DNA from: Nitrospirota bacterium
Lineage (GTDB): Bacteria; Nitrospirota; Nitrospiria; Nitrospirales; Nitrospiraceae
Length of the DNA stretch: 64,000 bases
Direction of reading: 5' to 3'
Assembly (NCBI GenBank): GCA_030645475.1
Contig: JAUSMA010000058.1
Span: 1 to 64,000, forward strand
Each line of letters opens with the position of its first letter. Position 1 is the first letter of the stretch. Both the position numbers and the translations under genes were made by a program. Below the pieces are notes generated by a model that was given only the letters and a program-made list of their open reading frames with translations, was not told where the DNA came from and ran no database searches. Positions 1 through 64,000 of the stretch are shown here, in pieces.

Positions 1-111
1 CACCCGGCGACGGTGGCGAGGGTCGAACGCCTGCTCAACCGTAGACCTAGAAAATCACTCGGATTTAAAACGCCCAACGAGGTCTTTCAGGCTCTGGTCA
101 GACGCGGCTGA
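1..111 (+). CDS. IS30-family transposase, C-terminal end (partial)
   Basis: The first 37 codons run open from the window edge to a TGA and read as the C-terminus of an IS30-type DDE transposase. The tail contains NRRPRKSLGFKTPNEVF, the conserved end of this family, in which the Arg/Pro-rich stretch follows the last catalytic Glu. The catalytic domain and the left end lie outside the window, so it cannot be said whether the element is intact. The family call is confident from the tail motif; activity is unknown. Confidence 0.85.
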   Translation, partial: HPATVARVERLLNRRPRKSLGFKTPNEVFQALVRRG

Positions 112-145
112 ATGTTATGCACTGGGGAGTTGAATCTGCGCGGAT
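112..145 (+). mobile_element. Candidate right end of the IS30-family element
   Basis: Directly after the transposase stop comes a short stretch containing GCACTGGGGAGTTGAATC. IS30-family elements usually end a few tens of bases after the transposase gene with a 20-30 bp terminal inverted repeat of this kind of composition. The partner left end is outside the window, so the inverted repeat and the target duplication cannot be verified. Confidence 0.35.
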
Positions 146-418
146 ATAACTTCGCTCCCAACGTAGAAACATGTTGCAGAGGGTCCGGTAACGTTCCGGA
201 GCCCATGTATGCATGTCGTCCTCACTCTAGACAGGGGTCGGAACCGGCAAAATTACGTGGCACCGTGGCGATCCGTCAAGCGTGCGGATGTGGCTCGATC
301 ATGCTCTACGAACAGGTCATCATCTGTCGGAGAGATTTGAGCTCTCGGATGGATGGGCTATTCGGTGAGACGCGGGGTCCGTCGTTCGCCTACCAGGCAG
401 GACCAGGCGAGCAGTTCG
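112..418. other. Non-coding stretch after the IS end
   Basis: Beyond the probable IS end I see no convincing gene. A 107-codon open frame on the plus strand here has no recognisable domain, no good ribosome binding site and an amino-acid mix typical of chance frames in GC-rich DNA. No clear promoter or terminator is visible. Confidence 0.4.
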
Positions 419-1087
419 TTACTGTGGCTTGTTGACGTTGGCGTTGCCGCCAGTGGACGGCGTGGGGCTCAGATTTTTCTTGGGAATGACCGCGGTGCTC
501 GCACAGGTGCCGGCTTCCTTCTGTAGGGTGCGGTCCACGATCCGTACTTCGGACAGGACCTCGTTGACCAGTCCTTCGCGGACGATTTCGATATCCTGCT
601 CGGCCTCTTTCCCCGTACGCTCACGGATGCGGTCGGTCGACCGCTCCGTGACTTTCACCCGGATGAGTTTCGAAAGTTCCACGCGTGCAGCCAGGTCGGC
701 TGAATGTTGGCAGAGCGAGAGCCCCTTTGAAAGGTTTCCATATCCGATTGCACGGACGTAGCCATCGTCGGATTGTTGAATTTCGGCTAAGGGAACATGG
801 ATACCGGCCTTGTTTGATGGAGCCTGCCCGGACGACTGGTCCACCGCGGCAGAAGGCTGAGACTGTGGAGAGGTTTCAGTTTGAGTCTGCGACTGCTCCT
901 GCGCATGGAGCTGTTGAAAAGCTTTGTCCGCATGCTGGCGCACGATGTCGGGGTTGCGAGGCGGCGCTGGCGGCGTCGAGCAGCCAGGGAGCCATAACAG
1001 GCTACACCACAGCAATACGATGCCTCGTAATCGTGTGATCCAGAGGCTCTGTACAAGCGTAGAATAAAAAATACCTGCGCCCTCCAA
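419..1087 (-). CDS. LPP20-like outer-envelope lipoprotein
   Basis: Predicted lipoprotein of up to 222 residues. A hydrophobic signal ends in a lipobox LPGC with the lipidated Cys near residue 36. A Gln/Ser-rich linker (about 50-90) follows, then a domain around 105-200 with AIGYGNLS and a long amphipathic helix, matching the LPP20/FlgT-N type fold found in envelope lipoproteins. The C-terminus is Pro/Thr/Asn-rich. The start is uncertain: the longest frame begins at TTG, and a shorter start nearer the signal is possible. It stands alone, ending near the IS element. Function unknown; attachment to the envelope is inferred from the lipobox. Confidence 0.7.
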   Translation of the reverse strand: MEGAGIFYSTLVQSLWITRLRGIVLLWCSLLWLPGCSTPPAPPRNPDIVRQHADKAFQQLHAQEQSQTQTETSPQSQPSAAVDQSSGQAPSNKAGIHVPLAEIQQSDDGYVRAIGYGNLSKGLSLCQHSADLAARVELSKLIRVKVTERSTDRIRERTGKEAEQDIEIVREGLVNEVLSEVRIVDRTLQKEAGTCASTAVIPKKNLSPTPSTGGNANVNKPQ

Positions 1088-1311
1088 GCTCGCTCGTACT
1101 TTTTCTCAAGGGGTGGTCTGGCTCTATCCCCTATTGCGCGCATCGACCGAGCACATTCTGATCGTGCGCGTTCCGCGAGCATGCAATCTAATGCTCCCTC
1201 AAAGCTCGCTCGTGATCTCTTCAGGGATGGGGGCTGAGTGATCTTCTACTGCGCGCGTCCAACGAGGGCCTTCCGAGGCCGCGCGTTGCGCGAGCACAGA
1301 AGACCCTCAGG
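1084..1311. repeat. Diverged tandem repeat, two ~115-bp copies
   Basis: Two copies lie head to tail with a period of about 115 bp. AAGCTCGCTCGT occurs at 1086 and 1202; TATTGCGCGC at 1132 matches TACTGCGCGC at 1247; GCGCGTTCCGCGAGCA at 1166 matches GCGCGTTGCGCGAGCA at 1281. The middle parts have diverged. Both copies contain GCGC-rich inverted segments able to fold. The unit sits between two minus-strand genes and may be an intergenic repeat family of this genome. I see no open frame or terminal repeats that would make it a known mobile element. Confidence 0.7.
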
Positions 1312-1321
1312 CTCCATCCCC

Positions 1322-1681
1322 CTATGTCTCCATCATCTCCAGCCGCGCATCGAACTCATGCCCGCAAGCCGTGCAACGAATGCAATCCGACTCGACTGTA
1401 AATTCGTCTGACCTGATTCCCATGCCACCGCAGTCCGGGCAACGTGCGAGCTGAATCCGTTGATCGTTCACCGTTTCGTATTGCGAGCCACGGAGACAAT
1501 AGATCGGCTTCCCATCGAGCAGCCATGGCTTGCCCGCATTATCGACCACCGGCAGCGTCAGATAATGATGGTTCACATAGTCTTCGAGTTCATGCCGGTT
1601 GGCGAACCCGTCCTGGATCAGCTTCCCCCCGACCACCTCGTAGAGCCTGTTCTCTTTCACGATTGCCTTGGTTGGACCCAT
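1322..1681 (-). CDS. Small zinc-ribbon protein of unknown function
   Basis: A 119-residue protein. The C-terminal third carries a four-cysteine zinc-ribbon pattern: CPDCGG around residue 81, then CIRCTACGHEF around residue 99. The N-terminal part (1-75) has no domain I recognise. The likely ATG start has a purine-rich GGGAGGTG just upstream. The next upstream gene on the same strand is the CBS protein about 100 bp away, so co-transcription is possible. Metal binding is inferred from cysteine spacing; no function is assigned. Confidence 0.7.
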   Translation of the reverse strand: MGPTKAIVKENRLYEVVGGKLIQDGFANRHELEDYVNHHYLTLPVVDNAGKPWLLDGKPIYCLRGSQYETVNDQRIQLARCPDCGGMGIRSDEFTVESDCIRCTACGHEFDARLEMMET

Positions 1682-1789
1682 GTCGCACCTCCCCTTCTGA
1701 TAAGAGCGAATGGCTGATCGCTGATGGCATGAACAAGAACGGCATCTCGCAAGATGAACTGCATGGCACGAACGACGGACAACCTGTCG

Positions 1790-2563
1790 TTACATCACTC
1801 CCGAATAGTATCGAAGAATGTTGCTCACAGAAATCACGCCGATGATCGCTCCATCCTGAGTCACGGCCAGATGCCGCGTGGCTTGGTTCTTCATCAGCCG
1901 TACCGCATCAAGAATAGACTTCTCGCCATCGATCGCCACTAGCGGATTCCGCATACAGGATTTAACGAGCGTCGTATTGGGATCCAACCCCTTGGCAACG
2001 ACCTCGCGGGCCAGGATCGAATCGGTGATGAAGCCCACGTAGGACTGGCGATCCGTCACGAGAAGCGAACCCAGCTTCCATTGCTGCATCAGCTGCCCCG
2101 CGTCTCGCAGGCTGGCATCTTGCGACACATTCCTGATTTCGAAGGACATGTGTTCGGCCACCTGAGGGCCGGTGAGGACCTGCCGACCCGTCTTGTGTTT
2201 CTTGGGTTCGTCGGATCGGCGCGCTTCCAGCTCGGAGATACAGGTTTCTAAGACCCGGCTCCGCTGCAAGAGGCTTTGCCGCAGGCTGTCCATGCCAGTG
2301 CCTTCCGGCGCCTCATCCGTCATATTCACCAATCCACCAGCCTCGCCCACCTCTGCATATTCGTAGGCCTCCAACGACTCGGAGGTCTCCCCCAGCAGAT
2401 CGGCAATCAATCGCTCTGTTTCCAGATCGAATTCATCCAGGCTGCGCGTCGGTGTGCCCTTCCCCAGATAGGGCGTGAAATCGGCGAGTTGCTTGCGCAA
2501 TCGCTCGATGCTGCGGTCAAGAGAGACTCGTGGCTTCTTGGGAGTGGTGCGCGTCCGGTCCAT
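1790..2563 (-). CDS. CBS-domain-pair protein
   Basis: A 257-residue soluble protein. The first ~125 residues are basic and helical, with no known domain. The last ~125 form a tandem CBS pair (Bateman module): CBS1 from about 132 to 190, including GSLLVTDRQSYVGFIT, and CBS2 from about 200 to 255, including RHLAVTQDGAIIGVISVSNIL. CBS pairs bind adenine nucleotides and act as energy or ligand sensors. No enzymatic domain is attached, so it may regulate a partner in trans. The start has GGAGGTGCC upstream. The regulated target is not evident from the neighbours. Confidence 0.85.
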   Translation of the reverse strand: MDRTRTTPKKPRVSLDRSIERLRKQLADFTPYLGKGTPTRSLDEFDLETERLIADLLGETSESLEAYEYAEVGEAGGLVNMTDEAPEGTGMDSLRQSLLQRSRVLETCISELEARRSDEPKKHKTGRQVLTGPQVAEHMSFEIRNVSQDASLRDAGQLMQQWKLGSLLVTDRQSYVGFITDSILAREVVAKGLDPNTTLVKSCMRNPLVAIDGEKSILDAVRLMKNQATRHLAVTQDGAIIGVISVSNILRYYSGVM

Positions 2564-2695
2564 GGCACCTCCTTATGATGATGTAACTGGCGAGAATGGC
2601 CGATCTTACCTCCGCTGGATCAGCAAGGGCAAGCGGCCAACATCATAGGAAGGGCATTTCGTGAGGAGAGCGCGAGTCTCAGCCGTGGAAGAATG

Positions 2696-3145
2696 TCAAA
2701 ACGCGAGGTAGTGACAGGGGCCGAATGTCCGGCGGCATCCAACCAGGTACAGATATCCCAGTGACTCCACCTGAACGGGTTTGCTCCATCGGACCTCAAA
2801 CACGTTCACCGTCTTGCCCCATCCAAAGCGGGAGGTATGGACTTCGATCGATTGTGTATTCTGAGGAGCTTTGCCCATGACCAGCAGGATTCCATCCTTG
2901 CTCCGGTTCAATGCAAAGGCCTCTCCCTGTTCAATCACGACGGACTGGTCATCATCGGCTTCGAGGACCTCATAGGTACACATCGACCGATACTCGACGC
3001 GCGCCTCACCACGGCGAGCCGGCGGAACCGTCGTCGCCGACAGCACAGCTGAGGCCTGCTGGAGATCGAGATCTTCCACATGTTGTTCTTGCGCGATGAT
3101 CGCCGCACTGAGAGAACACATTGCGTCGAGAGTCTGCGTCGCCAT
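2696..3145 (-). CDS. PilZ-like domain protein (paralogue of 16425-16862)
   Basis: A 149-residue cytosolic protein starting at ATG behind GGAGG; a longer upstream frame lacks a start signal. The C-terminal half (about 55-149) forms a beta-rich domain ending with WSKPVQVESLGYLYLVGCR, nearly the same ending as the protein at 16425-16862, so the two are paralogues. The fold resembles PilZ-type domains, but the canonical RxxxR and D/NxSxxG c-di-GMP motifs are not clear, so nucleotide binding should not be assumed. A canonical PilZ protein is encoded just upstream. Confidence 0.55.
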   Translation of the reverse strand: MATQTLDAMCSLSAAIIAQEQHVEDLDLQQASAVLSATTVPPARRGEARVEYRSMCTYEVLEADDDQSVVIEQGEAFALNRSKDGILLVMGKAPQNTQSIEVHTSRFGWGKTVNVFEVRWSKPVQVESLGYLYLVGCRRTFGPCHYLAF

Positions 3146-3476
3146 CTTCAGGCCTCCAGTCTTGTTGAGCGGGGTGGATGTCCTCGTGAGTCTTGAAGAA
3201 AGAGAGCAAACACCGTACCGCACAGCAGAGAGAGCCGACCGCCTGATTATCAGGCCTTTCGATGTATCGCCCCCTGGTTCTAACTGGAGAGGCCAATCCC
3301 TACGAAGGGATGCGACTGCACCATTCGGGATCGAAATCACTCTATCTCGTCGATTTCACAGAGGTCTTCCTGCTGTAGTCATCGTCCTACAACCCCAAGG
3401 CGATTCCTTCACCGTAGGATTCGTGATCACGAAAGGGGGATAATGGGCAAGTGAGCCCGTCAGATTGGAAGAATGG

Positions 3477-3857
3477 CTAAACGGAAGGTATGGCGTGAAG
3501 TGCGATAAATCGCTTGAGTTGCAAGGCACCCGTGAACGTCAGATGCATGAATTCCAATCCGAATGTCTGTTCCTTCGCCCAGCGGACCGTGGCGCGTTCA
3601 ACGGCGACCGGTGCGAGCTGTTTGGGTAGCTGCAAGGTCACCATCACCTGATCGCCCGGTTTGATGGAGGCTTCGCTCGACACGCGGGCTCCCTTCATCG
3701 AGACGTCGTAGACTACGCCGATACCAAGGCTGTCCTTGCTGAACCAGCGTGTCACGCCTTTTCGAGCGATTGAACAGGTAAAGGGGACGGGGATGCGGAG
3801 CCTGGCATGCTCGCGAAAGTTGATGAACTTGTCTTTACCTGCGCTGTCGTTTCCCAT
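3477..3857 (-). CDS. PilZ domain protein
   Basis: A 126-residue protein that is essentially one PilZ domain. The N-terminal REHARLRIPVPF supplies the arginine-rich loop, and YDVSMKGARV is the D/NxSxxG-type motif; together they normally bind cyclic di-GMP. The C-terminal strands include VRWAKEQTFGLEFM, typical of PilZ. I start it at the ATG after AAGGTGAGGG rather than at an earlier in-frame start. It probably signals c-di-GMP levels to motility, polysaccharide or secretion machinery; no effector gene is adjacent. Confidence 0.85.
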   Translation of the reverse strand: MGNDSAGKDKFINFREHARLRIPVPFTCSIARKGVTRWFSKDSLGIGVVYDVSMKGARVSSEASIKPGDQVMVTLQLPKQLAPVAVERATVRWAKEQTFGLEFMHLTFTGALQLKRFIALHAIPSV

Positions 3858-3953
3858 ACGTTCCCTCACCTTCCTGAGGCACACTGTACACAAGGTCCCA
3901 CCGATCGAGAAACGATTTGTGGATTTCAGGACAACCCTCTCGCGATGATTTCG

Positions 3954-5624
3954 CTAGCGCAGGCCTGAGGGGGGATGCGGTTGTTCGGAAGTCGGCGCGG
4001 CCAGTTGCGCCGCATGCCGGAGCGCATCGAGCCGTCTGGCATGGTGATGGTCCGGCGGCAACAACTGCAACACACCGAGCCCCGACAGCACCTTGGTCAC
4101 GACTGGCTGCATCCCTACGAGCACCAGATGCTGGTGATAGGACTGGGCCATGCGAATCATGTCCTCCACCGCCAGAGCCGCCGTGCCATCGATGGCCGGG
4201 ACATCTGAAAGGTCCAGCACGACGACCCGGAAACTGCTCCACCGCGACACGCCTTCAAGGCGACGGACCATATCCTTGGCTGAGCCAAAACTCATCGGAC
4301 CGTCGATATGGATGAGAATGATCTGGCCCTCGTGGCGCCCGAGTACGGCGGCTTCCTCTTCGGTGAGCGAGGATTCCCCCGTCCGGTCGGTGATCACCCG
4401 GAGGTTCATCAATTCAAGATCCGCCATCCGTTTCACAAACAGCACACTGGCCAACACCAGGCCGACCGCCACGGCCATAATCAGGTCCGCTAAGACGGTC
4501 ATGCCGCAGACCACCACCATGATCGTCACATCCGCGCGAGGCGCTTGGACGGCATGTTTGAGGAAGCGCCAATCGATGATGTCGACGCCGACTTTGACAA
4601 GGATGCCGGCCAAGACCGCAAGTGGAATCCGTTCCGCCAAGGGCCCGAGCCCGAGGAGCACCACCAGCAGGATCAGAGCATGGAACGATCCCGAGATGGG
4701 CGTCCGCCCGCCGGTGCGAATATTCACGACGGAGCGCATCGTGGCGCCGGCGCCCGGCAACCCCCCGAAAAAACCGGCCACAGCGTTGCCGATCCCCTGC
4801 CCGATCAACTCGCGATTGGAATCGTGGCGGGTGCGGGTCATGTTGTCGCAGACCAACGATGTCAGCAGACTATCGATACTGCCAAGGACCGCCAGCACGA
4901 TGGCTTGGCCGATCACCACCTTGACCGCATCGAGATGCAGACTGGGAAGGACCTGTAGAGGGAAATTGGTCGGGATCGGTCCGATGACGGGCGCGCCTGG
5001 AAAGGCGACAACACCCAGGATCGTGCCTGCGAGCAACGCGAGCAAGGGTGGCGGGACAATCTTTCCGAGCCGCTCCGGTGTGCCGTAGACACAGGCCAAC
5101 GAGACCAGACCGAGCACCAGCGCATCCACGATAGGATGGGCCACAAACGATGGCAGCATGACCAGCGTGGTGAGCACTCCCCCCGATTGAGCCGCATGAC
5201 CGACGAGCGGACCGGCCTGAAGGATGATGATGATCATGCCGATCCCGCTCATGAATCCTGAAATCACGGGATAGGGCATCAGGGTGATGTATTGGCCGAC
5301 GCCGCTCAGGCCAAGGAGAATCTGCAAGCCTCCCCCCAAGATGACGGCGGTAAAGGCCAGCGACGGCTCCTGTCCGAATTGCGCAATGAGCCCGGCCATG
5401 ACGACGGTCATCGGGCCGGTGGGACCGGACACCTGGGCCGGAGTCCCGCCGAACAGCGCGGCGAAGAGTCCGACGAAGATCGCGCCATAGAGCCCGGCGG
5501 TCGCACCGGCTCCGGATGCCACCCCGAAGGCCAGCGCCAACGGCAACGCGACCACCGCCGCCACGAGACCGCCGTAGAGATCACCGCGAAGATGTTTGAA
5601 GGACAGGCCGTGGATCAAGGACAC
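3954..5624 (-). CDS. SulP-family anion transporter with STAS domain
   Basis: A 556-residue inner-membrane protein. About 12-14 hydrophobic segments span residues 10-410, with the SulP hallmark VSGPTGPMTVV around residue 66. A cytoplasmic STAS domain (about 425-535) ends the protein and includes VVVLDLSDVPAIDGTAA. SulP proteins carry sulfate, bicarbonate or other anions, usually with Na+ or H+. The substrate cannot be read from the sequence; bicarbonate would suit an autotroph and sulfate is equally open. No carbonic anhydrase or sulfate-assimilation gene is adjacent. A small membrane protein follows upstream on the same strand. Confidence 0.9.
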   Translation of the reverse strand: MSLIHGLSFKHLRGDLYGGLVAAVVALPLALAFGVASGAGATAGLYGAIFVGLFAALFGGTPAQVSGPTGPMTVVMAGLIAQFGQEPSLAFTAVILGGGLQILLGLSGVGQYITLMPYPVISGFMSGIGMIIIILQAGPLVGHAAQSGGVLTTLVMLPSFVAHPIVDALVLGLVSLACVYGTPERLGKIVPPPLLALLAGTILGVVAFPGAPVIGPIPTNFPLQVLPSLHLDAVKVVIGQAIVLAVLGSIDSLLTSLVCDNMTRTRHDSNRELIGQGIGNAVAGFFGGLPGAGATMRSVVNIRTGGRTPISGSFHALILLVVLLGLGPLAERIPLAVLAGILVKVGVDIIDWRFLKHAVQAPRADVTIMVVVCGMTVLADLIMAVAVGLVLASVLFVKRMADLELMNLRVITDRTGESSLTEEEAAVLGRHEGQIILIHIDGPMSFGSAKDMVRRLEGVSRWSSFRVVVLDLSDVPAIDGTAALAVEDMIRMAQSYHQHLVLVGMQPVVTKVLSGLGVLQLLPPDHHHARRLDALRHAAQLAAPTSEQPHPPSGLR

Positions 5625-5747
5625 AGTGCGTCGACTCCAGAGGTGTTATAGCCTGTCGTAACAAACTCGGTGGTGAGAGTCCATGAAAACAGTGCATCAC
5701 CGTCACTGCATTGAGCGGGAACAGACGGAACCTCTGAACGGATTCGC

Positions 5748-5972
5748 TTACTTGGCGCAGCAACTGGACGAGCCAGCTGCGCCCTCGGAGGGAAGGAGAC
5801 GGTCGAGCAGGAAGTAGACCGGGCAAAAACCCGTGATCCCGCTCTGAATCAGCGTGACACCGATCACCACCGGCAGAATCAGCCAATGGGCGCTGACGTA
5901 ATGTCCCAACGCGACTCCAGCCGTCACGACAATTCCCACGACTGCATCGTGAATGCGTCTCTTCTGGTTCAT
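5748..5972 (-). CDS. YgaP-type small membrane protein (DUF2892-like)
   Basis: A 74-residue protein with two hydrophobic segments (about 9-25 and 30-50). The signature GITGFCPVYFLL matches DUF2892/YgaP-type membrane modules, which are often linked to sulfur-transfer domains. The C-terminus ends SSSCCAK, giving two adjacent cysteines. The ATG is preceded by GAGGAGGGCC. It lies 120 bp upstream of the SulP gene on the same strand and may be co-transcribed with it. The role is unknown; a sulfur or thiol link is a weak inference. Confidence 0.75.
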   Translation of the reverse strand: MNQKRRIHDAVVGIVVTAGVALGHYVSAHWLILPVVIGVTLIQSGITGFCPVYFLLDRLLPSEGAAGSSSCCAK

Positions 5973-6395
5973 GCTTGGCCCTCCTCGGTGGATAATATTC
6001 TGACACGTCTTCGAACGATGCCTGGCCGATCAGGCTAGACTCGACACATGAACCTGTCAAGATTGCATCGCCTCTGATTGCCCCGCGCGGAGCCGCCAAA
6101 CCGACGTGGTGCGTCTATATCTTGATTCACTTATATAAGGCGATGGATTCCGGCAGTGAAACCAATGTGTATGATTGTGTCAAACAGGGGACACCTTTGC
6201 ATACAGTTCTCCATTAGCCCTTATTCTGAAGATGACTTTTTCTAACGCTTTTCGCTCGGAAAGTAGACGATCTGCCGTGCACATACTCCGTGGTTTACTT
6301 TTTGCTCTCACCTATATTTGACCGCGTTTATCCCTGGGAGACAATGATCACATCCAGGATCGTCGCACGAGTGAAACAACGGGAAGGAGGCCAGG
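5973..6395. other. Intergenic region upstream of the haem peroxidase
   Basis: This 420-bp spacer separates two divergent genes. It holds a perfect palindrome CTTATATAAG at 6130-6139, a fragment GTGTCAAACAGGGGACACC near 6177 of the kind often left next to transposase genes, and the promoter listed for the peroxidase. No open frame here looks coding. Confidence 0.5.
6318..6345 (+). promoter_or_regulatory. Candidate sigma-70 promoter of the peroxidase gene
   Basis: TTGACC at 6318-6323 is followed after 16 bp by GACAAT at 6340-6345 as the -10 element. The predicted transcript would have a leader of about 40 bases with GGAGG ahead of the ATG at 6396. Confidence 0.5.
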
Positions 6396-7982
6396 ATGCC
6401 GCATTATCGTCAGACGTTTCTATTCGCCGGGCTAGCAGGGGCGCTCTGTTCTACCGCACTCATTGGTATCGCTGTGGCGGACGATGGAGAGAGGGATCGG
6501 GGAAGAGACCGAGAGATGTCCTTTACGCGGATGTTTCCTGAGTTACCTCCCTTTGCGCCGCAGACCGATGCGGCTCGCGACCAGGCCAAGAAGCTGGGAG
6601 AAAAAGGCGGCCTCATCGATGCCCTGGATATCCTCAGCGATCCGGTGTTGTCGATTACGAATCCTGCCCAGTTCAGTCCGAATAATCCCGACAATCCCAA
6701 TATGACGGCGGGCATGACGTTCCTCGGCCAATTTCTCGACCACGATATTACCTTCGATCCGAACTCTCCCTTGCTCGAAAAAACCAATCCCAAAAAGACC
6801 ACCAACTTTCGGACGCCGAAGTTCGATCTGGACAGTGTGTATGGCGGCGGGCCGGAACGGTCCCCGGAGTTGTATGACCTCAGTTCCGGCGTCATCAAGT
6901 TGCGCGTCGAGGCCATCCCCGGGTCCGAGCAATTCTCGCGCAACGGAGCGATCCGATTCGATCTCCCGCGCGATCCGAATACCCTCTCAGCGTTTCTGGG
7001 AGACAGGCGCAACGACGAGAACGTGATCCTCTCGCAGCTCCATGTGGCGATGCTCCGGTTTCACAATGCAGTAACAGACCGGCTCCGTGCCGACCCAACG
7101 AACGCCGGAGAGTCAGCCGAGAAACTGTTCAGGGAGGCTCGACGCCAGGTCCGCTGGCACTATCAATGGATCATCCTGCACGATTTTCTGCCGCTGACCA
7201 TCGGGCAAGCGCGCGTGGATGACATATTGAATAGTGGAATCCGCTTCTATCGGTTCGATCGAGACAATCCGCAGATGCCGATCGAGTTTTCGGTGGCGGC
7301 CTATCGGTTCGGCCATTCACAAATCCGTCCCAGCTACCGCCTCAACTTCGGACGTCCCGATATGGGGCACAATCCATTCTTCGTGTTTCTCTTCGACGAT
7401 GCCCAGGACCCCAACGATCCGGATCCAAGCGACCTGCGTGGCGCAAAACGCGCGCCTCGCCGGTTTGTGGATTGGCAAACGTTCTTTAACTTTGGCGATG
7501 GAAACGTCCGCCCCAATAAGCAAATCGACGGCACACTCTCCACTGTCGTCATGTTGCTCCCCGGCTCACGGGGACCTGCTCCGGGCTTGCCGGCCGACGG
7601 CGTGCAGTCCTTGGCCTCGCGCAATCTGATGCGCCACGTCAATTTCGGAATCCCGTCCGGTCAGGCGATTGCGCAAAGGATGGGACTTCCGGTGTTGACG
7701 CCGACGCAACTGAATGCGCTCACGCCCTTTGGAATGGAACGGAGCACACCTCTCTGGTTCTATATTTTGAAAGAAGCGGAGTTGATGGAACAGGGTCTTC
7801 GCTTAGGACCTGTGGGAGGCCGCATCGTCGGTGAAGTATTTATCGGTCTCTTGAAGGCCGATGACACCTCCTATCTGTCCGCCAGGCCACATTGGACACC
7901 CGTATTGCCCTCTGCGACGCCGGGCGAGTTTCATATGACCGACCTGCTGACGTTTGCCGGGGTAGTTCCCCCGTTGAACTAA
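6396..7982 (+). CDS. Secreted animal-type haem peroxidase
   Basis: A 528-residue protein with an N-terminal signal sequence (about 1-28) and a single peroxidase domain of the animal (peroxinectin/myeloperoxidase) superfamily. Visible hallmarks are GQFLDHDITFDP, with distal His116 and the adjacent Ca-binding Asp, and YRFGHSQIRPSY, with proximal haem His307. Between them LHVAMLRFHNAV matches the helix near the active site. The start is supported by GGAAGGAGG seven bases upstream. Such enzymes oxidise halides or organic substrates with H2O2; substrate and partner are unknown. It is transcribed alone and faces a convergent methyltransferase gene across a large inverted repeat. Confidence 0.9.
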   Translation: MPHYRQTFLFAGLAGALCSTALIGIAVADDGERDRGRDREMSFTRMFPELPPFAPQTDAARDQAKKLGEKGGLIDALDILSDPVLSITNPAQFSPNNPDNPNMTAGMTFLGQFLDHDITFDPNSPLLEKTNPKKTTNFRTPKFDLDSVYGGGPERSPELYDLSSGVIKLRVEAIPGSEQFSRNGAIRFDLPRDPNTLSAFLGDRRNDENVILSQLHVAMLRFHNAVTDRLRADPTNAGESAEKLFREARRQVRWHYQWIILHDFLPLTIGQARVDDILNSGIRFYRFDRDNPQMPIEFSVAAYRFGHSQIRPSYRLNFGRPDMGHNPFFVFLFDDAQDPNDPDPSDLRGAKRAPRRFVDWQTFFNFGDGNVRPNKQIDGTLSTVVMLLPGSRGPAPGLPADGVQSLASRNLMRHVNFGIPSGQAIAQRMGLPVLTPTQLNALTPFGMERSTPLWFYILKEAELMEQGLRLGPVGGRIVGEVFIGLLKADDTSYLSARPHWTPVLPSATPGEFHMTDLLTFAGVVPPLN

Positions 7983-7991
7983 CGACGGGGA

Positions 7992-8054
7992 CACAGGGAC
8001 GGTCGGGAGTCTTCATGGCCCAGTGCTGGCGAGAAAAGACTCCCGACCACTGTG
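7992..8054. terminator. Long inverted repeat between convergent genes
   Basis: The arms GGTCGGGAGTCTT (8001-8013) and AAGACTCCCGACC (8036-8048) are perfect complements of 13 bp around a 22-base loop. CACAG (7992-7996) and CTGTG (8050-8054) extend the stem after a small internal loop. The element lies between the 3' ends of two convergent genes, so a bidirectional terminator is the simplest role. There is no long T-run, and a repeat-family element is the alternative. Confidence 0.55.
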
Positions 8055-8150
8055 CCATGCTCGTACGGTCCACGCCTCGCCACCTCAGCAATCAACTCCT
8101 CACCACTCACCATCGTTCATCCAATTCTCCGGAGGCCCTGGTATCGCCTG

Positions 8151-8945
8151 TCAGGGCTTCCGACCGCTCACCGCCACGGTGGCATAGTAGATCGCCCAGG
8201 CGTGAGGATCGTCGGCGAAGCGGCAATACAGGTCGAGGTCCTCCTCCGTCACGACGCCGGTTGCCAGATATTTCTCGCGTAATTGCAGCGCCGACATCTT
8301 CATGATCGTCGCCATACCGGACCCGCCGGAGGAGAGGGGCGCGTCATTCTCCACCATCAGCCCGGTCACACCTCTGTGCTGCAAGAGCGAGGGCAACGTA
8401 AGCCCCAGCGCATAGTCCATCCCCAATGCGTCATACATCACCTTGATGGCCTGGTTGACTCTATGCACCGCCTCCATCTGCGTGAGCTCGCCCATCACGC
8501 CTCGCGAAGCAGAAAAATCAGGCTCTTCCAATATCAGCCATCCGCCCGGTTTGAGGGATGCGAGCATCCGCGACAACGCCACTTGAAAGTCAGGCAGATG
8601 GATGAGCACGTACCGGGCATGGACGAGATCGAATGACGCGTCGCCCAGCGGTATCGTACGAATGTCGCCTTGCCGCACCGCCACATTCGACGGCCATGCA
8701 CCTGGCAGAAACTTGGTGGAGAGATCGACTGCTTCCACTCGCCCTGTCGCCCCAACCACGTTGCTCATCCAACTGAGAACCGACCCGGCCCCGGGCCCCA
8801 CCTCCAAACATCTCCAGCCTGGTTGTACGCCAGCGGCCAGCAATCGCCGCCGACTCGCCGGATCGAACACCCGCTCGATGGCGCGAAGCCGCTCCAGTTC
8901 CCGTTGATCTTCGACTCGATGAAAGACGTACTCCGGTTCTGTCAT
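8151..8945 (-). CDS. Class I SAM-dependent methyltransferase
   Basis: A 264-residue cytosolic enzyme of the UbiE/Methyltransf_11 type. Motif I, LEVGPGAGS at about 47-55, binds SAM; the acidic VEAVDLS strand follows, then GDASFDLVHARYVLIHLPD (motif II-III region) and LKPGGWLILEEPDF. I begin at the ATG after a GGGGG tract; the longer frame adds an implausible N-terminus. The acceptor substrate is unknown. It is monocistronic and convergent with the peroxidase gene, so neighbours give no clue. Confidence 0.85.
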   Translation of the reverse strand: MTEPEYVFHRVEDQRELERLRAIERVFDPASRRRLLAAGVQPGWRCLEVGPGAGSVLSWMSNVVGATGRVEAVDLSTKFLPGAWPSNVAVRQGDIRTIPLGDASFDLVHARYVLIHLPDFQVALSRMLASLKPGGWLILEEPDFSASRGVMGELTQMEAVHRVNQAIKVMYDALGMDYALGLTLPSLLQHRGVTGLMVENDAPLSSGGSGMATIMKMSALQLREKYLATGVVTEEDLDLYCRFADDPHAWAIYYATVAVSGRKP

Positions 8946-9256
8946 ATAACCCCCGCGATACCCGTGACGAGCACTAGCCTGCGACAAGAAAGAGCATACG
9001 CAAAAAATTGACAAACGGATAGTCGCAGGAACGACCTGCTGCACCGACAAGACGAGCTATTATTTGAGAAACCAGACCCGTGACCTCGTCATGAGCTCGG
9101 CTAGGTTTCCAACCTCCGACCTCGAAACACCTGAGCACTGGCTCTTTTCTGCAGATCGACCATCACCCTGATACAATCGACTTCACAGGCTGACGCGCTC
9201 TCTATTTCCACGATACTATCGTCGGCCAACGCCTGGCACACAATGGAATCATCGGC
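8946..9256. other. Intergenic region, divergent promoters expected
   Basis: About 310 bp separate the methyltransferase and the GIY-YIG gene, which are transcribed away from each other. A TGATACAAT sequence near 9168 could be an extended -10 for the plus-strand gene, but no good -35 accompanies it. No coding frame or repeat is evident. Confidence 0.35.
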
Positions 9257-9550
9257 ATGACGTGGGTCGTCTATATCGTGGAATGCTCGGACGGCAGTCT
9301 CTATACCGGCATCACGAACGATCTCGCGCGGCGAGTGGAAGAACATGGGACAGGCAAAGGCGCCAAATACACGAAACACCGCGGTCCGGTCACCGTACGA
9401 TATACCGAGCATCAGGACAGCAAAGGCGCGGCGCTGACACGTGAGGCCGCGATCAAATCACTCCGGAGAGGAGACAAACTGGCACTGATCGCCGCTCAGC
9501 CCCAGACCGAACGATGCCGCGCCACCCCTCAGCAGAAAACGATCCGATAA
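9257..9550 (+). CDS. GIY-YIG nuclease-superfamily protein (UPF0213/YhbQ type)
   Basis: A 97-residue protein that is almost entirely a GIY-YIG domain. WVVYIVECSDGSLYTGIT shows the two signature strands (here Y-I-V and Y-T-G), followed by the conserved Arg of DLARRVEEH and a lysine-rich strand. The length matches stand-alone YhbQ-like proteins, some reported to act on DNA. The C-terminal 20 residues are basic and probably disordered. No adjacent repair gene supports a specific pathway. Confidence 0.85.
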   Translation: MTWVVYIVECSDGSLYTGITNDLARRVEEHGTGKGAKYTKHRGPVTVRYTEHQDSKGAALTREAAIKSLRRGDKLALIAAQPQTERCRATPQQKTIR

Positions 9551-9587
9551 CCCGGCAGACACCACTACCGCCTCGACAGACTGCCGG

Positions 9588-9902
9588 TCAGCGTGGCCCG
9601 GGGGCCATCCCGCCGTCTGGAATCTGTACCGCAATCGAAAGGGCATGCCCGTCGGACGCAACCTGTGCCGCGACCTTGTCGCCGGTTTTCAATCGTCCGC
9701 CCGCAACGCCCGTGATTTTCGTCTCCGCGGTCACGCGCAAGCGCAGTTCCCGACCGGAGACCTCCTTCACAATGACTTCATCGCCTTCCCAATACATCAC
9801 ATCGGCCTTGACCGCAGTGGTGGCGGCCGGCTGAGCTTCCTCTGCGGCTTGTGATGGAGTGACAACGGCAAGGACGAGAAACAGAGCAAGAAGAATGGGC
9901 AT
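9588..9902 (-). CDS. Small secreted protein, DUF5666-like beta domain
   Basis: A 104-residue protein with a clear signal peptide (1-19, cleavage after SQA). The mature part is a short beta-rich region: VIVKEVSGRELRLRV, then GGRLKTGDKVAAQV. This repeated pattern of binding-strand plus G-D-K-V resembles DUF5666/OB-like periplasmic domains. The ATG has AGGAGG nearby. It is 48 bp downstream of the MFS gene and could be the last gene of that operon. Function unknown. Confidence 0.6.
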   Translation of the reverse strand: MPILLALFLVLAVVTPSQAAEEAQPAATTAVKADVMYWEGDEVIVKEVSGRELRLRVTAETKITGVAGGRLKTGDKVAAQVASDGHALSIAVQIPDGGMAPGPR

Positions 9903-9949
9903 GATGAATCCTCCTTCTGTTCTTAGACTACTGGCCGCTCAAATCGCTG

Positions 9950-11218
9950 TCAATCGGCTGGCCTCGTGGCCCTCCAGGCCAGTGCCATGGCAAGCAGCAA
10001 TAAAACGGACGCGAGCAGAAACGGCGCGCCGGGGAAATGCAGGGACGTGCTGAGCGTTGAATCCTGAGTGCTGAGAGAGGAGTCTGAACGGATGAAGAAG
10101 GCGAAGGTTTGCGTGAAGAGACTTGGTCCGATGAGACCGGCGATACCGGAGAGGCTCGCAATGGCCCCTTGGAGCTGGCCCTGTTCCGAGGCGCTCACGC
10201 GGCGGGTCATAAAGAACTGCGCGGACGGACCAGCCATGCCCCAGAAGGCCATGACCGGAATACCAGCACAATAGATCCACCCGTTGGGTGCAAAACCATA
10301 TACCGAAAACCCGATGGCTCCGCAGCCCAATCCCATCAGCAAGGTCCTGCGCTCCCCGACCCACCTAGTCAGAGGCTTGATCAGGACACCCTGCACCAGC
10401 ATCGTACTGACACCGGACCCGGCCAGCATGAAGCCGATCGCTGTCGCATCCCAGCCATAGCGATACCCCACATAGAGCACAGCAACACTGGGCAAGATCG
10501 CATGCGCGAGATAGCCGAGGAACACGACGGCTGCCAGGCTGAAGAGTTCGCGGTGCGACCGGAGGAGTACGAGCGAGCCGACCGGATTGGCCCGCTTCCA
10601 TGCAAAGGCCATACGTTTCTCGCGCGGGAGCGATTCAGGCAGAACGAAAAATCCGTAACAGGCGTTCACCAGGCTGGTCGCCGCTGCGCCCCAGAACGGG
10701 AGACGCGGGTCGATCACCCCAAGCAAACCGCCCACTGCAGGGCCAAGCACAAAGCCTAAGCCGAAAGCCGCACCGATCATCCCGAAGCCGGCGGCTCGTT
10801 TCTCCGGCGGCGTCACATCGGTGATATAGGCGCCGGCGGTGCTGAAGCTGGATGAGGCGATGCCGGAAATGGCCCGACCCACGAAGAGCCAGGTCACGCT
10901 CGGCGCGAGTGCCATGAAGATGTAGTCGAGGCCGAGGCCGAGATTCGACAGCAGCACGACCGGCCGCCGCCCGAAACGATCCGAGAGCGCGCCTTGAATC
11001 GGCGAACAGACGAACTGCATGAGCGCCCAGGCCGTGCCCATGAGGCCGTACATCACGGCCGCCTGCGCCGTATCGCCCCCCATGAAGTCCTCGACGAGCT
11101 TCGGCAAGACGGGAATGATGATCCCGAACGAGAGCACGTCGAGCATGACGGTGATGAGGATGAAGAGGATCGCGGCTTGCCGCGGCTGAGTCGGTGTAAC
11201 AGATGGAGCGATCGTCAC
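9950..11218 (-). CDS. TetA-like MFS efflux transporter
   Basis: A 422-residue major facilitator with about 12 transmembrane helices. The loop 2-3 signature GALSDRFGRRP (about 76-86) and the GPAVGGLLG antiporter-type motif in helix 5 place it near the TetA/Bmr drug:H+ antiporters. The GTG start overlaps the stop of the upstream SDR gene as GTGA, pointing to translational coupling. It is the last confident member of a seven-gene operon, so export of that pathway's product is a reasonable inference. A Ser/Thr-rich insert at about 377-392 interrupts the region before the last helix and is coded by short near-repeats. Confidence 0.88.
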   Translation of the reverse strand: MTIAPSVTPTQPRQAAILFILITVMLDVLSFGIIIPVLPKLVEDFMGGDTAQAAVMYGLMGTAWALMQFVCSPIQGALSDRFGRRPVVLLSNLGLGLDYIFMALAPSVTWLFVGRAISGIASSSFSTAGAYITDVTPPEKRAAGFGMIGAAFGLGFVLGPAVGGLLGVIDPRLPFWGAAATSLVNACYGFFVLPESLPREKRMAFAWKRANPVGSLVLLRSHRELFSLAAVVFLGYLAHAILPSVAVLYVGYRYGWDATAIGFMLAGSGVSTMLVQGVLIKPLTRWVGERRTLLMGLGCGAIGFSVYGFAPNGWIYCAGIPVMAFWGMAGPSAQFFMTRRVSASEQGQLQGAIASLSGIAGLIGPSLFTQTFAFFIRSDSSLSTQDSTLSTSLHFPGAPFLLASVLLLLAMALAWRATRPAD

Positions 11219-11934
11219 CAGTCGGCGCCCAGTCGATCGATAACGATCTGATGCACCACGGAATATTTCCCCAAGGTCGCCAAGTAGACGGCGGTCTCCG
11301 CAATATCGAAGGGATCGATCTTCTCGCTCCGGAGAATCTCATCCGGCGGCGCATCGACGAGTTCGTCTGCCACGCCGCTGGGACAGATGGCACTGACTTT
11401 AATGTGATGGGGCCGGCCTTCGTCGGCCAGCGATTTTGTCAACGCCTGAACCCCGTGCTTCGAGGCGCTATAGGCACCGGTGCCGGCCCAGGCCTGTAAT
11501 CCGGCGACGCTCGACATATTGATGATGGTGCCTCCGCCCTGCTGCTTCATCTGTGTGAATCCCGCCCGGCAACAAAAAAACGTGCCGCGCAGATTCACGT
11601 TCAAGACCTCGTCAAACGCCTTGGTCGTCGTTTCGGCGAGCCGCCCGCCCGCGATGCCCCCTGCATTGTTCACGAGAATGTCGAGCCGCCCATAACGCGT
11701 GACCGTCTCATGGACCAGCCGTTCCACCTGGCGCTCATCGGCCACGTCGGTCTGAATAGCCCAAGCCTCGCCACCACTTTTCACAATCTGTACGACCGTC
11801 TGTTCGCAGAGCGCCATCCGCCTAGCCGTCACGACGACTTTCGCCCCTTCGGCCCCAAACCGTAGTGCGATCGCCTTGCCGATGCCGCTGCTGCTGCCAG
11901 TCACAATCGCGACTTTGTCTTTGAGCCGGTGCAT
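11215..11934 (-). CDS. Short-chain dehydrogenase/reductase (SDR)
   Basis: A 239-residue classical SDR. The N-terminal TGSSSGIG (12-19) binds NAD(P), NNAG is at 89-92, and the catalytic Ser142, Tyr155 and Lys159 lie in YSASK. The predicted reaction is oxidation or reduction of a hydroxyl/keto group. It starts 9 bp after the flavin reductase gene and overlaps the MFS gene by 4 bp, so it belongs to the same transcript. The substrate is unknown; the basic ARR after strand 2 hints at NADPH preference. Confidence 0.9.
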   Translation of the reverse strand: MHRLKDKVAIVTGSSSGIGKAIALRFGAEGAKVVVTARRMALCEQTVVQIVKSGGEAWAIQTDVADERQVERLVHETVTRYGRLDILVNNAGGIAGGRLAETTTKAFDEVLNVNLRGTFFCCRAGFTQMKQQGGGTIINMSSVAGLQAWAGTGAYSASKHGVQALTKSLADEGRPHHIKVSAICPSGVADELVDAPPDEILRSEKIDPFDIAETAVYLATLGKYSVVHQIVIDRLGADW

Positions 11935-11943
11935 GTGATTGCT

Positions 11944-12678
11944 TTAATCCTCCGGTGCGCCTGTATCGTCATAGTACTTTTCTCGGTAGATGGGGCAGAG
12001 GCCTTTTTGCTGCAGCAATGCCTTGGCCTCGGCGATCATGGCGCTATTCCCACAGAGATAGACGGCCAGATCCTTGACTGACGCGATTCGCTCTTCGATC
12101 AATCTGAGAACGCGGCCTGAGGGACCCGACCAGCCAGGTTCGGGACGGGACAATGTCGTGACGACGGTAAGAGTCGGATTCCGTTTAGCCAATTCGGCCA
12201 ACTCATGCTGATAATACAGGTCCCGCTGGCTGCGCAGGCCCCAGAACAAAGTGGCCGGTCTCGGATCGGGACATTCCGCATTCGCCAGCAACATAGACCG
12301 GATCGGCGTGATACCGGTGCCGCTGGCGATGAACAGGAAATCGCGCCCCGGATCCTCTCTCAGATAGAAACTCCCCGCCGGTCCCTTAAAGGATGTCTTA
12401 TCCCCCACCTTGAGGTCGAACAGAAATCCTGAGCCCGCTCCGCCCGGCACGAGATTGAACAGCAGGGTAATGACGTCGGAGCGGCTGGGCTGCGAGGCGA
12501 TAGAATAGGCCCGCGTCATGAGACGACCGGTCTGCGGATGCGGCATCTCGAAGGAGATGAACTGACCGGGCTTGAACGTGATGGACTTCGGCTCGATCAA
12601 TCGCAAATCAAGCTCGCACACGTCCTGCGTGAGATGCGTGACCGACTCGACTTGCGCGGTAAAGGTTTCGACCGACAT
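11944..12678 (-). CDS. Ferredoxin-NADP reductase-like flavoprotein
   Basis: A 244-residue FNR-superfamily oxidoreductase. The FAD-binding barrel (about 1-105) contains RAYSIAS (56-62), the flavin-contact signature; the NAD(P) domain has GTGITPIRSM (120-129) and the near-C-terminal CGNSAM. No 2Fe-2S domain is fused, so a separate ferredoxin or monooxygenase partner would be needed. I place the start at the ATG at 12678, where the family N-terminus begins, rather than at the longer frame. It lies 58 bp after the barrel gene and 9 bp before the SDR gene in the seven-gene operon. It probably supplies electrons to a tailoring reaction. Confidence 0.88.
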   Translation of the reverse strand: MSVETFTAQVESVTHLTQDVCELDLRLIEPKSITFKPGQFISFEMPHPQTGRLMTRAYSIASQPSRSDVITLLFNLVPGGAGSGFLFDLKVGDKTSFKGPAGSFYLREDPGRDFLFIASGTGITPIRSMLLANAECPDPRPATLFWGLRSQRDLYYQHELAELAKRNPTLTVVTTLSRPEPGWSGPSGRVLRLIEERIASVKDLAVYLCGNSAMIAEAKALLQQKGLCPIYREKYYDDTGAPED

Positions 12679-12736
12679 GGCGGAAGATTCTAGCAGGATG
12701 AGGAAAAGATCCGCCAGATGGGTCCTCCCACAAGGA

Positions 12737-13522
12737 TCAGAATCCGACCGAGACGCCCGCCGTTCCCAGCAGCGCGGCGCGATCGGTCGGTCCATAGAAT
12801 TCGGTGCCGAGCCCCGCGTCGAGCACGACGCGCGAGGTGAGCTGATGGCGCAGGCCGATTTCACATCCCGTGTTGTTGCGTTGGCCGCGCTGGTCCGACT
12901 GCCTCGTGTACAGGCTGACGATCAGCGTGTCGCGGAAACTGTCGGGATACCCTAAGGGGTAACTCACGGCTGCGACCGCACGATAGACCCCCGGCCGCTC
13001 CTGCCCCTGTGGCGAGCCCAGAATCGTGTAACCCGCATTGAGGTGCGCGCGGAGCCGCCCGAACGAGCGGGTGAGGATGCCGGTCATCTGGGTATCCACG
13101 CCTTTGGAGTTCACACCGGTGGGGAGATCCGTCTCAACGCGGACGGCGAAGGCCGGCAGAGTGATTGTTTCCGTATTAAAGTTATAGAGCAGACCCAGAT
13201 GCAGGTCTCCGGACTTGGTGGCCCCGACGAGGGTGTTCGGCTCGGTGACGAGGTCGCCCTGGATTTCGATCTGTGCGTTGTCGAAGGCACCATAGATGAT
13301 CTGCGGTTGGAAAGTGACACGCGTACGGCCCTCCCGCCGATCGTTGAAGCGGACGCCGCTCTCCATCCCGATTTCCCCTTTTGGGATGGCATAGGCGTCT
13401 TCCATCCCGATCGGCCTGTTCGGGTCGAGATTGTCGTGATCCAGGGCGAAGCTCGGCAGAGGCCATAGCCCCAGCAGGAGCACGACGAACGGTCTGATGG
13501 CGCGTAGGACCGGCTGATTCAA
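12737..13522 (-). CDS. Outer-membrane beta-barrel-like protein
   Basis: A 261-residue secreted protein. The TTG start overlaps the upstream stop as TTGA, with AGGAG about ten bases before it; the signal peptide (about 1-25) ends near SFA. The rest is alternating hydrophobic/polar strands with aromatic girdles, such as GLLYNFNTETITLPAFAV, and it ends in Phe, as outer-membrane barrels do. It resembles the family annotated as phenol-degradation MetA-pathway barrels (Pfam PF13557 type). In the operon it follows a lipoprotein and may form an outer-membrane passage or sensor for the pathway product. Confidence 0.65.
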   Translation of the reverse strand: MNQPVLRAIRPFVVLLLGLWPLPSFALDHDNLDPNRPIGMEDAYAIPKGEIGMESGVRFNDRREGRTRVTFQPQIIYGAFDNAQIEIQGDLVTEPNTLVGATKSGDLHLGLLYNFNTETITLPAFAVRVETDLPTGVNSKGVDTQMTGILTRSFGRLRAHLNAGYTILGSPQGQERPGVYRAVAAVSYPLGYPDSFRDTLIVSLYTRQSDQRGQRNNTGCEIGLRHQLTSRVVLDAGLGTEFYGPTDRAALLGTAGVSVGF

Positions 13523-14463
13523 TGGTGGTGCTCCTGCTCCTTCACAATCATGGGATTGGTCGCATCCGCGCTCGCCAGGTAATAGGCATTCAGAATACGG
13601 TAGATCTCGGTCCGCTTCGCGTCCCAGGTCGGCAACTGTTCGCTCGCGAGGATGTCGCTGATGTTGTCGTGCAACATATGGAGGTTGTCGAAGATGTTGG
13701 CGATCTCCGGATAACGGGCAGCAAACGAAGGACTCAATTCGGCCGTGAGCGGCATGAAAGTCCATGCCACAGGCGGCTGCTCAAGATAGCGGCGATAGGT
13801 CGTGAGAATAGGCCGCACCGCCTGCGTCTTCGCTGCGAGATCGGGTGCGGCCTGCAAGGGATCGTACACGGCGACTTGCAGATAGTGGTACGACCAGATC
13901 GTGGCATTGAAAAGCGGGAACCGGTTGCGGAACGTCTTGGAATAGGGAAACCGATCAAGGCGGTGATGGTCCAGCCGCTTGGCCGTGATGGCGTAGGCGC
14001 TCTCCTGGTAGTACGCCAGCACGTTTCGAATGGCGCGGTCTTTGTTTGGCTCATCCGAAGCCATGATGTCGTAGGTGGCGCGATGCAGGGCATGGGCTTC
14101 GTCGAAGGTATTCTGCGCGCGCCAGGCCAGCTTCATGTAGGTCGGAGCGATGGCCTCCTCGTTAGGATTGATGCGGGGCTTGGTGGCGATGAAGGCCAGC
14201 GTTTCTTTGCGGGCCCGGTCTTCGATAGCCAGGACATCCTTGCCGCCTGTCAGGAGGAGATTTTCGTACAGATTGGAATGGCCGAAATCGACCCCGTTGA
14301 ACTCGCTGTCGAGTTCAGCCAGATCCTCGCGCAGCGAGAAGTTCCACAGCGCCCGGTAGTAGAACCGCTTGTCTCGCGGCTCGAACTGGCTACAGGCAGT
14401 CAGAGCGAGAGTCGTTGCCGCAATCATTAGGAAAGTGGCGCTGCTGGCCCATGTATCGCTCAC
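13519..14463 (-). CDS. Conserved lipoprotein of unknown function
   Basis: A 314-residue predicted lipoprotein: hydrophobic signal then LTAC with the lipidated Cys at residue 24. The mature part is mostly alpha-helical with many conserved aromatics and His (for example [13 protein letters not shown] and IWSYHYLQV), and the protein ends EQEHHH, a possible metal-binding tail. The GTG start overlaps the methyltransferase stop by 4 bp (GTGA), and the stop overlaps the next start (TTGA), so three genes are translationally chained. I recognise no family. The setting suggests an envelope partner of the barrel protein. Confidence 0.7.
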
Positions 14464-15473
14464 TTAAATCCCACGACCATGCCATCCGGTCCGGCCAACC
14501 GGGCGACTTGCGTCCGCTTGAACCCGGCTTCTTTCATCCACGTTCGGCAGTCCGCACCGGTGAAGTCGAATCCGCCGGGCGTTTCGATGAGCATGTTGAG
14601 GCTCATGAGCAGCCCGAACGCATTCTGTTTCCGCGCGTCGTCGATGAGGGCTTCGTGAACAATGATCGCACCCTTCGGCGACAGCGCATCATAGGCCTTG
14701 CGGAGGAGCAGCCTCTTCTCGTCCAGATTCCAGTCGTGAAGGATATGCCCCATGATGATCACGTCGCACGTCGGCAAGGGGTCGTTGAAGAAATTTCCAG
14801 AGTGAAAGCGCAGCCGCTGCGCGACGCCCCGTTCCCGCGCGTAGGCCTCGAACACCGGCTGCACGACCGGCAGATCCATCCCCCCGCCCGTCAGATGTTT
14901 GTGCGCGAGCGCGATCTCAACCGCGACGCCGCCTTGCGCACAACCGACATCCACAAACGTCTTATATTTTTTCCAGGGAAACTTCTTGGCAATGATCTGT
15001 GCGGTGCCGATGCTCAAGCCGGTCATGGCCTTGAGGAACCCCTCCAACCGTTGAGGATCGGCATACAAGGTACCGAAAAAGTCCTCGCCTGTCTTCACCT
15101 CGTTCTGCGGCTTGCCGGTGCGAAGGCCCTCCGTCAGCGAACCCCAGAATGGATAGAGCCGTGCGTTACACATTTCGAGGATACCGCCGGCATACGAAGA
15201 CTTCGATCGATCCAGAAACTTAGCTGTCTCCGGCGTATTTGCGTACCTCGCTCCAGTCCGCTTCAACATGCCGAGAGCCACCAACGCATCGAAAAAGTCC
15301 TTCGCGCTGCGAGGATGGAGTTGGAGCCGCTTCGTCAATGCCCCCTCATCTAGCGGTCCTTTGGCGAGTTCCGTAAAGAGCCCGAGCTCAATCGCGCTGA
15401 GAAGCGTCTTCGATCCCCAAAACCCCATCCCGAGTTGCATGATCTTCGCCGGAGTCAGTCGGCCTGTCGCCAT
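14460..15473 (-). CDS. O-methyltransferase, COMT/acetylserotonin type
   Basis: A 337-residue enzyme. An N-terminal winged-helix dimerisation domain (about 1-100; [15 protein letters not shown]) is followed by a Methyltransf_2 catalytic domain with [10 protein letters not shown] (SAM motif I; the usual second Gly is Cys), [13 protein letters not shown] and the HILHDWN signature that contains the catalytic His of this class. Such enzymes methylate hydroxyls on small aromatic or polyketide-like molecules and carotenoid or chlorophyll intermediates. It lies 15 bp after the DUF6714-like gene and overlaps the lipoprotein gene. It gives the best chemical clue to the operon: methylation of a small molecule. 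Confidence 0.88.
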
Positions 15474-15488
15474 TGAATCGCTCCTTTC

Positions 15489-16133
15489 CTATCCATTCGT
15501 TCCACCCCCGATATCGTTGAGATAGTCGGCTTCTTCCTTGAGATGCTGCCTGATGGCTTGCTGAGTGGGTCCCGCTACAGCCCGGTCACGCCAGAAACCG
15601 TCGAGGGCTGCATTGATCTCTTGTGCATTGAGCCCGTGGGAATCCTGGTCCCGTTTATATTCCAGGTAGGCCACGATGGCCTCGGCTTCCTCTCTAGTGA
15701 AGACGGAGAGCTGGCAACGCGCATGATCCCGCCAGGTCATCGCCCCATACCGCTGCGGATTCACAAACGCCGATTTGCCAACCCTCTTCTCATAGATTCG
15801 TTGCCCCGCAGGAATCTTGAGGACCCTGTCTGAAAAACCATTCGTGAGATGAAACACCGGATCGGCAGTCTGCAACCGCGCTTCAAGGTCTGCGATCAGA
15901 TAGGCCGGGAGGAAATACCTGAAGCCCCCTTCGGAGAAAAAACTGAGCGCGGTATAGCTCGTATCCAGAATCGCAGGATCAAGCTGTGACCAATCGGCGA
16001 TGCCCATAAACGGGACAACCGACTCGCCCGGCTCACAGCCCTCGTGGCTGTCCTGCAGAAAGGCGTCACAGGGACGCTCTGTCTCGCGAAAGGCCTGTCG
16101 AATATGCTCGATGACTTGCCGTCTGTCAGGCAT
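15489..16133 (-). CDS. DUF6714-like protein of unknown function
   Basis: A 214-residue soluble protein. I use the ATG behind AAGGGGAAG; an earlier frame start is weak. The region 50-120, with YFLPAYLIADLE, resembles the DUF6714 family (small proteins with a conserved F-(F/L)-P-A-Y motif). The C-terminal third contains charged helices. It is the first gene of a seven-gene minus-strand operon, 15 bp ahead of the O-methyltransferase. No catalytic motif is visible. Confidence 0.65.
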   Translation of the reverse strand: MPDRRQVIEHIRQAFRETERPCDAFLQDSHEGCEPGESVVPFMGIADWSQLDPAILDTSYTALSFFSEGGFRYFLPAYLIADLEARLQTADPVFHLTNGFSDRVLKIPAGQRIYEKRVGKSAFVNPQRYGAMTWRDHARCQLSVFTREEAEAIVAYLEYKRDQDSHGLNAQEINAALDGFWRDRAVAGPTQQAIRQHLKEEADYLNDIGGGTNG

Positions 16134-16424
16134 GACGCTTCCCCTTCGCGTTTCACATTGATCCATCTGTCGGAAAGCCTATCCGAATGGAAGAGGAGGA
16201 GGCAATATCATGCCGCGCTATAGAGATCTCTTCGAGACAATCCTCTGCAGCTCAAGCGTATGACATGCTTGGTTCCCATGGGACAACAGCACGAGACTCT
16301 GCCGAGCCTGAAGCAGGAAGGAGTACACCTCGATCACGCATACGATTTTTAGAGGCATCGGGATCAGAGTGATGGAGGAAAGAGAGGTGGGCTGGTCACA
16401 GATGGGAAGGCCTCCCGAATGGCC

Positions 16425-16862
16425 TCACACGTGCGTGCTACCGAAATTTATACGACAGCCGACGAGGTAGAGCGCGCCCTGCGATTCTTGTCTCAGGGGT
16501 TTCGTCCAACAGACTTCTGCCAAACAGACTGCGTTCTTGATCGCTGAGTTGCCGGTTTGGATTTCCAAGAGCTGCCCTTTGGTTGGAGCGACGCCGAGCA
16601 GGAGCCGCAGTCCGGTCGGACTGTCGCTCACTGCCGTGCCATGCCCCTCTTCGAGTACCACACCATCACGATCCACCGAACGCATCAAACCATAGGTACA
16701 GGGACTCACTCTCTGGTTTCGAGTTTCCCGTCGACGCTCAACTCGAAGAACAGGTCTACTCTGCCAGGAGATATCATGCATCGCGTGCTCGACTGCTGGC
16801 ACGCCTGCCTTCCGCAGCAACGATTTCCCAAACGACCGTACGTACTCCAAGATCTGCTTCAT
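16425..16862 (-). CDS. PilZ-like domain protein (paralogue of 2696-3145)
   Basis: A 145-residue protein with a basic N-terminus and a C-terminal beta domain. The last 25 residues, with EVCWTKP and GALYLVGCR followed by FG, match the end of the protein at 2696-3145. RVERRRETRNQRV around 40-52 could be the PilZ arginine loop, making this copy a better c-di-GMP candidate than its paralogue. The ATG follows AGGTGGAG. It is monocistronic and divergent from the tetR gene. Nucleotide binding is unproven. Confidence 0.55.
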   Translation of the reverse strand: MKQILEYVRSFGKSLLRKAGVPAVEHAMHDISWQSRPVLRVERRRETRNQRVSPCTYGLMRSVDRDGVVLEEGHGTAVSDSPTGLRLLLGVAPTKGQLLEIQTGNSAIKNAVCLAEVCWTKPLRQESQGALYLVGCRINFGSTHV

Positions 16863-17155
16863 GCGCGAACTCCACCTCTACAACGAATGACATCGCCCCT
16901 GCCCGGCATTCTCCCATCCGGATTGTCGGCTTTCGGCAACTGTGACGTTGTAATACAACGCGAGCGCGATTGTATAGAAAACAAAAGGGTTCCCTAAAAC
17001 TACGTAGGCCCTTGCGCCATGTACATTGCGAAAATTACCCACACGCATAAGTCTTCCACTGACAGCAGCATGCCGCGATCTTCACGTATCCATTATTGAC
17101 CGATCGTTCCAATATGTGATATGGTCCTTTCGCGTGAGAAGAGGATGGACATCGC
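16863..17155. other. Divergent intergenic region with palindromes
   Basis: The spacer between the PilZ-like gene and tetR contains GTTGTAATACAAC (16947-16959), a perfect 6-bp-arm palindrome around one base, as well as the tetR promoter described separately. It is more AT-rich than its surroundings. No coding frame is evident. Confidence 0.5.
17096..17123 (+). promoter_or_regulatory. Candidate tetR promoter with overlapping operator
   Basis: TTGACC at 17096-17101 can serve as -35, with GATATG at 17118-17123 as a -10 after 16 bp. The near-palindrome GACCGATCGTTC (17098-17109) overlaps the -35, where a TetR-type repressor would block RNA polymerase. Autorepression of the tetR operon is inferred. 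Confidence 0.45.
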
Positions 17156-17740
17156 ATGTCTCGCCCAAAAAAATTCAACCCGGATGAGGCGCTTGAGAAG
17201 GCCATGCAGGTCTTTTGGCACAAGGGCTATGAAGCCACCTCGATGGAAGATCTGCTCAACGCGATGGGCATCAATCGCGGGAGCCTCTACGCCACCTTCG
17301 GCGACAAACGCGAACTATTCCTGAGGGCCATGGACCTCTATTGCTCCGGCGGCGGCATCGGCAACAGGCTCTCCATCTTGAGCCAGCCGGGCCCGGCACT
17401 TCCTCTCATTCGCCAGTTCATCGGCGCCATGCTGGAATTCGGCCTCTCCGATCCGTTACGCCGAGGCTGCATGATGACCAACACGCTGGTAGAACTGGGG
17501 CCACATGAGAAAGACATCGCCCTGAAAGTGTCGGGACGGCTGCAGATGGCGGAAGAGGGCTTCTTTCAGCTGCTCGCGCGCGCGAAGCACGAGGGAGAAC
17601 TTGCGAAACACAAAGACCCTCGTGCGCTGGCTCGGGTCCTGGTCACGATGATGCAAGGCACCATCGTCATGATCAAAGCCGGCACGCCGGCCGACGTAGT
17701 GAGACAGACTGCGGAGACGGCATTGTCGATTTTGGATTAA
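17156..17740 (+). CDS. TetR-family transcriptional regulator
   Basis: A 194-residue regulator. The N-terminal helix-turn-helix (about 8-55) contains GYEATSMEDLLNAMGINRGSLYATFGDK in the TetR register; the recognition helix is followed by LYxxFGxK. The C-terminal helical domain resembles the AcrR/NemR-type group with GCMMTNTLVEL, often responsive to electrophiles or quinones. It is first in the plus-strand block and lies 62 bp before the 4Fe-4S/SCP2 gene, a likely target. A palindrome over its own promoter suggests autoregulation. Confidence 0.9.
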   Translation: MSRPKKFNPDEALEKAMQVFWHKGYEATSMEDLLNAMGINRGSLYATFGDKRELFLRAMDLYCSGGGIGNRLSILSQPGPALPLIRQFIGAMLEFGLSDPLRRGCMMTNTLVELGPHEKDIALKVSGRLQMAEEGFFQLLARAKHEGELAKHKDPRALARVLVTMMQGTIVMIKAGTPADVVRQTAETALSILD

Positions 17741-17802
17741 ACAACATCTCTTTTTGATCTGTTCGGAATGCTCGCTCGTGACCGATGACTGGAGGAATGC
17801 CC

Positions 17803-19143
17803 ATGCCGCTGGATGATCACCCAACGGTCCAACTGGTCCGAGGAAAACTCTCCCACCGATCTACCCAGGTTTCAGCGAGCACATTGAATGCGGAATTGCT
17901 CCGGAAGCTCTGTCTCGATACAGGGGCCGACGACGTGGGCTTTGTGGAGCTGGAACGACCGGCTCTGGGCGATCAACGCGACGATATCCTTCACCTCTTC
18001 CCGCAGACTAAGTCCTTCATCAGTTTCGTCGTGCGGATGAACCGCGAACCGATTCGCAATCCGGCTCGGTCAATCGCCAACCTAGAGTTTCATCATGCAG
18101 GCGATCGCGTGAATGACATCGCCCGAACCATCGTGGAGGCACTTGAGGCTCGCGGGGTGCGAGCCTTGAACCCCTCGATGGGATTCCCGATGGAAATGGA
18201 CAGATTTCCCGGAAAAATCTGGGTGATCTCCCACAAACCGATCGCAGTAGAAGCTGGACTCGGCCAGATGGGCATTCACCGGAATGTCATTCATCCAAAG
18301 TTCGGCAATTTCATGCTCTTGGGCACCATCGTGCTGGATGCCGAGATCAGCGCCTACGACAGCCCCATCGCCTACAACCCCTGTCTCGAATGCAAACTCT
18401 GCGTGGCGGCCTGCCCGACAGGCGCCATCGGGGCCGACGGCCACTTCGATTTCTCCGCCTGCTACACGCACAACTACCGGGAGTTTATGGGTGGCTTTAC
18501 CGATTGGGTCGAACGGATCGCGGACAGCCCAAATGCGACGGTATACCGGCAGAAAGTCAGCGACGCCGAAACCACCTCCATGTGGCAGAGTCTGTCCTTC
18601 GGCGCCAATTACAAAGCGGCCTACTGTCTCGCCGTCTGTCCCGCTGGAGAGGAAGTCATTCCGCCGTTCTTGGCTAATCGTAAGGCCTTCACCGCCGATG
18701 TCGTGACACCGCTCCAGGACAAGATCGAGCCGATCTACGTCGTGCCAGAGTCCGATGCCGAATCGCACGTGGCCAAGCGCTTTCCCCAGAAGACCGTTCG
18801 ACGGGTCGGCAACGGCCTTCGCCCCTCCTCCATCGAGCAGTTCCTGGCCGGCCTTCCCCACGCCTTTCAACGAGGGAAAGCAGAGGGTCTCGACGCGACG
18901 TATCACTTTAGCTTCACCGGTGCCGAAACGCGGCAAGCCACAGTTACTATTCGCAACAAGAACATCTCAGTGCAGGACGGTCATATTGGCACCCCGCATC
19001 TGCGCCTCACCGCCGACAGCCAGACATGGCTTCGGTTTGTACGCAAAGAAGGCAGCCTCATCTGGGCCTTGCTGATACGCACGATTCGTCTCACCGGCTC
19101 GCCGAAGCTGCTAATGACGTTTGGTAAATGTTTTCCGTCGTGA
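17803..19143 (+). CDS. QueG-like 4Fe-4S protein fused to an SCP2 domain
   Basis: A 446-residue protein, started at the ATG seven bases after GGAGG. Residues ~20-190 resemble the N-terminal part of epoxyqueuosine reductase/reductive-dehalogenase-like proteins. Then comes a ferredoxin cluster CLECKLCVAACP (Cys194, 197, 200, 204) and a second, shorter cysteine group CLAVCPAGE near residue 279. The last ~115 residues look like an SCP2/sterol-carrier lipid-binding domain. True QueG lacks SCP2, so a redox reaction on a hydrophobic ligand is more likely than tRNA modification. The sigma-factor gene follows 15 bp later, suggesting one transcript. Confidence 0.75.
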   Translation: MPLDDHPTVQLVRGKLSHRSTQVSASTLNAELLRKLCLDTGADDVGFVELERPALGDQRDDILHLFPQTKSFISFVVRMNREPIRNPARSIANLEFHHAGDRVNDIARTIVEALEARGVRALNPSMGFPMEMDRFPGKIWVISHKPIAVEAGLGQMGIHRNVIHPKFGNFMLLGTIVLDAEISAYDSPIAYNPCLECKLCVAACPTGAIGADGHFDFSACYTHNYREFMGGFTDWVERIADSPNATVYRQKVSDAETTSMWQSLSFGANYKAAYCLAVCPAGEEVIPPFLANRKAFTADVVTPLQDKIEPIYVVPESDAESHVAKRFPQKTVRRVGNGLRPSSIEQFLAGLPHAFQRGKAEGLDATYHFSFTGAETRQATVTIRNKNISVQDGHIGTPHLRLTADSQTWLRFVRKEGSLIWALLIRTIRLTGSPKLLMTFGKCFPS

Positions 19144-19158
19144 AAGAGATCGATTGCC

Positions 19159-20424
19159 ATGGCCGATGACGCTTCCAATCAGGCACGTGAAACGGTGGAG
19201 GCGATCTACCGCACGGAATCGCGGCAGGTGCTGGCCACCTTGATCCGCCTACTGGGCAACTTCGACGTAGCCGAAGAGGCGATGCACGAAGCCTTCGCCA
19301 TTGCCGTCGAACAATGGTCACGGGAAGGTATCCCCGCCAATCCCAGAGCCTGGCTCGTCTCAACCGGTCGTTTCAAGGCCATCGACGGCATGCGACGCCG
19401 CGCCCGACTGGATGCATCGGTCGCGGAGCTCGCCAAACAACCGGAACTGACAACGAGGCTCGATGCCGAGCCACAAGAGGACGAGCATGTCGAGGACGAC
19501 CGGCTCCGATTGATCTTCACCTGTTGCCATCCGGCCTTGGCACCGGCAGCACAGATGGCCATGACATTGCGCGAAGTCTGCGGCCTCACCACAGAAGAAA
19601 TTGCGCGCGCATTTTTGATCAAGCCCCCAACCGTCGCGCAGCGCATCGTGCGGGCCAAGAACAAAATCCGCGACGCCCGCATTCCCTACGAAGTGCCGTC
19701 CGAAACAGAATTGCCCGATCGACTGGACGCCGTGCTCCGAGTGGTCTACCTCGTCTTCAACGAGGGCTACTCTGCCTCATCTGGCGACGCAGTCACACGT
19801 CACGATCTCAGTGGGGAGGCCGTTCGTCTGACGAGAGTCCTGACCACACTGATCCCGCACGCAGAGGTACTGGGACTGCTGGGGCTCATGCTCTTGCAAG
19901 ACTCACGGCGGGCCGCTCGCACCTCAGCCACTGGCGAACTGATTCTCTTGGAAGATCAGGATCGGTCGCTTTGGAATCGTGAGCAGATTGCAGAGGGCGT
20001 AGCGTTGGTGCAGCGGGCCTTCTCGATAGGCCAGGTCGGACCCTATACCGTTCAAGCTGCGATCGCAACCGTACATGCACAAGCCCCGACCGCCGCCGCA
20101 ACGGATTGGCAGCAGATCGTCGAACTCTACAGTCTCTTACTCCGAGCAGAACCCTCGCCGGTCATCGAACTCAACCGCGCGGTCGCCGTGGCGATGCGCG
20201 ATGATCCGCTCGCCGGTCTGGAGTTGGTCGATGCCATTCTGAAGAGAGGCGATCTGGACGCCTATCACTTGGCCCATGCCGCGCGAGCGGATCTCTGCCG
20301 GCGGCTGGGACGGACGAAAGAGGCCCGCACCTCTTACCAACGAGCCCTGAGCCTGACACAGCAGGAACCGGAGCGGCGGTTTCTGGAAAAACGGCTGGCC
20401 GATTTGACGAGTTCAATCGGCTAG
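19159..20424 (+). CDS. ECF42-group sigma factor with C-terminal extension
   Basis: A 421-residue ECF sigma factor. Region 2 lies at about 12-80 (FDVAEEAMHEAFAIAVEQW) and region 4 at about 120-178 (LREVCGLTTEEIARAF, then helix-turn-helix). The long extension (about 185-421; DUF6596 then TPR-like helices) is diagnostic of the ECF42 group, where it is reported to be needed for activity. ECF42 genes usually sit beside DGPF proteins and lack an anti-sigma factor; both hold here. The ATG start has no strong ribosome binding site beyond GAAAGAGA. The signal it senses is unknown. Confidence 0.92.
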   Translation: MADDASNQARETVEAIYRTESRQVLATLIRLLGNFDVAEEAMHEAFAIAVEQWSREGIPANPRAWLVSTGRFKAIDGMRRRARLDASVAELAKQPELTTRLDAEPQEDEHVEDDRLRLIFTCCHPALAPAAQMAMTLREVCGLTTEEIARAFLIKPPTVAQRIVRAKNKIRDARIPYEVPSETELPDRLDAVLRVVYLVFNEGYSASSGDAVTRHDLSGEAVRLTRVLTTLIPHAEVLGLLGLMLLQDSRRAARTSATGELILLEDQDRSLWNREQIAEGVALVQRAFSIGQVGPYTVQAAIATVHAQAPTAAATDWQQIVELYSLLLRAEPSPVIELNRAVAVAMRDDPLAGLELVDAILKRGDLDAYHLAHAARADLCRRLGRTKEARTSYQRALSLTQQEPERRFLEKRLADLTSSIG

Positions 20425-20500
20425 ACACATCTGGATGCAGGCTCGTAAGCACTTGATTCAGATGGACTAATCCTTGTCCATTCCAAGAAGGTTGAGGCGA

Positions 20501-20526
20501 TGTCGATTTTGAGATCTCCCAGCGAC
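20501..20526 (+). promoter_or_regulatory. Candidate ECF42-dependent promoter
   Basis: TGTCGA at 20501-20506 and CGAC at 20523-20526 are separated by 16 bp. This is the -35 and -10 form reported for ECF42 sigma factors (TGTCGA and CG(A/T)C). It lies between the sigma gene and the first VOC gene, giving a predicted leader of about 35 bases ending in GGAGG. It likely drives the downstream DGPF/VOC operon. Confidence 0.65.
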
Positions 20527-20567
20527 AATCTCATGACAGCAGGATGAAGGACTCATTGGAGGATGCC

Positions 20568-20978
20568 ATGGCGAAGCCGACGAAGAAAAAGGTGAAGCAG
20601 CCCCTGCAGGCGGCAAATGTCTGCTGGTTTGACGTTCCCGCAGACGATCTGAAACGGGCAAAAAAGTTCTATACGTCGTTATTCGGTTGGAAATTTGCGA
20701 AGTTGTCCGCGGCCATCGCCGACTACTGGCACATCGACACCGGCGGAAAGGATGCCTCGCCGGACGGCGGGCTCTTACCCCGCATGCATCCCGGGCACAC
20801 CATTACGGTCTACGTAACCGTCCCATCGGTGGACAAGGCCCTGGCCAAAGTCCAGAAACTCGGCGGCACGGTTTGCAAGCCGAAGACCGCGGTGCCACAC
20901 ATGGGTTATTTCGCCATCTGCGAGGACACGGAACATAACGTCTTCGCCCTCTGGGAACCGAACGAGCGGGCTGCATAA
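20568..20978 (+). CDS. VOC-family (glyoxalase/dioxygenase-fold) protein
   Basis: A 136-residue single VOC module. I use the ATG five bases after GGAGG rather than the frame's first ATG. VCWFDVPADDLKRAKKFYTSLFGW is the standard first beta-alpha unit; the second half ends with YFAICEDTEHNVFALWEP, where the Glu and preceding polar residues are usual metal ligands in VOC enzymes. Proteins of this type act in glyoxal, antibiotic or aromatic metabolism, or only bind ligands. As the first gene after the ECF42-type promoter it is a probable sigma target. Confidence 0.85.
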   Translation: MAKPTKKKVKQPLQAANVCWFDVPADDLKRAKKFYTSLFGWKFAKLSAAIADYWHIDTGGKDASPDGGLLPRMHPGHTITVYVTVPSVDKALAKVQKLGGTVCKPKTAVPHMGYFAICEDTEHNVFALWEPNERAA

Positions 20979-21016
20979 CGAAGACAGATCCACGGATCAC
21001 TCATAGGAAACATGCC

Positions 21017-21373
21017 ATGAAATACCTCTGCCTAATCTACCTTGAAGAGAAAACACTCCACGCCATACCCCAAAACGAGCGGGTCGCGCTCTCGAACGAG
21101 TCCATGGCCTACTGCGGTGAGCTGCAGAAGAACGGCCAGTTCATCGCGGCTTCGCCTCTGCACCCGGTAGAAACCGCCACGACGGTGCGGGTGCGAGGGG
21201 GAAAAGTCTCCACAACCGATGGGCCCTTTGCCGAAACGAAGGAACAGCTGGGCGGCTACTTGCTGATCGACGTCAAAGACCTGAACGATGCTGTACGGAT
21301 CGCCTCGAAGTTTCCCGCAGCCCAGTACGGGAGCATCGAGGTGCGGCCGCTAAAAGAAGACGGCTGTGCGTAA
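21017..21373 (+). CDS. YCII-related DGPF protein (copy 1)
   Basis: A 118-residue YCII/DGPF protein. It has the ferredoxin-like fold start MKYLCLIYLEE, the SPLHPVETATTVRVRGGK beta-hairpin, the DGPF signature at 68-71 (TDGPFAETKEQLGGY), and a C-terminal GSIEVRPL strand. DGPF proteins are the usual partners and targets of ECF42 sigma factors; their biochemical role is unknown, though the related YciI has a His-Asp pair. It lies 38 bp after the VOC gene in the same orientation. Confidence 0.9.
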   Translation: MKYLCLIYLEEKTLHAIPQNERVALSNESMAYCGELQKNGQFIAASPLHPVETATTVRVRGGKVSTTDGPFAETKEQLGGYLLIDVKDLNDAVRIASKFPAAQYGSIEVRPLKEDGCA

Positions 21374-21409
21374 TCAGCGAACGATCGCGATCATGCCGGG
21401 AGTCATACC

Positions 21410-21784
21410 ATGAAATTCTTGTTGATCGTGCATCATGACGAAGAGGCGTTCGAAAAGATCGAGAAAGAGACGCGACAGGCACTGCTCGCCGACTCTATCG
21501 AGTTGACCCATCAGCTTCATGCCGCAGGACAATACGTCCATGCCTCGCCGCTCCATCCGGCTGGTACCGCAGTGATTGTGAAAGTACGCGAGGGCAAACC
21601 GCTCGTGACCGACGGCCCCTTCATCGAAACGCGCGAGCAGATCGCAGGCTATTTCCTGATCGACGCGCGGAGTCTCAGCGAGGCGGTCGGGGTCGCCGTT
21701 CGGGTTCCTGGAGCGAGGATTGGAACCGTCGAGGTAAGGCCGCTGATCGAGATCACGGGATTGCCCGCAGCGGGAAGGTGCTGA
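21410..21784 (+). CDS. YCII-related DGPF protein (copy 2)
   Basis: A 124-residue paralogue of the preceding gene: [14 protein letters not shown] at the start, [23 protein letters not shown] at 68-71 ([20 protein letters not shown]), and GTVEVRPL near the end. The same alignment positions in both copies point to tandem duplication, though the sequences have diverged widely. GGGAG precedes the ATG and the gap to copy 1 is 36 bp. Likely the same transcript. Confidence 0.9.
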
Positions 21785-21855
21785 GCTCAGAGGATTACAT
21801 CCAGATACAAAACCGTTTCTTGCGAGATGTGACTCGATGCAAGGGAGCAACCGCC

Positions 21856-22293
21856 ATGCCCACAATCACTCCGTTCTTATGGTTTGACGGCAGAGCCGAA
21901 GAGGCCGCCAGGTTCTATACGTCGATCTTCAAGGATTCGAAGATCGACAGCGTCTCGAAGATGTCCGCCACATTCCATCTCAATGGGCAACAGTTCATAG
22001 CCTTAAACGGCGGCCCGCAATTCCCCTTCACCGAGGCCATCTCCTTCTTCGTGGATTGCCAAACCCAGGAGGAAGTCGATGAGCTGTGGGAAACGCTCTC
22101 GGCCGGAGGTGAACCGAGACGTTGCGGTTGGCTAAAAGACAAATTCGGGGTGTCGTGGCAAATTATCCCATCTATATTGGGCGAGCTGTTGCAGGATGAG
22201 GATGACGCGAAATCCGACCGAGTCATGCGGGCCATGCTGCAGATGGACAAGATCGATATCCAAGGACTCCAGCAGGCCTATGAACACCCATAG
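21856..22293 (+). CDS. PhnB-type VOC protein
   Basis: A 145-residue protein of the PhnB/3-demethylubiquinone methyltransferase-like VOC group. [21 protein letters not shown] and the later [35 protein letters not shown] and a C-terminal [13 protein letters not shown] helix are all typical. The start is the ATG after AAGGGAG. The annotation as a methyltransferase common for this family is misleading; there is no SAM site. It lies inside the DGPF array, which often includes such proteins. Confidence 0.88.
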
Positions 22294-22341
22294 AGTCGTC
22301 ACGAATACATTCGACTGATTTGCGTACGAGGAGGGCTCACG

Positions 22342-22773
22342 ATGCGATTCATGGTTCTGGTCAAAGCCACGAAGAATTCTGAGGCGGGCGTCATGCCGAG
22401 CGAACAGTTACTGACGGAGATGGGGAAGTTTAACGAAGCACTCATGAACGCCGGGGTACTACTGGCAGGCGAAGGCCTTCAGCCCAGCTCCACAGGCACT
22501 CGCGTGAAATTTTCAGGAACCACGCGCACCCTTATCGACGGTCCCTTCGCTGAGACGAAGGAGCTCATTGCCGGCTATTGGCTGTGGCAAGTGCAGTCGA
22601 AGGACGAGGCGATCGAATGGATCACGCGCTGCCAGAATCCGGCCGGCGACGGCAACGAAGGCGAGATTGAACTGCGTCAAGTCTTCGAAGCGGAAGACTT
22701 CGGGGCTGAGTTCACGCCTGAGTTGAAGGAGCAAGAGGAGCAGGTCCGGGCGCAGACTGCGCACAACAAGTAG
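22342..22773 (+). CDS. YCII-related DGPF protein (copy 3)
   Basis: A 143-residue DGPF protein of a different subgroup from copies 1 and 2: MRFMVLVKATKNSEAG, LLAGEGLQPSSTGTRVKFSG, IDGPFAETKELIAGYW (DGPF at 66-69), and a long acidic C-terminal tail from about residue 110. This LxGEGLxPS subgroup is the form most often met near ECF42 genes. GAGGAGGGC precedes the ATG. It is nine bases upstream of the SRPBCC gene, so co-translation is likely. Confidence 0.92.
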   Translation: MRFMVLVKATKNSEAGVMPSEQLLTEMGKFNEALMNAGVLLAGEGLQPSSTGTRVKFSGTTRTLIDGPFAETKELIAGYWLWQVQSKDEAIEWITRCQNPAGDGNEGEIELRQVFEAEDFGAEFTPELKEQEEQVRAQTAHNK

Positions 22774-22782
22774 GAGGGAGTC

Positions 22783-23310
22783 ATGCTGAAGAACATCCTG
22801 ATCCTCGCCGTGAGCCTCATCTCAGCCGCTCTCATGTATGCTGCGACCAAGCCCGATACGTTCCGGGTTCAACGGACGGCAACCATCGCGGCTCCGCCGG
22901 AGAATGTCTTCGGACTCATCCAAGATCTGCATCAGTGGGCCTCCTGGTCGCCCTGGGAAAAGATGGACCCGGCGATGAAGAAATCCTATAGCGGCGCGCC
23001 TCAGGGGGCGGGCGCCGCGCTCGACTGGGACGGCAATAACGATGTCGGTACAGGACGCATGGAGATCATCAGCACAGTTCCTTCATCACGGGTCGTAATC
23101 AAGCTCGACTTTCTGAAACCGTTTGAAGCCCATAACCAAGCGGAATTCACCGTGGAAGGCAGCGAGTCTGCGACAAGCGTGACCTGGGCCATGCATGGCC
23201 CGCAGCCCTTCATCATGAAGGTCATGGATCTGGTGATGGGCATGGACAAGATGGTCGGAAAAGACTTTGAAACCGGCTTGGCCAATCTGAAACAATTGGC
23301 TGAGAAATAA
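22783..23310 (+). CDS. SRPBCC/polyketide-cyclase-like protein with N-terminal membrane anchor
   Basis: A 175-residue protein. A hydrophobic segment (about 3-20) anchors or exports it, and the remainder is a START/SRPBCC helix-grip domain: RVQRTATIAAPPENVFGLIQD, LHQWASWSPWEKMDP and VTWAMHGPQPF. The cavity normally binds a hydrophobic ligand. GGAGG lies before the ATG. It follows DGPF copy 3 by nine bases. Ligand unknown; small SRPBCC proteins are recurrent in DGPF loci. Confidence 0.85.
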   Translation: MLKNILILAVSLISAALMYAATKPDTFRVQRTATIAAPPENVFGLIQDLHQWASWSPWEKMDPAMKKSYSGAPQGAGAALDWDGNNDVGTGRMEIISTVPSSRVVIKLDFLKPFEAHNQAEFTVEGSESATSVTWAMHGPQPFIMKVMDLVMGMDKMVGKDFETGLANLKQLAEK

Positions 23311-23325
23311 ACCAAGGAGGCCGCC

Positions 23326-23928
23326 ATGCGTATCATGAATCTCGCTATCACAACTCTGTGCCTGATGCTGACCGTCTCGCCGGCCCTCGCCAAAGAGAAG
23401 AAACACGAAAAGCCGATGGACCAGCAGGCAATGATGGAGCTCTGGAAGAAGCTGGCCCAGCCCGGCGAGCCGCACAAGTTGTTTGCCAGTCTGGCCGGAA
23501 GCTGGACGACGCAGACCAAAGAATGGATGGAACCGGGCAAGCCGCCGACGGAATCCACCGGAACCGCGGAAACAAAAATGCTGCTGGATGGACGATTTCT
23601 CTACCAGGAATACAACGCCCAGATGATGGGGCAGCCCTTCTCCGGTATCGGGATCGACGGATACGACAACGTGACCAAGAAATATGTCACCGCCTGGATC
23701 GACACCATGGGAACCGGGATCTTCTTCATGGAGGGCACGGCCAGCGCCGACGGCAAGACCATCACGTTGAAAGGGTCGCACCCTGAGCCGGGCGGCGGCA
23801 AGATGTCCCATCGCGCGGTCTGGAAGATCCAGGACGCCAACAACCAAACGTTCGAGATGTACGGGACGCACGGCCATGGTGGCAAGGAAATGAAGTTCCT
23901 CGAGATCGTCTATACCAGGAAATCGTGA
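23326..23928 (+). CDS. Secreted DUF1579 protein
   Basis: A 200-residue protein with a signal peptide (1-22, cleavage after ALA). The mature domain matches DUF1579: KLFASLAGSWTTQTKEWMEPG, FLYQEYNAQMMGQPFSGIGIDGYD, and late KMSHRAVWKIQD. The fold is a lipocalin-like barrel suited to small hydrophobic ligands. AAGGAGG is well placed before the ATG, 15 bp after the SRPBCC gene. Periplasmic location is inferred from the signal; function is unknown. Confidence 0.85.
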   Translation: MRIMNLAITTLCLMLTVSPALAKEKKHEKPMDQQAMMELWKKLAQPGEPHKLFASLAGSWTTQTKEWMEPGKPPTESTGTAETKMLLDGRFLYQEYNAQMMGQPFSGIGIDGYDNVTKKYVTAWIDTMGTGIFFMEGTASADGKTITLKGSHPEPGGGKMSHRAVWKIQDANNQTFEMYGTHGHGGKEMKFLEIVYTRKS

Positions 23929-24001
23929 TGCCACAGCATTGACCTGGATAGGCCGACATGCTTGACTAGAGACCTTACACGTTTACCTAAGGAGGCTTCT
24001 T

Positions 24002-24436
24002 ATGCAACGGACGATTGGCATGTTGGCATTGGCCCTGATGCTGACCGGGCTCAGTGGCTGTAGTTATCTATTCTATCCTCGTGCGGGCGACTACGCGACG
24101 CAGGCCAAAGGCGCAAGCGGCGTCGAGACGATGATCAATTTGACAAATATGATAGAAGCCACGGCGGCGAAAGCCAAGGGCGGCAAGGGCGTCGATACCG
24201 CGTTCGATGACCTTCACAACCAGCTCCACGCCCTCATGGATTCCTTCTGCGGGGTAACCGAGGCACAGTCGAAAACGCCGGCATACGACCTGGCCAAAAC
24301 GCACAAAAAAGAACTCAGCGCCATATTTGGTCGGCTGTGGAAGTTCAAAGACGAGCAACCGCAGCGCGACCAGCATTTGGATCTCCTGAGCACCGAGTTG
24401 AAAGAATTGCGAGAGACATTACAAACCTTGAAGTAG
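24002..24436 (+). CDS. Small predicted lipoprotein, helical
   Basis: A 144-residue protein: signal then LSGC with lipidated Cys20. The mature part is helical, with an AKAKGGKGVDTAFDDLHNQLHAL stretch and a leucine-rich C-terminal helix that may form a coiled coil. A strong AAGGAGG precedes the ATG. It is 73 bp after the DUF1579 gene and 20 bp before the propeller gene. No family is recognised; it may be an envelope partner of one of these. Confidence 0.7.
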   Translation: MQRTIGMLALALMLTGLSGCSYLFYPRAGDYATQAKGASGVETMINLTNMIEATAAKAKGGKGVDTAFDDLHNQLHALMDSFCGVTEAQSKTPAYDLAKTHKKELSAIFGRLWKFKDEQPQRDQHLDLLSTELKELRETLQTLK

Positions 24437-24456
24437 TCGTCGATCGGAGGCCGGTA

Positions 24457-25614
24457 ATGAAACTGTCGACCGCACCAGCCAGTAGCGGGGCCGTCACCTT
24501 GTTGATCGGCACCAGAAAAGGCGCATTCACACTGAAGAGCGACCGGACGAGGCGGACATGGAAACTCTCGGCTCCGATCTTCCTCGGCCACATCATCCAT
24601 CACGTCGTGTGCGACCCGCGGGACCGCCGCACGATGTTGATGGCGGCCAGTACAGGGCATCTGGGACCGACGCTCTATCGTTCCACCAATGCCGGGAAAA
24701 CCTGGAAGGAATCGCCGGCTCCGCCGGCCTTTCCCAAACTTCACGAAAGCGAGAAGGGCCGATCGGTGGGTCACACCTTCTGGCTGACGCCCTGCCACGC
24801 GAACGAACCGAACGCCTGGTACGCCGGCACCTCGCCGCAGGGCCTCTTCCGTTCCGATGACGGAGGGGTCACGTGGAAGCCGTTTTCCTCTATCAACGAC
24901 GATCCGCAATACCGCGAGTGGATGGGCACGGTGCAGGACGGCACGCCGGACGGCCCGAAGCTGCACTCGATCCTCGTGGACCCGCGCGATCCCACACATC
25001 TCTACTTCGCCATGTCCGGCGGAGGCGTGCATGAATCTGTCGATGGCGGCAAGACCTTCGTGCCTCTGGTGCAGGGACTCGACATCGTGGAGGGGCTCGA
25101 TCCCGCCGTCGTCACCTTCCACGATCCCCATTGCGTCCGGCTCTGTCCCAGCAATCCGGACCGGCTCTATCAGCAGAACCACTGCGGCATCTACCGCCTC
25201 GACCGGCCTTCGAATACCTGGGTACGGATCGGCAAGAACATGCCCAAGAAAACCGGCGATATCGGATTCCCCATGGTCCTGCACCCGCGTAATGCGGACA
25301 TGGCCTGGGTCTTTCCCATGGACGGATCGACGGTGTGGCCGCGCGTGAGTCCCGGTGGCAAGCCCGCCGCGTTTACGACTAAGAACGCCGGCAAGAGTTG
25401 GACGCGCCAAGACAAAGGCTTCCCGAAGTCGGGCGCCTGGTGGACGGTGAAACGTCAGGCCATGACCCGCGACGCACATGATCCCGTCGGGCTCTATGTG
25501 GGCACGACGCAGGGTGAGATCTGGGCGAGCCGGAACGAGGGGGCGACCTGGGCCTGCATCGCCAGGCATCTGCCCGAAATCTATTCGGTCGAAGCGGTCG
25601 CACTCGGACGATGA
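24457..25614 (+). CDS. BNR/sortilin-type beta-propeller protein
   Basis: A 385-residue protein begun at the ATG after CGGAGG. It contains repeated BNR/Asp-box units: LLIGTRKGAFTLKSD, YRSTNAGKTW, FRSDDGGVTWKPF, HESVDGGKTFVPL and ASRNEGATWACIARHLP. These fold as a six- or seven-bladed propeller as in sialidases and photosystem assembly factor HCF136, but the sialidase catalytic arginine triad is not evident and no signal peptide is seen. The stop overlaps the next start by 4 bp (ATGA). A binding or scaffold role is more likely than glycoside hydrolysis. Confidence 0.82.
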   Translation: MKLSTAPASSGAVTLLIGTRKGAFTLKSDRTRRTWKLSAPIFLGHIIHHVVCDPRDRRTMLMAASTGHLGPTLYRSTNAGKTWKESPAPPAFPKLHESEKGRSVGHTFWLTPCHANEPNAWYAGTSPQGLFRSDDGGVTWKPFSSINDDPQYREWMGTVQDGTPDGPKLHSILVDPRDPTHLYFAMSGGGVHESVDGGKTFVPLVQGLDIVEGLDPAVVTFHDPHCVRLCPSNPDRLYQQNHCGIYRLDRPSNTWVRIGKNMPKKTGDIGFPMVLHPRNADMAWVFPMDGSTVWPRVSPGGKPAAFTTKNAGKSWTRQDKGFPKSGAWWTVKRQAMTRDAHDPVGLYVGTTQGEIWASRNEGATWACIARHLPEIYSVEAVALGR

Positions 25615-25871
25615 CGATCCATATCCCCAGCGCCTTGCGGTCCTATACGAAGCAGAAGGCTGAGGTGGAGGCTGAAGGCCGGACGCTGGCGGATATGGTG
25701 TCGGCATTGGATCAACGCTATCCTGGCATTCGATTCCGCATCATCACGGAACAGGATACAATCAGACCGCACATCAGAATTTTCGTGAACGACCAACAGC
25801 TCTCGCACCTGACTGCACCGCTTCAGCCTGAGGATCGGATCTACATCGTCTGCGCCCTCAGCGGCGGATAA
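25611..25871 (+). CDS. MoaD/ThiS-like ubiquitin-fold protein with di-Gly end
   Basis: An 86-residue beta-grasp protein. It begins MTIHIPSALRSYT, has EGRTLADMVSALDQRYPGI and FVNDQQ with a following LQPEDRIYIVCALSGG; the terminal Gly-Gly is what E1-like enzymes adenylate before thiocarboxylation. No E1, MoaE or ThiG gene is nearby. The ATGA overlap with the propeller gene implies coupled synthesis. A sulfur carrier or a protein tag are the two options. Confidence 0.88.
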   Translation: MTIHIPSALRSYTKQKAEVEAEGRTLADMVSALDQRYPGIRFRIITEQDTIRPHIRIFVNDQQLSHLTAPLQPEDRIYIVCALSGG

Positions 25872-25923
25872 GTCGGACTCGTCGTTCGTCAATGGTCATT
25901 CGTCACACGGAGAGAGGTAACCC

Positions 25924-26784
25924 ATGGCTCCACAACCGACCGCACAGCAACTCATCGAGGGTCAACGTCAGGATTGGAACCGTGTCGCCGGCGGCTGGGA
26001 AAAGTGGGATCGCGTGTTCGACGAGCAGATGGCCTTTCTGAACCATCGGCTCATCGCCGACGCCCGCCTTCGCGCGGGTCTCCGCGTCCTCGATCTCGGC
26101 TCCGGAACCGGCTACCCCGCCCTGCTGGGCGCCCAAACTGTCGGAGCATCCGGCAGCGTGGTCGGCATAGATCTCGCCGAGCATATGCTGGCTGCCGCCG
26201 ATCGAAAAGCCAAGCGTCTCGGCCTGACCAACGTCTCCTTCAAAACCGGCGACGTCACGACGCTGCCGTTTGAGCCCAACTCGTTCGACGCCATGACGAG
26301 TCGCTTCTGCCTGATGTTTCTCCCTGAGATTCCCAAAGCCGCATCAGAGATTGGACGGGTTCTGAAACCCGGAAGCTGGGTCGCAGCAGCTGTCTGGTCC
26401 GTGCCGGAAAAGAATCCTTCGATCGGACTCTCGATGGCCGCCATCAAACAAGTCATCGAGCTGCCACCGCCGGATCCAGCCGCCCCGGGGATTTTCAGAT
26501 TGGCCAAACCGGGCGAGCTCGCCGGAATCTTTCAGCAGGTAGGATTGATCGATGTGACCGATCAGGAGTTCCTTGCGGAATGGTCCTATGCGTCGGCTGA
26601 GGAGTACTACACCAGCCTGATGGAAATCGCCGCGCCGGTCCAAAATTTGATGGCCAAGCTGACTAACGCGCAGAAACAAGACGTCAAGCAGCGCATCACT
26701 CAGGCCGCATCCAACTATATACGCGGTGGCCGCATCGTATTCCCGATGGCTGTGCGGATTGTCACAGCGCGCAAACCCCTCTGA
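25924..26784 (+). CDS. UbiE-like class I methyltransferase
   Basis: A 286-residue SAM-dependent enzyme. VLDLGSGTGYP (about 55-65) is motif I, VVGIDLAEHML binds the SAM ribose, and DVTTLPFEPNSFDAMTSRFCLMFLPE corresponds to motifs II and III. The C-terminal half is helical. The ATG follows AGAGAGG. It lies 52 bp after the MoaD-like gene and eight bases before the TfoX-like gene. Substrate unknown. Confidence 0.87.
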   Translation: MAPQPTAQQLIEGQRQDWNRVAGGWEKWDRVFDEQMAFLNHRLIADARLRAGLRVLDLGSGTGYPALLGAQTVGASGSVVGIDLAEHMLAAADRKAKRLGLTNVSFKTGDVTTLPFEPNSFDAMTSRFCLMFLPEIPKAASEIGRVLKPGSWVAAAVWSVPEKNPSIGLSMAAIKQVIELPPPDPAAPGIFRLAKPGELAGIFQQVGLIDVTDQEFLAEWSYASAEEYYTSLMEIAAPVQNLMAKLTNAQKQDVKQRITQAASNYIRGGRIVFPMAVRIVTARKPL

Positions 26785-26792
26785 CCTCCGCC

Positions 26793-27104
26793 ATGGTACC
26801 GAAACGAGACGGGTTTAGGGACTTCGTGCTGGATCAGCTCAGCGGGCTGCCAGGCCTGACCTCCCGTGCCATGTTCGGCGGATATGGACTTTACCAAGGA
26901 GACCGGTTCTTCGGGATCATCCACAAGGGCCGGCTCTACTTTAAAACCGATCGACTGACCGCACCTCACTATCGCGACCGGGGCATGAAGCCCTTCACAC
27001 CCACGTCCACTCAGACGCTCAAGAATTACTACGAAGTTCCAGTCGATATCTTAGAATCGCCCGATGATCTCCTCACCTGGGCCTCTCAAGCCGCACAGGG
27101 ATAA
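26793..27104 (+). CDS. TfoX N-terminal-domain protein
   Basis: A 103-residue protein equal to the TfoX/Sxy N-terminal domain: LSGLPGLTSRAMFGGYGLYQGDRFFGII, then GRLYFKTDRLTAPHYRDRGM and YYEVPVDILESPDDLLTW. In gamma-proteobacteria full-length Sxy controls competence with CRP; stand-alone N-terminal forms are widespread and uncharacterised. The C-terminal Sxy domain is absent, and no competence gene is nearby, so no such role is inferred. It closely follows the methyltransferase gene. Confidence 0.88.
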   Translation: MVPKRDGFRDFVLDQLSGLPGLTSRAMFGGYGLYQGDRFFGIIHKGRLYFKTDRLTAPHYRDRGMKPFTPTSTQTLKNYYEVPVDILESPDDLLTWASQAAQG

Positions 27105-27258
27105 CAATCCGCCGCATTCCTGACTCCAGCGGCTCCTCGTGACCGGAATGACTGAGAAAAAAATGGAGTTGCTCCCACTATTCATGATCACGCCAAGTCG
27201 GATCCCTTTATAATAATGAAATGAATCGACCGGACCGCACTCACCAGGAAACAACTCT

Positions 27259-27747
27259 GTGATCCACCCATTCAGGTCTCTTCTCCTCATGACGATGCTG
27301 AGCGCGGTCTTCTGTCAGATCGCCTGGGCCGATGGACGTCCGGCTCCGAAGAGTTTATGGCAGACGGTCCTGACTCCTCCCACGACCGATCAGCCGGTAC
27401 CGAGAAGGCCCTGGGTACTCCGCGATCGGGAAATTGCGCTCGACCTCCCACTACTTCAAGTCTTAAAGGATGCCGGGGCCAGGCCCCATCCCAGGATCAC
27501 CGTTGAGCTCTTTGACGGGATCAATCCCGAGCTGGATATCAGCTCGACCATCTCCCGCAGCAACGATACCGCCGTGATCCGCGGTACCTTCAAGTTGCCC
27601 ACGAAGGGAGACTTTACCTTTGTCGTCAACGGGTCGCTGCTTGTCGGTACCATGCAGGTGGGCGACCGCCTCTACAAGACCGAACACATCACCAACGGCC
27701 GACTGCGGCTCCTTGAAATCGACTCCGACAAATTGCCGCCGGATTGA
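27259..27747 (+). CDS. Secreted protein resembling a metalloprotease propeptide domain
   Basis: A 162-residue protein with signal peptide (about 1-24, cleavage after AWA). It uses a GTG start with CAGGAAA upstream. The mature domain includes FKLPTKGDFTFVVNGSLLVGTMQVGDRLYKTEH and ends near RLLEIDSDKLPPD. This pattern resembles the beta-rich prodomain found before reprolysin-type zinc metalloproteases of bacteria, where a similar D-x-x-x-(F/L)-P-P ends the propeptide. Here no protease domain follows. It may be a stand-alone inhibitor-like domain or a degraded remnant. Confidence 0.55.
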   Translation: MIHPFRSLLLMTMLSAVFCQIAWADGRPAPKSLWQTVLTPPTTDQPVPRRPWVLRDREIALDLPLLQVLKDAGARPHPRITVELFDGINPELDISSTISRSNDTAVIRGTFKLPTKGDFTFVVNGSLLVGTMQVGDRLYKTEHITNGRLRLLEIDSDKLPPD

Positions 27748-27801
27748 ACCGCATCCCATTCTACCGATAGCGATTCCCTTTGTGCTATGCGACACTGATT
27801 T

Positions 27802-28362
27802 ATGTCGACTCCACCATCGACAATCTGGACCATCGGCCATTCGACCAGACCGATCCACGAATTCATCGCTCTCCTGCACGCCCATGCCATCAACCTCCTC
27901 ATCGACGTGCGAACCGTTCCACAATCGCGGCACAACACGCAGTTCAATACGGAGGCCCTCGCCAAGAGCCTGAAAACTTCCGGCCTCAACTATCTCCACA
28001 TGTTGGCGCTTGGCGGCCTGCGAAAGCCCCGAAAAGATTCGATCAACGACGGATGGAGAAACGCCAGCTTTCGAGGCTATGCTGACTATATGCAGACGCC
28101 GGAATTCTTCGAAGCGTTAGAAACACTGATAGCTACCAGCCGATTGCACCCGACCGCCATCATGTGTGCCGAAGCCGTCCCCTGGCGCTGTCACCGATCC
28201 TTGATTGCCGATGCGCTGGCGAGCAGGGGCTGGACCGTCAGACACATCCTCTCGCCGGTCAAGGCAGATGAGCATCGGCTGACGCCATTCGCGATCATCA
28301 ACGGAAACAGACTCGTCTACCCTCAACCGGTCGATCCTTTCGCTCCACCCCGGCTCTTCTGA
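27802..28362 (+). CDS. DUF488 family protein
   Basis: A 186-residue DUF488 protein: WTIGHSTRPIHEFIALL, VDVRTVP-type strand LIDVRTVPQSRHN, the LGGLR motif and the C-A-E motif IMCAEAVPWRCHRSLIA, which holds two conserved Cys. These features recur in all DUF488 proteins, whose function is unknown; a nucleic-acid or redox role has been suggested from fold. Its stop is four bases from the next start, so it is coupled to the DUF2784 gene. Confidence 0.9.
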   Translation: MSTPPSTIWTIGHSTRPIHEFIALLHAHAINLLIDVRTVPQSRHNTQFNTEALAKSLKTSGLNYLHMLALGGLRKPRKDSINDGWRNASFRGYADYMQTPEFFEALETLIATSRLHPTAIMCAEAVPWRCHRSLIADALASRGWTVRHILSPVKADEHRLTPFAIINGNRLVYPQPVDPFAPPRLF

Positions 28363-28366
28363 CGCC

Positions 28367-28738
28367 ATGTGGTATGGATGGCTCGCAGACCTGACCCTGT
28401 GCGTACATGCCGGATTTGTTCTCTTCGTCATCGTCGGAGGGTTCTTGGCGTTGAAGTGGCCTCGTGCAGCCTGGCTGCACCTGCCGGCGGTTTTATGGGG
28501 TGCGACCGTCGAATTCACCGGCTGGATCTGCCCGCTCACACCGCTGGAAAATAGCCTGCGCGAACAGGCTGGCCAACAGGGCTATCGCGAGGACTTTCTC
28601 TCCCGCTACCTGTTGCCAACATTGTATCCCGACGGCTTGACTCGCGATACACAACTCATACTCGGCCTCGTCGTGCTCGTCGTCAATCTCTCGTTGTATG
28701 GATGGCTCTGGCGTCGATCTCAGAAACAACGGCCTTGA
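28367..28738 (+). CDS. DUF2784 membrane protein
   Basis: A 123-residue protein with about four transmembrane segments. The family signature occurs: LADLTLCVHAGFVLFVIVGGFL at the N-terminus and FTGWICPLTPLEN in the middle, followed by a YLLPTLYP element and a last helix. DUF2784 proteins are small inner-membrane proteins with no assigned function. It follows DUF488 after four bases and ends a short operon. Confidence 0.9.
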   Translation: MWYGWLADLTLCVHAGFVLFVIVGGFLALKWPRAAWLHLPAVLWGATVEFTGWICPLTPLENSLREQAGQQGYREDFLSRYLLPTLYPDGLTRDTQLILGLVVLVVNLSLYGWLWRRSQKQRP

Positions 28739-29045
28739 CGGCACGGACAGCGGAGTATGGCTGTTCCGCTACCCACTGCCGTCGGACGACGTCTTCAGCA
28801 GCCGCTCCGCTCATCCTTTTTCCTATCATCGCCCTTTTCATCATCGCGCACAGCGGCCACAGGCTTTTGTCTGTGGCCTTCTCATCCGGCGGAGGCGGCA
28901 TTGGAGGGTAAATCCATGTCCCTACATAGGCCTGCACAGCACCAGACATCCAAACAGGAATAGGCTCCGTAGGGAAAGTGAGATGAAAGAATAGCGGCCC
29001 ACTTTTCCATGGGCCCACATACCACTATCAATAGGAGGGTCCACC
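28739..29045. other. Intergenic region upstream of cytochrome P460
   Basis: This 307-bp stretch has open frames in several phases, but none with recognisable domains or start signals. A short self-complementary segment around CCATGGGCCCAC (29008-29020) precedes the AGGAGG of the P460 gene. I see no clear promoter hexamers or terminator for the DUF2784 operon. Confidence 0.4.
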
Positions 29046-29645
29046 ATGCACAAGCAGTTTGCCTCGTCTCTTGCCTTCAGTGGATTGCTGCTCATCATGG
29101 GCGGCTGTAACACGACAGAATCGTCTGGTTCCAAGATGATGGCTGCCGAGACAAAGCCGGCAATGGCCCCCTCGATGGCGGCCCCGTCTGGCCCTGATGG
29201 CACCGTAGCCCTTCCCGCCGACTACAAGTTCTGGCCCAAGTTCCTGGTCGATATCCCAAAAGGCGAAGCCAAACAGGTGCGCGACATCTACATCAATCCA
29301 ACCGGCGCGAGAACATCAGCAGGACAGAACTTTCCGAACGGTACGATCATGGTGATGGAGATCTACAAGGCCAAGATGGACGGCGACAAGCTGGCGACCG
29401 GCATGGATGGGAAGCCGGTGAAAGGCGACCTGGCGAAGGTGTTTGTGATGGGGAAGGAACAGGGCTGGGGCGACAAGCTCCCCGACGATCTGAAAAACGG
29501 CGATTGGGCCTACGCCGCCTATGACGCGACCAGCAAACCCCTGATGGAAGACTTCACGAAGTGCCGCGCCTGCCATATGCCGTTAGCGCAGAAGGATTTC
29601 GTACATCGGTACGATGAGTACTTCGAGAAGCGCGGACGGATGTAG
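29046..29645 (+). CDS. Cytochrome P460-family lipoprotein
   Basis: A 199-residue protein. A signal sequence ends in MGGC, with Cys21 as a likely lipid anchor. A P460/CytP460 domain follows from about 55: YKFWPKFLVDIPK, RDIYINPTGA and a C-terminal haem site CRACH (Cys173, Cys176, His177). In ammonia oxidisers cytochrome P460 turns hydroxylamine to N2O or NO through a Lys-haem crosslink; the required Lys and Glu would need alignment. Many Nitrospira-type bacteria carry P460-like proteins. AGGAGG is well placed. It is monocistronic, ending in a strong terminator. Confidence 0.85.
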   Translation: MHKQFASSLAFSGLLLIMGGCNTTESSGSKMMAAETKPAMAPSMAAPSGPDGTVALPADYKFWPKFLVDIPKGEAKQVRDIYINPTGARTSAGQNFPNGTIMVMEIYKAKMDGDKLATGMDGKPVKGDLAKVFVMGKEQGWGDKLPDDLKNGDWAYAAYDATSKPLMEDFTKCRACHMPLAQKDFVHRYDEYFEKRGRM

Positions 29646-29657
29646 AGAGACGTTCGA

Positions 29658-29699
29658 AAGGGGGGAGCCGCGAAGGCTCCGCGGCTCCCCCCTTCTTTT
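29658..29699 (+). terminator. Strong rho-independent terminator after P460
   Basis: The stem pairs 29658-29672 with 29680-29694 (about 15 bp, GGGGGGAGCCGCG against CGCGGCTCCCCCC) around a 7-base loop, followed by CTTTT. It lies 12 bases after the P460 stop and separates that gene from the arsenic genes. Confidence 0.9.
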
Positions 29700-29783
29700 C
29701 GCAGATCCCCTCGTAAGAAACACCTCTTCCACACGACTCTCACAAGGCATGCCATTCGATAAATTGCCCGGATATACCGGAGT

Positions 29784-29812
29784 TGACGGACATGCGTCAG
29801 TATTGATACATG
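29784..29812 (+). promoter_or_regulatory. Candidate sigma-70 promoter of the arsM-like gene
   Basis: TTGACG at 29784-29789 and ATACAT at 29807-29812 are separated by 17 bp. The predicted start near 29819 gives a leader of about 30 bases with GAGGAG before the ATG at 29851. No ArsR-type palindrome is visible here. Confidence 0.5.
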
Positions 29813-29850
29813 GAGAGCCATCCATCTCTCTACCCGACCGCGAGGAGACT

Positions 29851-31038
29851 ATGCCCATAGACGAAATTGAGCAGAAAGTCAGCGAGCGCTATGCCAGGGC
29901 CGCCAGTATAGGTGAGCAGATGTGTTGCCCGACCAGTTACGACATGGCGAACCTTAAATCCTTCATCCCGGAAGAGGTCCTCAAGATCTCCTACGGATGC
30001 GGCACCCCGGCCGGGTTAAAAACGGTACGCCCCGGTGAAACGGTTCTGGACATCGGCTCGGGGGGCGGCATCGACTGTTTTGAAGCCTCGCGCCTCGTCG
30101 GTCCGACTGGTCGAGTAATCGGCATCGATATGACCGATACGATGCTGGAGATCGCCCGCAAGAACGCCGTCGTAGTCGCCACCAACCTTGGCTATCCCGC
30201 CTCCAATGTCGAGTTTAAGAAGGGGATGGCCGACGCCATGCCGGTGGCGGAGAATACGGTCGACTTGATCATCTCCAATTGTGTCATCAACCTTGCGCCC
30301 GATAAGCGGAAGGTGTTTCGAGAGATGTTCCGTGTCGCCAAGCCAAGCGGACGATTCACAGTTTCCGATATCGTGGCCGACCAGCCTGTCCCACAGTATT
30401 TGGTTCACGATGCGAAGAAATGGGGCGATTGCTTGTCCGGCGCCCTCACGCTCACCGACTATATGGAAGGCATGACCGACGCAGGGTTCGTCGGTCTTCA
30501 TCTCATCACATCGTCACCCTGGCAGCGAATCGACGGTATCCATTTTTTCTCGGTCACCTTGACCGGCTACAAGCTGCCCGCGCAACTCCCAGCCGCCGCC
30601 CCCCGGTATGCGACGCTTCGCGGCCCCTTCAGTCGCGTGGTGGATGAACGAGGCACGGCCTACCTGCGCGGGATTCCTCAACCACTGACGCCGGACCTGG
30701 CCCTACTCCTCAGTCAGCCTCCCTTTGACTCCTTGTTTGTCTTCTCGCCCAATCCGTTCTGGCTGGACCGGGCCGATCCGCGCTGGGCCTCCGTGACTCC
30801 CTCACAGGACCCGTGCCTGTGGACAGGCGACTTCGCGCTCCTGGCCGGCCCATTCCTGGAAGCCTGCGATGACGACCACCACCTGTTCCGGCGCGGCGAG
30901 CCGGTCGAAATCTGCTCCAAAACGCGCAGGGTGCTCGAAACAGACGGCTATCGCTCGCACTTCGCCATACTCAATCGCGCCAGCGAACCGGCGACAGGTG
31001 ACGCCGTCACCTGCGCCCCTGACGGAGGCTGCTGCTGA
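29851..31038 (+). CDS. arsM: Arsenite methyltransferase-like protein with C-terminal extension
   Basis: A 395-residue protein, started at the ATG after GAGGAG. Residues 1-240 are an ArsM-type methyltransferase: SYGCGTPAG (Cys50), VLDIGSGGGIDC (SAM motif I, Cys76), SNCVINLAPDK (Cys144) and KWGDCLSGAL (Cys194), plus Cys25-Cys26. The Cys50/144/194 set fits the As(III)-binding cysteines of ArsM. Residues ~245-390 form an added domain I do not recognise, ending GGCC. It is followed by arsS, with which it probably makes methylated arsenicals for arsenosugar-type products or detoxification. Confidence 0.85.
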   Translation: MPIDEIEQKVSERYARAASIGEQMCCPTSYDMANLKSFIPEEVLKISYGCGTPAGLKTVRPGETVLDIGSGGGIDCFEASRLVGPTGRVIGIDMTDTMLEIARKNAVVVATNLGYPASNVEFKKGMADAMPVAENTVDLIISNCVINLAPDKRKVFREMFRVAKPSGRFTVSDIVADQPVPQYLVHDAKKWGDCLSGALTLTDYMEGMTDAGFVGLHLITSSPWQRIDGIHFFSVTLTGYKLPAQLPAAAPRYATLRGPFSRVVDERGTAYLRGIPQPLTPDLALLLSQPPFDSLFVFSPNPFWLDRADPRWASVTPSQDPCLWTGDFALLAGPFLEACDDDHHLFRRGEPVEICSKTRRVLETDGYRSHFAILNRASEPATGDAVTCAPDGGCC

Positions 31039-31116
31039 GACTCCCCGAGGAGGCATCACAGCAGTCATCTCTGTCGTCGGCTCAGAAACGATCCTCGGTA
31101 TGATGAGCAGAACTCT

Positions 31117-32157
31117 ATGGCGCTAACCCTGTTGGGACAACAGAGCCCCCTCGCCTCTTCGGCAGAGCAGTTGAGGCTGCTTGGAACCATCACAAGCGCG
31201 CCACCCTTTGAGACACAACTCGATCGGATGGGCCTGCTCCCGCTTCGCGCCACGGGAATCACCGTCTTTCAAATCAACGTCGGCAAACTCTGCAACCAGA
31301 CCTGCCGCCATTGTCATGTGGATGCGGGACCGGATCGGACCGAGAGCATGTCCCGAGAAACGGCAGAGCTGTGCATTCAGGCTCTCGCCAAAACCGATAT
31401 TCCTACGGTCGATATCACAGGGGGCGCGCCGGAACTGAACCCCAACTTTTGCTGGCTGGTCGAACAGGCTCGCACACTCGGTCGCCATGTGCTGGATCGC
31501 TGTAATCTTTCGGTGCTGCTGATTCCTTCACAGGCAAACTTAGCCGAATTCCTGGCCGCTCACCAGGTCGAGATTATCGCCTCACTCCCCTCCTATCAGG
31601 CCAGTCAAACCGATGCCCAACGGGGCGACGGAATTTTTCAGAAATCGATCGAGGCACTGCGCCTGCTGAATCGACTCGGCTATGGTCAGCCTGACAGCGG
31701 CCTCGCCCTAAACCTTGTCTACAATCCGGTGGGGGCTTTTCTTCCGCCCAAGCAAGGGGCCATCGAAGCGCAGTTTCGGAAAGAGCTCCGGGCCAGGTAT
31801 GGCGTCGAGTTCAACCATCTCTACACGATCACCAACATGCCGGTGAGCCGATACTTGGAGTTTCTGGTGGAAAGCGGGAATTATGAGCAGTATATGGAGC
31901 GACTCGCCAACGCCTTCAACCCTGCCGCCGCTACCGGCGTCATGTGCCGCTATACGATCTCCGTCAGCTGGGATGGCAGACTTTATGACTGCGACTTCAA
32001 CCAGATGCTGGATTTACCGGTCGCCCATGGCGCACCCACACACATCCGCGATTTCGATCCGGTGCAGCTGAATCAGCGCCAGATCACGACGGGCAACCAT
32101 TGCTACGGCTGCACAGCCGGGACAGGCTCATCCTGCGGCGGCTCCGTCACGGCTTAA
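31117..32157 (+). CDS. arsS: Arsenosugar-pathway radical SAM protein ArsS
   Basis: A 346-residue radical SAM enzyme. The cluster motif CNQTCRHC (Cys59, 63, 66) is followed by DITGGAPELN, the GGAPE-like SAM contact; the C-terminal DUF3641 half contains CRYTISVSWDGRLYDCDFNQ, and HCYGCTAGTGSSCGG with further cysteines. This domain pair defines ArsS, which couples to ArsM to attach arsenic to a SAM-derived ribosyl group. It begins 78 bp after arsM and likely shares its transcript. It stands convergent to the arsR-acr3 operon. Confidence 0.93.
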   Translation: MALTLLGQQSPLASSAEQLRLLGTITSAPPFETQLDRMGLLPLRATGITVFQINVGKLCNQTCRHCHVDAGPDRTESMSRETAELCIQALAKTDIPTVDITGGAPELNPNFCWLVEQARTLGRHVLDRCNLSVLLIPSQANLAEFLAAHQVEIIASLPSYQASQTDAQRGDGIFQKSIEALRLLNRLGYGQPDSGLALNLVYNPVGAFLPPKQGAIEAQFRKELRARYGVEFNHLYTITNMPVSRYLEFLVESGNYEQYMERLANAFNPAAATGVMCRYTISVSWDGRLYDCDFNQMLDLPVAHGAPTHIRDFDPVQLNQRQITTGNHCYGCTAGTGSSCGGSVTA

Positions 32158-32346
32158 CGTCCGACCTCTCTCCATCTGCCAGAAACTGTCAAATCGCCGC
32201 AGCAATCTCGTCGCGAACCAGGCGAAAGAGGAGCGAACGCACATCTGCGTCCGCAACCGCTGCCGGGTCGGCAAAACTCCAAAACTAGCCCTCTGCCATC
32301 TGACTTCGAGCCGAGTTCCCAGTGCAGAGGAATAGGACTCGTTCCT

Positions 32347-33423
32347 TCATGCGACCACCTCGGGCCTGAACCAATGCTTGGTTCGATTGCAGATCCCACA
32401 GACCGACAACATGACGGGCACTTCCACCAACACGCCCACCACAGTTGCCAAGGCTGCGCCGGACTCGGGGCCAAACAGCGCAATGGCTGTCGCCACTGCC
32501 AATTCGAAAAAGTTGCTGGCCCCGATCAACGCACCCGGTGCGGCGATCGCATAGGGCACATGAAACCGATACATGAGCCCATAGGCCAATGAGGCATTCA
32601 GATACACTTGCAGGAGGATCGGCACGGCAATCAACGCCACATGAACGGTCTTGCCCATGATGTTCTGGGATTGGAAGGCGAAGATGAAGGCCAGGGTGAG
32701 GAGCAAGGCGACGATGGTGACCGGGGCAAACTTCGGCAAGAGCACGTCTTCAAGCCACCGCTGGCCCTGTTGCCGCACGAGCCACATCCGAAGCCCCCAC
32801 CCAATCGCCAGCGGAATCACGATGAAAGCCAGGACTGAGTAGAGCAAGACATCGAATGGAACAGCTAACGATGAAGCGCCACTCACCAACAGGCCGACAA
32901 TCGGCGCAAAGAGCAGGAGCATGATGAGATCGTTCACGGATACCTGGACCAACGTATAGGCGGGGTCCCCATCCGTCAGATAGCTCCAGACAAATACCAT
33001 CGCGGTGCAGGGCGCCGCGGCCAGAATGATCGTCCCCGCGATGTATTGATCGGCTTCGGTCGGTGTGATCCAGGCGGCAAAGACGACGCGGAAGAAGAAC
33101 CAGGCGAAGAGGGCCATCGAAAACGGTTTGACCACCCAATTGACGAACAACGTAATCACGAGCCCGGTCGGACGCGTCCCAACGTGACGAATCGAGGCAA
33201 AATCGACCTTCATCATCATCGGCACGATCATCAGCCAAATCAGCACCGCAATCGGCAGGTTGATATGGCTGCCTTGACCGAACTCCATCGCCCTCAACGA
33301 TTGGACAAGGTCCGGTGCCCCCTGTCCAATCACGATACCCACGATCATGCAGAGGGTTACCCAGATCGTCAGATACCGCTCAAAAGGGTTTAGCTGCTTC
33401 TCGACTACCGGCGGCGTGTGCAT
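32347..33423 (-). CDS. acr3: ACR3-family arsenite efflux permease
   Basis: A 358-residue membrane protein with ten predicted helices. The conserved APCTAMVFVWS contains the cysteine essential in ACR3 transporters, and the paired discontinuous-helix motif GASNFFELAVATAIALFG near residue 315 is typical. It exports arsenite using the membrane potential. It follows arsR after 50 bp, with an ArsR-type palindrome between them. The family call is firm; antimonite transport cannot be excluded. Confidence 0.95.
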   Translation of the reverse strand: MHTPPVVEKQLNPFERYLTIWVTLCMIVGIVIGQGAPDLVQSLRAMEFGQGSHINLPIAVLIWLMIVPMMMKVDFASIRHVGTRPTGLVITLFVNWVVKPFSMALFAWFFFRVVFAAWITPTEADQYIAGTIILAAAPCTAMVFVWSYLTDGDPAYTLVQVSVNDLIMLLLFAPIVGLLVSGASSLAVPFDVLLYSVLAFIVIPLAIGWGLRMWLVRQQGQRWLEDVLLPKFAPVTIVALLLTLAFIFAFQSQNIMGKTVHVALIAVPILLQVYLNASLAYGLMYRFHVPYAIAAPGALIGASNFFELAVATAIALFGPESGAALATVVGVLVEVPVMLSVCGICNRTKHWFRPEVVA

Positions 33424-33440
33424 AGCGCGATCTCCAAGAC

Positions 33441-33456
33441 ATCAAGAATACTTGAT
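33441..33456 (-). promoter_or_regulatory. ArsR-type operator between arsR and acr3
   Basis: ATCAAGAATACTTGAT is a perfect palindrome of 6-bp arms around four bases. It shares CATCAAGAAT with the operator over the arsR promoter. It would allow a second level of ArsR control on acr3. Confidence 0.75.
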
Positions 33457-33473
33457 TCATGAAACAAAAAAAG

Positions 33474-33794
33474 TTAACAGCGCGAGCTAGGCCGAACTGT
33501 TTTCCTGGTTGCTTTGAGCGATCCGACAAGCTCTTCAAGCTCCGCAACCGCTTCGGAATTGATGGCGTAATAGATCCAGCGGCCTTCCGGCCGATCGAGA
33601 ATCAAGCCTGCGTCCTTCAATACTTTTAAATGAAAAGATAGACGCGACTGCCCGGTCTGAAGGGCATCGGTCAGTTCACAGACACACCGTTCCCCCTCCT
33701 TGAGCTGATCGAGAATATCCAGCCTGGTCTCATCTGCCAGCGCATGGCACAACTCGGCGGTTTTGGCCCGATTCTTCCCCGACAAGGTAAGCAT
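33474..33794 (-). CDS. arsR: ArsR-family arsenic-responsive repressor
   Basis: A 106-residue winged-helix repressor. ALADETRLDILDQL starts the HTH domain; GERCVCELTDAL carries Cys37 and Cys39, the As(III)/Sb(III)-binding pair; QSRLSFHLKVLKDAGLI is the recognition helix and GRWIYYAIN the wing. Cys16 near the N-terminus and a last-residue Cys could serve as third ligands. It leads the arsR-acr3 operon. The ATG lies only five bases after the -10 element, so the mRNA may be leaderless. Confidence 0.93.
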   Translation of the reverse strand: MLTLSGKNRAKTAELCHALADETRLDILDQLKEGERCVCELTDALQTGQSRLSFHLKVLKDAGLILDRPEGRWIYYAINSEAVAELEELVGSLKATRKTVRPSSRC

Positions 33795-33799
33795 CCCAT

Positions 33800-33829
33800 C
33801 TTATACATCAAGAATTCATGATGGGTCAA
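33800..33829 (-). promoter_or_regulatory. arsR promoter with operator filling the spacer
   Basis: On the minus strand, TTGACC (33829-33824) and TATAAG (33805-33800) are 18 bp apart. The spacer is exactly the near-palindrome CATCATGAATTCTTGATG (33823-33806). Bound ArsR would occlude RNA polymerase until arsenite releases it. Confidence 0.8.
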
Positions 33830-33922
33830 CGGGAGAGGATCCTGATTGCGTAAACTTCCGGCAGTCTGCTAAGGTGACGCCGATAGAGTTCCTTCGCGAC
33901 CATCACCGGACACATACCTCAC

Positions 33923-34957
33923 ATGGTTTGGGACCCCAAAGATCCTTGGAGCAAGAAGAGTGACCCGCTTGAGGATGCCCTCAAACAGGCCCAATCGCAA
34001 TTCAAGAATCTGATGCCCTCGAGCGGCTTCAGAAACGTCGCCCTCGCCGCCTTGGTCGTCTTCCTCGCCTGGCAAAGTGCGTTTATCATCGCCCCTGATG
34101 AGGAGGGCGTCGTGAAGCGGTTCGGCGTCCCAGTCAGGACAGTGGGCCCCGGCCCCCATGGGAAAATTCCTCTGATCGAAACGGTCCTGCAGCCAAAAGT
34201 CGAAAAACTTCATCGGATCGAGGTGGGATTCCGCACGGATCGGCAAGGCCGTCAGCAAATGCTGGCGCAAGAAGCCTTGATGCTCACCGGCGATATGAAC
34301 ATCCTGGCCATCGAGTTCATCGTGCAATACAAGATTAAAGAATCTGAGAACTACCTCTTCAGCGTCGCGGAAATCCATGAGACGATCGGCAAAGCTGCCG
34401 AAGCCTCCATGCGTGAAGTGGTCGGCAAGAGCAAGATCGACGAGGCCTTGACGACCGGCAAAGCCCAGATCCAACAAGATACCTTGGTCCTTCTCCAATC
34501 GATTCTCGACCAATATCACGGTGGCGTCCAGATCGCCGCCATCCAGCTTCAAGATGTCGATCCTCCCGAAGCCGTGGCCGCTGCATTCAAGGACGTGACG
34601 AATGCGAAAGAAGATCGGGAGAAACTGATCAACCAGTCCCAGAGCTATCGCAACGACATTCTTCCCAAAGCCAAGGGCGAAGCTGCACAGGTGGTGAACC
34701 AGGCCAAGGGCTATGCCCAGGCTCGACTCAATCGTGCGCAGGGTGAAGCCAACCGTTTCACGGCCACCTTGAAGGAATATAACCAGGCCAAAGACATCAT
34801 CAGCAAGCGGCTCTATATTGAAACGATGGAAGAGATTCTCCCGAATATCGAGAAAGTCATCATTGATGGCAAGGGCGGCGATCGTGTGCTGCCCTACCTT
34901 CCACTCGAACGGCTCAAAGCCAAATCCGGTGCCGCCGCTGAGGAGCAGAAACCATGA
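33923..34957 (+). CDS. hflK: HflK, FtsH-associated SPFH membrane protein
   Basis: A 344-residue inner-membrane protein: short N-terminal cytoplasmic segment, one transmembrane helix (about 40-58), then the SPFH/band-7 domain (FIIAPDEEGVVKRFGVPVRTVGPGPH) and a long charged helix typical of HflK. HflK and HflC form a cage around the FtsH protease and restrain its action on membrane proteins. The stop overlaps the hflC start by 4 bp (ATGA). The N-terminal Gly-rich region seen in E. coli is shorter here. Confidence 0.95.
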   Translation: MVWDPKDPWSKKSDPLEDALKQAQSQFKNLMPSSGFRNVALAALVVFLAWQSAFIIAPDEEGVVKRFGVPVRTVGPGPHGKIPLIETVLQPKVEKLHRIEVGFRTDRQGRQQMLAQEALMLTGDMNILAIEFIVQYKIKESENYLFSVAEIHETIGKAAEASMREVVGKSKIDEALTTGKAQIQQDTLVLLQSILDQYHGGVQIAAIQLQDVDPPEAVAAAFKDVTNAKEDREKLINQSQSYRNDILPKAKGEAAQVVNQAKGYAQARLNRAQGEANRFTATLKEYNQAKDIISKRLYIETMEEILPNIEKVIIDGKGGDRVLPYLPLERLKAKSGAAAEEQKP

Positions 34958-35814
34958 CCAAGCAGGGATTCATCATTGCACTCCTGGTGGTCGTCGTCGG
35001 ACTATTTATCCTGGGAGCCTCACCGCTCTTCATCGTGGACATCACCCAGAACGCGATTGTGGTCGAACTGGGAAAACCCAAGCGTAATCTCACAGAGCCG
35101 GGCCTCTATGTGAAAGTACCGTTTATTCAAGAGGTCACGTACTTCGATAAGCGCTTGCTGGATTACGACTCGGACCCCCAAGATGTGATCACGCAAGACA
35201 AGAAGACCCTCCTGCTTGACAACTATGCCAAATGGCGAATTGTTGACCCGTTAAAAGTTTACCAGAACTTTCAAAGCCAACGGGGAGCCTACCAACGGCT
35301 GCACGACATTATTTACTCGGAACTCCGGGTCGAACTCGGACGCCATGATCTTCTGGAAATCGTCGCGACCGGTCGTCATGACCTCATGAAGATCGTGACC
35401 CAACGCTCAAATGAGAAGGCATCCGCCTATGGGATCGAGATTCAGGATGTGAGAATCAAACGCGCCGATCTTCCTGAGCAGAACGAAAAGGCTGTATTCG
35501 CCAGAATGCAGGCTGAACGAGAACGGCAAGCGAAGCAATACCGTGCAGAAGGCGCTGAGGAAGCGCAAAAGATTCGGTCTGAAGCAGAGAAAGACCGTGA
35601 GATCATTCTCGCACAGGCCTATAAAGAATCTGAAGAGCTTCGAGGCGCAGGAGATGCTAAGGCCTTCAAGGTCTACGCGGACGCCTACAGACAGGATCCG
35701 AAATTTTTCGAGTTTACCCGTTCGATGGAAGCCTACAAGAAAGCCTTCAAAGATAAGTCGACCCTGGTGGTGAGTCCAGATTCAGAGTTCTTCAGATTTC
35801 TCAAGCAGCGCTAG
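34954..35814 (+). CDS. hflC: HflC, FtsH-associated SPFH membrane protein
   Basis: A 286-residue partner of HflK: N-terminal membrane helix (about 6-26), band-7 domain (VDITQNAIVVELGKPKRNLTEPGLYVKVPF) and the extended helix RADLPEQNEKAVFARMQAERERQAKQYRAEG, which is strongly conserved in HflC. It is translationally coupled to hflK. Its stop lies three bases from the stop of the convergent fhs gene, leaving no room for a separate terminator. Confidence 0.95.
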   Translation: MTKQGFIIALLVVVVGLFILGASPLFIVDITQNAIVVELGKPKRNLTEPGLYVKVPFIQEVTYFDKRLLDYDSDPQDVITQDKKTLLLDNYAKWRIVDPLKVYQNFQSQRGAYQRLHDIIYSELRVELGRHDLLEIVATGRHDLMKIVTQRSNEKASAYGIEIQDVRIKRADLPEQNEKAVFARMQAERERQAKQYRAEGAEEAQKIRSEAEKDREIILAQAYKESEELRGAGDAKAFKVYADAYRQDPKFFEFTRSMEAYKKAFKDKSTLVVSPDSEFFRFLKQR

Positions 35815-35817
35815 GAT

Positions 35818-37500
35818 TCAGGACAGCCCCACAACCTCGCCCGTGGCGGGATCGAATCCAATCCGTTCCCCTGCCGGCTTCTTCGGCAATCCCGGCATCA
35901 GTTGAATGCCGGAACAGACCGCCGTAAGAAACCCGGCCCCTGCAAGTAGTCGGACCTCCTTGACCGGCAGCGTAAACCCCGACGGGCGCCCCTTCAACGC
36001 CGGATCGTGCGACAGCGATAACGGCGTCTTCGCCATACAGATCGGTAGCTGATCCAATCCAAGCCGCTCGGCCATCTCAATGTCTCGTTCGGCTGTTGCC
36101 TCAAACGACACATCAGAGGCTCCATACATCTGCGTAGCAATGGCCTGAATCTTCTTCTTGATCGGCCACGCAACCTCATAGAGATGCTTGAATGTAGAGC
36201 CTTCCTCTGTGGCCCTAGCCACCGCCTCTGCTAATGCCTCAGCCCCTTTCCCACCATCGGCCCAATGAGTTGAGACTGCTGCATCCACCGCACCAACCTC
36301 TCGGGATCGCTCTCGAACCCACTCCAGCTCCGCCACCGGATCGTCGCTGAAGGCATTGACCGCCACCACCACAGGGATTCCATGAGCTTTTACGTTCGCA
36401 ATGTGCTGTTCCAAGTTTGCAAAGCCTTTGACCAAGGCCTCTTGATTGGGCCCGGTCAGCCCGACCGGAAGCCGTGCCCCAACCTTAACCGCTCCGCCGC
36501 CCCCGTGGAGTTTGAGTGCGCGGAGCGTCGCCACGACCACGGCTGCTGCAGGCTTGAATCCGGAGAGACGGCACTTGATGTTGAAAAACTTTTCCGCACC
36601 AAGATCGCTACCGAATCCAGCCTCTGTGACGACATAATCCGCACAACGTAGCGCGATGGCATCGGAAAGAATCGAACAATTTCCATGGGCGATATTGCCG
36701 AAGGGACCCGTATGCACAAATGCCGGCGTTCCCTCCAGCGTTTGAACCAAATTCGGCAGCAATGCTTCTCTCAGCAAAACGGCCATAGACCCGGCACAGC
36801 CGAACTCTTCTGCCCGCACTGGCTTCCCATCAGTTGTAAACCCCACAATGATCTGCCCGAGCCTCTGTCGTAAGTCTGCCTGGCTCGATGCTAACGCGAG
36901 CATCGCCATGACTTCAGAGGCTTCTGTGATCACAAACTGTCCTGTATGACCCGCCGCCCCCTCCCCCAGTGAGATCTGCCGGAGCGCGCGATCACTCACT
37001 CCTAACGTCCGAGGCCAGGTGATCCGATTCTGGTCCACATGAAGCGCATTCCCATGAAACAGATGATTATCAATAAATGCCGACAAAAGATTGTGGCTGG
37101 CAGAGACCGCGTGGGCATCGCCGGTCAAATGGAGGTTGATCTCTTCCATCGGAAGGACTTGCGCACGCCCTCCCCCTGTTCCTCCCCCTTTGATCCCGAA
37201 CACCGGCCCCAATGACGGCTGCCGAAGCGTGACGGCAGTTCGATGGCCGAGGCGCGACAGGCCCATGGCAAGCCCAATGGACGTGGTCGTCTTGCCTTCA
37301 CCGAGCGGGGTCGGGTTGATGGCGGTCACGAGTACATACTTGCCTAGTCGCGCTGATTTGAGGCGAGTCAGTACATCGAGCGAAACTTTCGCCTTTAGTT
37401 TTCCATAAGGGAATAGCTCGACGGCCTGGATTCCAAGCTGATCGGCAACATCCTGAATGGAACGCGCCTTCACCGATCGATTGATCTCAATATCTGTCAT
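35818..37500 (-). CDS. fhs: Formate-tetrahydrofolate ligase
   Basis: A 560-residue cytosolic enzyme making 10-formyl-THF from formate, THF and ATP. The P-loop TPLGEGKTTTSIGLAMGL lies near residues 67-85, and SLGPVFGIKGGGTGGGRAQV, FGNIAHGNCS and GFGSDLGAEKFFNIKCR are family signatures. Full length for the family. The leader has an extended -10 (TGTTATACT, near 37547) and two hairpins including CACCATCATGGTG, with no clear ribosome binding site. It feeds one-carbon units for purines and formylmethionine, or serves formate use. Confidence 0.97.
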   Translation of the reverse strand: MTDIEINRSVKARSIQDVADQLGIQAVELFPYGKLKAKVSLDVLTRLKSARLGKYVLVTAINPTPLGEGKTTTSIGLAMGLSRLGHRTAVTLRQPSLGPVFGIKGGGTGGGRAQVLPMEEINLHLTGDAHAVSASHNLLSAFIDNHLFHGNALHVDQNRITWPRTLGVSDRALRQISLGEGAAGHTGQFVITEASEVMAMLALASSQADLRQRLGQIIVGFTTDGKPVRAEEFGCAGSMAVLLREALLPNLVQTLEGTPAFVHTGPFGNIAHGNCSILSDAIALRCADYVVTEAGFGSDLGAEKFFNIKCRLSGFKPAAAVVVATLRALKLHGGGGAVKVGARLPVGLTGPNQEALVKGFANLEQHIANVKAHGIPVVVAVNAFSDDPVAELEWVRERSREVGAVDAAVSTHWADGGKGAEALAEAVARATEEGSTFKHLYEVAWPIKKKIQAIATQMYGASDVSFEATAERDIEMAERLGLDQLPICMAKTPLSLSHDPALKGRPSGFTLPVKEVRLLAGAGFLTAVCSGIQLMPGLPKKPAGERIGFDPATGEVVGLS

Positions 37501-37670
37501 AGGTGGAGTGGCACCATGATGGTGACTACCGCCGCAATAGCGCGGCAGTATAACACAGGAGTTCAGTCAGCTCGGTGGGGGATCTTGAGGAGGGCTGAGT
37601 TTCGTCTGGCCTCGTCATGAGCCGAGTGGTTCATAGCGAGGCCCCTGATCGAAACGGAAAGACTAGCTAG

Positions 37671-38708
37671 TTATTCGAGGATATACCGAACCGGGTCAAG
37701 CGTCTGGCCATACACTTTGACCATATAGTGTAAGTGGGGCCCAGTAGCCAGTCCGGTGCTACCAACTAATCCAACGACTTCCCCACGTTTGACGCGCTGA
37801 CCCTCTTTCACTAAAGCCTTAGCCATGTGACCGTAGAGAGTTTCAATACCGAATCCATGATCAATTTTTACGAGATTTCCCAGCTTCGGGTCGAACCCGA
37901 CTGTTGTAACGCGGCCTTGAGCCGGAGCCTGAACTGGAGCATTCGCAGCAGCGCCAATATCCAATCCATCATGCCACGCAGGCTTTTCAGTGAATGGGGA
38001 AACCCTTGGTCCAAACCCAGACGTCACCCACCCCTTCACTGGCCAAATGGACGGAGTCGCTGCCCACCGAGAAGACTTCTGCTCGGCAGCCAAGGATAAC
38101 TCTTGAAGGAACTGCTCCTGAGTCGTCGCTTCTTTCGATAACCAGTCAATGCCATTCTTGATTGAGGCGATCATCTCCTGCTCGGTGAGACCACTTGGGT
38201 CGACAGAATGGCTCGTTTGTCCAACGGGAGTATTCTGATCCGTTTCTACCAAACTTGGGCGCTGAGCACCCTCATCCCTCTTGAGATTCTTCTCAGCAGA
38301 AGACAGAACATTGCCATCTGGAATGGGGCCATCCTCACCACCTCGGCCATTTGCGACATCCCCTGTCTTTGGGGCCTCGATTCCCAACATAACACGAAGT
38401 CGCTGATTGACCTCTTTCATGCCCGTTAAGCGCTTCTTCAGATCATCGACGGCTCCAGAGAAAGCGGCTGTCTGCTCCCGTGCGCTCATCGCTTCTGCGC
38501 GGAACGCTGAGAGTTCCCAGACCTCACCAGTTCTGATCACGTAATGTGAAATGATCAGAATGTCGGCTAATAGGATAATTGCTCCAACAATCAATAACTT
38601 ACTGACAAATTTGCGTGGAAAACTAAACCGAAGAGGCTTGGCTGTTGAGCCACGAAAAATTACGACGGTATAGGCATCGCTATTTTCAGTACCGTTTACT
38701 TGTCCCAT
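37671..38708 (-). CDS. M23-family peptidase (LytM domain) with membrane anchor
   Basis: A 345-residue protein started at the ATG after GGGGTGAAGG. It has a cytoplasmic N-terminus, one transmembrane helix (about 37-57), a coiled coil (about 70-110), a linker, and a C-terminal peptidase M23 domain: HDGLDIGAAANAPVQAPAQG with zinc ligands His and Asp, and HLHYMVKVYGQ with the HxH ligands. It probably cuts peptidoglycan cross-links or activates amidases in the periplasm. It is monocistronic with a good promoter. Confidence 0.92.
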   Translation of the reverse strand: MGQVNGTENSDAYTVVIFRGSTAKPLRFSFPRKFVSKLLIVGAIILLADILIISHYVIRTGEVWELSAFRAEAMSAREQTAAFSGAVDDLKKRLTGMKEVNQRLRVMLGIEAPKTGDVANGRGGEDGPIPDGNVLSSAEKNLKRDEGAQRPSLVETDQNTPVGQTSHSVDPSGLTEQEMIASIKNGIDWLSKEATTQEQFLQELSLAAEQKSSRWAATPSIWPVKGWVTSGFGPRVSPFTEKPAWHDGLDIGAAANAPVQAPAQGRVTTVGFDPKLGNLVKIDHGFGIETLYGHMAKALVKEGQRVKRGEVVGLVGSTGLATGPHLHYMVKVYGQTLDPVRYILE

Positions 38709-38764
38709 AACCTTCACCCCCTGCTGAATGGGCTCTCCCCAGCTGTCCAAGATAGTCCTCGGCG

Positions 38765-38793
38765 AGTGTACCTATCCAGGCTGCTTCGGTCAA
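38765..38793 (-). promoter_or_regulatory. Sigma-70 promoter of the M23 peptidase gene
   Basis: On the minus strand, TTGACC (38793-38788) and TACACT (38770-38765) stand 17 bp apart. The predicted transcript starts near 38758, giving a leader of about 50 bases. Confidence 0.6.
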
Positions 38794-38833
38794 CCCCTCA
38801 CATTAACTATGACAAAATACTCAATATTAACAA

Positions 38834-39166
38834 TTAGATATGAGTCTCTCCCCGCACCCAACTCATATATTGATCGAGGCCTGCCCTGATCTCCAACGCC
38901 ACGATCTCAGGAGTTTCATAACTATGCATCGCCTTAATCGCCTTCTCGAGTGCCTGGTACCGAAGCTCTGTGGATTTCAGCATCAGGAGCGTTTCCCTTG
39001 ATTTGACAACTTTTCCGTTCCACCGATAGATCGACTTGATACTGGGGATGACATTCGCACAGACAGCCAGCCTGGCACTCACCATTTTCTCCCCGATCCT
39101 TACCGCTTCTTTCTGACTTGCCGTTGTGACCAAAACAATGAGGACCTTTGTTGGGACCTTTTTCAT
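38834..39166 (-). CDS. cutA: CutA1-family divalent-cation tolerance protein
   Basis: A 110-residue protein of CutA1 length. VLIVLVTTASQKEAVRIGEKMVSARLAVCANVIPSIKSIYRWNGKV is the unbroken family core (residues about 7-55); ETPEIVALEI and a YMSWV end follow. CutA1 forms a trimer with a ferredoxin-like fold; copper tolerance is historical and its true role is unclear. I choose ATG 39166 from family length. The local AT content is higher than in neighbours. Confidence 0.93.
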   Translation of the reverse strand: MKKVPTKVLIVLVTTASQKEAVRIGEKMVSARLAVCANVIPSIKSIYRWNGKVVKSRETLLMLKSTELRYQALEKAIKAMHSYETPEIVALEIRAGLDQYMSWVRGETHI

Positions 39167-39535
39167 AAGGGGACGTGACCCTGGCAAGATACCCTTCTCC
39201 TCCCTCTCCAACTATATCTCCTTCACTACTGATGGCCTGATAACGCAATTTCTGGACCTGCCTTCTAGGCAAATACTTACTTTTACAGCTTTATCAATAT
39301 GTTGCGTTACTCAATCGTACAAATCATAATATTCACCCCCCTCAAATCGTGTCGTCTAGACCACATAAAGACGACAAAATGACAAAAGTGTACAGTTACT
39401 TATCATCCTTGTTCAAAGACCATCGGGTTACCGCCCCACTAACGATCCAAGCAGTACCCATAAAAACCGAATACCTTGATCATTGACAGCCTTTTCACCC
39501 CTCACATATGATGCCCGCAATTAGGAGGCTACTCA
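39167..39535. other. AT-richer intergenic region
   Basis: About 370 bp between divergent cutA and rhodanese genes. The composition is clearly more AT-rich than the rest of the window. It contains the strong rhodanese promoter listed separately. I see no coding frame, tRNA or repeat. Confidence 0.5.
39483..39512 (+). promoter_or_regulatory. Sigma-70 promoter of the rhodanese gene
   Basis: A consensus TTGACA (39483-39488) and TATGAT (39507-39512) with 18 bp between. The start would fall near 39519, leaving a very short leader of about 17 bases that still contains AGGAGG before the ATG at 39536. Confidence 0.75.
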
Positions 39536-39856
39536 ATGGGCTTTGCCATTTCCCCAAAAGAACTAAAAGCAAGACTTGATAAGGGCGACAAGCTAGTACT
39601 GGTCGATGTGCGGGAGGACTGGGAATATTCCCTTGCAAAGATTGAGGGCTCAACCCTCATTCCTCTTGGAACACTTCCTCAATCGCTGGCTCAGTTGAAC
39701 CGTGACTCGGAGATCATCGCCATCTGCCACCATGGGATGAGAAGCGCCGATGCGACAAACTTTCTACTCCAACAAGGGTTCAGTACTGTAAAGAATCTAG
39801 TGGGTGGAATCGATGCCTGGTCGACCCAGGTGGATGGAACCGTTCCTCGATACTAG
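39536..39856 (+). CDS. Single-domain rhodanese sulfurtransferase
   Basis: A 106-residue rhodanese domain. LVLVDVREDWEYSLAKIEGSTLIPLG is the CDC25-like first half; the catalytic loop CHHGMRS carries the active Cys; it ends VKNLVGGIDAWSTQVD, as in GlpE/MoeBR-type rhodaneses. It would carry sulfane sulfur from a donor to thiol acceptors. The start has AGGAGG. It is monocistronic, so the partner is unknown. Confidence 0.93.
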   Translation: MGFAISPKELKARLDKGDKLVLVDVREDWEYSLAKIEGSTLIPLGTLPQSLAQLNRDSEIIAICHHGMRSADATNFLLQQGFSTVKNLVGGIDAWSTQVDGTVPRY

Positions 39857-39908
39857 CTCTGGAGACGATGCGTTTGGCGCTAATTAAGCCTGAACGGCCC
39901 AGCTGTTG

Positions 39909-40832
39909 CTAGCCCATACGCTCACGGAAATATTCGACAGTACGCTTGAGCCCTTCGCTGAGTTCGGCTCTCGGCTCCCAAGACAATTCCTGACGGAGCT
40001 TAGTGGAATCAATGACGCTCCGTGCCTGCTCGCCCTTTCTGGCTGGCCCATGAACTTCCTTACAGGTTGAATTCGTATGCGTGATGAGAAGCCTCAACAA
40101 ATCGTTGATTGACGTTTCTTGCCCTGTGCCAACATTATACGTTCCTTGTATTTCCTGACTCATCACCGCGAGATTTGCCTCAACAACATCTTCAACATAG
40201 ACGAAGTCTCTCGTTTGCCGTCCATTTCCATAAATAATCGCTTGCTCGTTGTTCAGCAACTTCTGAATAAAGATCGCAACCACCCCAGCCTCTCCATCAG
40301 GATCCTGACGAGGGCCATAGACATTCGCGTAGCGCAAGTTCACCACTTGAAGCCCGCTCACCCGTTGGTAGTATGAGAGGTACTGCTCCCCGCACAACTT
40401 ACTGATGCCGTAGGGCGATAGCGGCCGCGTGACGTGGGACTCAGAAGCAGGGTAGATCTCCTGTTCGCCGTAGATCGCTCCACCCGAAGAAGAGAATACC
40501 ACCTTCCGCACACCGTGCCTGACTGCTTGCTGCAATACGTTCAGCATTCCAAGAATATTCACCTGGGCATCGAAGACCGGATCTTCCACAGATTTCCTGA
40601 CGTCCATCTGTGCCGCAAGATGCATGACGATATGGGGCCGCTCGTTGCGAAACACCCGCTCAAGTCGCCAGCTCTGGATATCCATCTTACAGAAGCGAGC
40701 GGCACGATTGAGGTTTTTCCGCTTTCCTGTGGATAGATTGTCCACCACCACCACTTCATGTCCTTCCTGGACAAGGCGATCGACCACATGGGAACCAATA
40801 AAGCCGGCACCTCCCGTCACGAGTACCTTCAT
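39909..40832 (-). CDS. NAD-dependent sugar-nucleotide epimerase/dehydratase
   Basis: A 307-residue extended SDR. VTGGAGFIGSHVVDRL (about 4-19) binds NAD; VFSSSGGAIYGE holds the catalytic Ser region and YGISK the Tyr-Lys pair; RYANVYGPRQDP is a substrate-binding motif of UDP-glucose 4-epimerase and dTDP-glucose dehydratase relatives. I use the ATG at 40832, behind GGGGGC. It ends the minus-strand chain 28 bp after tlyA. The exact sugar is not determinable; GalE-type epimerase is the best guess. Confidence 0.9.
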   Translation of the reverse strand: MKVLVTGGAGFIGSHVVDRLVQEGHEVVVVDNLSTGKRKNLNRAARFCKMDIQSWRLERVFRNERPHIVMHLAAQMDVRKSVEDPVFDAQVNILGMLNVLQQAVRHGVRKVVFSSSGGAIYGEQEIYPASESHVTRPLSPYGISKLCGEQYLSYYQRVSGLQVVNLRYANVYGPRQDPDGEAGVVAIFIQKLLNNEQAIIYGNGRQTRDFVYVEDVVEANLAVMSQEIQGTYNVGTGQETSINDLLRLLITHTNSTCKEVHGPARKGEQARSVIDSTKLRQELSWEPRAELSEGLKRTVEYFRERMG

Positions 40833-40860
40833 GCATGCCCCCATCGCCAATGAATCGTCG

Positions 40861-41652
40861 TCATCCTCGCCCCTCCACAGTCCCCGTCATGCTGCGATCG
40901 CCCATACTAAACCCGACAAGAATCTCCCGATTCCCTTTTCGCCCTATCACAGGAGAATCGAGTACGCCTTTCAACTGAAGCCCCAACTGCGTCGCACAAG
41001 CAATGACTTTTTCAGTCACTGCCTCGCGTTGTGCATCATCCCGCACGATTCCGCCTCGCCCTACCTGCCCCTTGCCAACTTCAAACTGTGGCTTGACTAA
41101 CGCGACAACCGCCGCGGATCTATTGAGGAGGCGCACAACGGCGGGCAAGACTAAGGTCAGCGATATAAAGGATACATCGATGACCGCCAGATCGATCGGC
41201 TCAGGAACCACGGCACGGTCAACATACCGAATATTAGTCCGTTCGAGCAAGACAACACGAGAATCTTGACGAAGCTTCCACTCGAACTGCCCATACCCCA
41301 CATCGATGGCGTAAATACGGGTCGCGCCTCGCTGCAATAAACAATCGGTGAACCCGCCGGTCGAACAGCCGACGTCCATACCAACCGCCCCGAGTGGATC
41401 TATGTGAAACGCGTCAAGAGCCGCGGCTAATTTATCGCCTGATCGACTGACGAATAACGCAGGCTGCACAACCTCAATCCGCGCATCCAGCGGTACCAGC
41501 TTCGCAGGCTTATCCACCATGATCCCATCAACCGAGACTCCGCCTGCCAAGACCGCTCGAGCCGCGGCTTCACGGCTCGACACCAAGCCCTGCACCAGCA
41601 ACACACGGTCCAACCGTTCTTTGTGAATACGAGGGGTGGTCGCCATAGTCAC
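40861..41652 (-). CDS. tlyA: TlyA-family rRNA methyltransferase
   Basis: A 263-residue protein with an N-terminal S4 RNA-binding domain (about 10-70; RLDRVLLVQGLVSSREAAARAVLAGGV) and an FtsJ-like methyltransferase domain (VGMDVGCSTGGFTDCLLQRGA, YAIDVGYGQFEWKLRQDSRV, KPQFEVGKGQVGRGGIVRD). TlyA 2'-O-methylates 16S and sometimes 23S rRNA; the hemolysin label often given is historical. It sits in the exonuclease VII gene chain, 55 bp after xseB, a common arrangement. Start could be either of two close ATGs. Confidence 0.95.
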   Translation of the reverse strand: MTMATTPRIHKERLDRVLLVQGLVSSREAAARAVLAGGVSVDGIMVDKPAKLVPLDARIEVVQPALFVSRSGDKLAAALDAFHIDPLGAVGMDVGCSTGGFTDCLLQRGATRIYAIDVGYGQFEWKLRQDSRVVLLERTNIRYVDRAVVPEPIDLAVIDVSFISLTLVLPAVVRLLNRSAAVVALVKPQFEVGKGQVGRGGIVRDDAQREAVTEKVIACATQLGLQLKGVLDSPVIGRKGNREILVGFSMGDRSMTGTVEGRG

Positions 41653-41707
41653 TTACGGAAGCAATACGACGGAATGGAGGCGGATAGAGGAGCCCCTACC
41701 AGGGAAC

Positions 41708-41956
41708 TTAGGAAGACGGCTCATCGGTTTCGTCGTCTGGGGAGAAGGCGTGGATTCGTTTTCTGCCGTTCTTATCTTGCACGAGCACTTCTACTTTATG
41801 CTCGGCTTCTTCCAGAACCTTGAGGCAATTCTTGGAGAGGCGAATGCCCTCTTCGAAGATCCTGAGCGATTCGTCCAAGGGAAGATCGCTTTTCTCCAAC
41901 TCGCCGACAATGGCTTCCAACCGCGCCATTGCCTGTTCAAACTTTACCGCTGCCAC
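41708..41956 (-). CDS. xseB: Exodeoxyribonuclease VII small subunit
   Basis: An 82-residue protein: FEQAMARLEAIVGELEKSDLPLDESLRIFEEGIRL is the family hallmark two-helix region. Several XseB subunits bind each XseA to form exonuclease VII, which degrades single-stranded DNA. It follows xseA after 61 bp. The C-terminus is a charged tail ending DEPSS. Confidence 0.95.
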   Translation of the reverse strand: MAAVKFEQAMARLEAIVGELEKSDLPLDESLRIFEEGIRLSKNCLKVLEEAEHKVEVLVQDKNGRKRIHAFSPDDETDEPSS

Positions 41957-42017
41957 AGTACGCCTCGTTATTCATTCACAGATGTAGAGAGCCATTATAC
42001 TCGACCACCTTGCAATT

Positions 42018-43328
42018 TCAAACTGCGGAATCGTCGAACACCCGCGTGACCTTGCAACTCAGCCGCCCGCTTGCCAATTGAGCCTCCAACTCCTCGCCAA
42101 CCGCGACGTCGTTCGCTCGATGGAGAATCTTCCCAGCCGGCACAGTCTGAAGGATGCTGTACCCGCGACCAAGGACTGCCAATGGACTGAGCGTATGGAG
42201 CTGCGCCAGCAGCGCATGGACGCGATGACGATGTTGCGTCAAGACCACTCCCATCTGCCCCTCTAAGCGCTGTGAAAACTGCGGGACGGTTGCCAACCCT
42301 TGCTTGATCGCGAGAATAGGATTGAGACCGGATAGATCACGCTGTGCTACATGCACCCGCTCCCGCCCTACCGTGAGCAAGCGCTGGAGCATCTCGCGTA
42401 ACCGATCCACCATATCGTCTGTCCGTTGCGCCGCTGCCTGGAGACGGAAACGGACATCCGTCACCCCCCGAATGCCGGCATCGAGCCGCTGCCGCTCAAA
42501 CGCGCAATGCCGGAGCATCATCTGTCCCATACGGACGGTCAGCTCTCGTAATCGCTCCACGATCTCCGCCAAGACCGGAACGACCGCCTCGGCCGCCGCC
42601 GACGGCGTCGGCGCACGGAGGTCGGCCACGAAGTCAGACAACGTCACATCGATTTCATGCCCGACCGCCGACACTACTGGTACATGAGAAACCGCAATGG
42701 CACGCACAACGATCTCTTCGTTGAAACTCCAGAGATCCTCCATCGACCCTCCGCCACGCCCGACAATGATGACGTCCACAGAGCCCCATTCGTTCAACGC
42801 AGCAAGCGCCTCGGCGACTTGACGTCCGGCACTCTCCCCCTGAACTTGAACTGGCGCGATCAGAATCTGGATCGTCGGCCAGCGGCGACAAAGCACGGCC
42901 AGAATATCCCGTATGGCTGCGCCAGTTAGCGAGGTGATGACACCCACTGTCCGTGGAAACACCGGAAGAGGCTTCTTTCTGTCCTGATCGAACAACCCCT
43001 CTTCAGCCAATCGTTCTTTCAACTGTTCAAAGGCCAGCTGTAACGCGCCGACTCCCTTCGGCTCCACCGTATCGAGAACAATCTGATATTCTCCACGCAG
43101 TTCGTACACCGTGAGCCGCCCCCGCACAATCACCTGCATCCCCTCCTGCAAGGCGAAACGCAGCCGCACCGCGCTGGACCGAAACAGCACCGCGCGAATT
43201 TGGCTCGTCTTGTCCTTGAGTGTGCAATAGACATGTCCCGATCCGGGAGCACGAAGGTTGGAGAGTTCGCCTTCCAGCCAGATGTCAGAGAATTGTTCTT
43301 CGATGGAGGTGCGGAGTAGTCCCGTCAA
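42018..43328 (-). CDS. xseA: Exodeoxyribonuclease VII large subunit (start unusual)
   Basis: 436 residues from the first canonical start (TTG 43328). An OB-fold domain (LEGELSNLRAPGSGHVYCTLKD) is followed by the catalytic region (GVITSLTGAAIRDIL, VIIVGRGGGSMEDLWSFN, PVVSAVGHEIDVTLSDFVADLRAPTPSAAAE) and a coiled coil. The family start motif (F-T-V-S-E-L) is coded just upstream of this TTG and in frame, but no ATG, GTG or TTG lies between it and the ymdB stop. An ACG at 43400-43398, seven bases after AGGAG, would give 460 residues and restore the motif. The protein probably extends to 43400. Confidence 0.93.
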   Translation of the reverse strand: MTGLLRTSIEEQFSDIWLEGELSNLRAPGSGHVYCTLKDKTSQIRAVLFRSSAVRLRFALQEGMQVIVRGRLTVYELRGEYQIVLDTVEPKGVGALQLAFEQLKERLAEEGLFDQDRKKPLPVFPRTVGVITSLTGAAIRDILAVLCRRWPTIQILIAPVQVQGESAGRQVAEALAALNEWGSVDVIIVGRGGGSMEDLWSFNEEIVVRAIAVSHVPVVSAVGHEIDVTLSDFVADLRAPTPSAAAEAVVPVLAEIVERLRELTVRMGQMMLRHCAFERQRLDAGIRGVTDVRFRLQAAAQRTDDMVDRLREMLQRLLTVGRERVHVAQRDLSGLNPILAIKQGLATVPQFSQRLEGQMGVVLTQHRHRVHALLAQLHTLSPLAVLGRGYSILQTVPAGKILHRANDVAVGEELEAQLASGRLSCKVTRVFDDSAV

Positions 43329-43412
43329 CTCCGAAACCGTAAAGACCTGTTTCGGAGGAGTAGGCTGAGAGAAGAGATCAGGGAAACCGGGAGAGCTCGT
43401 GGTGAGACTCCT

Positions 43413-44192
43413 TTAATCGATGATGCGAATGCGTTCGATCGAGAGGGCCTTCCCGAGGCGCGCATCAAGCTCGATCAGAACCGCACAAAAAACGGAGGGT
43501 CCTGAGGCCACTTCGAAGCGCCGCGGCATCCCAGTCAGAAACTTTTCGATCGCCAATTCTTTCTTTACCCCAATCACGGAATGGAGAGGGCCGGTCATGC
43601 CGATGTCCGTCATATAGGCCGTCCCCTTCGGGAAAATCTGATCGTCAGCCGTTTGCACATGCGTATGGGTCCCGACCACGGCCACGACCTCGCCGTCCAG
43701 ATAATGTCCCATCGCCATTTTTTCAGATGTGGCCTCTGCATGCATATCGACAATCACAGCAGCCACTCGCTTCTTCAATCCGGCCAGCTCTTTTTTTGCG
43801 ACCTGAAACGGGCAATCCAACGTCGGCATATAGGCCCGACCCATCAGCTGCATGACGCCTAACTGCTCCCCACCGGCCGATTCGACCACCACACTGCCAT
43901 ACCCCGGCACACCGCTCGGATAATTGGCAGGCCGAAGCAGGCGCGGCTCACGGGGAAAATAGTCGAGAATTTCCTTCTTATCCCAGGCATGATTCCCGGT
44001 CGTGATGACCGCAAGGCCGAGCTCGAACAACTCTTCAGCCAAATCAGGCGTGATGCCAAATCCGGCGGCCGCGTTTTCACCATTACCAATAACAATGTCA
44101 ATCTGCCGCTGAGCGACCAGTCTGGGAACGGCCCGGGCCACCGCACGGCGCCCGGGTTCTCCAAAGATATCGCCGATGAAGAGAACCTTCAC
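43413..44192 (-). CDS. ymdB: YmdB-type metallophosphoesterase
   Basis: A 259-residue protein of the TIGR00282 family. KVLFIGDIFGEPGRRAV, GNGENAAAGFGI, TTGNHAWDKKEI, VDMHAEATSEKMAMGHYLDG and GTHTHVQTADDQIFP give the dimetal phosphodiesterase site. In Bacillus YmdB hydrolyses 2',3'- and 3',5'-cyclic nucleotides and affects biofilm and RNA decay. The ATG overlaps the rny stop by 4 bp, the conserved rny-ymdB pair. Confidence 0.95.
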   Translation of the reverse strand: MKVLFIGDIFGEPGRRAVARAVPRLVAQRQIDIVIGNGENAAAGFGITPDLAEELFELGLAVITTGNHAWDKKEILDYFPREPRLLRPANYPSGVPGYGSVVVESAGGEQLGVMQLMGRAYMPTLDCPFQVAKKELAGLKKRVAAVIVDMHAEATSEKMAMGHYLDGEVVAVVGTHTHVQTADDQIFPKGTAYMTDIGMTGPLHSVIGVKKELAIEKFLTGMPRRFEVASGPSVFCAVLIELDARLGKALSIERIRIID

Positions 44193-45766
44193 TTCGCATA
44201 CTCCACATACCGGCTCTCTCGAATGACCGTCACCCGAATTGTGCCTGGATAGGTCAACTCCTGCTCGATCTTCTTCGCCAGGTCCCGCGACAGCTGGAAC
44301 GACTCGGCATCTGTAATATCTTCCTGTCGAACGATGACGCGAATCTCCCGGCCTGCCTGGATGGCATAGGCTTTCTGCACCCCTTTGATCGTCGTGGCAA
44401 GCGACTCCAACTTCTCCAACCGCTTCACGTAGGTCTCCAAGGCCTCACGTCTCGCCCCAGGTCTGGCGGCAGACAACGCTTCGGCTGCAGCCACCAAGAC
44501 GGACTCGGGACAGATCGGCTCCACTTGTTCGTGGTGCCCTGCGATGGCATTGATAATCTTCTCACTCTCGCCATACTTCTTGGCGATCTCGGCGCCCAAC
44601 ATGGCATGGGGGCCCTCTTCTTCATGACTGACGGCTTTCCCGATATCGTGGAGCAGCGCCCCTCGTCTTGCCAACTTCACATCGAGCCCGAGCTCCGACG
44701 CCATGATGCCGCAGATATAAGCCGCTTCACGCGCATGGTAGAGATTGTTCTGTCCATAACTCGTCCGGTATTTGAGCCGACCAAGCACTTTGATCAACTC
44801 AGGATGAAAGTCAGAGAGGCCTAACTCAAAAATGATTTTCTCGGCCTCTTCATACATGAGCTTATCGATATCGACTTTGACCTTCTCAACGATCTCCTCG
44901 ATCCGCGTCGGATGGATGCGCCCGTCATGCATGAGCCGTTCGAGCGACACCTTGGCGATCTCCCGACGCAACGGATCGAAACCGGAGATAATCACCGCTT
45001 CGGGGGTCTCATCGATGATTAAGTCGATTCCCGTCGCAGCTTCGATCGCACGAATATTGCGCCCTTCCCGTCCAATGATCCGCCCCTTCATCGCGTCGTT
45101 CGGGATCTGGACCACGGAAATCGTGGACTCGGACACGTAATCACGCACCACCCGTTGGATTGAGCAGGTAATGATCTCGCGTGCTTCCCGTTCCGCATTC
45201 TCCCGGGCCTCTTCTAAGATCCGCTTCGCAAGCCCAACAGCTTCCAGCCGAGCCTGACTTTCCATTTCATGAATGAGCTGCTTCTTCGCTTCGTCGGACG
45301 TCATTCCTGCGACACGTTCCAGTGCCTCACAATGTTCCTTCTCCGCTCGAGCACAAGCCGATTCTTTCACTGTCAGCTTTTCTTCCCGTTTCACCAGCTC
45401 CAGATCTCGTTTCTGCGTATCGCCTTCTCGCTTGTCGATCGCACTGATTCGTTTCTCGATGGTTTCATCGCGCTGAATCAAACGTTTTTCGACAACGGCG
45501 AGCTCGGCCATCTTGGCCTTCTGCTCTTTCTCGAGTTCCGATTTCGACTGCAGCAGAAGATCTTTCGCTTCCAGCTTGGCTTCTTTGACAATATTGTCCG
45601 CCTCCCGCTGGGCATTCTGCACAGACTGGCGGGCTTGCTCCTCTTCTTGCGCCTTCTTCGTAGCGCCAGAAGAACGACGAATCAGTTCGAAAAGCCCGAT
45701 TCCGAGCAATCCTCCAACGAGTCCTGTCAACAGATAGGCAAAAATTGAAGTAGTAATTTGACTCAC
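44189..45766 (-). CDS. rny: Ribonuclease Y
   Basis: A 525-residue endoribonuclease: N-terminal membrane helix (about 7-26), long coiled coil (about 30-190), KH domain (QIPNDAMKGRIIGREGRNIRAIEAATG, near 215-275) and HD domain (GALLHDIGKAVSHEEEGPH, near 350). RNase Y starts mRNA decay at the membrane. Full family length. The leader contains a 7-bp stem (45782-45814) and the ATG has a GGGGGTGAG site. It is coupled to ymdB. Confidence 0.97.
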   Translation of the reverse strand: MSQITTSIFAYLLTGLVGGLLGIGLFELIRRSSGATKKAQEEEQARQSVQNAQREADNIVKEAKLEAKDLLLQSKSELEKEQKAKMAELAVVEKRLIQRDETIEKRISAIDKREGDTQKRDLELVKREEKLTVKESACARAEKEHCEALERVAGMTSDEAKKQLIHEMESQARLEAVGLAKRILEEARENAEREAREIITCSIQRVVRDYVSESTISVVQIPNDAMKGRIIGREGRNIRAIEAATGIDLIIDETPEAVIISGFDPLRREIAKVSLERLMHDGRIHPTRIEEIVEKVKVDIDKLMYEEAEKIIFELGLSDFHPELIKVLGRLKYRTSYGQNNLYHAREAAYICGIMASELGLDVKLARRGALLHDIGKAVSHEEEGPHAMLGAEIAKKYGESEKIINAIAGHHEQVEPICPESVLVAAAEALSAARPGARREALETYVKRLEKLESLATTIKGVQKAYAIQAGREIRVIVRQEDITDAESFQLSRDLAKKIEQELTYPGTIRVTVIRESRYVEYAK

Positions 45767-46345
45767 CCCCCTACAGTCCCGAGACGAGAAACACCCGGCT
45801 TCTCAGCCTCGTCTTGATACAAGGTTGGTCGACGGTTCTATCTTGATGTGGGGGCGCAGTGGAAGATTAGCTGAACGGAAGAGGATAGCCCAACACGCGG
45901 TCTACAGATTCACTCCGAGAACGGACTCCACGGGGATGAAGATCTTGATGGCTTGAGCGAACGAGTACGTCCCGTGCCGGACAGATTCCACGAGGTTCCG
46001 CTACGTCGCCATCCCCTCATCCGCTTGAGAGGATCGAGTGCGCGAACGGGAAGCAGCCGAAGACTCCCTCCATGCACCGCACTGCCAGACGGCAGCAGGA
46101 ACTCCATGAATTTGCCCAACATTTCGAGGAGGCGATACATGAGGAGGACGAACCCTTGCACAGATTCTACTTGTCTCAATTTCACCAGCATCAAGAACCC
46201 ACATCTATTCCGCGGCGACTGCATCATCTTCCCGGATCACTAAACCGGTTTGAGCGTGACCTGATTGTATCCCTACCGTCAACTCCACTACATCCCAACA
46301 GCACAATTCACGATATCAAAGGGGGTTACCCTTTGCAAGTTGAAT
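45767..46345 (-). other. Structured zapA-rny spacer, possible small RNA
   Basis: This is the largest gap in the window (579 bp). Frames here lack domains and look like chance. Read on the minus strand it can form hairpins: one with outer arms GTGCG (near 46083) and CGCAC (near 46040) and inner GGGA/TCCC, and one ahead of rny (45782-45814). The region 3' of zapA is the usual site of 6S RNA (ssrS) in many bacteria. I could not confirm the 6S central bubble by eye, so this is a location-based suggestion. Confidence 0.3.
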
Positions 46346-46642
46346 CTAGCGAAAGAGCGAGGTTGGCACCTGCTCCTCGATTGATTCCATGAGCGACGTC
46401 ATCCGCCGCTCGACATCCGCATCACCCTGCGCACGCTTCCGTTCAACTTCGAACAACTGATGGGCCAGGTTGATCGCCGTCAACACGGCGAGCTTCGACG
46501 GAGTCGTCGTATTCATTCCCTCCGCGAGACTACGCATCTGGCTATCGACAAAACTCGCGAGCCGCCGAATATACCCCTCGTCCGCCTCCCCGCGGATCGC
46601 AAACCGTTGGCCATAGATTTCCACGTCAATGGTCTTCGTCAA
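46346..46642 (-). CDS. zapA: Cell division protein ZapA
   Basis: A 98-residue ZapA: TIDVEIYGQRFAIRGEADEGYIRRLASFVDSQMRSLAEG at the N-terminus, then LAVLTAINLAHQLFEVERKR and a C-terminal coiled coil. ZapA bundles FtsZ filaments at the division site. The start is TTG 46642, seven bases after GGAGG; it overlaps the upstream coiled-coil gene by 17 bp, which implies coupling. Confidence 0.93.
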   Translation of the reverse strand: MTKTIDVEIYGQRFAIRGEADEGYIRRLASFVDSQMRSLAEGMNTTTPSKLAVLTAINLAHQLFEVERKRAQGDADVERRMTSLMESIEEQVPTSLFR

Positions 46643-46889
46643 GGGCCACCTCCTTGCGTTCTTCAAAGCACTCCAACAACTCAACGTCGCCGAGGACTTT
46701 TTCGATGCGGGACTTGATATCGATACGCTCTTGCTCCCAGCGCCGATTCGAATCATCCTTCTCCGCAAGTCGCTGCCGAACAACCTTTAACTCTTCTTCA
46801 GCAGCCGCATTCTTCTTCTTCAATTCTTGGATCAGCTTCACAAGGTCTTTAATACGGTCTTCAAGCGCGTCCAATCGATCGAGTGCCAT
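46626..46889 (-). CDS. ZapB-like coiled-coil division protein
   Basis: An 87-residue protein that is almost wholly coiled coil (about 1-75): LDALEDRIKDLVKLIQELKKKNAAAEEELKVVRQRL. Size, composition and position directly before zapA match ZapB-type proteins that bridge ZapA to other division factors. The acidic C-terminus ends DEDH. The ATG follows GGAGGGG. Assignment rests on context, as coiled coils carry little family signal. Confidence 0.8.
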   Translation of the reverse strand: MALDRLDALEDRIKDLVKLIQELKKKNAAAEEELKVVRQRLAEKDDSNRRWEQERIDIKSRIEKVLGDVELLECFEERKEVALDEDH

Positions 46890-46973
46890 TCCCTCAGTCC
46901 CCTCCTTAAAAGTAGCCCCTACAGGTTGTGGCGCACTATAGAAACTTGTCTAAATCTTGTCAAGAAACGGCAC

Positions 46974-49247
46974 CTAGGAAGCCCTGCCCAGCCGGGCATA
47001 TTCTCGATAACTCCGCAGAACACGCTTCACATACTGCCGCGTCTCCTGATAGGGGATCAATTCAACGAATTCATCCTGACTTCGCCCACGGTGCAGCGCA
47101 ATCCAATTTCCAACCGCGATCGGTCCGGCATTGTATGAGGCAATCGTATAGGCAACGTTCCCGGAAAACTGTTCGAGCAGTTGTTCGACGTAACGAACAC
47201 CAAGGCGAATGTTCGTCTCTTGGTCAAAGAGGTCATCCCGTCCGACTGCGGGAAGTCCAAGTCGCTGGGCAACAGTATTTGCCGTACCCGGCATCACTTG
47301 CATCAAGCCGATCGCGCCAACCCGCGATACCGCCCGCCAATCGTACTGACTTTCCTCTCGTATGATCGCCGCCACCAGATAAGGATCGACGCCTTTGGCT
47401 CCCTGCCCCTTGATCGTAGGCAGAAGACCTGTCGGATAGGCCACCTGCCACAGCGATGGATCGACAGCGCCTCCAGTCCGCTCCAGCTTATCCCTGAACC
47501 GGGCCCGTGCGAGTCGGAGGGCATGGTGATAGGCACCTGCCTCGTTCAACAATGTCGATAGCACCATGAGAAGGTCAGGATCTCGACTATAGCGATCCGT
47601 CAATCCCGCCAATTCTCGCGCGGCATCCGAGTCCAGCCCCAACGTCTTCAGCTCGATGGCGCGTCGATAGGCAGGCTGCTGCTCGATTTCTGCCCTGGCA
47701 GACACCGAACGTGCGGCCTCACCACCTCCAGACCTGCCGCCGTCTACCGAAACGGCGGCCACGACTGATTCTGCGGCAGGAGAATCCGGCGACGGAATGT
47801 CGATCCGCTCGCGAGCCAGTTGGCAATAATAGGTATAGACGTATCGTTGGCAGAGCCTCACGTAGGCATCGCGAGCTTGAGGCTGCTGGCTCAGTTCAGC
47901 CGCCCGCCCCATCCAATAGAGCGCCTGCGGCTCGAAATCGCCGTCGTGCTGATCCACGAGCGCATGCAACTGGTCTGACGCCTCACGATAGCGCGCCATC
48001 CGGTAATACCCCCAGCCTACACGCCACTGCCCCTCGGCTCGCTGAGACGCCGGCTCGCCAGCCTTTGCCACCTGCCGATATCTCGCGATCGCGTCGTCGA
48101 AGCGGCCCTGATCTTCCAGCCAAATTCCGGCGAAGAGCGTGATCTGGCCTTTCTGCTCTGCGGATAACGACGCGGACATGGTCCGCGCAAGATCGAGCAA
48201 TTTATCACCCAGGCCTTGGCGAAGATAGACGCGTGCGAGCCACACGGAGGCTTCGGACGATTCAGCCGCGCCATCTTTCACCAGCGCACGAAACGTCTCT
48301 CGGGCTTGGTCGTACTGCTTCAGCCGAACCTGTGCAATCCCAAGCTTCAGCTTCGCTTCGGTGCGAAGCGGCGACTGAGGATCAGCTGCAAGAAACTTTC
48401 GAAGCTCCTCGATCGCCTCGGCATGGAACGCTTGCCCAAGATACACCTGCGCCCGAGCGAGCCGCTCGTTCGACTGAACGACCCAAGGCTCGCCACCTAG
48501 ATTCGACGCCAACAGCGCCTCCGCCTCTTTCGCTTCTCCACTGGCTGCAAACCGGGTCCACAACTGCGTAAGGGTTTCACGACCCTCGGCGATATTATTC
48601 TCTCGCAACTGACAAGCGCCTTGCCGGAGCAACGCCTGGGGAGTCTCCAATTCCTTCACGCTCATCGCCACTGCTTTAGAAATCCAGGCCGTCGCTTCGT
48701 GACAACTCGAGGCCTGATACCACGCTTCTCCGGCCCGATAGGCGGCCTTCACCAACAACGGCGAGTCCGATGCAGTCAGGGAAAGGGTTTCAAACATCGC
48801 TGCTGCGGGTTTGGCGTCTCCAAGATTCAGCAACGCCTCTCCGATCCATAGCCGGATATAGTCGTCCAACATCGGGACGTCTCGCTGTGCCGCGCGGAGA
48901 AACTGCATGGCTACGGCAGGATTTCGCTCAAGAAGCAGCACACCGGATAACAATCCTGCGCGCTTCGCCCAGATCGTGGCAGGGAACCGCTCCATCAGCT
49001 GCTGGAGCCGCTCAAGCTTCAGCAACACCACTTGTTCTTTGTTCAGGACCTTACCGAGCCGTTCCTTCGGCAGCGCGGCTGCGTGGAAGCATTCTTCTGC
49101 ACCCTCACAGACTGCACCGTCACTCACTGCCGACTGAGAGACCGGACCGGCAAATGCCTGGCCCGAGGGCAGCGCAACCCCCCAGAGGCCAAGGCTCGCG
49201 ACAAGGAATAGATTTCGTATAGTCAATTGATATGTACCGGTGCGCAC
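46974..49247 (-). CDS. Slt70-type soluble lytic transglycosylase with TPR repeats
   Basis: A 757-residue periplasmic enzyme. I start at GTG 49247, six bases after GAGGGGGG; a longer frame to 49361 would leave one base between divergent genes. The signal peptide (about 9-33) ends AFA. A long superhelix of TPR-like units follows (about 60-590; AIEELRKFLAADPQSPLRTEAKLKLGIA), then the SLT domain: EESQYDWRAVSRVGAIGLMQVMPGTA, whose first Glu is catalytic, and YNAGPIAVGNW. It cleaves peptidoglycan glycan strands with 1,6-anhydro ends. Confidence 0.93.
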   Translation of the reverse strand: MRTGTYQLTIRNLFLVASLGLWGVALPSGQAFAGPVSQSAVSDGAVCEGAEECFHAAALPKERLGKVLNKEQVVLLKLERLQQLMERFPATIWAKRAGLLSGVLLLERNPAVAMQFLRAAQRDVPMLDDYIRLWIGEALLNLGDAKPAAAMFETLSLTASDSPLLVKAAYRAGEAWYQASSCHEATAWISKAVAMSVKELETPQALLRQGACQLRENNIAEGRETLTQLWTRFAASGEAKEAEALLASNLGGEPWVVQSNERLARAQVYLGQAFHAEAIEELRKFLAADPQSPLRTEAKLKLGIAQVRLKQYDQARETFRALVKDGAAESSEASVWLARVYLRQGLGDKLLDLARTMSASLSAEQKGQITLFAGIWLEDQGRFDDAIARYRQVAKAGEPASQRAEGQWRVGWGYYRMARYREASDQLHALVDQHDGDFEPQALYWMGRAAELSQQPQARDAYVRLCQRYVYTYYCQLARERIDIPSPDSPAAESVVAAVSVDGGRSGGGEAARSVSARAEIEQQPAYRRAIELKTLGLDSDAARELAGLTDRYSRDPDLLMVLSTLLNEAGAYHHALRLARARFRDKLERTGGAVDPSLWQVAYPTGLLPTIKGQGAKGVDPYLVAAIIREESQYDWRAVSRVGAIGLMQVMPGTANTVAQRLGLPAVGRDDLFDQETNIRLGVRYVEQLLEQFSGNVAYTIASYNAGPIAVGNWIALHRGRSQDEFVELIPYQETRQYVKRVLRSYREYARLGRAS

Positions 49248-49362
49248 GCGTGGCCCCCCTCGACTCCTATCATATATAACAGCGTCCTTATCCCCGTTGC
49301 CAGCAGAGCCATCTGAACCCTCTACCTTGTTCCACTTTTTAAGGCTATGGTAGGGTGCCATT

Positions 49363-50469
49363 ATGCAGCATGAGAATCACGCCCTCCCATCGAGTCCCGC
49401 TCCGACCAATCTCTTGTCGCTGACAGAAGAAGGTCTCAGTCGGCTCCTGCAGCCATTCGGATGGCCCCGATACCGAACTGGTCAGATTCTCCGCTGGCTC
49501 TATCAACGACGCGCCCGCAGCATCACGCAGATGACCGATCTCTCCCAGAACGATCGAGAACAACTGGCCGAGGTCGCTACAATTTCGCGCACGCAAGACT
49601 GCACCGTGCTTGAATCGACCGACCATACGCGCAAGCTTCTACTCACATTGGACGATGCACTCCGCATCGAAACGGTGCTCATTCCCGACGAGGATCGACT
49701 CACGCTCTGCGTCTCGACCCAAGTGGGCTGCATGCTAGATTGTGGTTTCTGCCTAACCGGCACCATGGGACTGAAGCGAAACCTCAAGGCACATGAGATC
49801 GTCGATCAGGTGCTGACGTCTCAGGACCATTTGACCGGCACCGAACGCCTGACCAATCTCGTCTTCATGGGCATGGGGGAGCCCCTTGCCAATATCGACG
49901 CGCTCTCCACCGCCATCCATTGCCTCACGAACAAGTCATGGGGGCTTGGCTGGTCGCCGCGCCGCATTACCGTGTCGACGGCAGGACTCGCCGCACGGTT
50001 GAAGGATGTGGCCGCGCTCGGGGTGAATCTCGCCATCTCATTGAACGGCACGACGGAAGAGCAACGCCAGCAATTGATGCCGGCGGCCAGCCAAATCGCC
50101 TCGCTCAAGACCCTCATGGCCGCCTGCCGGCGCTATCCGCTCGCCCCAACCAGACGACTAACGTTTGAATATGTGTTGCTCGCCGGCGTGAACGACCGCG
50201 ACGAGGACGCCCATCGCCTGGTGAAACTGCTCAAGGGTCTCCGCTGCAAGGTGAACCTGATTCCCTTTAATGAGTTTCCGGGCAATCCCTTCCGCCGGCC
50301 GACCGACCGGAACGTATTCGCATTTCAGGCGGTACTCACACATGGCGGCATTGACGCCTTCATCCGCAAGAGTCGCGGTCGTGATGTGCTGGGCGCCTGC
50401 GGTCAATTGGGCAATCTTTCACCCGAGTATGCAGGACGCGCCTTGACACAAATTGAACCCCGTTGCTAG
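49363..50469 (+). CDS. rlmN: RlmN dual-specificity rRNA/tRNA adenine-C2 methyltransferase
   Basis: A 368-residue radical SAM enzyme. CMLDCGFC (Cys123, 127, 130) binds the cluster, NLVFMGMGEPLAN is the SAM-binding GGEP-like motif, and GACGQL near residue 345 holds the second catalytic Cys that carries the methyl adduct. It methylates A2503 of 23S rRNA and A37 of some tRNAs. It is divergent from slt with about 115 bp between the chosen starts, and its 3' end is close to the M16 peptidase start. Confidence 0.96.
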   Translation: MQHENHALPSSPAPTNLLSLTEEGLSRLLQPFGWPRYRTGQILRWLYQRRARSITQMTDLSQNDREQLAEVATISRTQDCTVLESTDHTRKLLLTLDDALRIETVLIPDEDRLTLCVSTQVGCMLDCGFCLTGTMGLKRNLKAHEIVDQVLTSQDHLTGTERLTNLVFMGMGEPLANIDALSTAIHCLTNKSWGLGWSPRRITVSTAGLAARLKDVAALGVNLAISLNGTTEEQRQQLMPAASQIASLKTLMAACRRYPLAPTRRLTFEYVLLAGVNDRDEDAHRLVKLLKGLRCKVNLIPFNEFPGNPFRRPTDRNVFAFQAVLTHGGIDAFIRKSRGRDVLGACGQLGNLSPEYAGRALTQIEPRC

Positions 50470-50494
50470 CATGTGCTGTGCATTCCATCCAACT

Positions 50495-51880
50495 ATGACC
50501 TGGCCCTATTCCCGACACATGATGCAACTATTCTGGCTGATCGCCGCGAGCAGTCTCCTCTTCGCCTTCACATCGCCCGCCATCGCCACGGAGCCTCGAG
50601 AGTTCATCCTCTCCAATGGGATGAAAGTCCTCTTAGTCGAAGTGCCCAAAGCTCCGGTTGCGACCGTCCAAGTCTGGTACAAAGTGGGCTCACGCAACGA
50701 AGTCATGGGCCGTGCGGGCCTCTCCCACATGCTGGAACATATGATGTTCAAGGGTACCGCCAAATACCCGAAAGGCACCTTCTCCCGTCTCATTCGCAAG
50801 AACGGCGGCATGGATAACGCCTTCACGAGCCAGGACTTCACCGCCTATTTCGAGAATCTCGCAGCCGACCGCGTCGAACTGGCCCTGGAGCTTGAGGCTG
50901 ATCGCATGCAGGGGCTCGTACTCGAGATGAGCGAGTTGAAGACGGAGCGGGAGGTGGTGAAGGAAGAACGGCGTCTTCGCTCGGAGGACGATCCCCAAGG
51001 TGCACTCGTCGAAGCGCTCTTTGCCCAGGCCTATCTCAGCCATCCCTACCATTGGCCGGTCATCGGCTGGTTCGGCGATCTGGATGCGATGACCCTGGAC
51101 GACCTGCAGCGGCATTACGATACCTACTACTCGCCCAACAATGCGACCCTCGTCGTGGTGGGCGACATCAAGGCCGACAACCTGTTCCCTATCATCAAGC
51201 AACTGTTCGAGCCGATTCCACGAGGGCCGGAACCCAAACCCATCGCCACGATGGAATCGGAGCAAAAAGGTGAACGCCGTTTTCTGCTCAAGCGAGATGC
51301 CCAAGTCCCCTTCGTCATGATGGGTTATCGCGTGCCGAATTTTACGAGCGAAGACTCCTATGCCCTCGACATTCTAGACTCGATTCTCTCGCATGGAAAA
51401 AGTTCACGCCTCTACCAGAGCCTCGTGTACGAACAGAAGTCGTCGTTGGCCGTCGGGGCGGAATACAGCCTGCTCCAGACCGATCCAGGCCTTTTCTATT
51501 TTTACGCCCTCGTGAGCCCTGGCCAGAAACCTGAGATCGTCGAAGAAGCCCTTCATCGGGAGATCAAACGCCTCCAGACCGATCCACCGACAGAACTGGA
51601 GCTCCAACGGGCCAAGAACCAGGTTGAAGCCACCCATGTCTTCGAACAGGACTCTAACTTCCGGCATGCCATGCTGCTGGGGCAAGCGGAGTCCGTCGGC
51701 GCCGGCTGGCGAAAGATCGACCAATTTGTGGAACGGATCCGGGCCGTGACGGCGAAAGACATCCAACGTGTCGCCCGCCAATACTTGACGGAAGATAATC
51801 GGACCGTCGGCACGTTGATTCCGGTGCCGCCCAAACAACCAGAGGCACCAGCCACCGCCGCACAACAGGGACGACCCTAA
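50495..51880 (+). CDS. M16-family zinc peptidase, catalytic subunit
   Basis: A 461-residue secreted peptidase. A signal segment (about 10-32) precedes the M16 N-lobe with HMLEH (His78, Glu81, His82), the inverted zinc motif, and the downstream Glu in ELEADRMQ; the C-lobe includes GYRVPNFTSEDSYALDILDSIL and GKSSRLYQSLVYEQKSS. It pairs with the following gene. Several nearby ATGs and a TTG at 50453 are possible starts; no clear ribosome binding site decides. The M16 dimers degrade unfolded or imported peptides in the periplasm. Confidence 0.92.
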   Translation: MTWPYSRHMMQLFWLIAASSLLFAFTSPAIATEPREFILSNGMKVLLVEVPKAPVATVQVWYKVGSRNEVMGRAGLSHMLEHMMFKGTAKYPKGTFSRLIRKNGGMDNAFTSQDFTAYFENLAADRVELALELEADRMQGLVLEMSELKTEREVVKEERRLRSEDDPQGALVEALFAQAYLSHPYHWPVIGWFGDLDAMTLDDLQRHYDTYYSPNNATLVVVGDIKADNLFPIIKQLFEPIPRGPEPKPIATMESEQKGERRFLLKRDAQVPFVMMGYRVPNFTSEDSYALDILDSILSHGKSSRLYQSLVYEQKSSLAVGAEYSLLQTDPGLFYFYALVSPGQKPEIVEEALHREIKRLQTDPPTELELQRAKNQVEATHVFEQDSNFRHAMLLGQAESVGAGWRKIDQFVERIRAVTAKDIQRVARQYLTEDNRTVGTLIPVPPKQPEAPATAAQQGRP

Positions 51881-53251
51881 ATGATGTCGATGATCAGACA
51901 ATGGGCGACTGCGCTGTGGCGCCAGACAACCCTGGTTCTTGGGATGGGATGCTGCGCCATGCTCTGGGCATCGGGCGTCTCCGTCGCCGCCGAGATCGCC
52001 CCGACGAAGTTTGTGACCTCGAACGGGATCACCGTGCTGGTTCTGGAACAGCATTTTCTCCCCATCGTTGAGATCCATGCATTGATCAAAGCCGGCTCTG
52101 CGCAGGACCCTCCTGACAAAGCAGGACTCGCAAACCTCGTCGCCAGCCTCCTGGACGAAGGAACGACGACCCGGACGTCAAAACAGCAGGCAGAACAAAT
52201 CGACTTTGTCGGAGGAGCGCTGGAAGCCAAGGCCGCTGAGGACTTCACTACCGCCTCCGCCCGCGTCCTCAAGAAAGACGTCGACCTCGGCTTTACCCTG
52301 CTCGCCGACATGCTGCAACATCCCGCGTTCCATAAACAGGAGTTCGAACGGATTCGCACCCAGCTCCTGGGCGAGATGGCCAGCGACAACGACGACCCGG
52401 GCCATATCGCCATGAAAGCCTTCAACCAGCTGGTCTTCCACGGACACCCCTATCGCTGGCCCGTCACCGGCACGGAAGAGACGCTCAGCAAGATCACTCT
52501 CGCCGACGTACAGAGCTTTTATGGACGGGAATATTCTCCTTCCCAAGTTATCGTAACCGTCGTGGGCGACATCACCCTTGAACAAGCCACGGCATTGGTC
52601 CAGACCCACTTGGGTGCCTGGAAAAAAGTGGCCGTAACGGCACGGAATACGAAGAAGGCATCCCCCGTCGAACGCAGAACGGTTCAACTCATCGAGAAGG
52701 ACCTCTCCCAATCCACCATCGTACTTGGGCATGGAGGGCTTTCGCGCGCGCACCCGGACTTCTATTCTGTGACGGTCATGAATTACATCCTGGGAGCCGG
52801 TGGATTTTCCTCCCGCCTGATGGATTCGATTCGCGACAAGCAGGGGCTGGCCTATGGGATCATGAGCCACTTCGATGCCCGACTGATGCCCGGCTCGTTT
52901 TGGGTCAACCTTCAAACTAAAACAGAGACGACCAACCAAGCCATTACCGGGGTCTTGTCTGAAATCAAATCGATTCGTGACGCGCCGGTATCAGACCAGG
53001 AATTGGCTGAAGCCAAATCGTTCTTGGTCGGCAGCTTCCCACTCCGGCTCGATTCCACGGCAAAACTTGCGCAGGTGCTCGCCCAAGTGGAGTTCTACGG
53101 CCTGGGATTCGAATATTTTTCGGACTACCCGAAGTGGATAGAACGGGTCACGAAGGAAGACGTGCAGCGCGTCGCCAAACAATATTTGGACCCCAAGCGC
53201 TACGCCTTAGTCGTGGTGGGGAACCTCGCCAAAGCCAAAGTCAAAAACTAG
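51881..53251 (+). CDS. M16-family peptidase, non-catalytic subunit
   Basis: A 456-residue partner with signal peptide (about 1-37, cleavage after VAA). At the place of HxxEH it has LANLVASLLDEG, so zinc cannot bind. The R/Y pair that completes the partner's active site is present as GGFSSRLMDSIRDKQGLAYGI. Such heterodimers are typical of bacterial M16B. It starts at the base after the first subunit's stop, so the two are made together. Confidence 0.92.
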   Translation: MMSMIRQWATALWRQTTLVLGMGCCAMLWASGVSVAAEIAPTKFVTSNGITVLVLEQHFLPIVEIHALIKAGSAQDPPDKAGLANLVASLLDEGTTTRTSKQQAEQIDFVGGALEAKAAEDFTTASARVLKKDVDLGFTLLADMLQHPAFHKQEFERIRTQLLGEMASDNDDPGHIAMKAFNQLVFHGHPYRWPVTGTEETLSKITLADVQSFYGREYSPSQVIVTVVGDITLEQATALVQTHLGAWKKVAVTARNTKKASPVERRTVQLIEKDLSQSTIVLGHGGLSRAHPDFYSVTVMNYILGAGGFSSRLMDSIRDKQGLAYGIMSHFDARLMPGSFWVNLQTKTETTNQAITGVLSEIKSIRDAPVSDQELAEAKSFLVGSFPLRLDSTAKLAQVLAQVEFYGLGFEYFSDYPKWIERVTKEDVQRVAKQYLDPKRYALVVVGNLAKAKVKN

Positions 53252-53285
53252 TCGACCCTGCATCGACTCCAAAGGTCAGGCATCC

Positions 53286-54095
53286 ATGGCGACCGAATCC
53301 CTCCAGGGCAAACTCGACAGACTCCGCCAGGTGATCTCGGACATGCAGTCCGTCCTGGTCGCTTACTCCGGCGGGATCGACAGCACCATCGTCCTGAAAA
53401 TCGCCCATGAGCAGCTCGGCGCACGCGCACTGGGCATCACCGCCGTCTCACCGACATTTCCCGAGATCGAACTCAACGGTGCGAGGCAGATGGCCTCAGA
53501 GATTGGTGCTCGGCATGAGCTCGTCCATACCGATCAACTCGAGATTCCAGCCTTCGTACAGAACGATGCCGCCCGCTGCTTCCATTGTAAAACAGACCTC
53601 TATCAATTGATGGACGGACTGCGTGAACCACGTCAGAGCAAGTGGATTGTGGATGGAACGAATCTCGACGATCTCGGAGACGATCGGCCAGGCATCACCG
53701 CCGCACGCGAGTGGGGGGTGCGCAGCCCGCTGGTCGAGGCTTCCTTCTCAAAGGCGGATATACGGGCGCTCGCCAGGATCCTGGGACTCTCGAATTGGGA
53801 TAAGCCGGCTGCAGCCTGCCTCTCTTCTAGAATCCCGCGCGGCATCCCGATCACGATCGACAAACTCCGCCGAGTAGAACAGGCTGAAGAGGTCTTACAG
53901 GCTGAGGGGTTTCGCCATGTGCGCGTACGAGAACATGGCGAGGTAGCGCGAATCGAAGTCGGCCAGGAGGAGTTCTCCAGGCTGAATCAATCGGACCTGC
54001 GAGCACGAATCAGCGACAGGCTCCGCCAGGCTGGATTCCGCTTCGTCTGTGTAGATTTGGATGGATACAGACCGGGCGGGACCAGCCTAGGCTGA
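53286..54095 (+). CDS. larE: LarE-like ATP-dependent sulfur transferase, three-cysteine type
   Basis: A 269-residue PP-loop protein. SGGIDST at 28-34 binds ATP; the LarE pattern continues with VSPTFPEIE and DGTNLDDLGDDRPG. AACLSSRIPRG carries Cys178, the position of the sulfur-giving Cys in LarE. Cys98 and Cys101 (ARCFHCK) make it a three-Cys form, which in other LarE proteins holds a 4Fe-4S cluster and can be catalytic rather than sacrificial. No larA, larB or larC is adjacent, so the thiolation target may differ from the nickel-pincer cofactor. Confidence 0.9.
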   Translation: MATESLQGKLDRLRQVISDMQSVLVAYSGGIDSTIVLKIAHEQLGARALGITAVSPTFPEIELNGARQMASEIGARHELVHTDQLEIPAFVQNDAARCFHCKTDLYQLMDGLREPRQSKWIVDGTNLDDLGDDRPGITAAREWGVRSPLVEASFSKADIRALARILGLSNWDKPAAACLSSRIPRGIPITIDKLRRVEQAEEVLQAEGFRHVRVREHGEVARIEVGQEEFSRLNQSDLRARISDRLRQAGFRFVCVDLDGYRPGGTSLG

Positions 54096-54113
54096 CCCCG
54101 CCTGATCCAAAAA

Positions 54114-54620
54114 TTACCGCTGGTAGGATTTCGACAGGGCCTCAAGCGCCTCGTCTGCGAATTTCCGATGGTCGGCATCCGTCAAACTGCGCTGCACCAC
54201 CTTCTCTGCCACCATCAAGGCCAAGTCCGTCGTTTGAGCCCGAATATCCTGAATCGCCTTACGGCGCTCATGATCGATCTCGCGCGTCGCATCACCCTTG
54301 ATCCGCTCGGCTTCGGTCGTCAACCGCTGCTCATTTTCTTCCATAAGCCGCTGTGCCCGTTCTTTCGCGGCAGCGAGAATAGCTTCTGCTTCTTTCGCCG
54401 CGGTATTGAGCTTGGCCTCATACTCCTTGAGCTTCCGTTCGGCCTCTGACCGGTGACGCTCGGCTTGATCGAGACTGTCCTTAATTTTCTTTTCCCGCTC
54501 TTCCAGCACGCCCAAGATGCCGGGGAAGGCAAACTTGTAGAGCACGAAAAAGAGAATCCCAAACGACAGGACTTCCCAGAAAATCAGGGAAGAAAAAAAG
54601 TGAGATTCAAACTGCGGCAT
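54114..54620 (-). CDS. atpF: ATP synthase F0 subunit b
   Basis: A 168-residue subunit with an N-terminal transmembrane helix (about 8-30; FSSLIFWEVLSFGILFFVLYKFAF) and a long charged helix with many E/K/R (FPGILGVLEEREKKIKDSLDQAERHRSEAERKLKEYEAKL), the peripheral stalk. It is the last F0 gene here, 90 bp after atpE. It ends 18 bp from the convergent larE. No atpH follows. Confidence 0.95.
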   Translation of the reverse strand: MPQFESHFFSSLIFWEVLSFGILFFVLYKFAFPGILGVLEEREKKIKDSLDQAERHRSEAERKLKEYEAKLNTAAKEAEAILAAAKERAQRLMEENEQRLTTEAERIKGDATREIDHERRKAIQDIRAQTTDLALMVAEKVVQRSLTDADHRKFADEALEALSKSYQR

Positions 54621-54709
54621 AGTTCAACCCAAGCACAAGGCGCGTGGCAAATGGCAAGAGGAACTCACGTCCTTTCCCCGGCCCATTGCCTCAAGCCTTT
54701 AGCCTGCTC

Positions 54710-54940
54710 CTATTTGCGAAGGCCCATGATGATGAACGCGATGACCAGGCCGTACAGCGCGATGGCTTCCACCAGCGCGAACCCGATCCACATATACTTT
54801 CCGACGCGGGCTTCCGCTTCCGGCTGGCGCGCCACCGCTTCGATCATCTTCCCGAAGATGTAGCCGATACCCACGCCGGCTCCGGCAAACCCTGCCGCCG
54901 CCAACCCCATGCCCAACAATGCTGCTGCTGCTGAATCCAT
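54710..54940 (-). CDS. atpE: ATP synthase F0 subunit c
   Basis: A 76-residue proteolipid of two helices joined by a polar RQPE loop (38-41). The ion site is Glu58 in FALVEAIALYG; an Ala follows the Glu, as in proton-driven c-rings rather than sodium types with Ser/Thr. A Gly/Ala-rich first helix (MGLAAAGFAGAGVGIGYI) is usual. It lies between atpB and atpF. AGGAGG precedes the ATG. Confidence 0.96.
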   Translation of the reverse strand: MDSAAAALLGMGLAAAGFAGAGVGIGYIFGKMIEAVARQPEAEARVGKYMWIGFALVEAIALYGLVIAFIIMGLRK

Positions 54941-54976
54941 TGTGTCCTACTCCTCCCTTGTCTGAACTAACACGCG

Positions 54977-55726
54977 CTAGTGCGCGTGCTCATCGTGGCC
55001 GTGTAAGTGGAATGCGTCTCCCAAATAGACGCAAGTCAACACGGTAAAAATATAGGCTTGAATGAACGCGATACCGACTTCCAACCCGTTCATCGCGATC
55101 GTAAACGCAAAGGGCAACCATCCGATCAATAACCCGCCACTGATGGCCAAGCCGAACAGAACCCCGAGAATCACGTGGCCAGCCGTCATATTTGCAAACA
55201 ACCGAACGGCCAACGAAATGGGCCGCGCTAATTGACTGATCAACTCAATCGGAATCATCAACGGCAGCAACCAGGCCGGCGTGCCGGGCGGAACGAGAAT
55301 GCCCAGAAACTTCACCCCGTGCAACAAAAATCCCATGACGAGACTGAGCCCATAGACCAGGCAGGCAAATACGGCAGTCACGACAATCTGACTCGTCACC
55401 GTGTAGCTGCCGGGGATCAATCCGATGAGATTACAGAAGAGAATGAAGAGGAAGAGGGTGGCGATGAGGGGAAAGAATCGCATGCCCTCTTTACCCATCG
55501 TATCCATGATGATGCCGCGGATAAAATCCACCATCATCTCCGCCATGCTCTGTAACTTGCCGGGTACCAGCTTGCGAGCGGATCCCGCCATGACCATGAG
55601 CACCGCCACCAGGGAGACAACCACCCACATGATGACCACGGCTTTATTGATGGAAATATCCAATCCGCCTAGCGAGATCGGTATCCAGTTGTGCAGCTCG
55701 AACGGATGAAGCGGACTTTCTTCCAT
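54977..55726 (-). CDS. atpB: ATP synthase F0 subunit a
   Basis: A 249-residue membrane subunit, started at the ATG before ESPLHPFELHNWIPI. Six helices; the essential Arg175 is in SLAVRLFANMTAGHVIL, and the last helix region has FIQAYIFTVLTCVYLGDAF. It ends HLHGHDEHAH, a His-rich tail. It lies 31 bp after atpZ and 36 bp before atpE. Confidence 0.95.
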   Translation of the reverse strand: MEESPLHPFELHNWIPISLGGLDISINKAVVIMWVVVSLVAVLMVMAGSARKLVPGKLQSMAEMMVDFIRGIIMDTMGKEGMRFFPLIATLFLFILFCNLIGLIPGSYTVTSQIVVTAVFACLVYGLSLVMGFLLHGVKFLGILVPPGTPAWLLPLMIPIELISQLARPISLAVRLFANMTAGHVILGVLFGLAISGGLLIGWLPFAFTIAMNGLEVGIAFIQAYIFTVLTCVYLGDAFHLHGHDEHAH

Positions 55727-55757
55727 AGCGCTTTCGTACTTTCCTATTACAACGTCG

Positions 55758-55979
55758 TTATGTCTTCGGCCACTGCTGCGCCGACCGGTACGCATTCCTG
55801 ATCCCGGCCACGACGCCCAGCACGAGCCCCACGACCATTCCCCATGGGGTGGAACCGAAGAGGTAGGTATCAGCCACCCAACCCAACCCTCCCCCGACAA
55901 TCAGCGACGCGAGCAGATCGGTTCCGATCCGGACCGCTTGGCCAAGCCCCGCGTACAATGGATCTTGTGAAGGGGGCAT
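55758..55979 (-). CDS. atpZ: AtpZ/AtpI-type accessory membrane protein
   Basis: A 73-residue protein with two helices (about 20-38 and 45-62) and the family pattern GLGWVADTYLFGSTPWGMVVGLVLGVVAGIRNAY. AtpZ/AtpI proteins help c-ring assembly or Mg2+/Ca2+ supply. It leads the F0 operon. I choose the ATG at 55979, ahead of PPSQDPLYAGLG. Confidence 0.88.
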   Translation of the reverse strand: MPPSQDPLYAGLGQAVRIGTDLLASLIVGGGLGWVADTYLFGSTPWGMVVGLVLGVVAGIRNAYRSAQQWPKT

Positions 55980-56081
55980 GTCGTACCCACGGAGGAGAGT
56001 TCGTTATGCGATTCATAACGCAAGGACTCTGCCGATGGCGGGCGCGCAATTCAAGCAGAATCATCCTAAATTTGTCAAGCC

Positions 56082-56121
56082 GACCCTGCGCTGTGACACA
56101 GCAGGGTCAGTCGGGTATAGT
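56082..56121 (+). promoter_or_regulatory. pabB promoter with nested palindromes
   Basis: GTGACA (56093-56098) and TATAGT (56116-56121) are 17 bp apart, a good sigma-70 promoter. The -35 is enclosed by GACCCTGC/GCAGGGTC (56082-56089 and 56101-56108), and inside lies CTGTGACACAG. A repressor or activator site is plausible; the regulator is unknown. Confidence 0.6.
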
Positions 56122-56159
56122 GGGTGTCGCGCGATTTGTAAAGCGATATATCGTCACCC

Positions 56160-57644
56160 ATGACTCGTTTCTCCCAACCATCGTTCCTGATCGGTCCTCC
56201 GCAGCCCCTCATCCTCACGCTGGAGAACCACGGGAGGACAGCCTTCGATCTGTACAGGTTGATTGCATCGCCCTCACAGCCCTCATTTCTGCTCGATAGC
56301 GGAAAAGGAACAGTCAGCGGAAATCATTATTCCTTCCTGGGAAGCAATCCCTTCTCGGTGCTGACCGGCCGACAAGGGCAGGCCCACCTTCGAACCGGCG
56401 AGGGACACGAATGTGTATCGAACGACCCATTTGGCAGCCTTCGCCGACTGTTCGATGGCCCCCAGATCGCACCTCCTCCAGGGTTGCCCTCATTTTGGGG
56501 CGGAGCCGTCGGCTATTTTAGCTACGACCTGGTGCGCGACTTTGAAACGCTTCCCTCCATGGCCAACGACGATCTGCCCATCCCCTACCTACAGTTCGGT
56601 CTGTACGACCTCGTCACCGCAGTCGATCACCAGACTGCCCGTCTGCACATTATCTTCTGTCCGCCCATGGAACGGTTTTTAGGAGAATCCCGAGAGACGC
56701 TGTATCGCGAGGGCATAGACCGGCTGACCGAATGGGAAGTCAGATTGAGTGGACAGCCCGCTCCTTTCGCGAATCTCCCTGCACTCAATCAGATGGCCTT
56801 TCATCCGGACCAAACCAGGGACGACTACCTCGATCGAGTTCGACGCTGCCAAGAATATATTTCATCGGGAGATATTTACCAGGCCAACCTGTCGCATCGA
56901 TTTACCCTGCAACCTCTCAGCACCTACAACGATGGCACCGATCGACAGGCCTACGAGCAGGAACTCTATCGACGGCTGCAAGCTGTGAACCCCTCGCCGT
57001 TCTCAGGGCTCCTACACTTCGACGACGTCACGCTGATCAGCTCCTCGCCCGAACGGCTGGTCCGTCTCCACAACCGGCAGGCAGACACGCGTCCGATTGC
57101 CGGAACCAGACCGCGTGGGCACGACGATCGTGACGATCAACGCCTCATTCACGAATTACTCGCGAATGAGAAGGAACGGGCGGAACATCTCATGCTCGTC
57201 GATCTTGAGCGAAACGATTTAGGACGCGTCTGCCAATTCGGCAGTGTACAGGTCGATGAATTCATGGCGATTGAGCAGTACTCCCATGTCAGCCACATCG
57301 TGTCCAACGTCAGCGGCACCTTGCGGGCTGACGCCACACCCTTCGATCTCATTCAAGCGCTGTTCCCTGGGGGTACGATCACAGGCGTGCCGAAGATCCG
57401 CTGCATGGAGATTATCGAGGAGCTGGAACCGGTACGCCGCGGCCCCTACACCGGCTCCTTCGGCTACATCGGCTGGAACGGCGATCTCGATCTGAACATC
57501 GTGATTCGAACTTTGGTATGGTGTGCAGGAAAGGGATACTTGCAGGTCGGCGCCGGGATTGTCGCCGATTCCGATCCGGCCAAAGAATACGAGGAAACAA
57601 TTCAGAAGGCTCAGGCCTTTTTCACAGCATTGCAACGGACCTAA
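56160..57644 (+). CDS. pabB: Aminodeoxychorismate/anthranilate synthase component I
   Basis: A 494-residue chorismate-using enzyme. An N-terminal TrpE_N-like half has SFWGGAVGYFSYDLVRDFE; the catalytic half has ISSGDIYQANLSHRF, PERLVRL, PIAGTRPRG, ANEKERAEHLMLVDLERNDLGRV and GGTITGVPKIRCMEII. The PIAGT motif has Ala where E. coli PabB has the nucleophilic Lys (PIKGT), a feature shared by TrpE and by some PabB. The following pabC gene, two bases away, favours PabB. A glutaminase partner (PabA/TrpG) is not in the window. Confidence 0.88.
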   Translation: MTRFSQPSFLIGPPQPLILTLENHGRTAFDLYRLIASPSQPSFLLDSGKGTVSGNHYSFLGSNPFSVLTGRQGQAHLRTGEGHECVSNDPFGSLRRLFDGPQIAPPPGLPSFWGGAVGYFSYDLVRDFETLPSMANDDLPIPYLQFGLYDLVTAVDHQTARLHIIFCPPMERFLGESRETLYREGIDRLTEWEVRLSGQPAPFANLPALNQMAFHPDQTRDDYLDRVRRCQEYISSGDIYQANLSHRFTLQPLSTYNDGTDRQAYEQELYRRLQAVNPSPFSGLLHFDDVTLISSSPERLVRLHNRQADTRPIAGTRPRGHDDRDDQRLIHELLANEKERAEHLMLVDLERNDLGRVCQFGSVQVDEFMAIEQYSHVSHIVSNVSGTLRADATPFDLIQALFPGGTITGVPKIRCMEIIEELEPVRRGPYTGSFGYIGWNGDLDLNIVIRTLVWCAGKGYLQVGAGIVADSDPAKEYEETIQKAQAFFTALQRT

Positions 57645-57646
57645 GC

Positions 57647-58522
57647 ATGTGGATTTACCTGAACGATCGGTTCGTGACAGAACAGGAGGCCGTCGTCTCC
57701 GTCTTCGACCATGGCTTCCTCTACGGCGATGGCGTCTATGAGACGATTCGCTCCTACGGGAGCCGGATCTTCATGCGGGACCAACACCTGGCCCGGCTTC
57801 GCCGCTCAGCAGACGCGATCGGCCTGAGGATTCCGATACCTGAACACAAGTGGCCAGCGCTCCTCCACGAGGCCATGACGCGGAATGACGTCGGGCATGA
57901 ACGCACCGATGCATACCTTCGCATCACCATTTCACGAGGGCCCGGTGACATCGGTCTCGATCCAGCCCTCTGCTCAACTCCCACCGTGGTCATCATGACA
58001 AAACCGCTTCACCCTCCCCATGCAGAACAATACCGAACCGGCGTGAGCCTGATCGTCGCCCAAACGAGGCGAAACTTGCCCAGCGCGCTTTCGCCCCAGA
58101 TTAAAGCCACAAATTTTCTGAACAATATTTTGGCCAAACGGGAAGCCATCGCGGCCGGCGCCTTCGACAGTATTTTGCTCAATTGGGAGTCAAACTTGAC
58201 GGAGTGCACCGTCAGCAATCTCTTTTTCGTCCGGGCAGGTCAGCTCTGCACCCCGGCACTCGACTGTGGCCTACTGGACGGCATTACGCGCGACATGTTG
58301 CTCGGCCTCGCACGTGAAGCCCAGATCCCCATTGACGAGGGACATTTTGGAATCGAAACGCTCACCCAGGCAGACGAGTGTTTTCTCACCAACACAACCA
58401 TGGAGGTGATGCCAGTCACGACGGTGGACCGGCATCCGATTGGGAATGGAACCCCAGGACCTCTCACCCAACAACTCCACAGACAGTTTATTGCCACCCG
58501 AGCACGTTTTTTAGAACCATAG
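57647..58522 (+). CDS. pabC: Class IV aminotransferase, probable aminodeoxychorismate lyase
   Basis: A 291-residue PLP enzyme of fold type IV. FDHGFLYGDGVYETIRSYG at the start, PLP Lys153 in SPQIKATNFLNNILAKREA, and the later ECTVSNLFFV are hallmarks shared by ADC lyase, D-amino-acid and branched-chain aminotransferases. Its start two bases after pabB strongly favours ADC lyase, giving p-aminobenzoate for folate. A D-alanine or branched-chain transaminase is the alternative. Confidence 0.85.
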   Translation: MWIYLNDRFVTEQEAVVSVFDHGFLYGDGVYETIRSYGSRIFMRDQHLARLRRSADAIGLRIPIPEHKWPALLHEAMTRNDVGHERTDAYLRITISRGPGDIGLDPALCSTPTVVIMTKPLHPPHAEQYRTGVSLIVAQTRRNLPSALSPQIKATNFLNNILAKREAIAAGAFDSILLNWESNLTECTVSNLFFVRAGQLCTPALDCGLLDGITRDMLLGLAREAQIPIDEGHFGIETLTQADECFLTNTTMEVMPVTTVDRHPIGNGTPGPLTQQLHRQFIATRARFLEP

Positions 58523-58601
58523 CCATTCGCCCCTCGCACAGACCCCGTTGTTTTCCTACATTATTTACGCTTCGCCTCCAGGCACAAGATCTGCACTTTC
58601 T

Positions 58602-58629
58602 TGACAGCCAGTAGCAGACTGATATCGTT
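58602..58629 (+). promoter_or_regulatory. Promoter abutting the transglycosylase start codon
   Basis: TTGACA (58602-58607) and TATCGT (58624-58629) are 16 bp apart. The expected start, about seven bases on, coincides with the ATG at 58636. No ribosome binding site lies between, pointing to a leaderless mRNA. Confidence 0.55.
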
Positions 58630-58635
58630 GCAACC

Positions 58636-59355
58636 ATGCACAACACATTTTCTCGACTCATAACATCTCTCGGACGCCACGCGGCTATTGGCCTCACCAC
58701 GACGGCCATCGCGGGAATCGGCTCGCTGACCTGCTCCGTACCGGCTACAACGGCAGAAATTTATCAGTATGTCGGACGCGACGGCTCGATCTCGCTCACC
58801 AATGTCCCCTCCGATGCTCGCTACCGGAAAATTGAGATCGAATCCAAATCCAACCGCTTCCACGACATCTTGTCCGAACGAGAGCTCGAACCAGTCATCC
58901 GTCGCTACTCCTCACAACATCAACTCCATCCCGCGTTGATCCGAGCCGTCATCAAAGCCGAGTCGAATTTTGATCCACGGGCCGTGTCTCGTGCCGGGGC
59001 CATCGGCCTCATGCAACTAATGCCACAGACCGCCCTGCGCCTGGATGTGCGAGATATGTATGACCCTGATGATAATGTGGGCGGAGGGACGAAGTACTTA
59101 CGCCAGTTGCTCGACCGATTTCATGGGAATCTACCGCTGGCCCTGGCGGCCTACAATGCAGGAGAACATGCCGTCGAACACTACCAGGCACTTCCCCCGT
59201 ATGATGAAACCCGGCGATACGTCAGGAAGGTGCTCGGGTACTACCGCACATTTCTGGTGCGTGATGGTGTGATCATGGAACGTCCGGTCAGCCGATACGC
59301 CCCCGCAGAGACAATAGCAGCCCCCGCGACTTCTTCTGAAGAGTCTTCCCGCTGA
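58636..59355 (+). CDS. Secreted lytic transglycosylase, DUF4124-SLT
   Basis: A 239-residue protein: long signal region (about 1-40, ending near TTA), a short DUF4124-like strand pair (EIYQYVGRDGSISLTNVPSDARY, about 41-65), and an SLT domain with ESNFDPRAVSRAGAIGLMQLMP (catalytic Glu near 114) and AYNAGEHAVEHY. This layout is common in Nitrospirota and delta-proteobacteria. The 3' end overlaps the convergent nadB by 68 bp. Likely leaderless. Confidence 0.92.
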   Translation: MHNTFSRLITSLGRHAAIGLTTTAIAGIGSLTCSVPATTAEIYQYVGRDGSISLTNVPSDARYRKIEIESKSNRFHDILSERELEPVIRRYSSQHQLHPALIRAVIKAESNFDPRAVSRAGAIGLMQLMPQTALRLDVRDMYDPDDNVGGGTKYLRQLLDRFHGNLPLALAAYNAGEHAVEHYQALPPYDETRRYVRKVLGYYRTFLVRDGVIMERPVSRYAPAETIAAPATSSEESSR

Positions 59356-60934
59356 CTACTTCCCCGCTCGAGAGGCGACTGTGTTGCTGCCAACCAGCCC
59401 GCTTGGCCTCCGGACAATCTGACCGGTAATGAGCCCCGACGCTGTTCTCGCGCCACAGCGCCGCTTCTGCGACGCATTGCGCCACCTGCACCATGTTCTT
59501 GACTTCCAATGCGGCTCGGCTGGCAAACGGCTGAGCCACAAGTTGAGCCCATCGTGACAGTTGCGCACAGGCCCGGATGAGCGACTCGCCAGAGCGAATC
59601 ACACCGACCTGTCCCCACATCGTTCGCCGCAATGAACTTCGCAGCTTTTCCGCATCATCCAATGTGCCAAATTGGCCCGCTCGAATCGCGGCCTCCTGAA
59701 ACGAGAGTTTTGGAATATCATGTCTGCCTGCAAAGGCCACGGCTGCCGTGGCCGCGCGCGCTCCAAACACCAATCCTTCGAGCAAGGAATTACTCGCAAG
59801 ACGATTCGCTCCATGCACACCGCTACAAGCCACCTCCCCGGCGGCGAAGAGCCCCGGAACCGTTGTCGCACCGTTCAGATCGGTCCAGACCCCGCCCATC
59901 ATATAGTGGGCGCTGGGAGATACCGGGATCCATTCCTCCGTAATATCGATATCGTAGCGCAGACAGGTCGCATAGATCGTCGGGAAACGCCGCTTCACGA
60001 ACTCTGCACCCAAGTGGGTGACATCAAGATAGACATGGCGCGCTTTCGTCGCGGCCATCTCCGCCAAGATCGCCCGCGATACGATATCTCTCGGCGCTAA
60101 CGCCCCCATCGGGTGATAACGCTGCATGAACAGCGCCCCCTTATTATTACGCAGCTGCGCGCCCTCGCCGCGCATCGCTTCCGACAGCAAAAATGGCGGG
60201 CTCGACGGCAAATACAATGCAGTGGGATGGAATTGTACGAATTCCATATCCTGCAGCACCGCGCCAGCACGTAAAGCCATGGCCATGCCATCACCGGTGG
60301 CATTGGCAGGATTAGTCGTTCGCGCATAGATCTGCCCGGCCCCGCCGGTGGTTAACACAATCGCACGTGCCGGCAGCACAAACTGACGGCCAGACCCTTC
60401 ATCCAACACCACTGCCCCGCAACAACGTCCGGCGTCGACCACGAGATCCACGGTAAAGTGATGGTCCAACCGCTGTATATGCTTCTGCCTATTCACCTCG
60501 GCAATCAACACGCGCACCATCTCATTCCCTGTCGCATCTCCCCGCGCACGCAGAATGCGGCTTCGGCTGTGAGCTGCTTCTCGAGCGAAGGCGAACTTCC
60601 CGCCCACTTTGTCGAACTTAGCCCCCCACCCGATCAACTCTTGAATCCGCGCAGGCCCTTCTTCGACGAGAACCCGCACCGCTTCTTTTCGGCAGAGCCC
60701 ATGCCCTGCTTTGAGCGTGTCGGTCAAATGGATCGCCACATCGTCCTCTTCGCTCATCGCCACAGCCACCCCGCCCTGTGCATGAATCGAACTGCTCTGA
60801 AGCGGATGGCCTTTTGTCAGCACCATGACACGGCCGGAACGGCTGAGCTCCAATGCCGCGCGGAGACCGGCCACACCGCTCCCGATAACCAGGAAATCGG
60901 CCTCCACTGGCGCACGCGATCGACGAGATGTCAT
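59288..60934 (-). CDS. nadB: L-aspartate oxidase
   Basis: A 548-residue flavoenzyme that makes iminoaspartate for NAD synthesis. FLVIGSGVAGLRAALELS binds FAD; SSIHAQGGVAVAMSEEDDVAIHLTDTLKAGHGLC, EFVQFHPTALY, GEVACSGVHGANRLASNSLLEGLVFGARAA are family signatures. The last ~30 residues, rich in Ser/Lys/Leu, go beyond the usual end and are what overlaps the transglycosylase gene. nadA and nadC are not in the window. ATG start 60934; lipoprotein gene upstream at three bases. Confidence 0.96.
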   Translation of the reverse strand: MTSRRSRAPVEADFLVIGSGVAGLRAALELSRSGRVMVLTKGHPLQSSSIHAQGGVAVAMSEEDDVAIHLTDTLKAGHGLCRKEAVRVLVEEGPARIQELIGWGAKFDKVGGKFAFAREAAHSRSRILRARGDATGNEMVRVLIAEVNRQKHIQRLDHHFTVDLVVDAGRCCGAVVLDEGSGRQFVLPARAIVLTTGGAGQIYARTTNPANATGDGMAMALRAGAVLQDMEFVQFHPTALYLPSSPPFLLSEAMRGEGAQLRNNKGALFMQRYHPMGALAPRDIVSRAILAEMAATKARHVYLDVTHLGAEFVKRRFPTIYATCLRYDIDITEEWIPVSPSAHYMMGGVWTDLNGATTVPGLFAAGEVACSGVHGANRLASNSLLEGLVFGARAATAAVAFAGRHDIPKLSFQEAAIRAGQFGTLDDAEKLRSSLRRTMWGQVGVIRSGESLIRACAQLSRWAQLVAQPFASRAALEVKNMVQVAQCVAEAALWRENSVGAHYRSDCPEAKRAGWQQHSRLSSGEVVSGKTLQKKSRGLLLSLRGRIG

Positions 60935-60937
60935 AGA

Positions 60938-61447
60938 TTATTTCTTCTTGGGAGTATGAGTGGAATCGGTCGTAGCCTGTCGAGCTTTCATCCCGAAGGG
61001 AGAATCGCCTTGAACCCCGCGTAGCAGAACCGACTTCGTCCCGACCCACTGCAATCGCGTATGGCCTCGCTGCCGGAGGCCCGGATCGTCCGTATCTTTC
61101 TTCCACAGACCCTGCCAATGCACGAAGACATCGATGTCGTCCCCTTCAATCATGATGCGTTCGAGCGAGAAATCCAACGTCATGGCACTATACGTCTCGA
61201 AATCACCTCGAGCCTCTTCCTGCAACCGCTCGAGCTGTTCAAGCGGCATCATGACTGCAGCCAGTTCAGACGCATCTTTCTTCACATAGGCTTGGCGAAG
61301 CGATTCCACCGCCCGATCGATCAGGAGATACCGTTCGTGATCCTCCGGATATTGAATGGTCTTGCCGCTGCAGCCTATACCAACCAAGACGATCGAACCG
61401 ATTAAGAGCAATACGGGGAGCAATGAAAATTTGTGTGGGTACATCAT
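60938..61447 (-). CDS. Predicted lipoprotein with a NTF2/SnoaL-like domain
   Basis: A 169-residue protein started at ATG 61447. The hydrophobic signal ends VGIGC, a lipobox variant with Cys about residue 26. The mature region starts with an AVESLRQAYVKKDASELAAVMMPLEQL helix and continues with paired strands (TLDFSLERIMIEGDDIDVFVHWQGLW), the usual layout of SnoaL/NTF2-like domains. It ends in a Lys tail. Its stop is three bases from the nadB start, so both are likely co-transcribed. Function unknown. Confidence 0.68.
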   Translation of the reverse strand: MMYPHKFSLLPVLLLIGSIVLVGIGCSGKTIQYPEDHERYLLIDRAVESLRQAYVKKDASELAAVMMPLEQLERLQEEARGDFETYSAMTLDFSLERIMIEGDDIDVFVHWQGLWKKDTDDPGLRQRGHTRLQWVGTKSVLLRGVQGDSPFGMKARQATTDSTHTPKKK

Positions 61448-61589
61448 GCCTGCAGTATAGGAATGGGTATCAGGCAGGTCAAGCGGCCCCCACACTGCCT
61501 CCGCCGCGATCATGATCAATTAAATCCGCTCATGGCCTTGCAATTTGAGACGGAAACTTCTACACTCCCCCCTTCGCAGGAGAGAACGC

Positions 61590-61685
61590 ATGTCCAGTGT
61601 TTTGAAAAAACGCCGTAAGAAAATGCGCAAGCACAAGTACAAGAAGCTTCGCCGGCGTCAAAAATTCGAACGTCGTAAGAGCTAG
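61590..61685 (+). CDS. 31-residue AURKAIP1/COX24-type basic protein
   Basis: A very small gene: ATG 61590 to TAG 61685, 31 residues, with GGAGAG seven bases before. The product starts MSSVLKKRRKKMRKHKYKK and ends RRRQKFERRKS. More than half of it is Arg or Lys. It matches the AURKAIP1/COX24 motif (K-x-x-K-M-x-K-H-K-x-K-K-x-x-K/R), known from mitochondrial small-ribosome proteins and found in some bacteria as a ribosome-bound bS22-like peptide. It heads a short run with the next gene. Easily missed because of size. Confidence 0.85.
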   Translation: MSSVLKKRRKKMRKHKYKKLRRRQKFERRKS

Positions 61686-61714
61686 GCTCACCCGAGAACG
61701 GGGAGGAGGGGTCG

Positions 61715-61933
61715 GTGCCCGAAGGCAAGAAGGTTCGCATCCGCGTCCGGACTGTGAACTGTGTCTACGTTGGCGACTTCCTCATTCCTCCCATGAGACA
61801 TCGTGTGTCCGATGCGATCAACGAAGAACAACGCCTCTTTATCAGCCTCACCGACGTGGTGATCGATGATAAGGATCGCTCGGAGTTCGTGGCCGTCAAT
61901 AAAAACCTGATTGAGTCGATCGCTCAGCTGTAG
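61715..61933 (+). CDS. DUF6812-like small protein
   Basis: A 72-residue protein with GTG start at 61715, seven bases after GGGAGGAGG. RVRTVNCVYVGDFLIPPMRHRVSDAINEEQRLFISLTDVVID is a compact beta domain that fits the DUF6812 pattern (strand, G-x-(F/I)-x-x-P, R-x-S-D, F-I-x-L-T-D). Such proteins are small, cytosolic and uncharacterised. It lies 29 bp after the COX24-like gene and may be co-transcribed with it. Confidence 0.7.
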   Translation: MPEGKKVRIRVRTVNCVYVGDFLIPPMRHRVSDAINEEQRLFISLTDVVIDDKDRSEFVAVNKNLIESIAQL

Positions 61934-62021
61934 CGATCGGTTCTACCAGGAACTTGAGACGCCACCTCTGCCGTTCTTTCATGAGTGATTCGCAGCTGCC
62001 CCTCTACAATCGTCCCTCAAC

Positions 62022-63752
62022 ATGTCCACCTTCTCACGATTTCTCCCGTTCCTGAAGCCCTATCTGTCCCGTATGGCGCTCGCAGGCCTGCTGGTCATGG
62101 TGGTCGCCGCGATCAATCTGGCCCTGCTACGGTTAGCCGGCACGTTATGGGACGTCATTACCGTCCAGCACGACCAGTCCAGAATGACGGAGCTGATCTC
62201 CCTCTTTCTCGGGCTCGTCCTCCTGCAAGGCCTCTGCTCGATGGGCCACAGTTATTTGACCGCCTGGATTTCCCAACGCATCGTCGCCAACTTCCGCCAA
62301 CACCTCTTTAAACATCTGCATACCCTCTCCGTCAGCTTCTTTTCCCGTCGGCGTACCGGAGAACTCCTTTCACGACTCATGAACGACGTCACGGTCATCC
62401 AATCCGTCGTTACGGAAACGCCGATCGACAGCGCAAAACAGCTCGTGACCTTCATCGGAGGGATCACATTCTTACTGATAATGAACTGGCGGCTGTGCCT
62501 CTTGATCCTGGTTCTGCTTCCATTACTCGTCCTCGTGGCGAAATTTTTCGGGCGCAGACTGAAATCTCTCTCGACCTCGATTCAAGACCAGACCGCGGCC
62601 TTGAGTACCTTAATCGAAGAAGTGATCTCCGGCATTCGCATCGTGAAGTCTTTCGTGCAAACAGAACGAGAAGAAGCCAGATTTGCCACACAAGTCGAGC
62701 AGACCTTGTCGTTGACGATGCAACGGGCGAACATCATGGCGGTATTTGTGCCCGTCATCAGCCTCCTCACCTTCTCCGCCGCCGCTGCGGTCTTGTGGTA
62801 CGGGGGGCTCCAAGTCATCGACGGAACCGTGTCGCCCGGCGATCTCTTCGCCTTCGTCCTCTTTGCCGGCATCCTGATCGGTCCGTTCAGTTCCGCCGCC
62901 CGCGTGTTCGCACAGATCCGGGAAGCGCAGGGCGCCACACAACGGGTATTCGAAATTCTGGACACCCATTCCGAAGTGAGCGACTCCCCCACGGCCACGT
63001 CGCTGTCCACCGTCTCGGGACATATCCGGGCGGAGCACATCGGCTTTGCCTACGACCCACGGCAACCGGTCTTAACGGATGTCTCATTCGAAGCCAAGCC
63101 GGGCGAACTCGTCGCCATCGTCGGTCCCACCGGCGCCGGAAAAACGACCGTGATGAACTTGCTCCACCGCTTCTACGATCCCACGGAAGGGCGCATCACG
63201 ATCGACGGGCAGGATCTTCGCCAAGTCACCATGGATAGCTGGTATCGGCAGATCGCGCTGGTTCCGCAAGAAACGATCCTATTCGGCGGAACGATTCTCG
63301 ATAATATTCGTTACGGAAACAGGGAGGCGACTGAAGAAGAAGTCGTCGCGGCGAGTCGTGCGGCCCATGCCCACGACTTCATCATGAATTTCCCGGATCA
63401 GTACCAGACCGTCGTGGGAGAAAAAGGCATCAACGTCTCAGGCGGGCAGCGGCAACGCATCGCCATCGCCAGGGCCATTGTGAAAAATCCACGGATCTTG
63501 TTGTTAGATGAGGCGACCTCCGCCCTCGACAGTGAATCGGAGAGGCTCGTCCAGGAAGCGCTTGAGCAACTCATGAAAGGCCGAACGACCTTTGTGATCG
63601 CCCATCGCTTGACGACCATCCAGCGGGCCGACCGCATCCTCGTGCTCAATAAGGGCCACCTCGTTGAAACCGGTACCCATGCCGAACTCATCGACCATAA
63701 AGGGCTTTACCAGTACCTCTACACCCTGCGCCTTACTGAGCTTCCTGCATAA
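62022..63752 (+). CDS. MsbA-like ABC exporter, fused permease and ATPase
   Basis: A 576-residue half-transporter. Six helices lie in residues ~15-300 with SVSFFSRRRTGELLSRLMNDV, the coupling-helix region. The ATPase half has Walker A GPTGAGKTT (near 375), Q-loop ALVPQETILFGGTI, signature VSGGQRQRIAIARAI, Walker B ILLLDEATSALD and H-loop AHRLTT. It works as a homodimer. MsbA-type lipid A-core flipping is the likely function in a diderm, but multidrug export cannot be excluded. It has its own start after an 88-bp gap. Confidence 0.93.
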   Translation: MSTFSRFLPFLKPYLSRMALAGLLVMVVAAINLALLRLAGTLWDVITVQHDQSRMTELISLFLGLVLLQGLCSMGHSYLTAWISQRIVANFRQHLFKHLHTLSVSFFSRRRTGELLSRLMNDVTVIQSVVTETPIDSAKQLVTFIGGITFLLIMNWRLCLLILVLLPLLVLVAKFFGRRLKSLSTSIQDQTAALSTLIEEVISGIRIVKSFVQTEREEARFATQVEQTLSLTMQRANIMAVFVPVISLLTFSAAAAVLWYGGLQVIDGTVSPGDLFAFVLFAGILIGPFSSAARVFAQIREAQGATQRVFEILDTHSEVSDSPTATSLSTVSGHIRAEHIGFAYDPRQPVLTDVSFEAKPGELVAIVGPTGAGKTTVMNLLHRFYDPTEGRITIDGQDLRQVTMDSWYRQIALVPQETILFGGTILDNIRYGNREATEEEVVAASRAAHAHDFIMNFPDQYQTVVGEKGINVSGGQRQRIAIARAIVKNPRILLLDEATSALDSESERLVQEALEQLMKGRTTFVIAHRLTTIQRADRILVLNKGHLVETGTHAELIDHKGLYQYLYTLRLTELPA

Positions 63753-63761
63753 ACCTCAAAC

Positions 63762-64000
63762 TTATATCCCGATCGTTTCGATCACCTGCATGTCTTCGTC
63801 CGTCAAGGTGAACTGTTCAGCTTGCAGGTCTTCTTTCATATGTTGCGGATTCGTGGTGCCGGTCAAGGGAAGCATCCCGACCTGCATCGCAAACCGAAAG
63901 ACAACCTGGGCCAGCCCTGCCCCTAACCGTTGGGCGATCGCCCGAATGGCTGGTTCGGCAAAGATGCCCTGATTCGCGGTCAACAACGAAAATCCTTGAT
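63762..64000 (-). CDS. Aldo/keto reductase, C-terminal part (partial)
   Basis: The reading frame runs from the window edge to a stop at 63762, at least 79 residues. AIRAIAQRLGAGLAQVVFRFAMQVGMLPLTGTTNPQHMKEDL matches the NADPH-binding end of aldo/keto reductases, where the P-L-T-G-T-(T/S) loop and following helix hold the 2'-phosphate. The catalytic tetrad lies outside the window. It converges on the ABC exporter gene with nine bases between stops. Confidence 0.88.
   Translation of the reverse strand, partial: QGFSLLTANQGIFAEPAIRAIAQRLGAGLAQVVFRFAMQVGMLPLTGTTNPQHMKEDLQAEQFTLTDEDMQVIETIGI

Follow-up and report, generated by a model that had tools for sequence, protein, structure and literature searches.

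A gene for an Asp-box (BNR) beta-propeller and a gene for a ThiS/MoaD-type ubiquitin-like protein lie side by side in bacteria and archaea from about a dozen phyla. The pair, together with the E1 genes linked to it in some groups, suggests a so far undescribed pathway of the sulfur-carrier or tagging kind. Our tentative reading, held with a little less than even confidence, is a widespread three-part pathway composed of an E1 or E1-rhodanese protein, a ubiquitin-like carrier and a beta-propeller, where the propeller would represent a new class of acceptor for a protein thiocarboxylate, either making a sulfur product or setting a protein tag. What is new is the unfamiliar partner on familiar activator-carrier chemistry. 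Each known carrier system of the ThiS/MoaD type leads to a sulfur-containing molecule or to a protein modification, and here the partner has an unexpected fold and occurs in two domains of life. In many bacteria the pair is associated with a stress sigma factor that has obscure target functions, and minimal E1-propeller-carrier operons comprise three genes, making the system testable.

The pair was analyzed in a window of 64,000 nucleotides, part of contig C58 of a 3.7 Mb Nitrospirota genome. The propeller gene (24457-25614, + strand, 385 aa) starts with the ATG at 24457, preceded by GGAGG, and encodes a seven-bladed propeller closely related to PDB 3b7f (Reut_B4987). Its TGA stop at 25612-25614 overlaps the ATG at 25611-25613 of the carrier gene (25611-25871, + strand, 86 aa), such that both genes share the four bases ATGA at 25611-25614. 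A preliminary description had reported a 4-bp overlap with no MoaE or ThiG nearby, and both statements hold: Pfam or NCBIfam scans of neighboring genes between ~14.4 and 33.8 kb gave no MoaE, ThiG or CysM. Searches with the same genome's own proteins as queries gave no match to CysM or JAMM in 1.45 Mb around the pair, and a genome-wide PF00899 search placed no E1 gene within the window.

Inspection of the window carrier reveals a match to Pfam ThiS at 44.4 bits (cut-off 22.5, E 2.5e-11), and its closest solved structures are ThiS/MoaD/CysO proteins. The protein ends in LSGG (ALSGG when read one residue further), and thereby combines the attributes of the ThiS/MoaD family, namely a beta-grasp sequence, a C-terminal Gly-Gly and a linked or available E1. 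Every one of the 113 aligned carriers keeps the Gly-Gly, in a few cases with a single additional residue or with a fused domain, and 112 of them keep R52. Among the ORFs examined, no fusion of propeller and carrier in one chain was noticed, and where a carrier was seen to be fused at all, its partner was a PaaI-like domain. These fusions come from two Catellatospora genomes (L105, 9958-11763; L106, 9685-11769), where the carrier frame, read by eye, continues past the Gly-Gly into a PaaI-thioesterase-like domain; the Gly-Gly would therefore need release.

The window propeller matches Pfam BNR (9e-10) and, by sequence, PDB 3b7f (E 1e-158), and by eye has no evident signal peptide. A model of the propeller from locus L042 superposes on 3b7f with a Z of 58.9 and an rmsd of 1.1 over 359 residues. 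PMC2716378 describes seven blades and lists the function of 3b7f as 'not known'. Taken together, the Pfam BNR match and the relative's fit to 3b7f give the repeated Asp-boxes and seven blades of an Asp-box propeller. The 3b7f structure was deposited as a 'putative glycosyl hydrolase with BNR repeats', and proteins of this family are usually annotated as sialidase or glycosyl hydrolase. Across 129 propeller sequences, T19, K21, H170, S187, H225, Q240, H242 and R333 are each at least 98% conserved, followed by H276 (95%) and R296 (91%), and the sole acidic columns conserved to at least 93% are D135 and D196 of the Asp-boxes. The database names are argued against because the conserved acids are Asp-box aspartates only; that is to say, the catalytic acid of a sialidase or GH74 glycosidase has no conserved counterpart here. 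On the predicted strands, K21, S187, Q240, H242 and R296 fall at B-C turns, and H170, H225 and R333 at the starts of strand A. The conserved polar columns, all but H276, would accordingly share one face around the channel. Fold matches following 3b7f are GH74, DAIP, YCF48 (with D1 peptide) and sortilin. Sortilin and YCF48 are peptide-binding propellers of the Asp-box or a related type, with neurotensin and the D1 peptide as their respective ligands, and neither is known to have a ubiquitin-like partner or an E1.

To what extent the two genes travel together was read from propeller loci across genomes. A propeller-profile scan of GTDB genome contigs returned at least 579 relatives, with 80 loci among the matches listed. 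Record names of these 80 span Nitrospirota, Proteobacteria, Myxococcales, Elusimicrobia, Acidobacteria, Planctomycetota, Cyanobacteria, Obscuribacterales, Neomarinimicrobiota, Chloroflexi, Actinomycetes and archaea, and the closest relatives of the window propeller among the matches listed are from Nitrospira. The profile-scan loci, surveys by phylum or class and plasmid records formed a first set of 135 loci. A ThiS/MoaD gene lies beside the propeller at 116 of these, counting two (L144, L145) with the carrier ~0.8 kb away. Where the carrier is missing, a few loci are cut by contig ends and others lack it (Streptomyces, Rhodobacteraceae, L091). Later surveys found an adjoining carrier at ~64 of 69 additional loci, four of these carriers being recognized by reading the downstream frame. 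Combined, the surveys comprise 204 propeller loci, drawn from Nitrospirota, Proteobacteria, Cyanobacteriota, Actinomycetota, Chloroflexota, archaea and other groups, and at ~180 of them a ThiS/MoaD gene adjoins in either order. A handful of the loci represent one place found twice. In the first set, the propeller comes first at 98 loci and the carrier at 18, the latter including archaea, Chloroflexi, Pseudomonas and Burkholderia, and an identical 4-bp overlap recurs at 37 of the 98. Since adjacency and overlap alike are retained from phylum to phylum, the pair is not a product of chance. Adjacency across phyla, both gene orders and the invariant Gly-Gly support, at the level of sequence, a functional association of propeller and carrier. 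The gene-neighborhood search proposed in the preliminary description thus finds the pair conserved far beyond close relatives.

Several groups differ from the window arrangement. A second propeller-carrier pair (L018-L026 and gammaproteobacterial L227-L256) has a propeller ~35% identical and, in Nitrospira, 96-aa carriers; one Nitrospira genome (G085) holds both pair types ~14 kb apart. A long-branched archaeal propeller group (L222-L226) has no adjoining carrier gene, nor do the Streptomyces propellers L102, L103, L104, L107, L109, L111 and L031, some of which are adjoined by what appears by eye to be an old-yellow-enzyme-like gene.

Propellers of this kind bear on an improbable alternative, that the propeller is a stand-alone enzyme (for example of hydrolase, lactonase or isomerase type) with no need for the carrier, the pair merely sharing stress regulation. 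The pocket residues are kept in Streptomyces and Rhodobacteraceae propellers without an adjoining carrier, and the pocket may therefore serve a carrier-independent function; some archaeal propellers lack the adjoining carrier as well. Yet a carrier next door at ~180 of 204 loci, in both orders, is hardly explained by shared regulation alone, and the propeller lacks a conserved catalytic acid pair such as glycosidases have.

Linkage to an activating enzyme is confined to particular lineages. An E1 of the ThiF/MoeB type adjoins the pair at 28 of 30 loci from one gammaproteobacterial order, mostly in the order E1-propeller-carrier, on one strand and closely spaced. It also adjoins at 12 of 23 loci from one cyanobacterial class, on the same strand in some and convergent in others, and here it occurs as an E1-rhodanese fusion. 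At L083, L077 and L092 the E1-rhodanese fusion follows within ~10 bp after the carrier, and Pfam confirms ThiF and Rhodanese domains in these fusions. A tree of 86 propellers resolves the E1-linked loci into two well-separated clades. Linked E1 genes were found at 0 of 16 archaeal loci, and none adjoining the pair was seen in Nitrospira or Betaproteobacteria loci. The preliminary description had stated that no E1 lies nearby; the PF00899 search upholds this for the window, whereas in other lineages an E1 or E1-rhodanese gene does adjoin the pair and the statement fails as a general one. In the wider neighborhoods of the E1-linked groups no other recurrent family stood out beside E1, propeller and carrier; no extra enzyme that might hint at a substrate recurs next to the three.

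An E1 gene is present somewhere in 47 of 48 propeller-bearing genomes and in 12 of 14 controls; its mere presence is uninformative because most genomes have one. The genome search for E1-like enzymes that had been suggested earlier returned only two E1 genes in the window genome, both on contig C60. There, positions 43000-53000 (L115) hold a CysO-CysM-Mec-like cluster, which, with names assigned by reading sequences, runs ThiS, CysM, MoeB, threonine synthase-like, CysO-like carrier, NIL, MoeB and JAMM. The CysO-like carrier of this cluster ends in AGGSSCQA.

The distribution of E1 genes weighs on the possibility that the carrier serves the propeller as a non-covalent subunit, regulatory or structural, with a Gly-Gly tail that docks and is never charged. 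Strict pairing, short overlaps and the lack of a linked E1 at the Nitrospira, betaproteobacterial and archaeal loci inspected are compatible with such a subunit. We nevertheless consider it unlikely, as two distant clades have E1 and E1-rhodanese genes next to the pair, and an invariant C-terminal Gly-Gly combined with a linked E1 is characteristic of charged carriers.

Comparison with described systems places the pair among relatives without assigning it to any of them. The MoaD-MoaE/MoeB, ThiS-ThiG/ThiF and CysO-CysM/MoeZ/Mec systems likewise feature a ThiS/MoaD fold, a terminal Gly-Gly, an E1 or E1-rhodanese activator and a carrier-partner gene pair. In contrast to these, the partner here is an Asp-box beta-propeller, and no MoaE, ThiG, CysM or JAMM gene adjoins. 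A CysO-CysM-Mec system was rejected for the window pair given the lack of CysM and JAMM matches in the 1.45 Mb and the genome's own such cluster on C60. Molybdopterin synthase (MoaD-MoaE) was likewise rejected, with no MoaE among the window neighbors by Pfam/NCBIfam and none noticed recurring in relatives. Urm1-Uba4 and the archaeal SAMPs also pair a Gly-Gly-ended beta-grasp protein with an E1, and Uba4 is an E1-rhodanese fusion like those of L083, L077 and L092; to our knowledge, neither has a propeller partner. The 3b7f protein belongs to the same propeller family and was solved alone by structural genomics, and the accessible passages of PMC2716378 make no mention of a carrier partner. A systematic survey of prokaryotic ThiS/MoaD neighborhoods describes many operon types, none with a propeller (PMC1779556). 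No paper joining a propeller to a ThiS/MoaD carrier was found in the open-licence literature, a scope that falls short of proving absence. With zero mentions of propellers in PMC1779556 and no such paper otherwise, the earlier impression that the pathway is undescribed is so far supported.

The proposed mechanism builds on four observations: the conserved pair, the invariant Gly-Gly, the linked E1 and E1-rhodanese genes and the ECF42 link considered below. An E1-like enzyme would adenylate the C-terminal glycine of the carrier, and the adenylated tail would then be converted to a thiocarboxylate by the fused rhodanese domain in some lineages or by another sulfurtransferase. In the window genome, a general MoeB/ThiF would charge the carrier. 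The top face of the propeller (K21, H170, H225, Q240, H242, R296, R333) would bind the charged tail, and the propeller would either use the sulfur on a substrate or present or hand the carrier to a target. We infer thiocarboxylate formation, a physical complex and acceptor chemistry in the propeller from these considerations. Belief is about evenly divided on whether the small protein is a dedicated thiocarboxylate carrier activated by an E1, and the propeller its dedicated partner. The activation half draws on knowledge of the family and on the linked E1-rhodanese genes, while tail binding followed by sulfur use or hand-over by the propeller is suggested by the conserved face. The least secure element is the acceptor step, as docking is not confident and the pocket is kept in propellers without a linked carrier.

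Docking was considered in two AlphaFold models built as read-through fusions of the same-frame pairs L042 and L077, using eight paired rows in addition to unpaired ones. Both models reach a pTM of 0.82 with a pLDDT of 55-57 for the Gly-Gly tail, scores approximately those expected of an undocked 85-residue second domain. Neither model docks the carrier confidently on the propeller, with few truly paired rows in the alignment, and the models neither show nor exclude a complex. The interaction proposed in the preliminary description therefore stands as functional pairing, on adjacency, both gene orders and the Gly-Gly, and does not extend to a physical complex in these two fusions. Its suggestion that the tail enters the propeller pore is so far unsupported, the tail being floppy in both.

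The same parts could be assembled differently, with the carrier putatively conjugated to lysines under stress, as Urm1 and SAMPs are, and the propeller acting as target receptor, adaptor or main target. The invariant Gly-Gly and linked E1 or E1-rhodanese match the components of Urm1-Uba4, the ECF42 stress-regulon context fits, and propellers are common adaptors in general. Tagging of this kind nonetheless seems rather unlikely to us: no JAMM gene was found in the 1.45 Mb around the pair, the wider regions show no additional family recurring with E1, propeller and carrier, and the propeller has an enzyme-like polar face that exceeds what an adaptor needs.

The stress context is visible in the window itself, where an ECF42-type sigma factor gene (19159-20424; sigma r2/r4, DUF6596, TPR) heads a co-directional + strand run. 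It is followed by genes for a VOC/glyoxalase protein (20544-20978), two YCII proteins (21017-21373 and 21410-21784), a VOC-like PhnB/3-dmu-9_3-mt protein (21778-22293), a third YCII protein (22342-22773), an SRPBCC (polyketide_cyc2) protein (22783-23310), a DUF1579 protein (23326-23928) and a small putative lipoprotein of no assigned family with an LSGCS lipobox by eye (24002-24436). Genes for the propeller, the carrier, a class I methyltransferase (25924-26784, + strand) and TfoX come next. Gaps within the run are at most ~140 bp, and no terminator-like site was found on its + strand. Other Nitrospira conserve the putative lipoprotein gene ahead of the pair, and the methyltransferase, which recurs mainly at Nitrospira-type loci, is probably not part of the core system.

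A sigma factor gene linked with YCII genes, the arrangement typical of an ECF42 regulon, spans 19159-22773, and three of the four YCII genes of the window genome lie inside the run. The sigma factor features used here, including the TPR extension, are those given in PMC8999054. In the 36 genomes for which counts were available, the vicinity of the pair contains 16 YCII genes against 0.55 expected (~30-fold), and nine loci have YCII near the pair against 0.55 expected. YCII genes also lie just upstream of the more distant Nitrospira paralog pair. The accessible parts of PMC6180224 and PMC8999054 describe the ECF42/YCII regulon of S. meliloti RpoE10 and P. putida ECF-10, with a TPR-extended sigma factor, YCII, VOC and ligand-binding genes and a TGTCGR-N17-CGTC promoter; they do not name the propeller-carrier pair as a member. 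The window shares with this regulon the TPR sigma factor and the YCII and VOC genes.

A promoter pattern derived from the S. meliloti RpoE10 ECF42 promoters in PMC6180224, TGTCGR-N16-18-CGTC, gave nine matches at most 350 bp upstream of the pair against 0.92 expected, from eight distinct betaproteobacterial loci. In those genomes the motif also precedes YCII genes and, by reading sequences, VOC, SRPBCC and DUF1428 genes, and the sigma factor is present in seven of the eight. No ECF42 promoter was found near the window pair at zero or one mismatch, and the sigma factor is absent from seven of eight other pair- or propeller-bearing genomes tested. For these two reasons, ECF42 regulation is probably a lineage-specific overlay outside the core. 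In Nitrospira and many Proteobacteria, the pair would be expressed together with the ECF42/YCII stress genes.

Two further features flank the run. Just before the sigma factor gene, positions 17785-19143 encode a ferredoxin-type protein weakly similar to QueG and to reductive dehalogenases. Positions 29614-33794 hold an arsenic cluster consisting of an ArsM-like methyltransferase, the arsenosugar radical SAM protein ArsS (TIGR04167, 454 bits), ACR3 arsenite efflux and an ArsR-type regulator.
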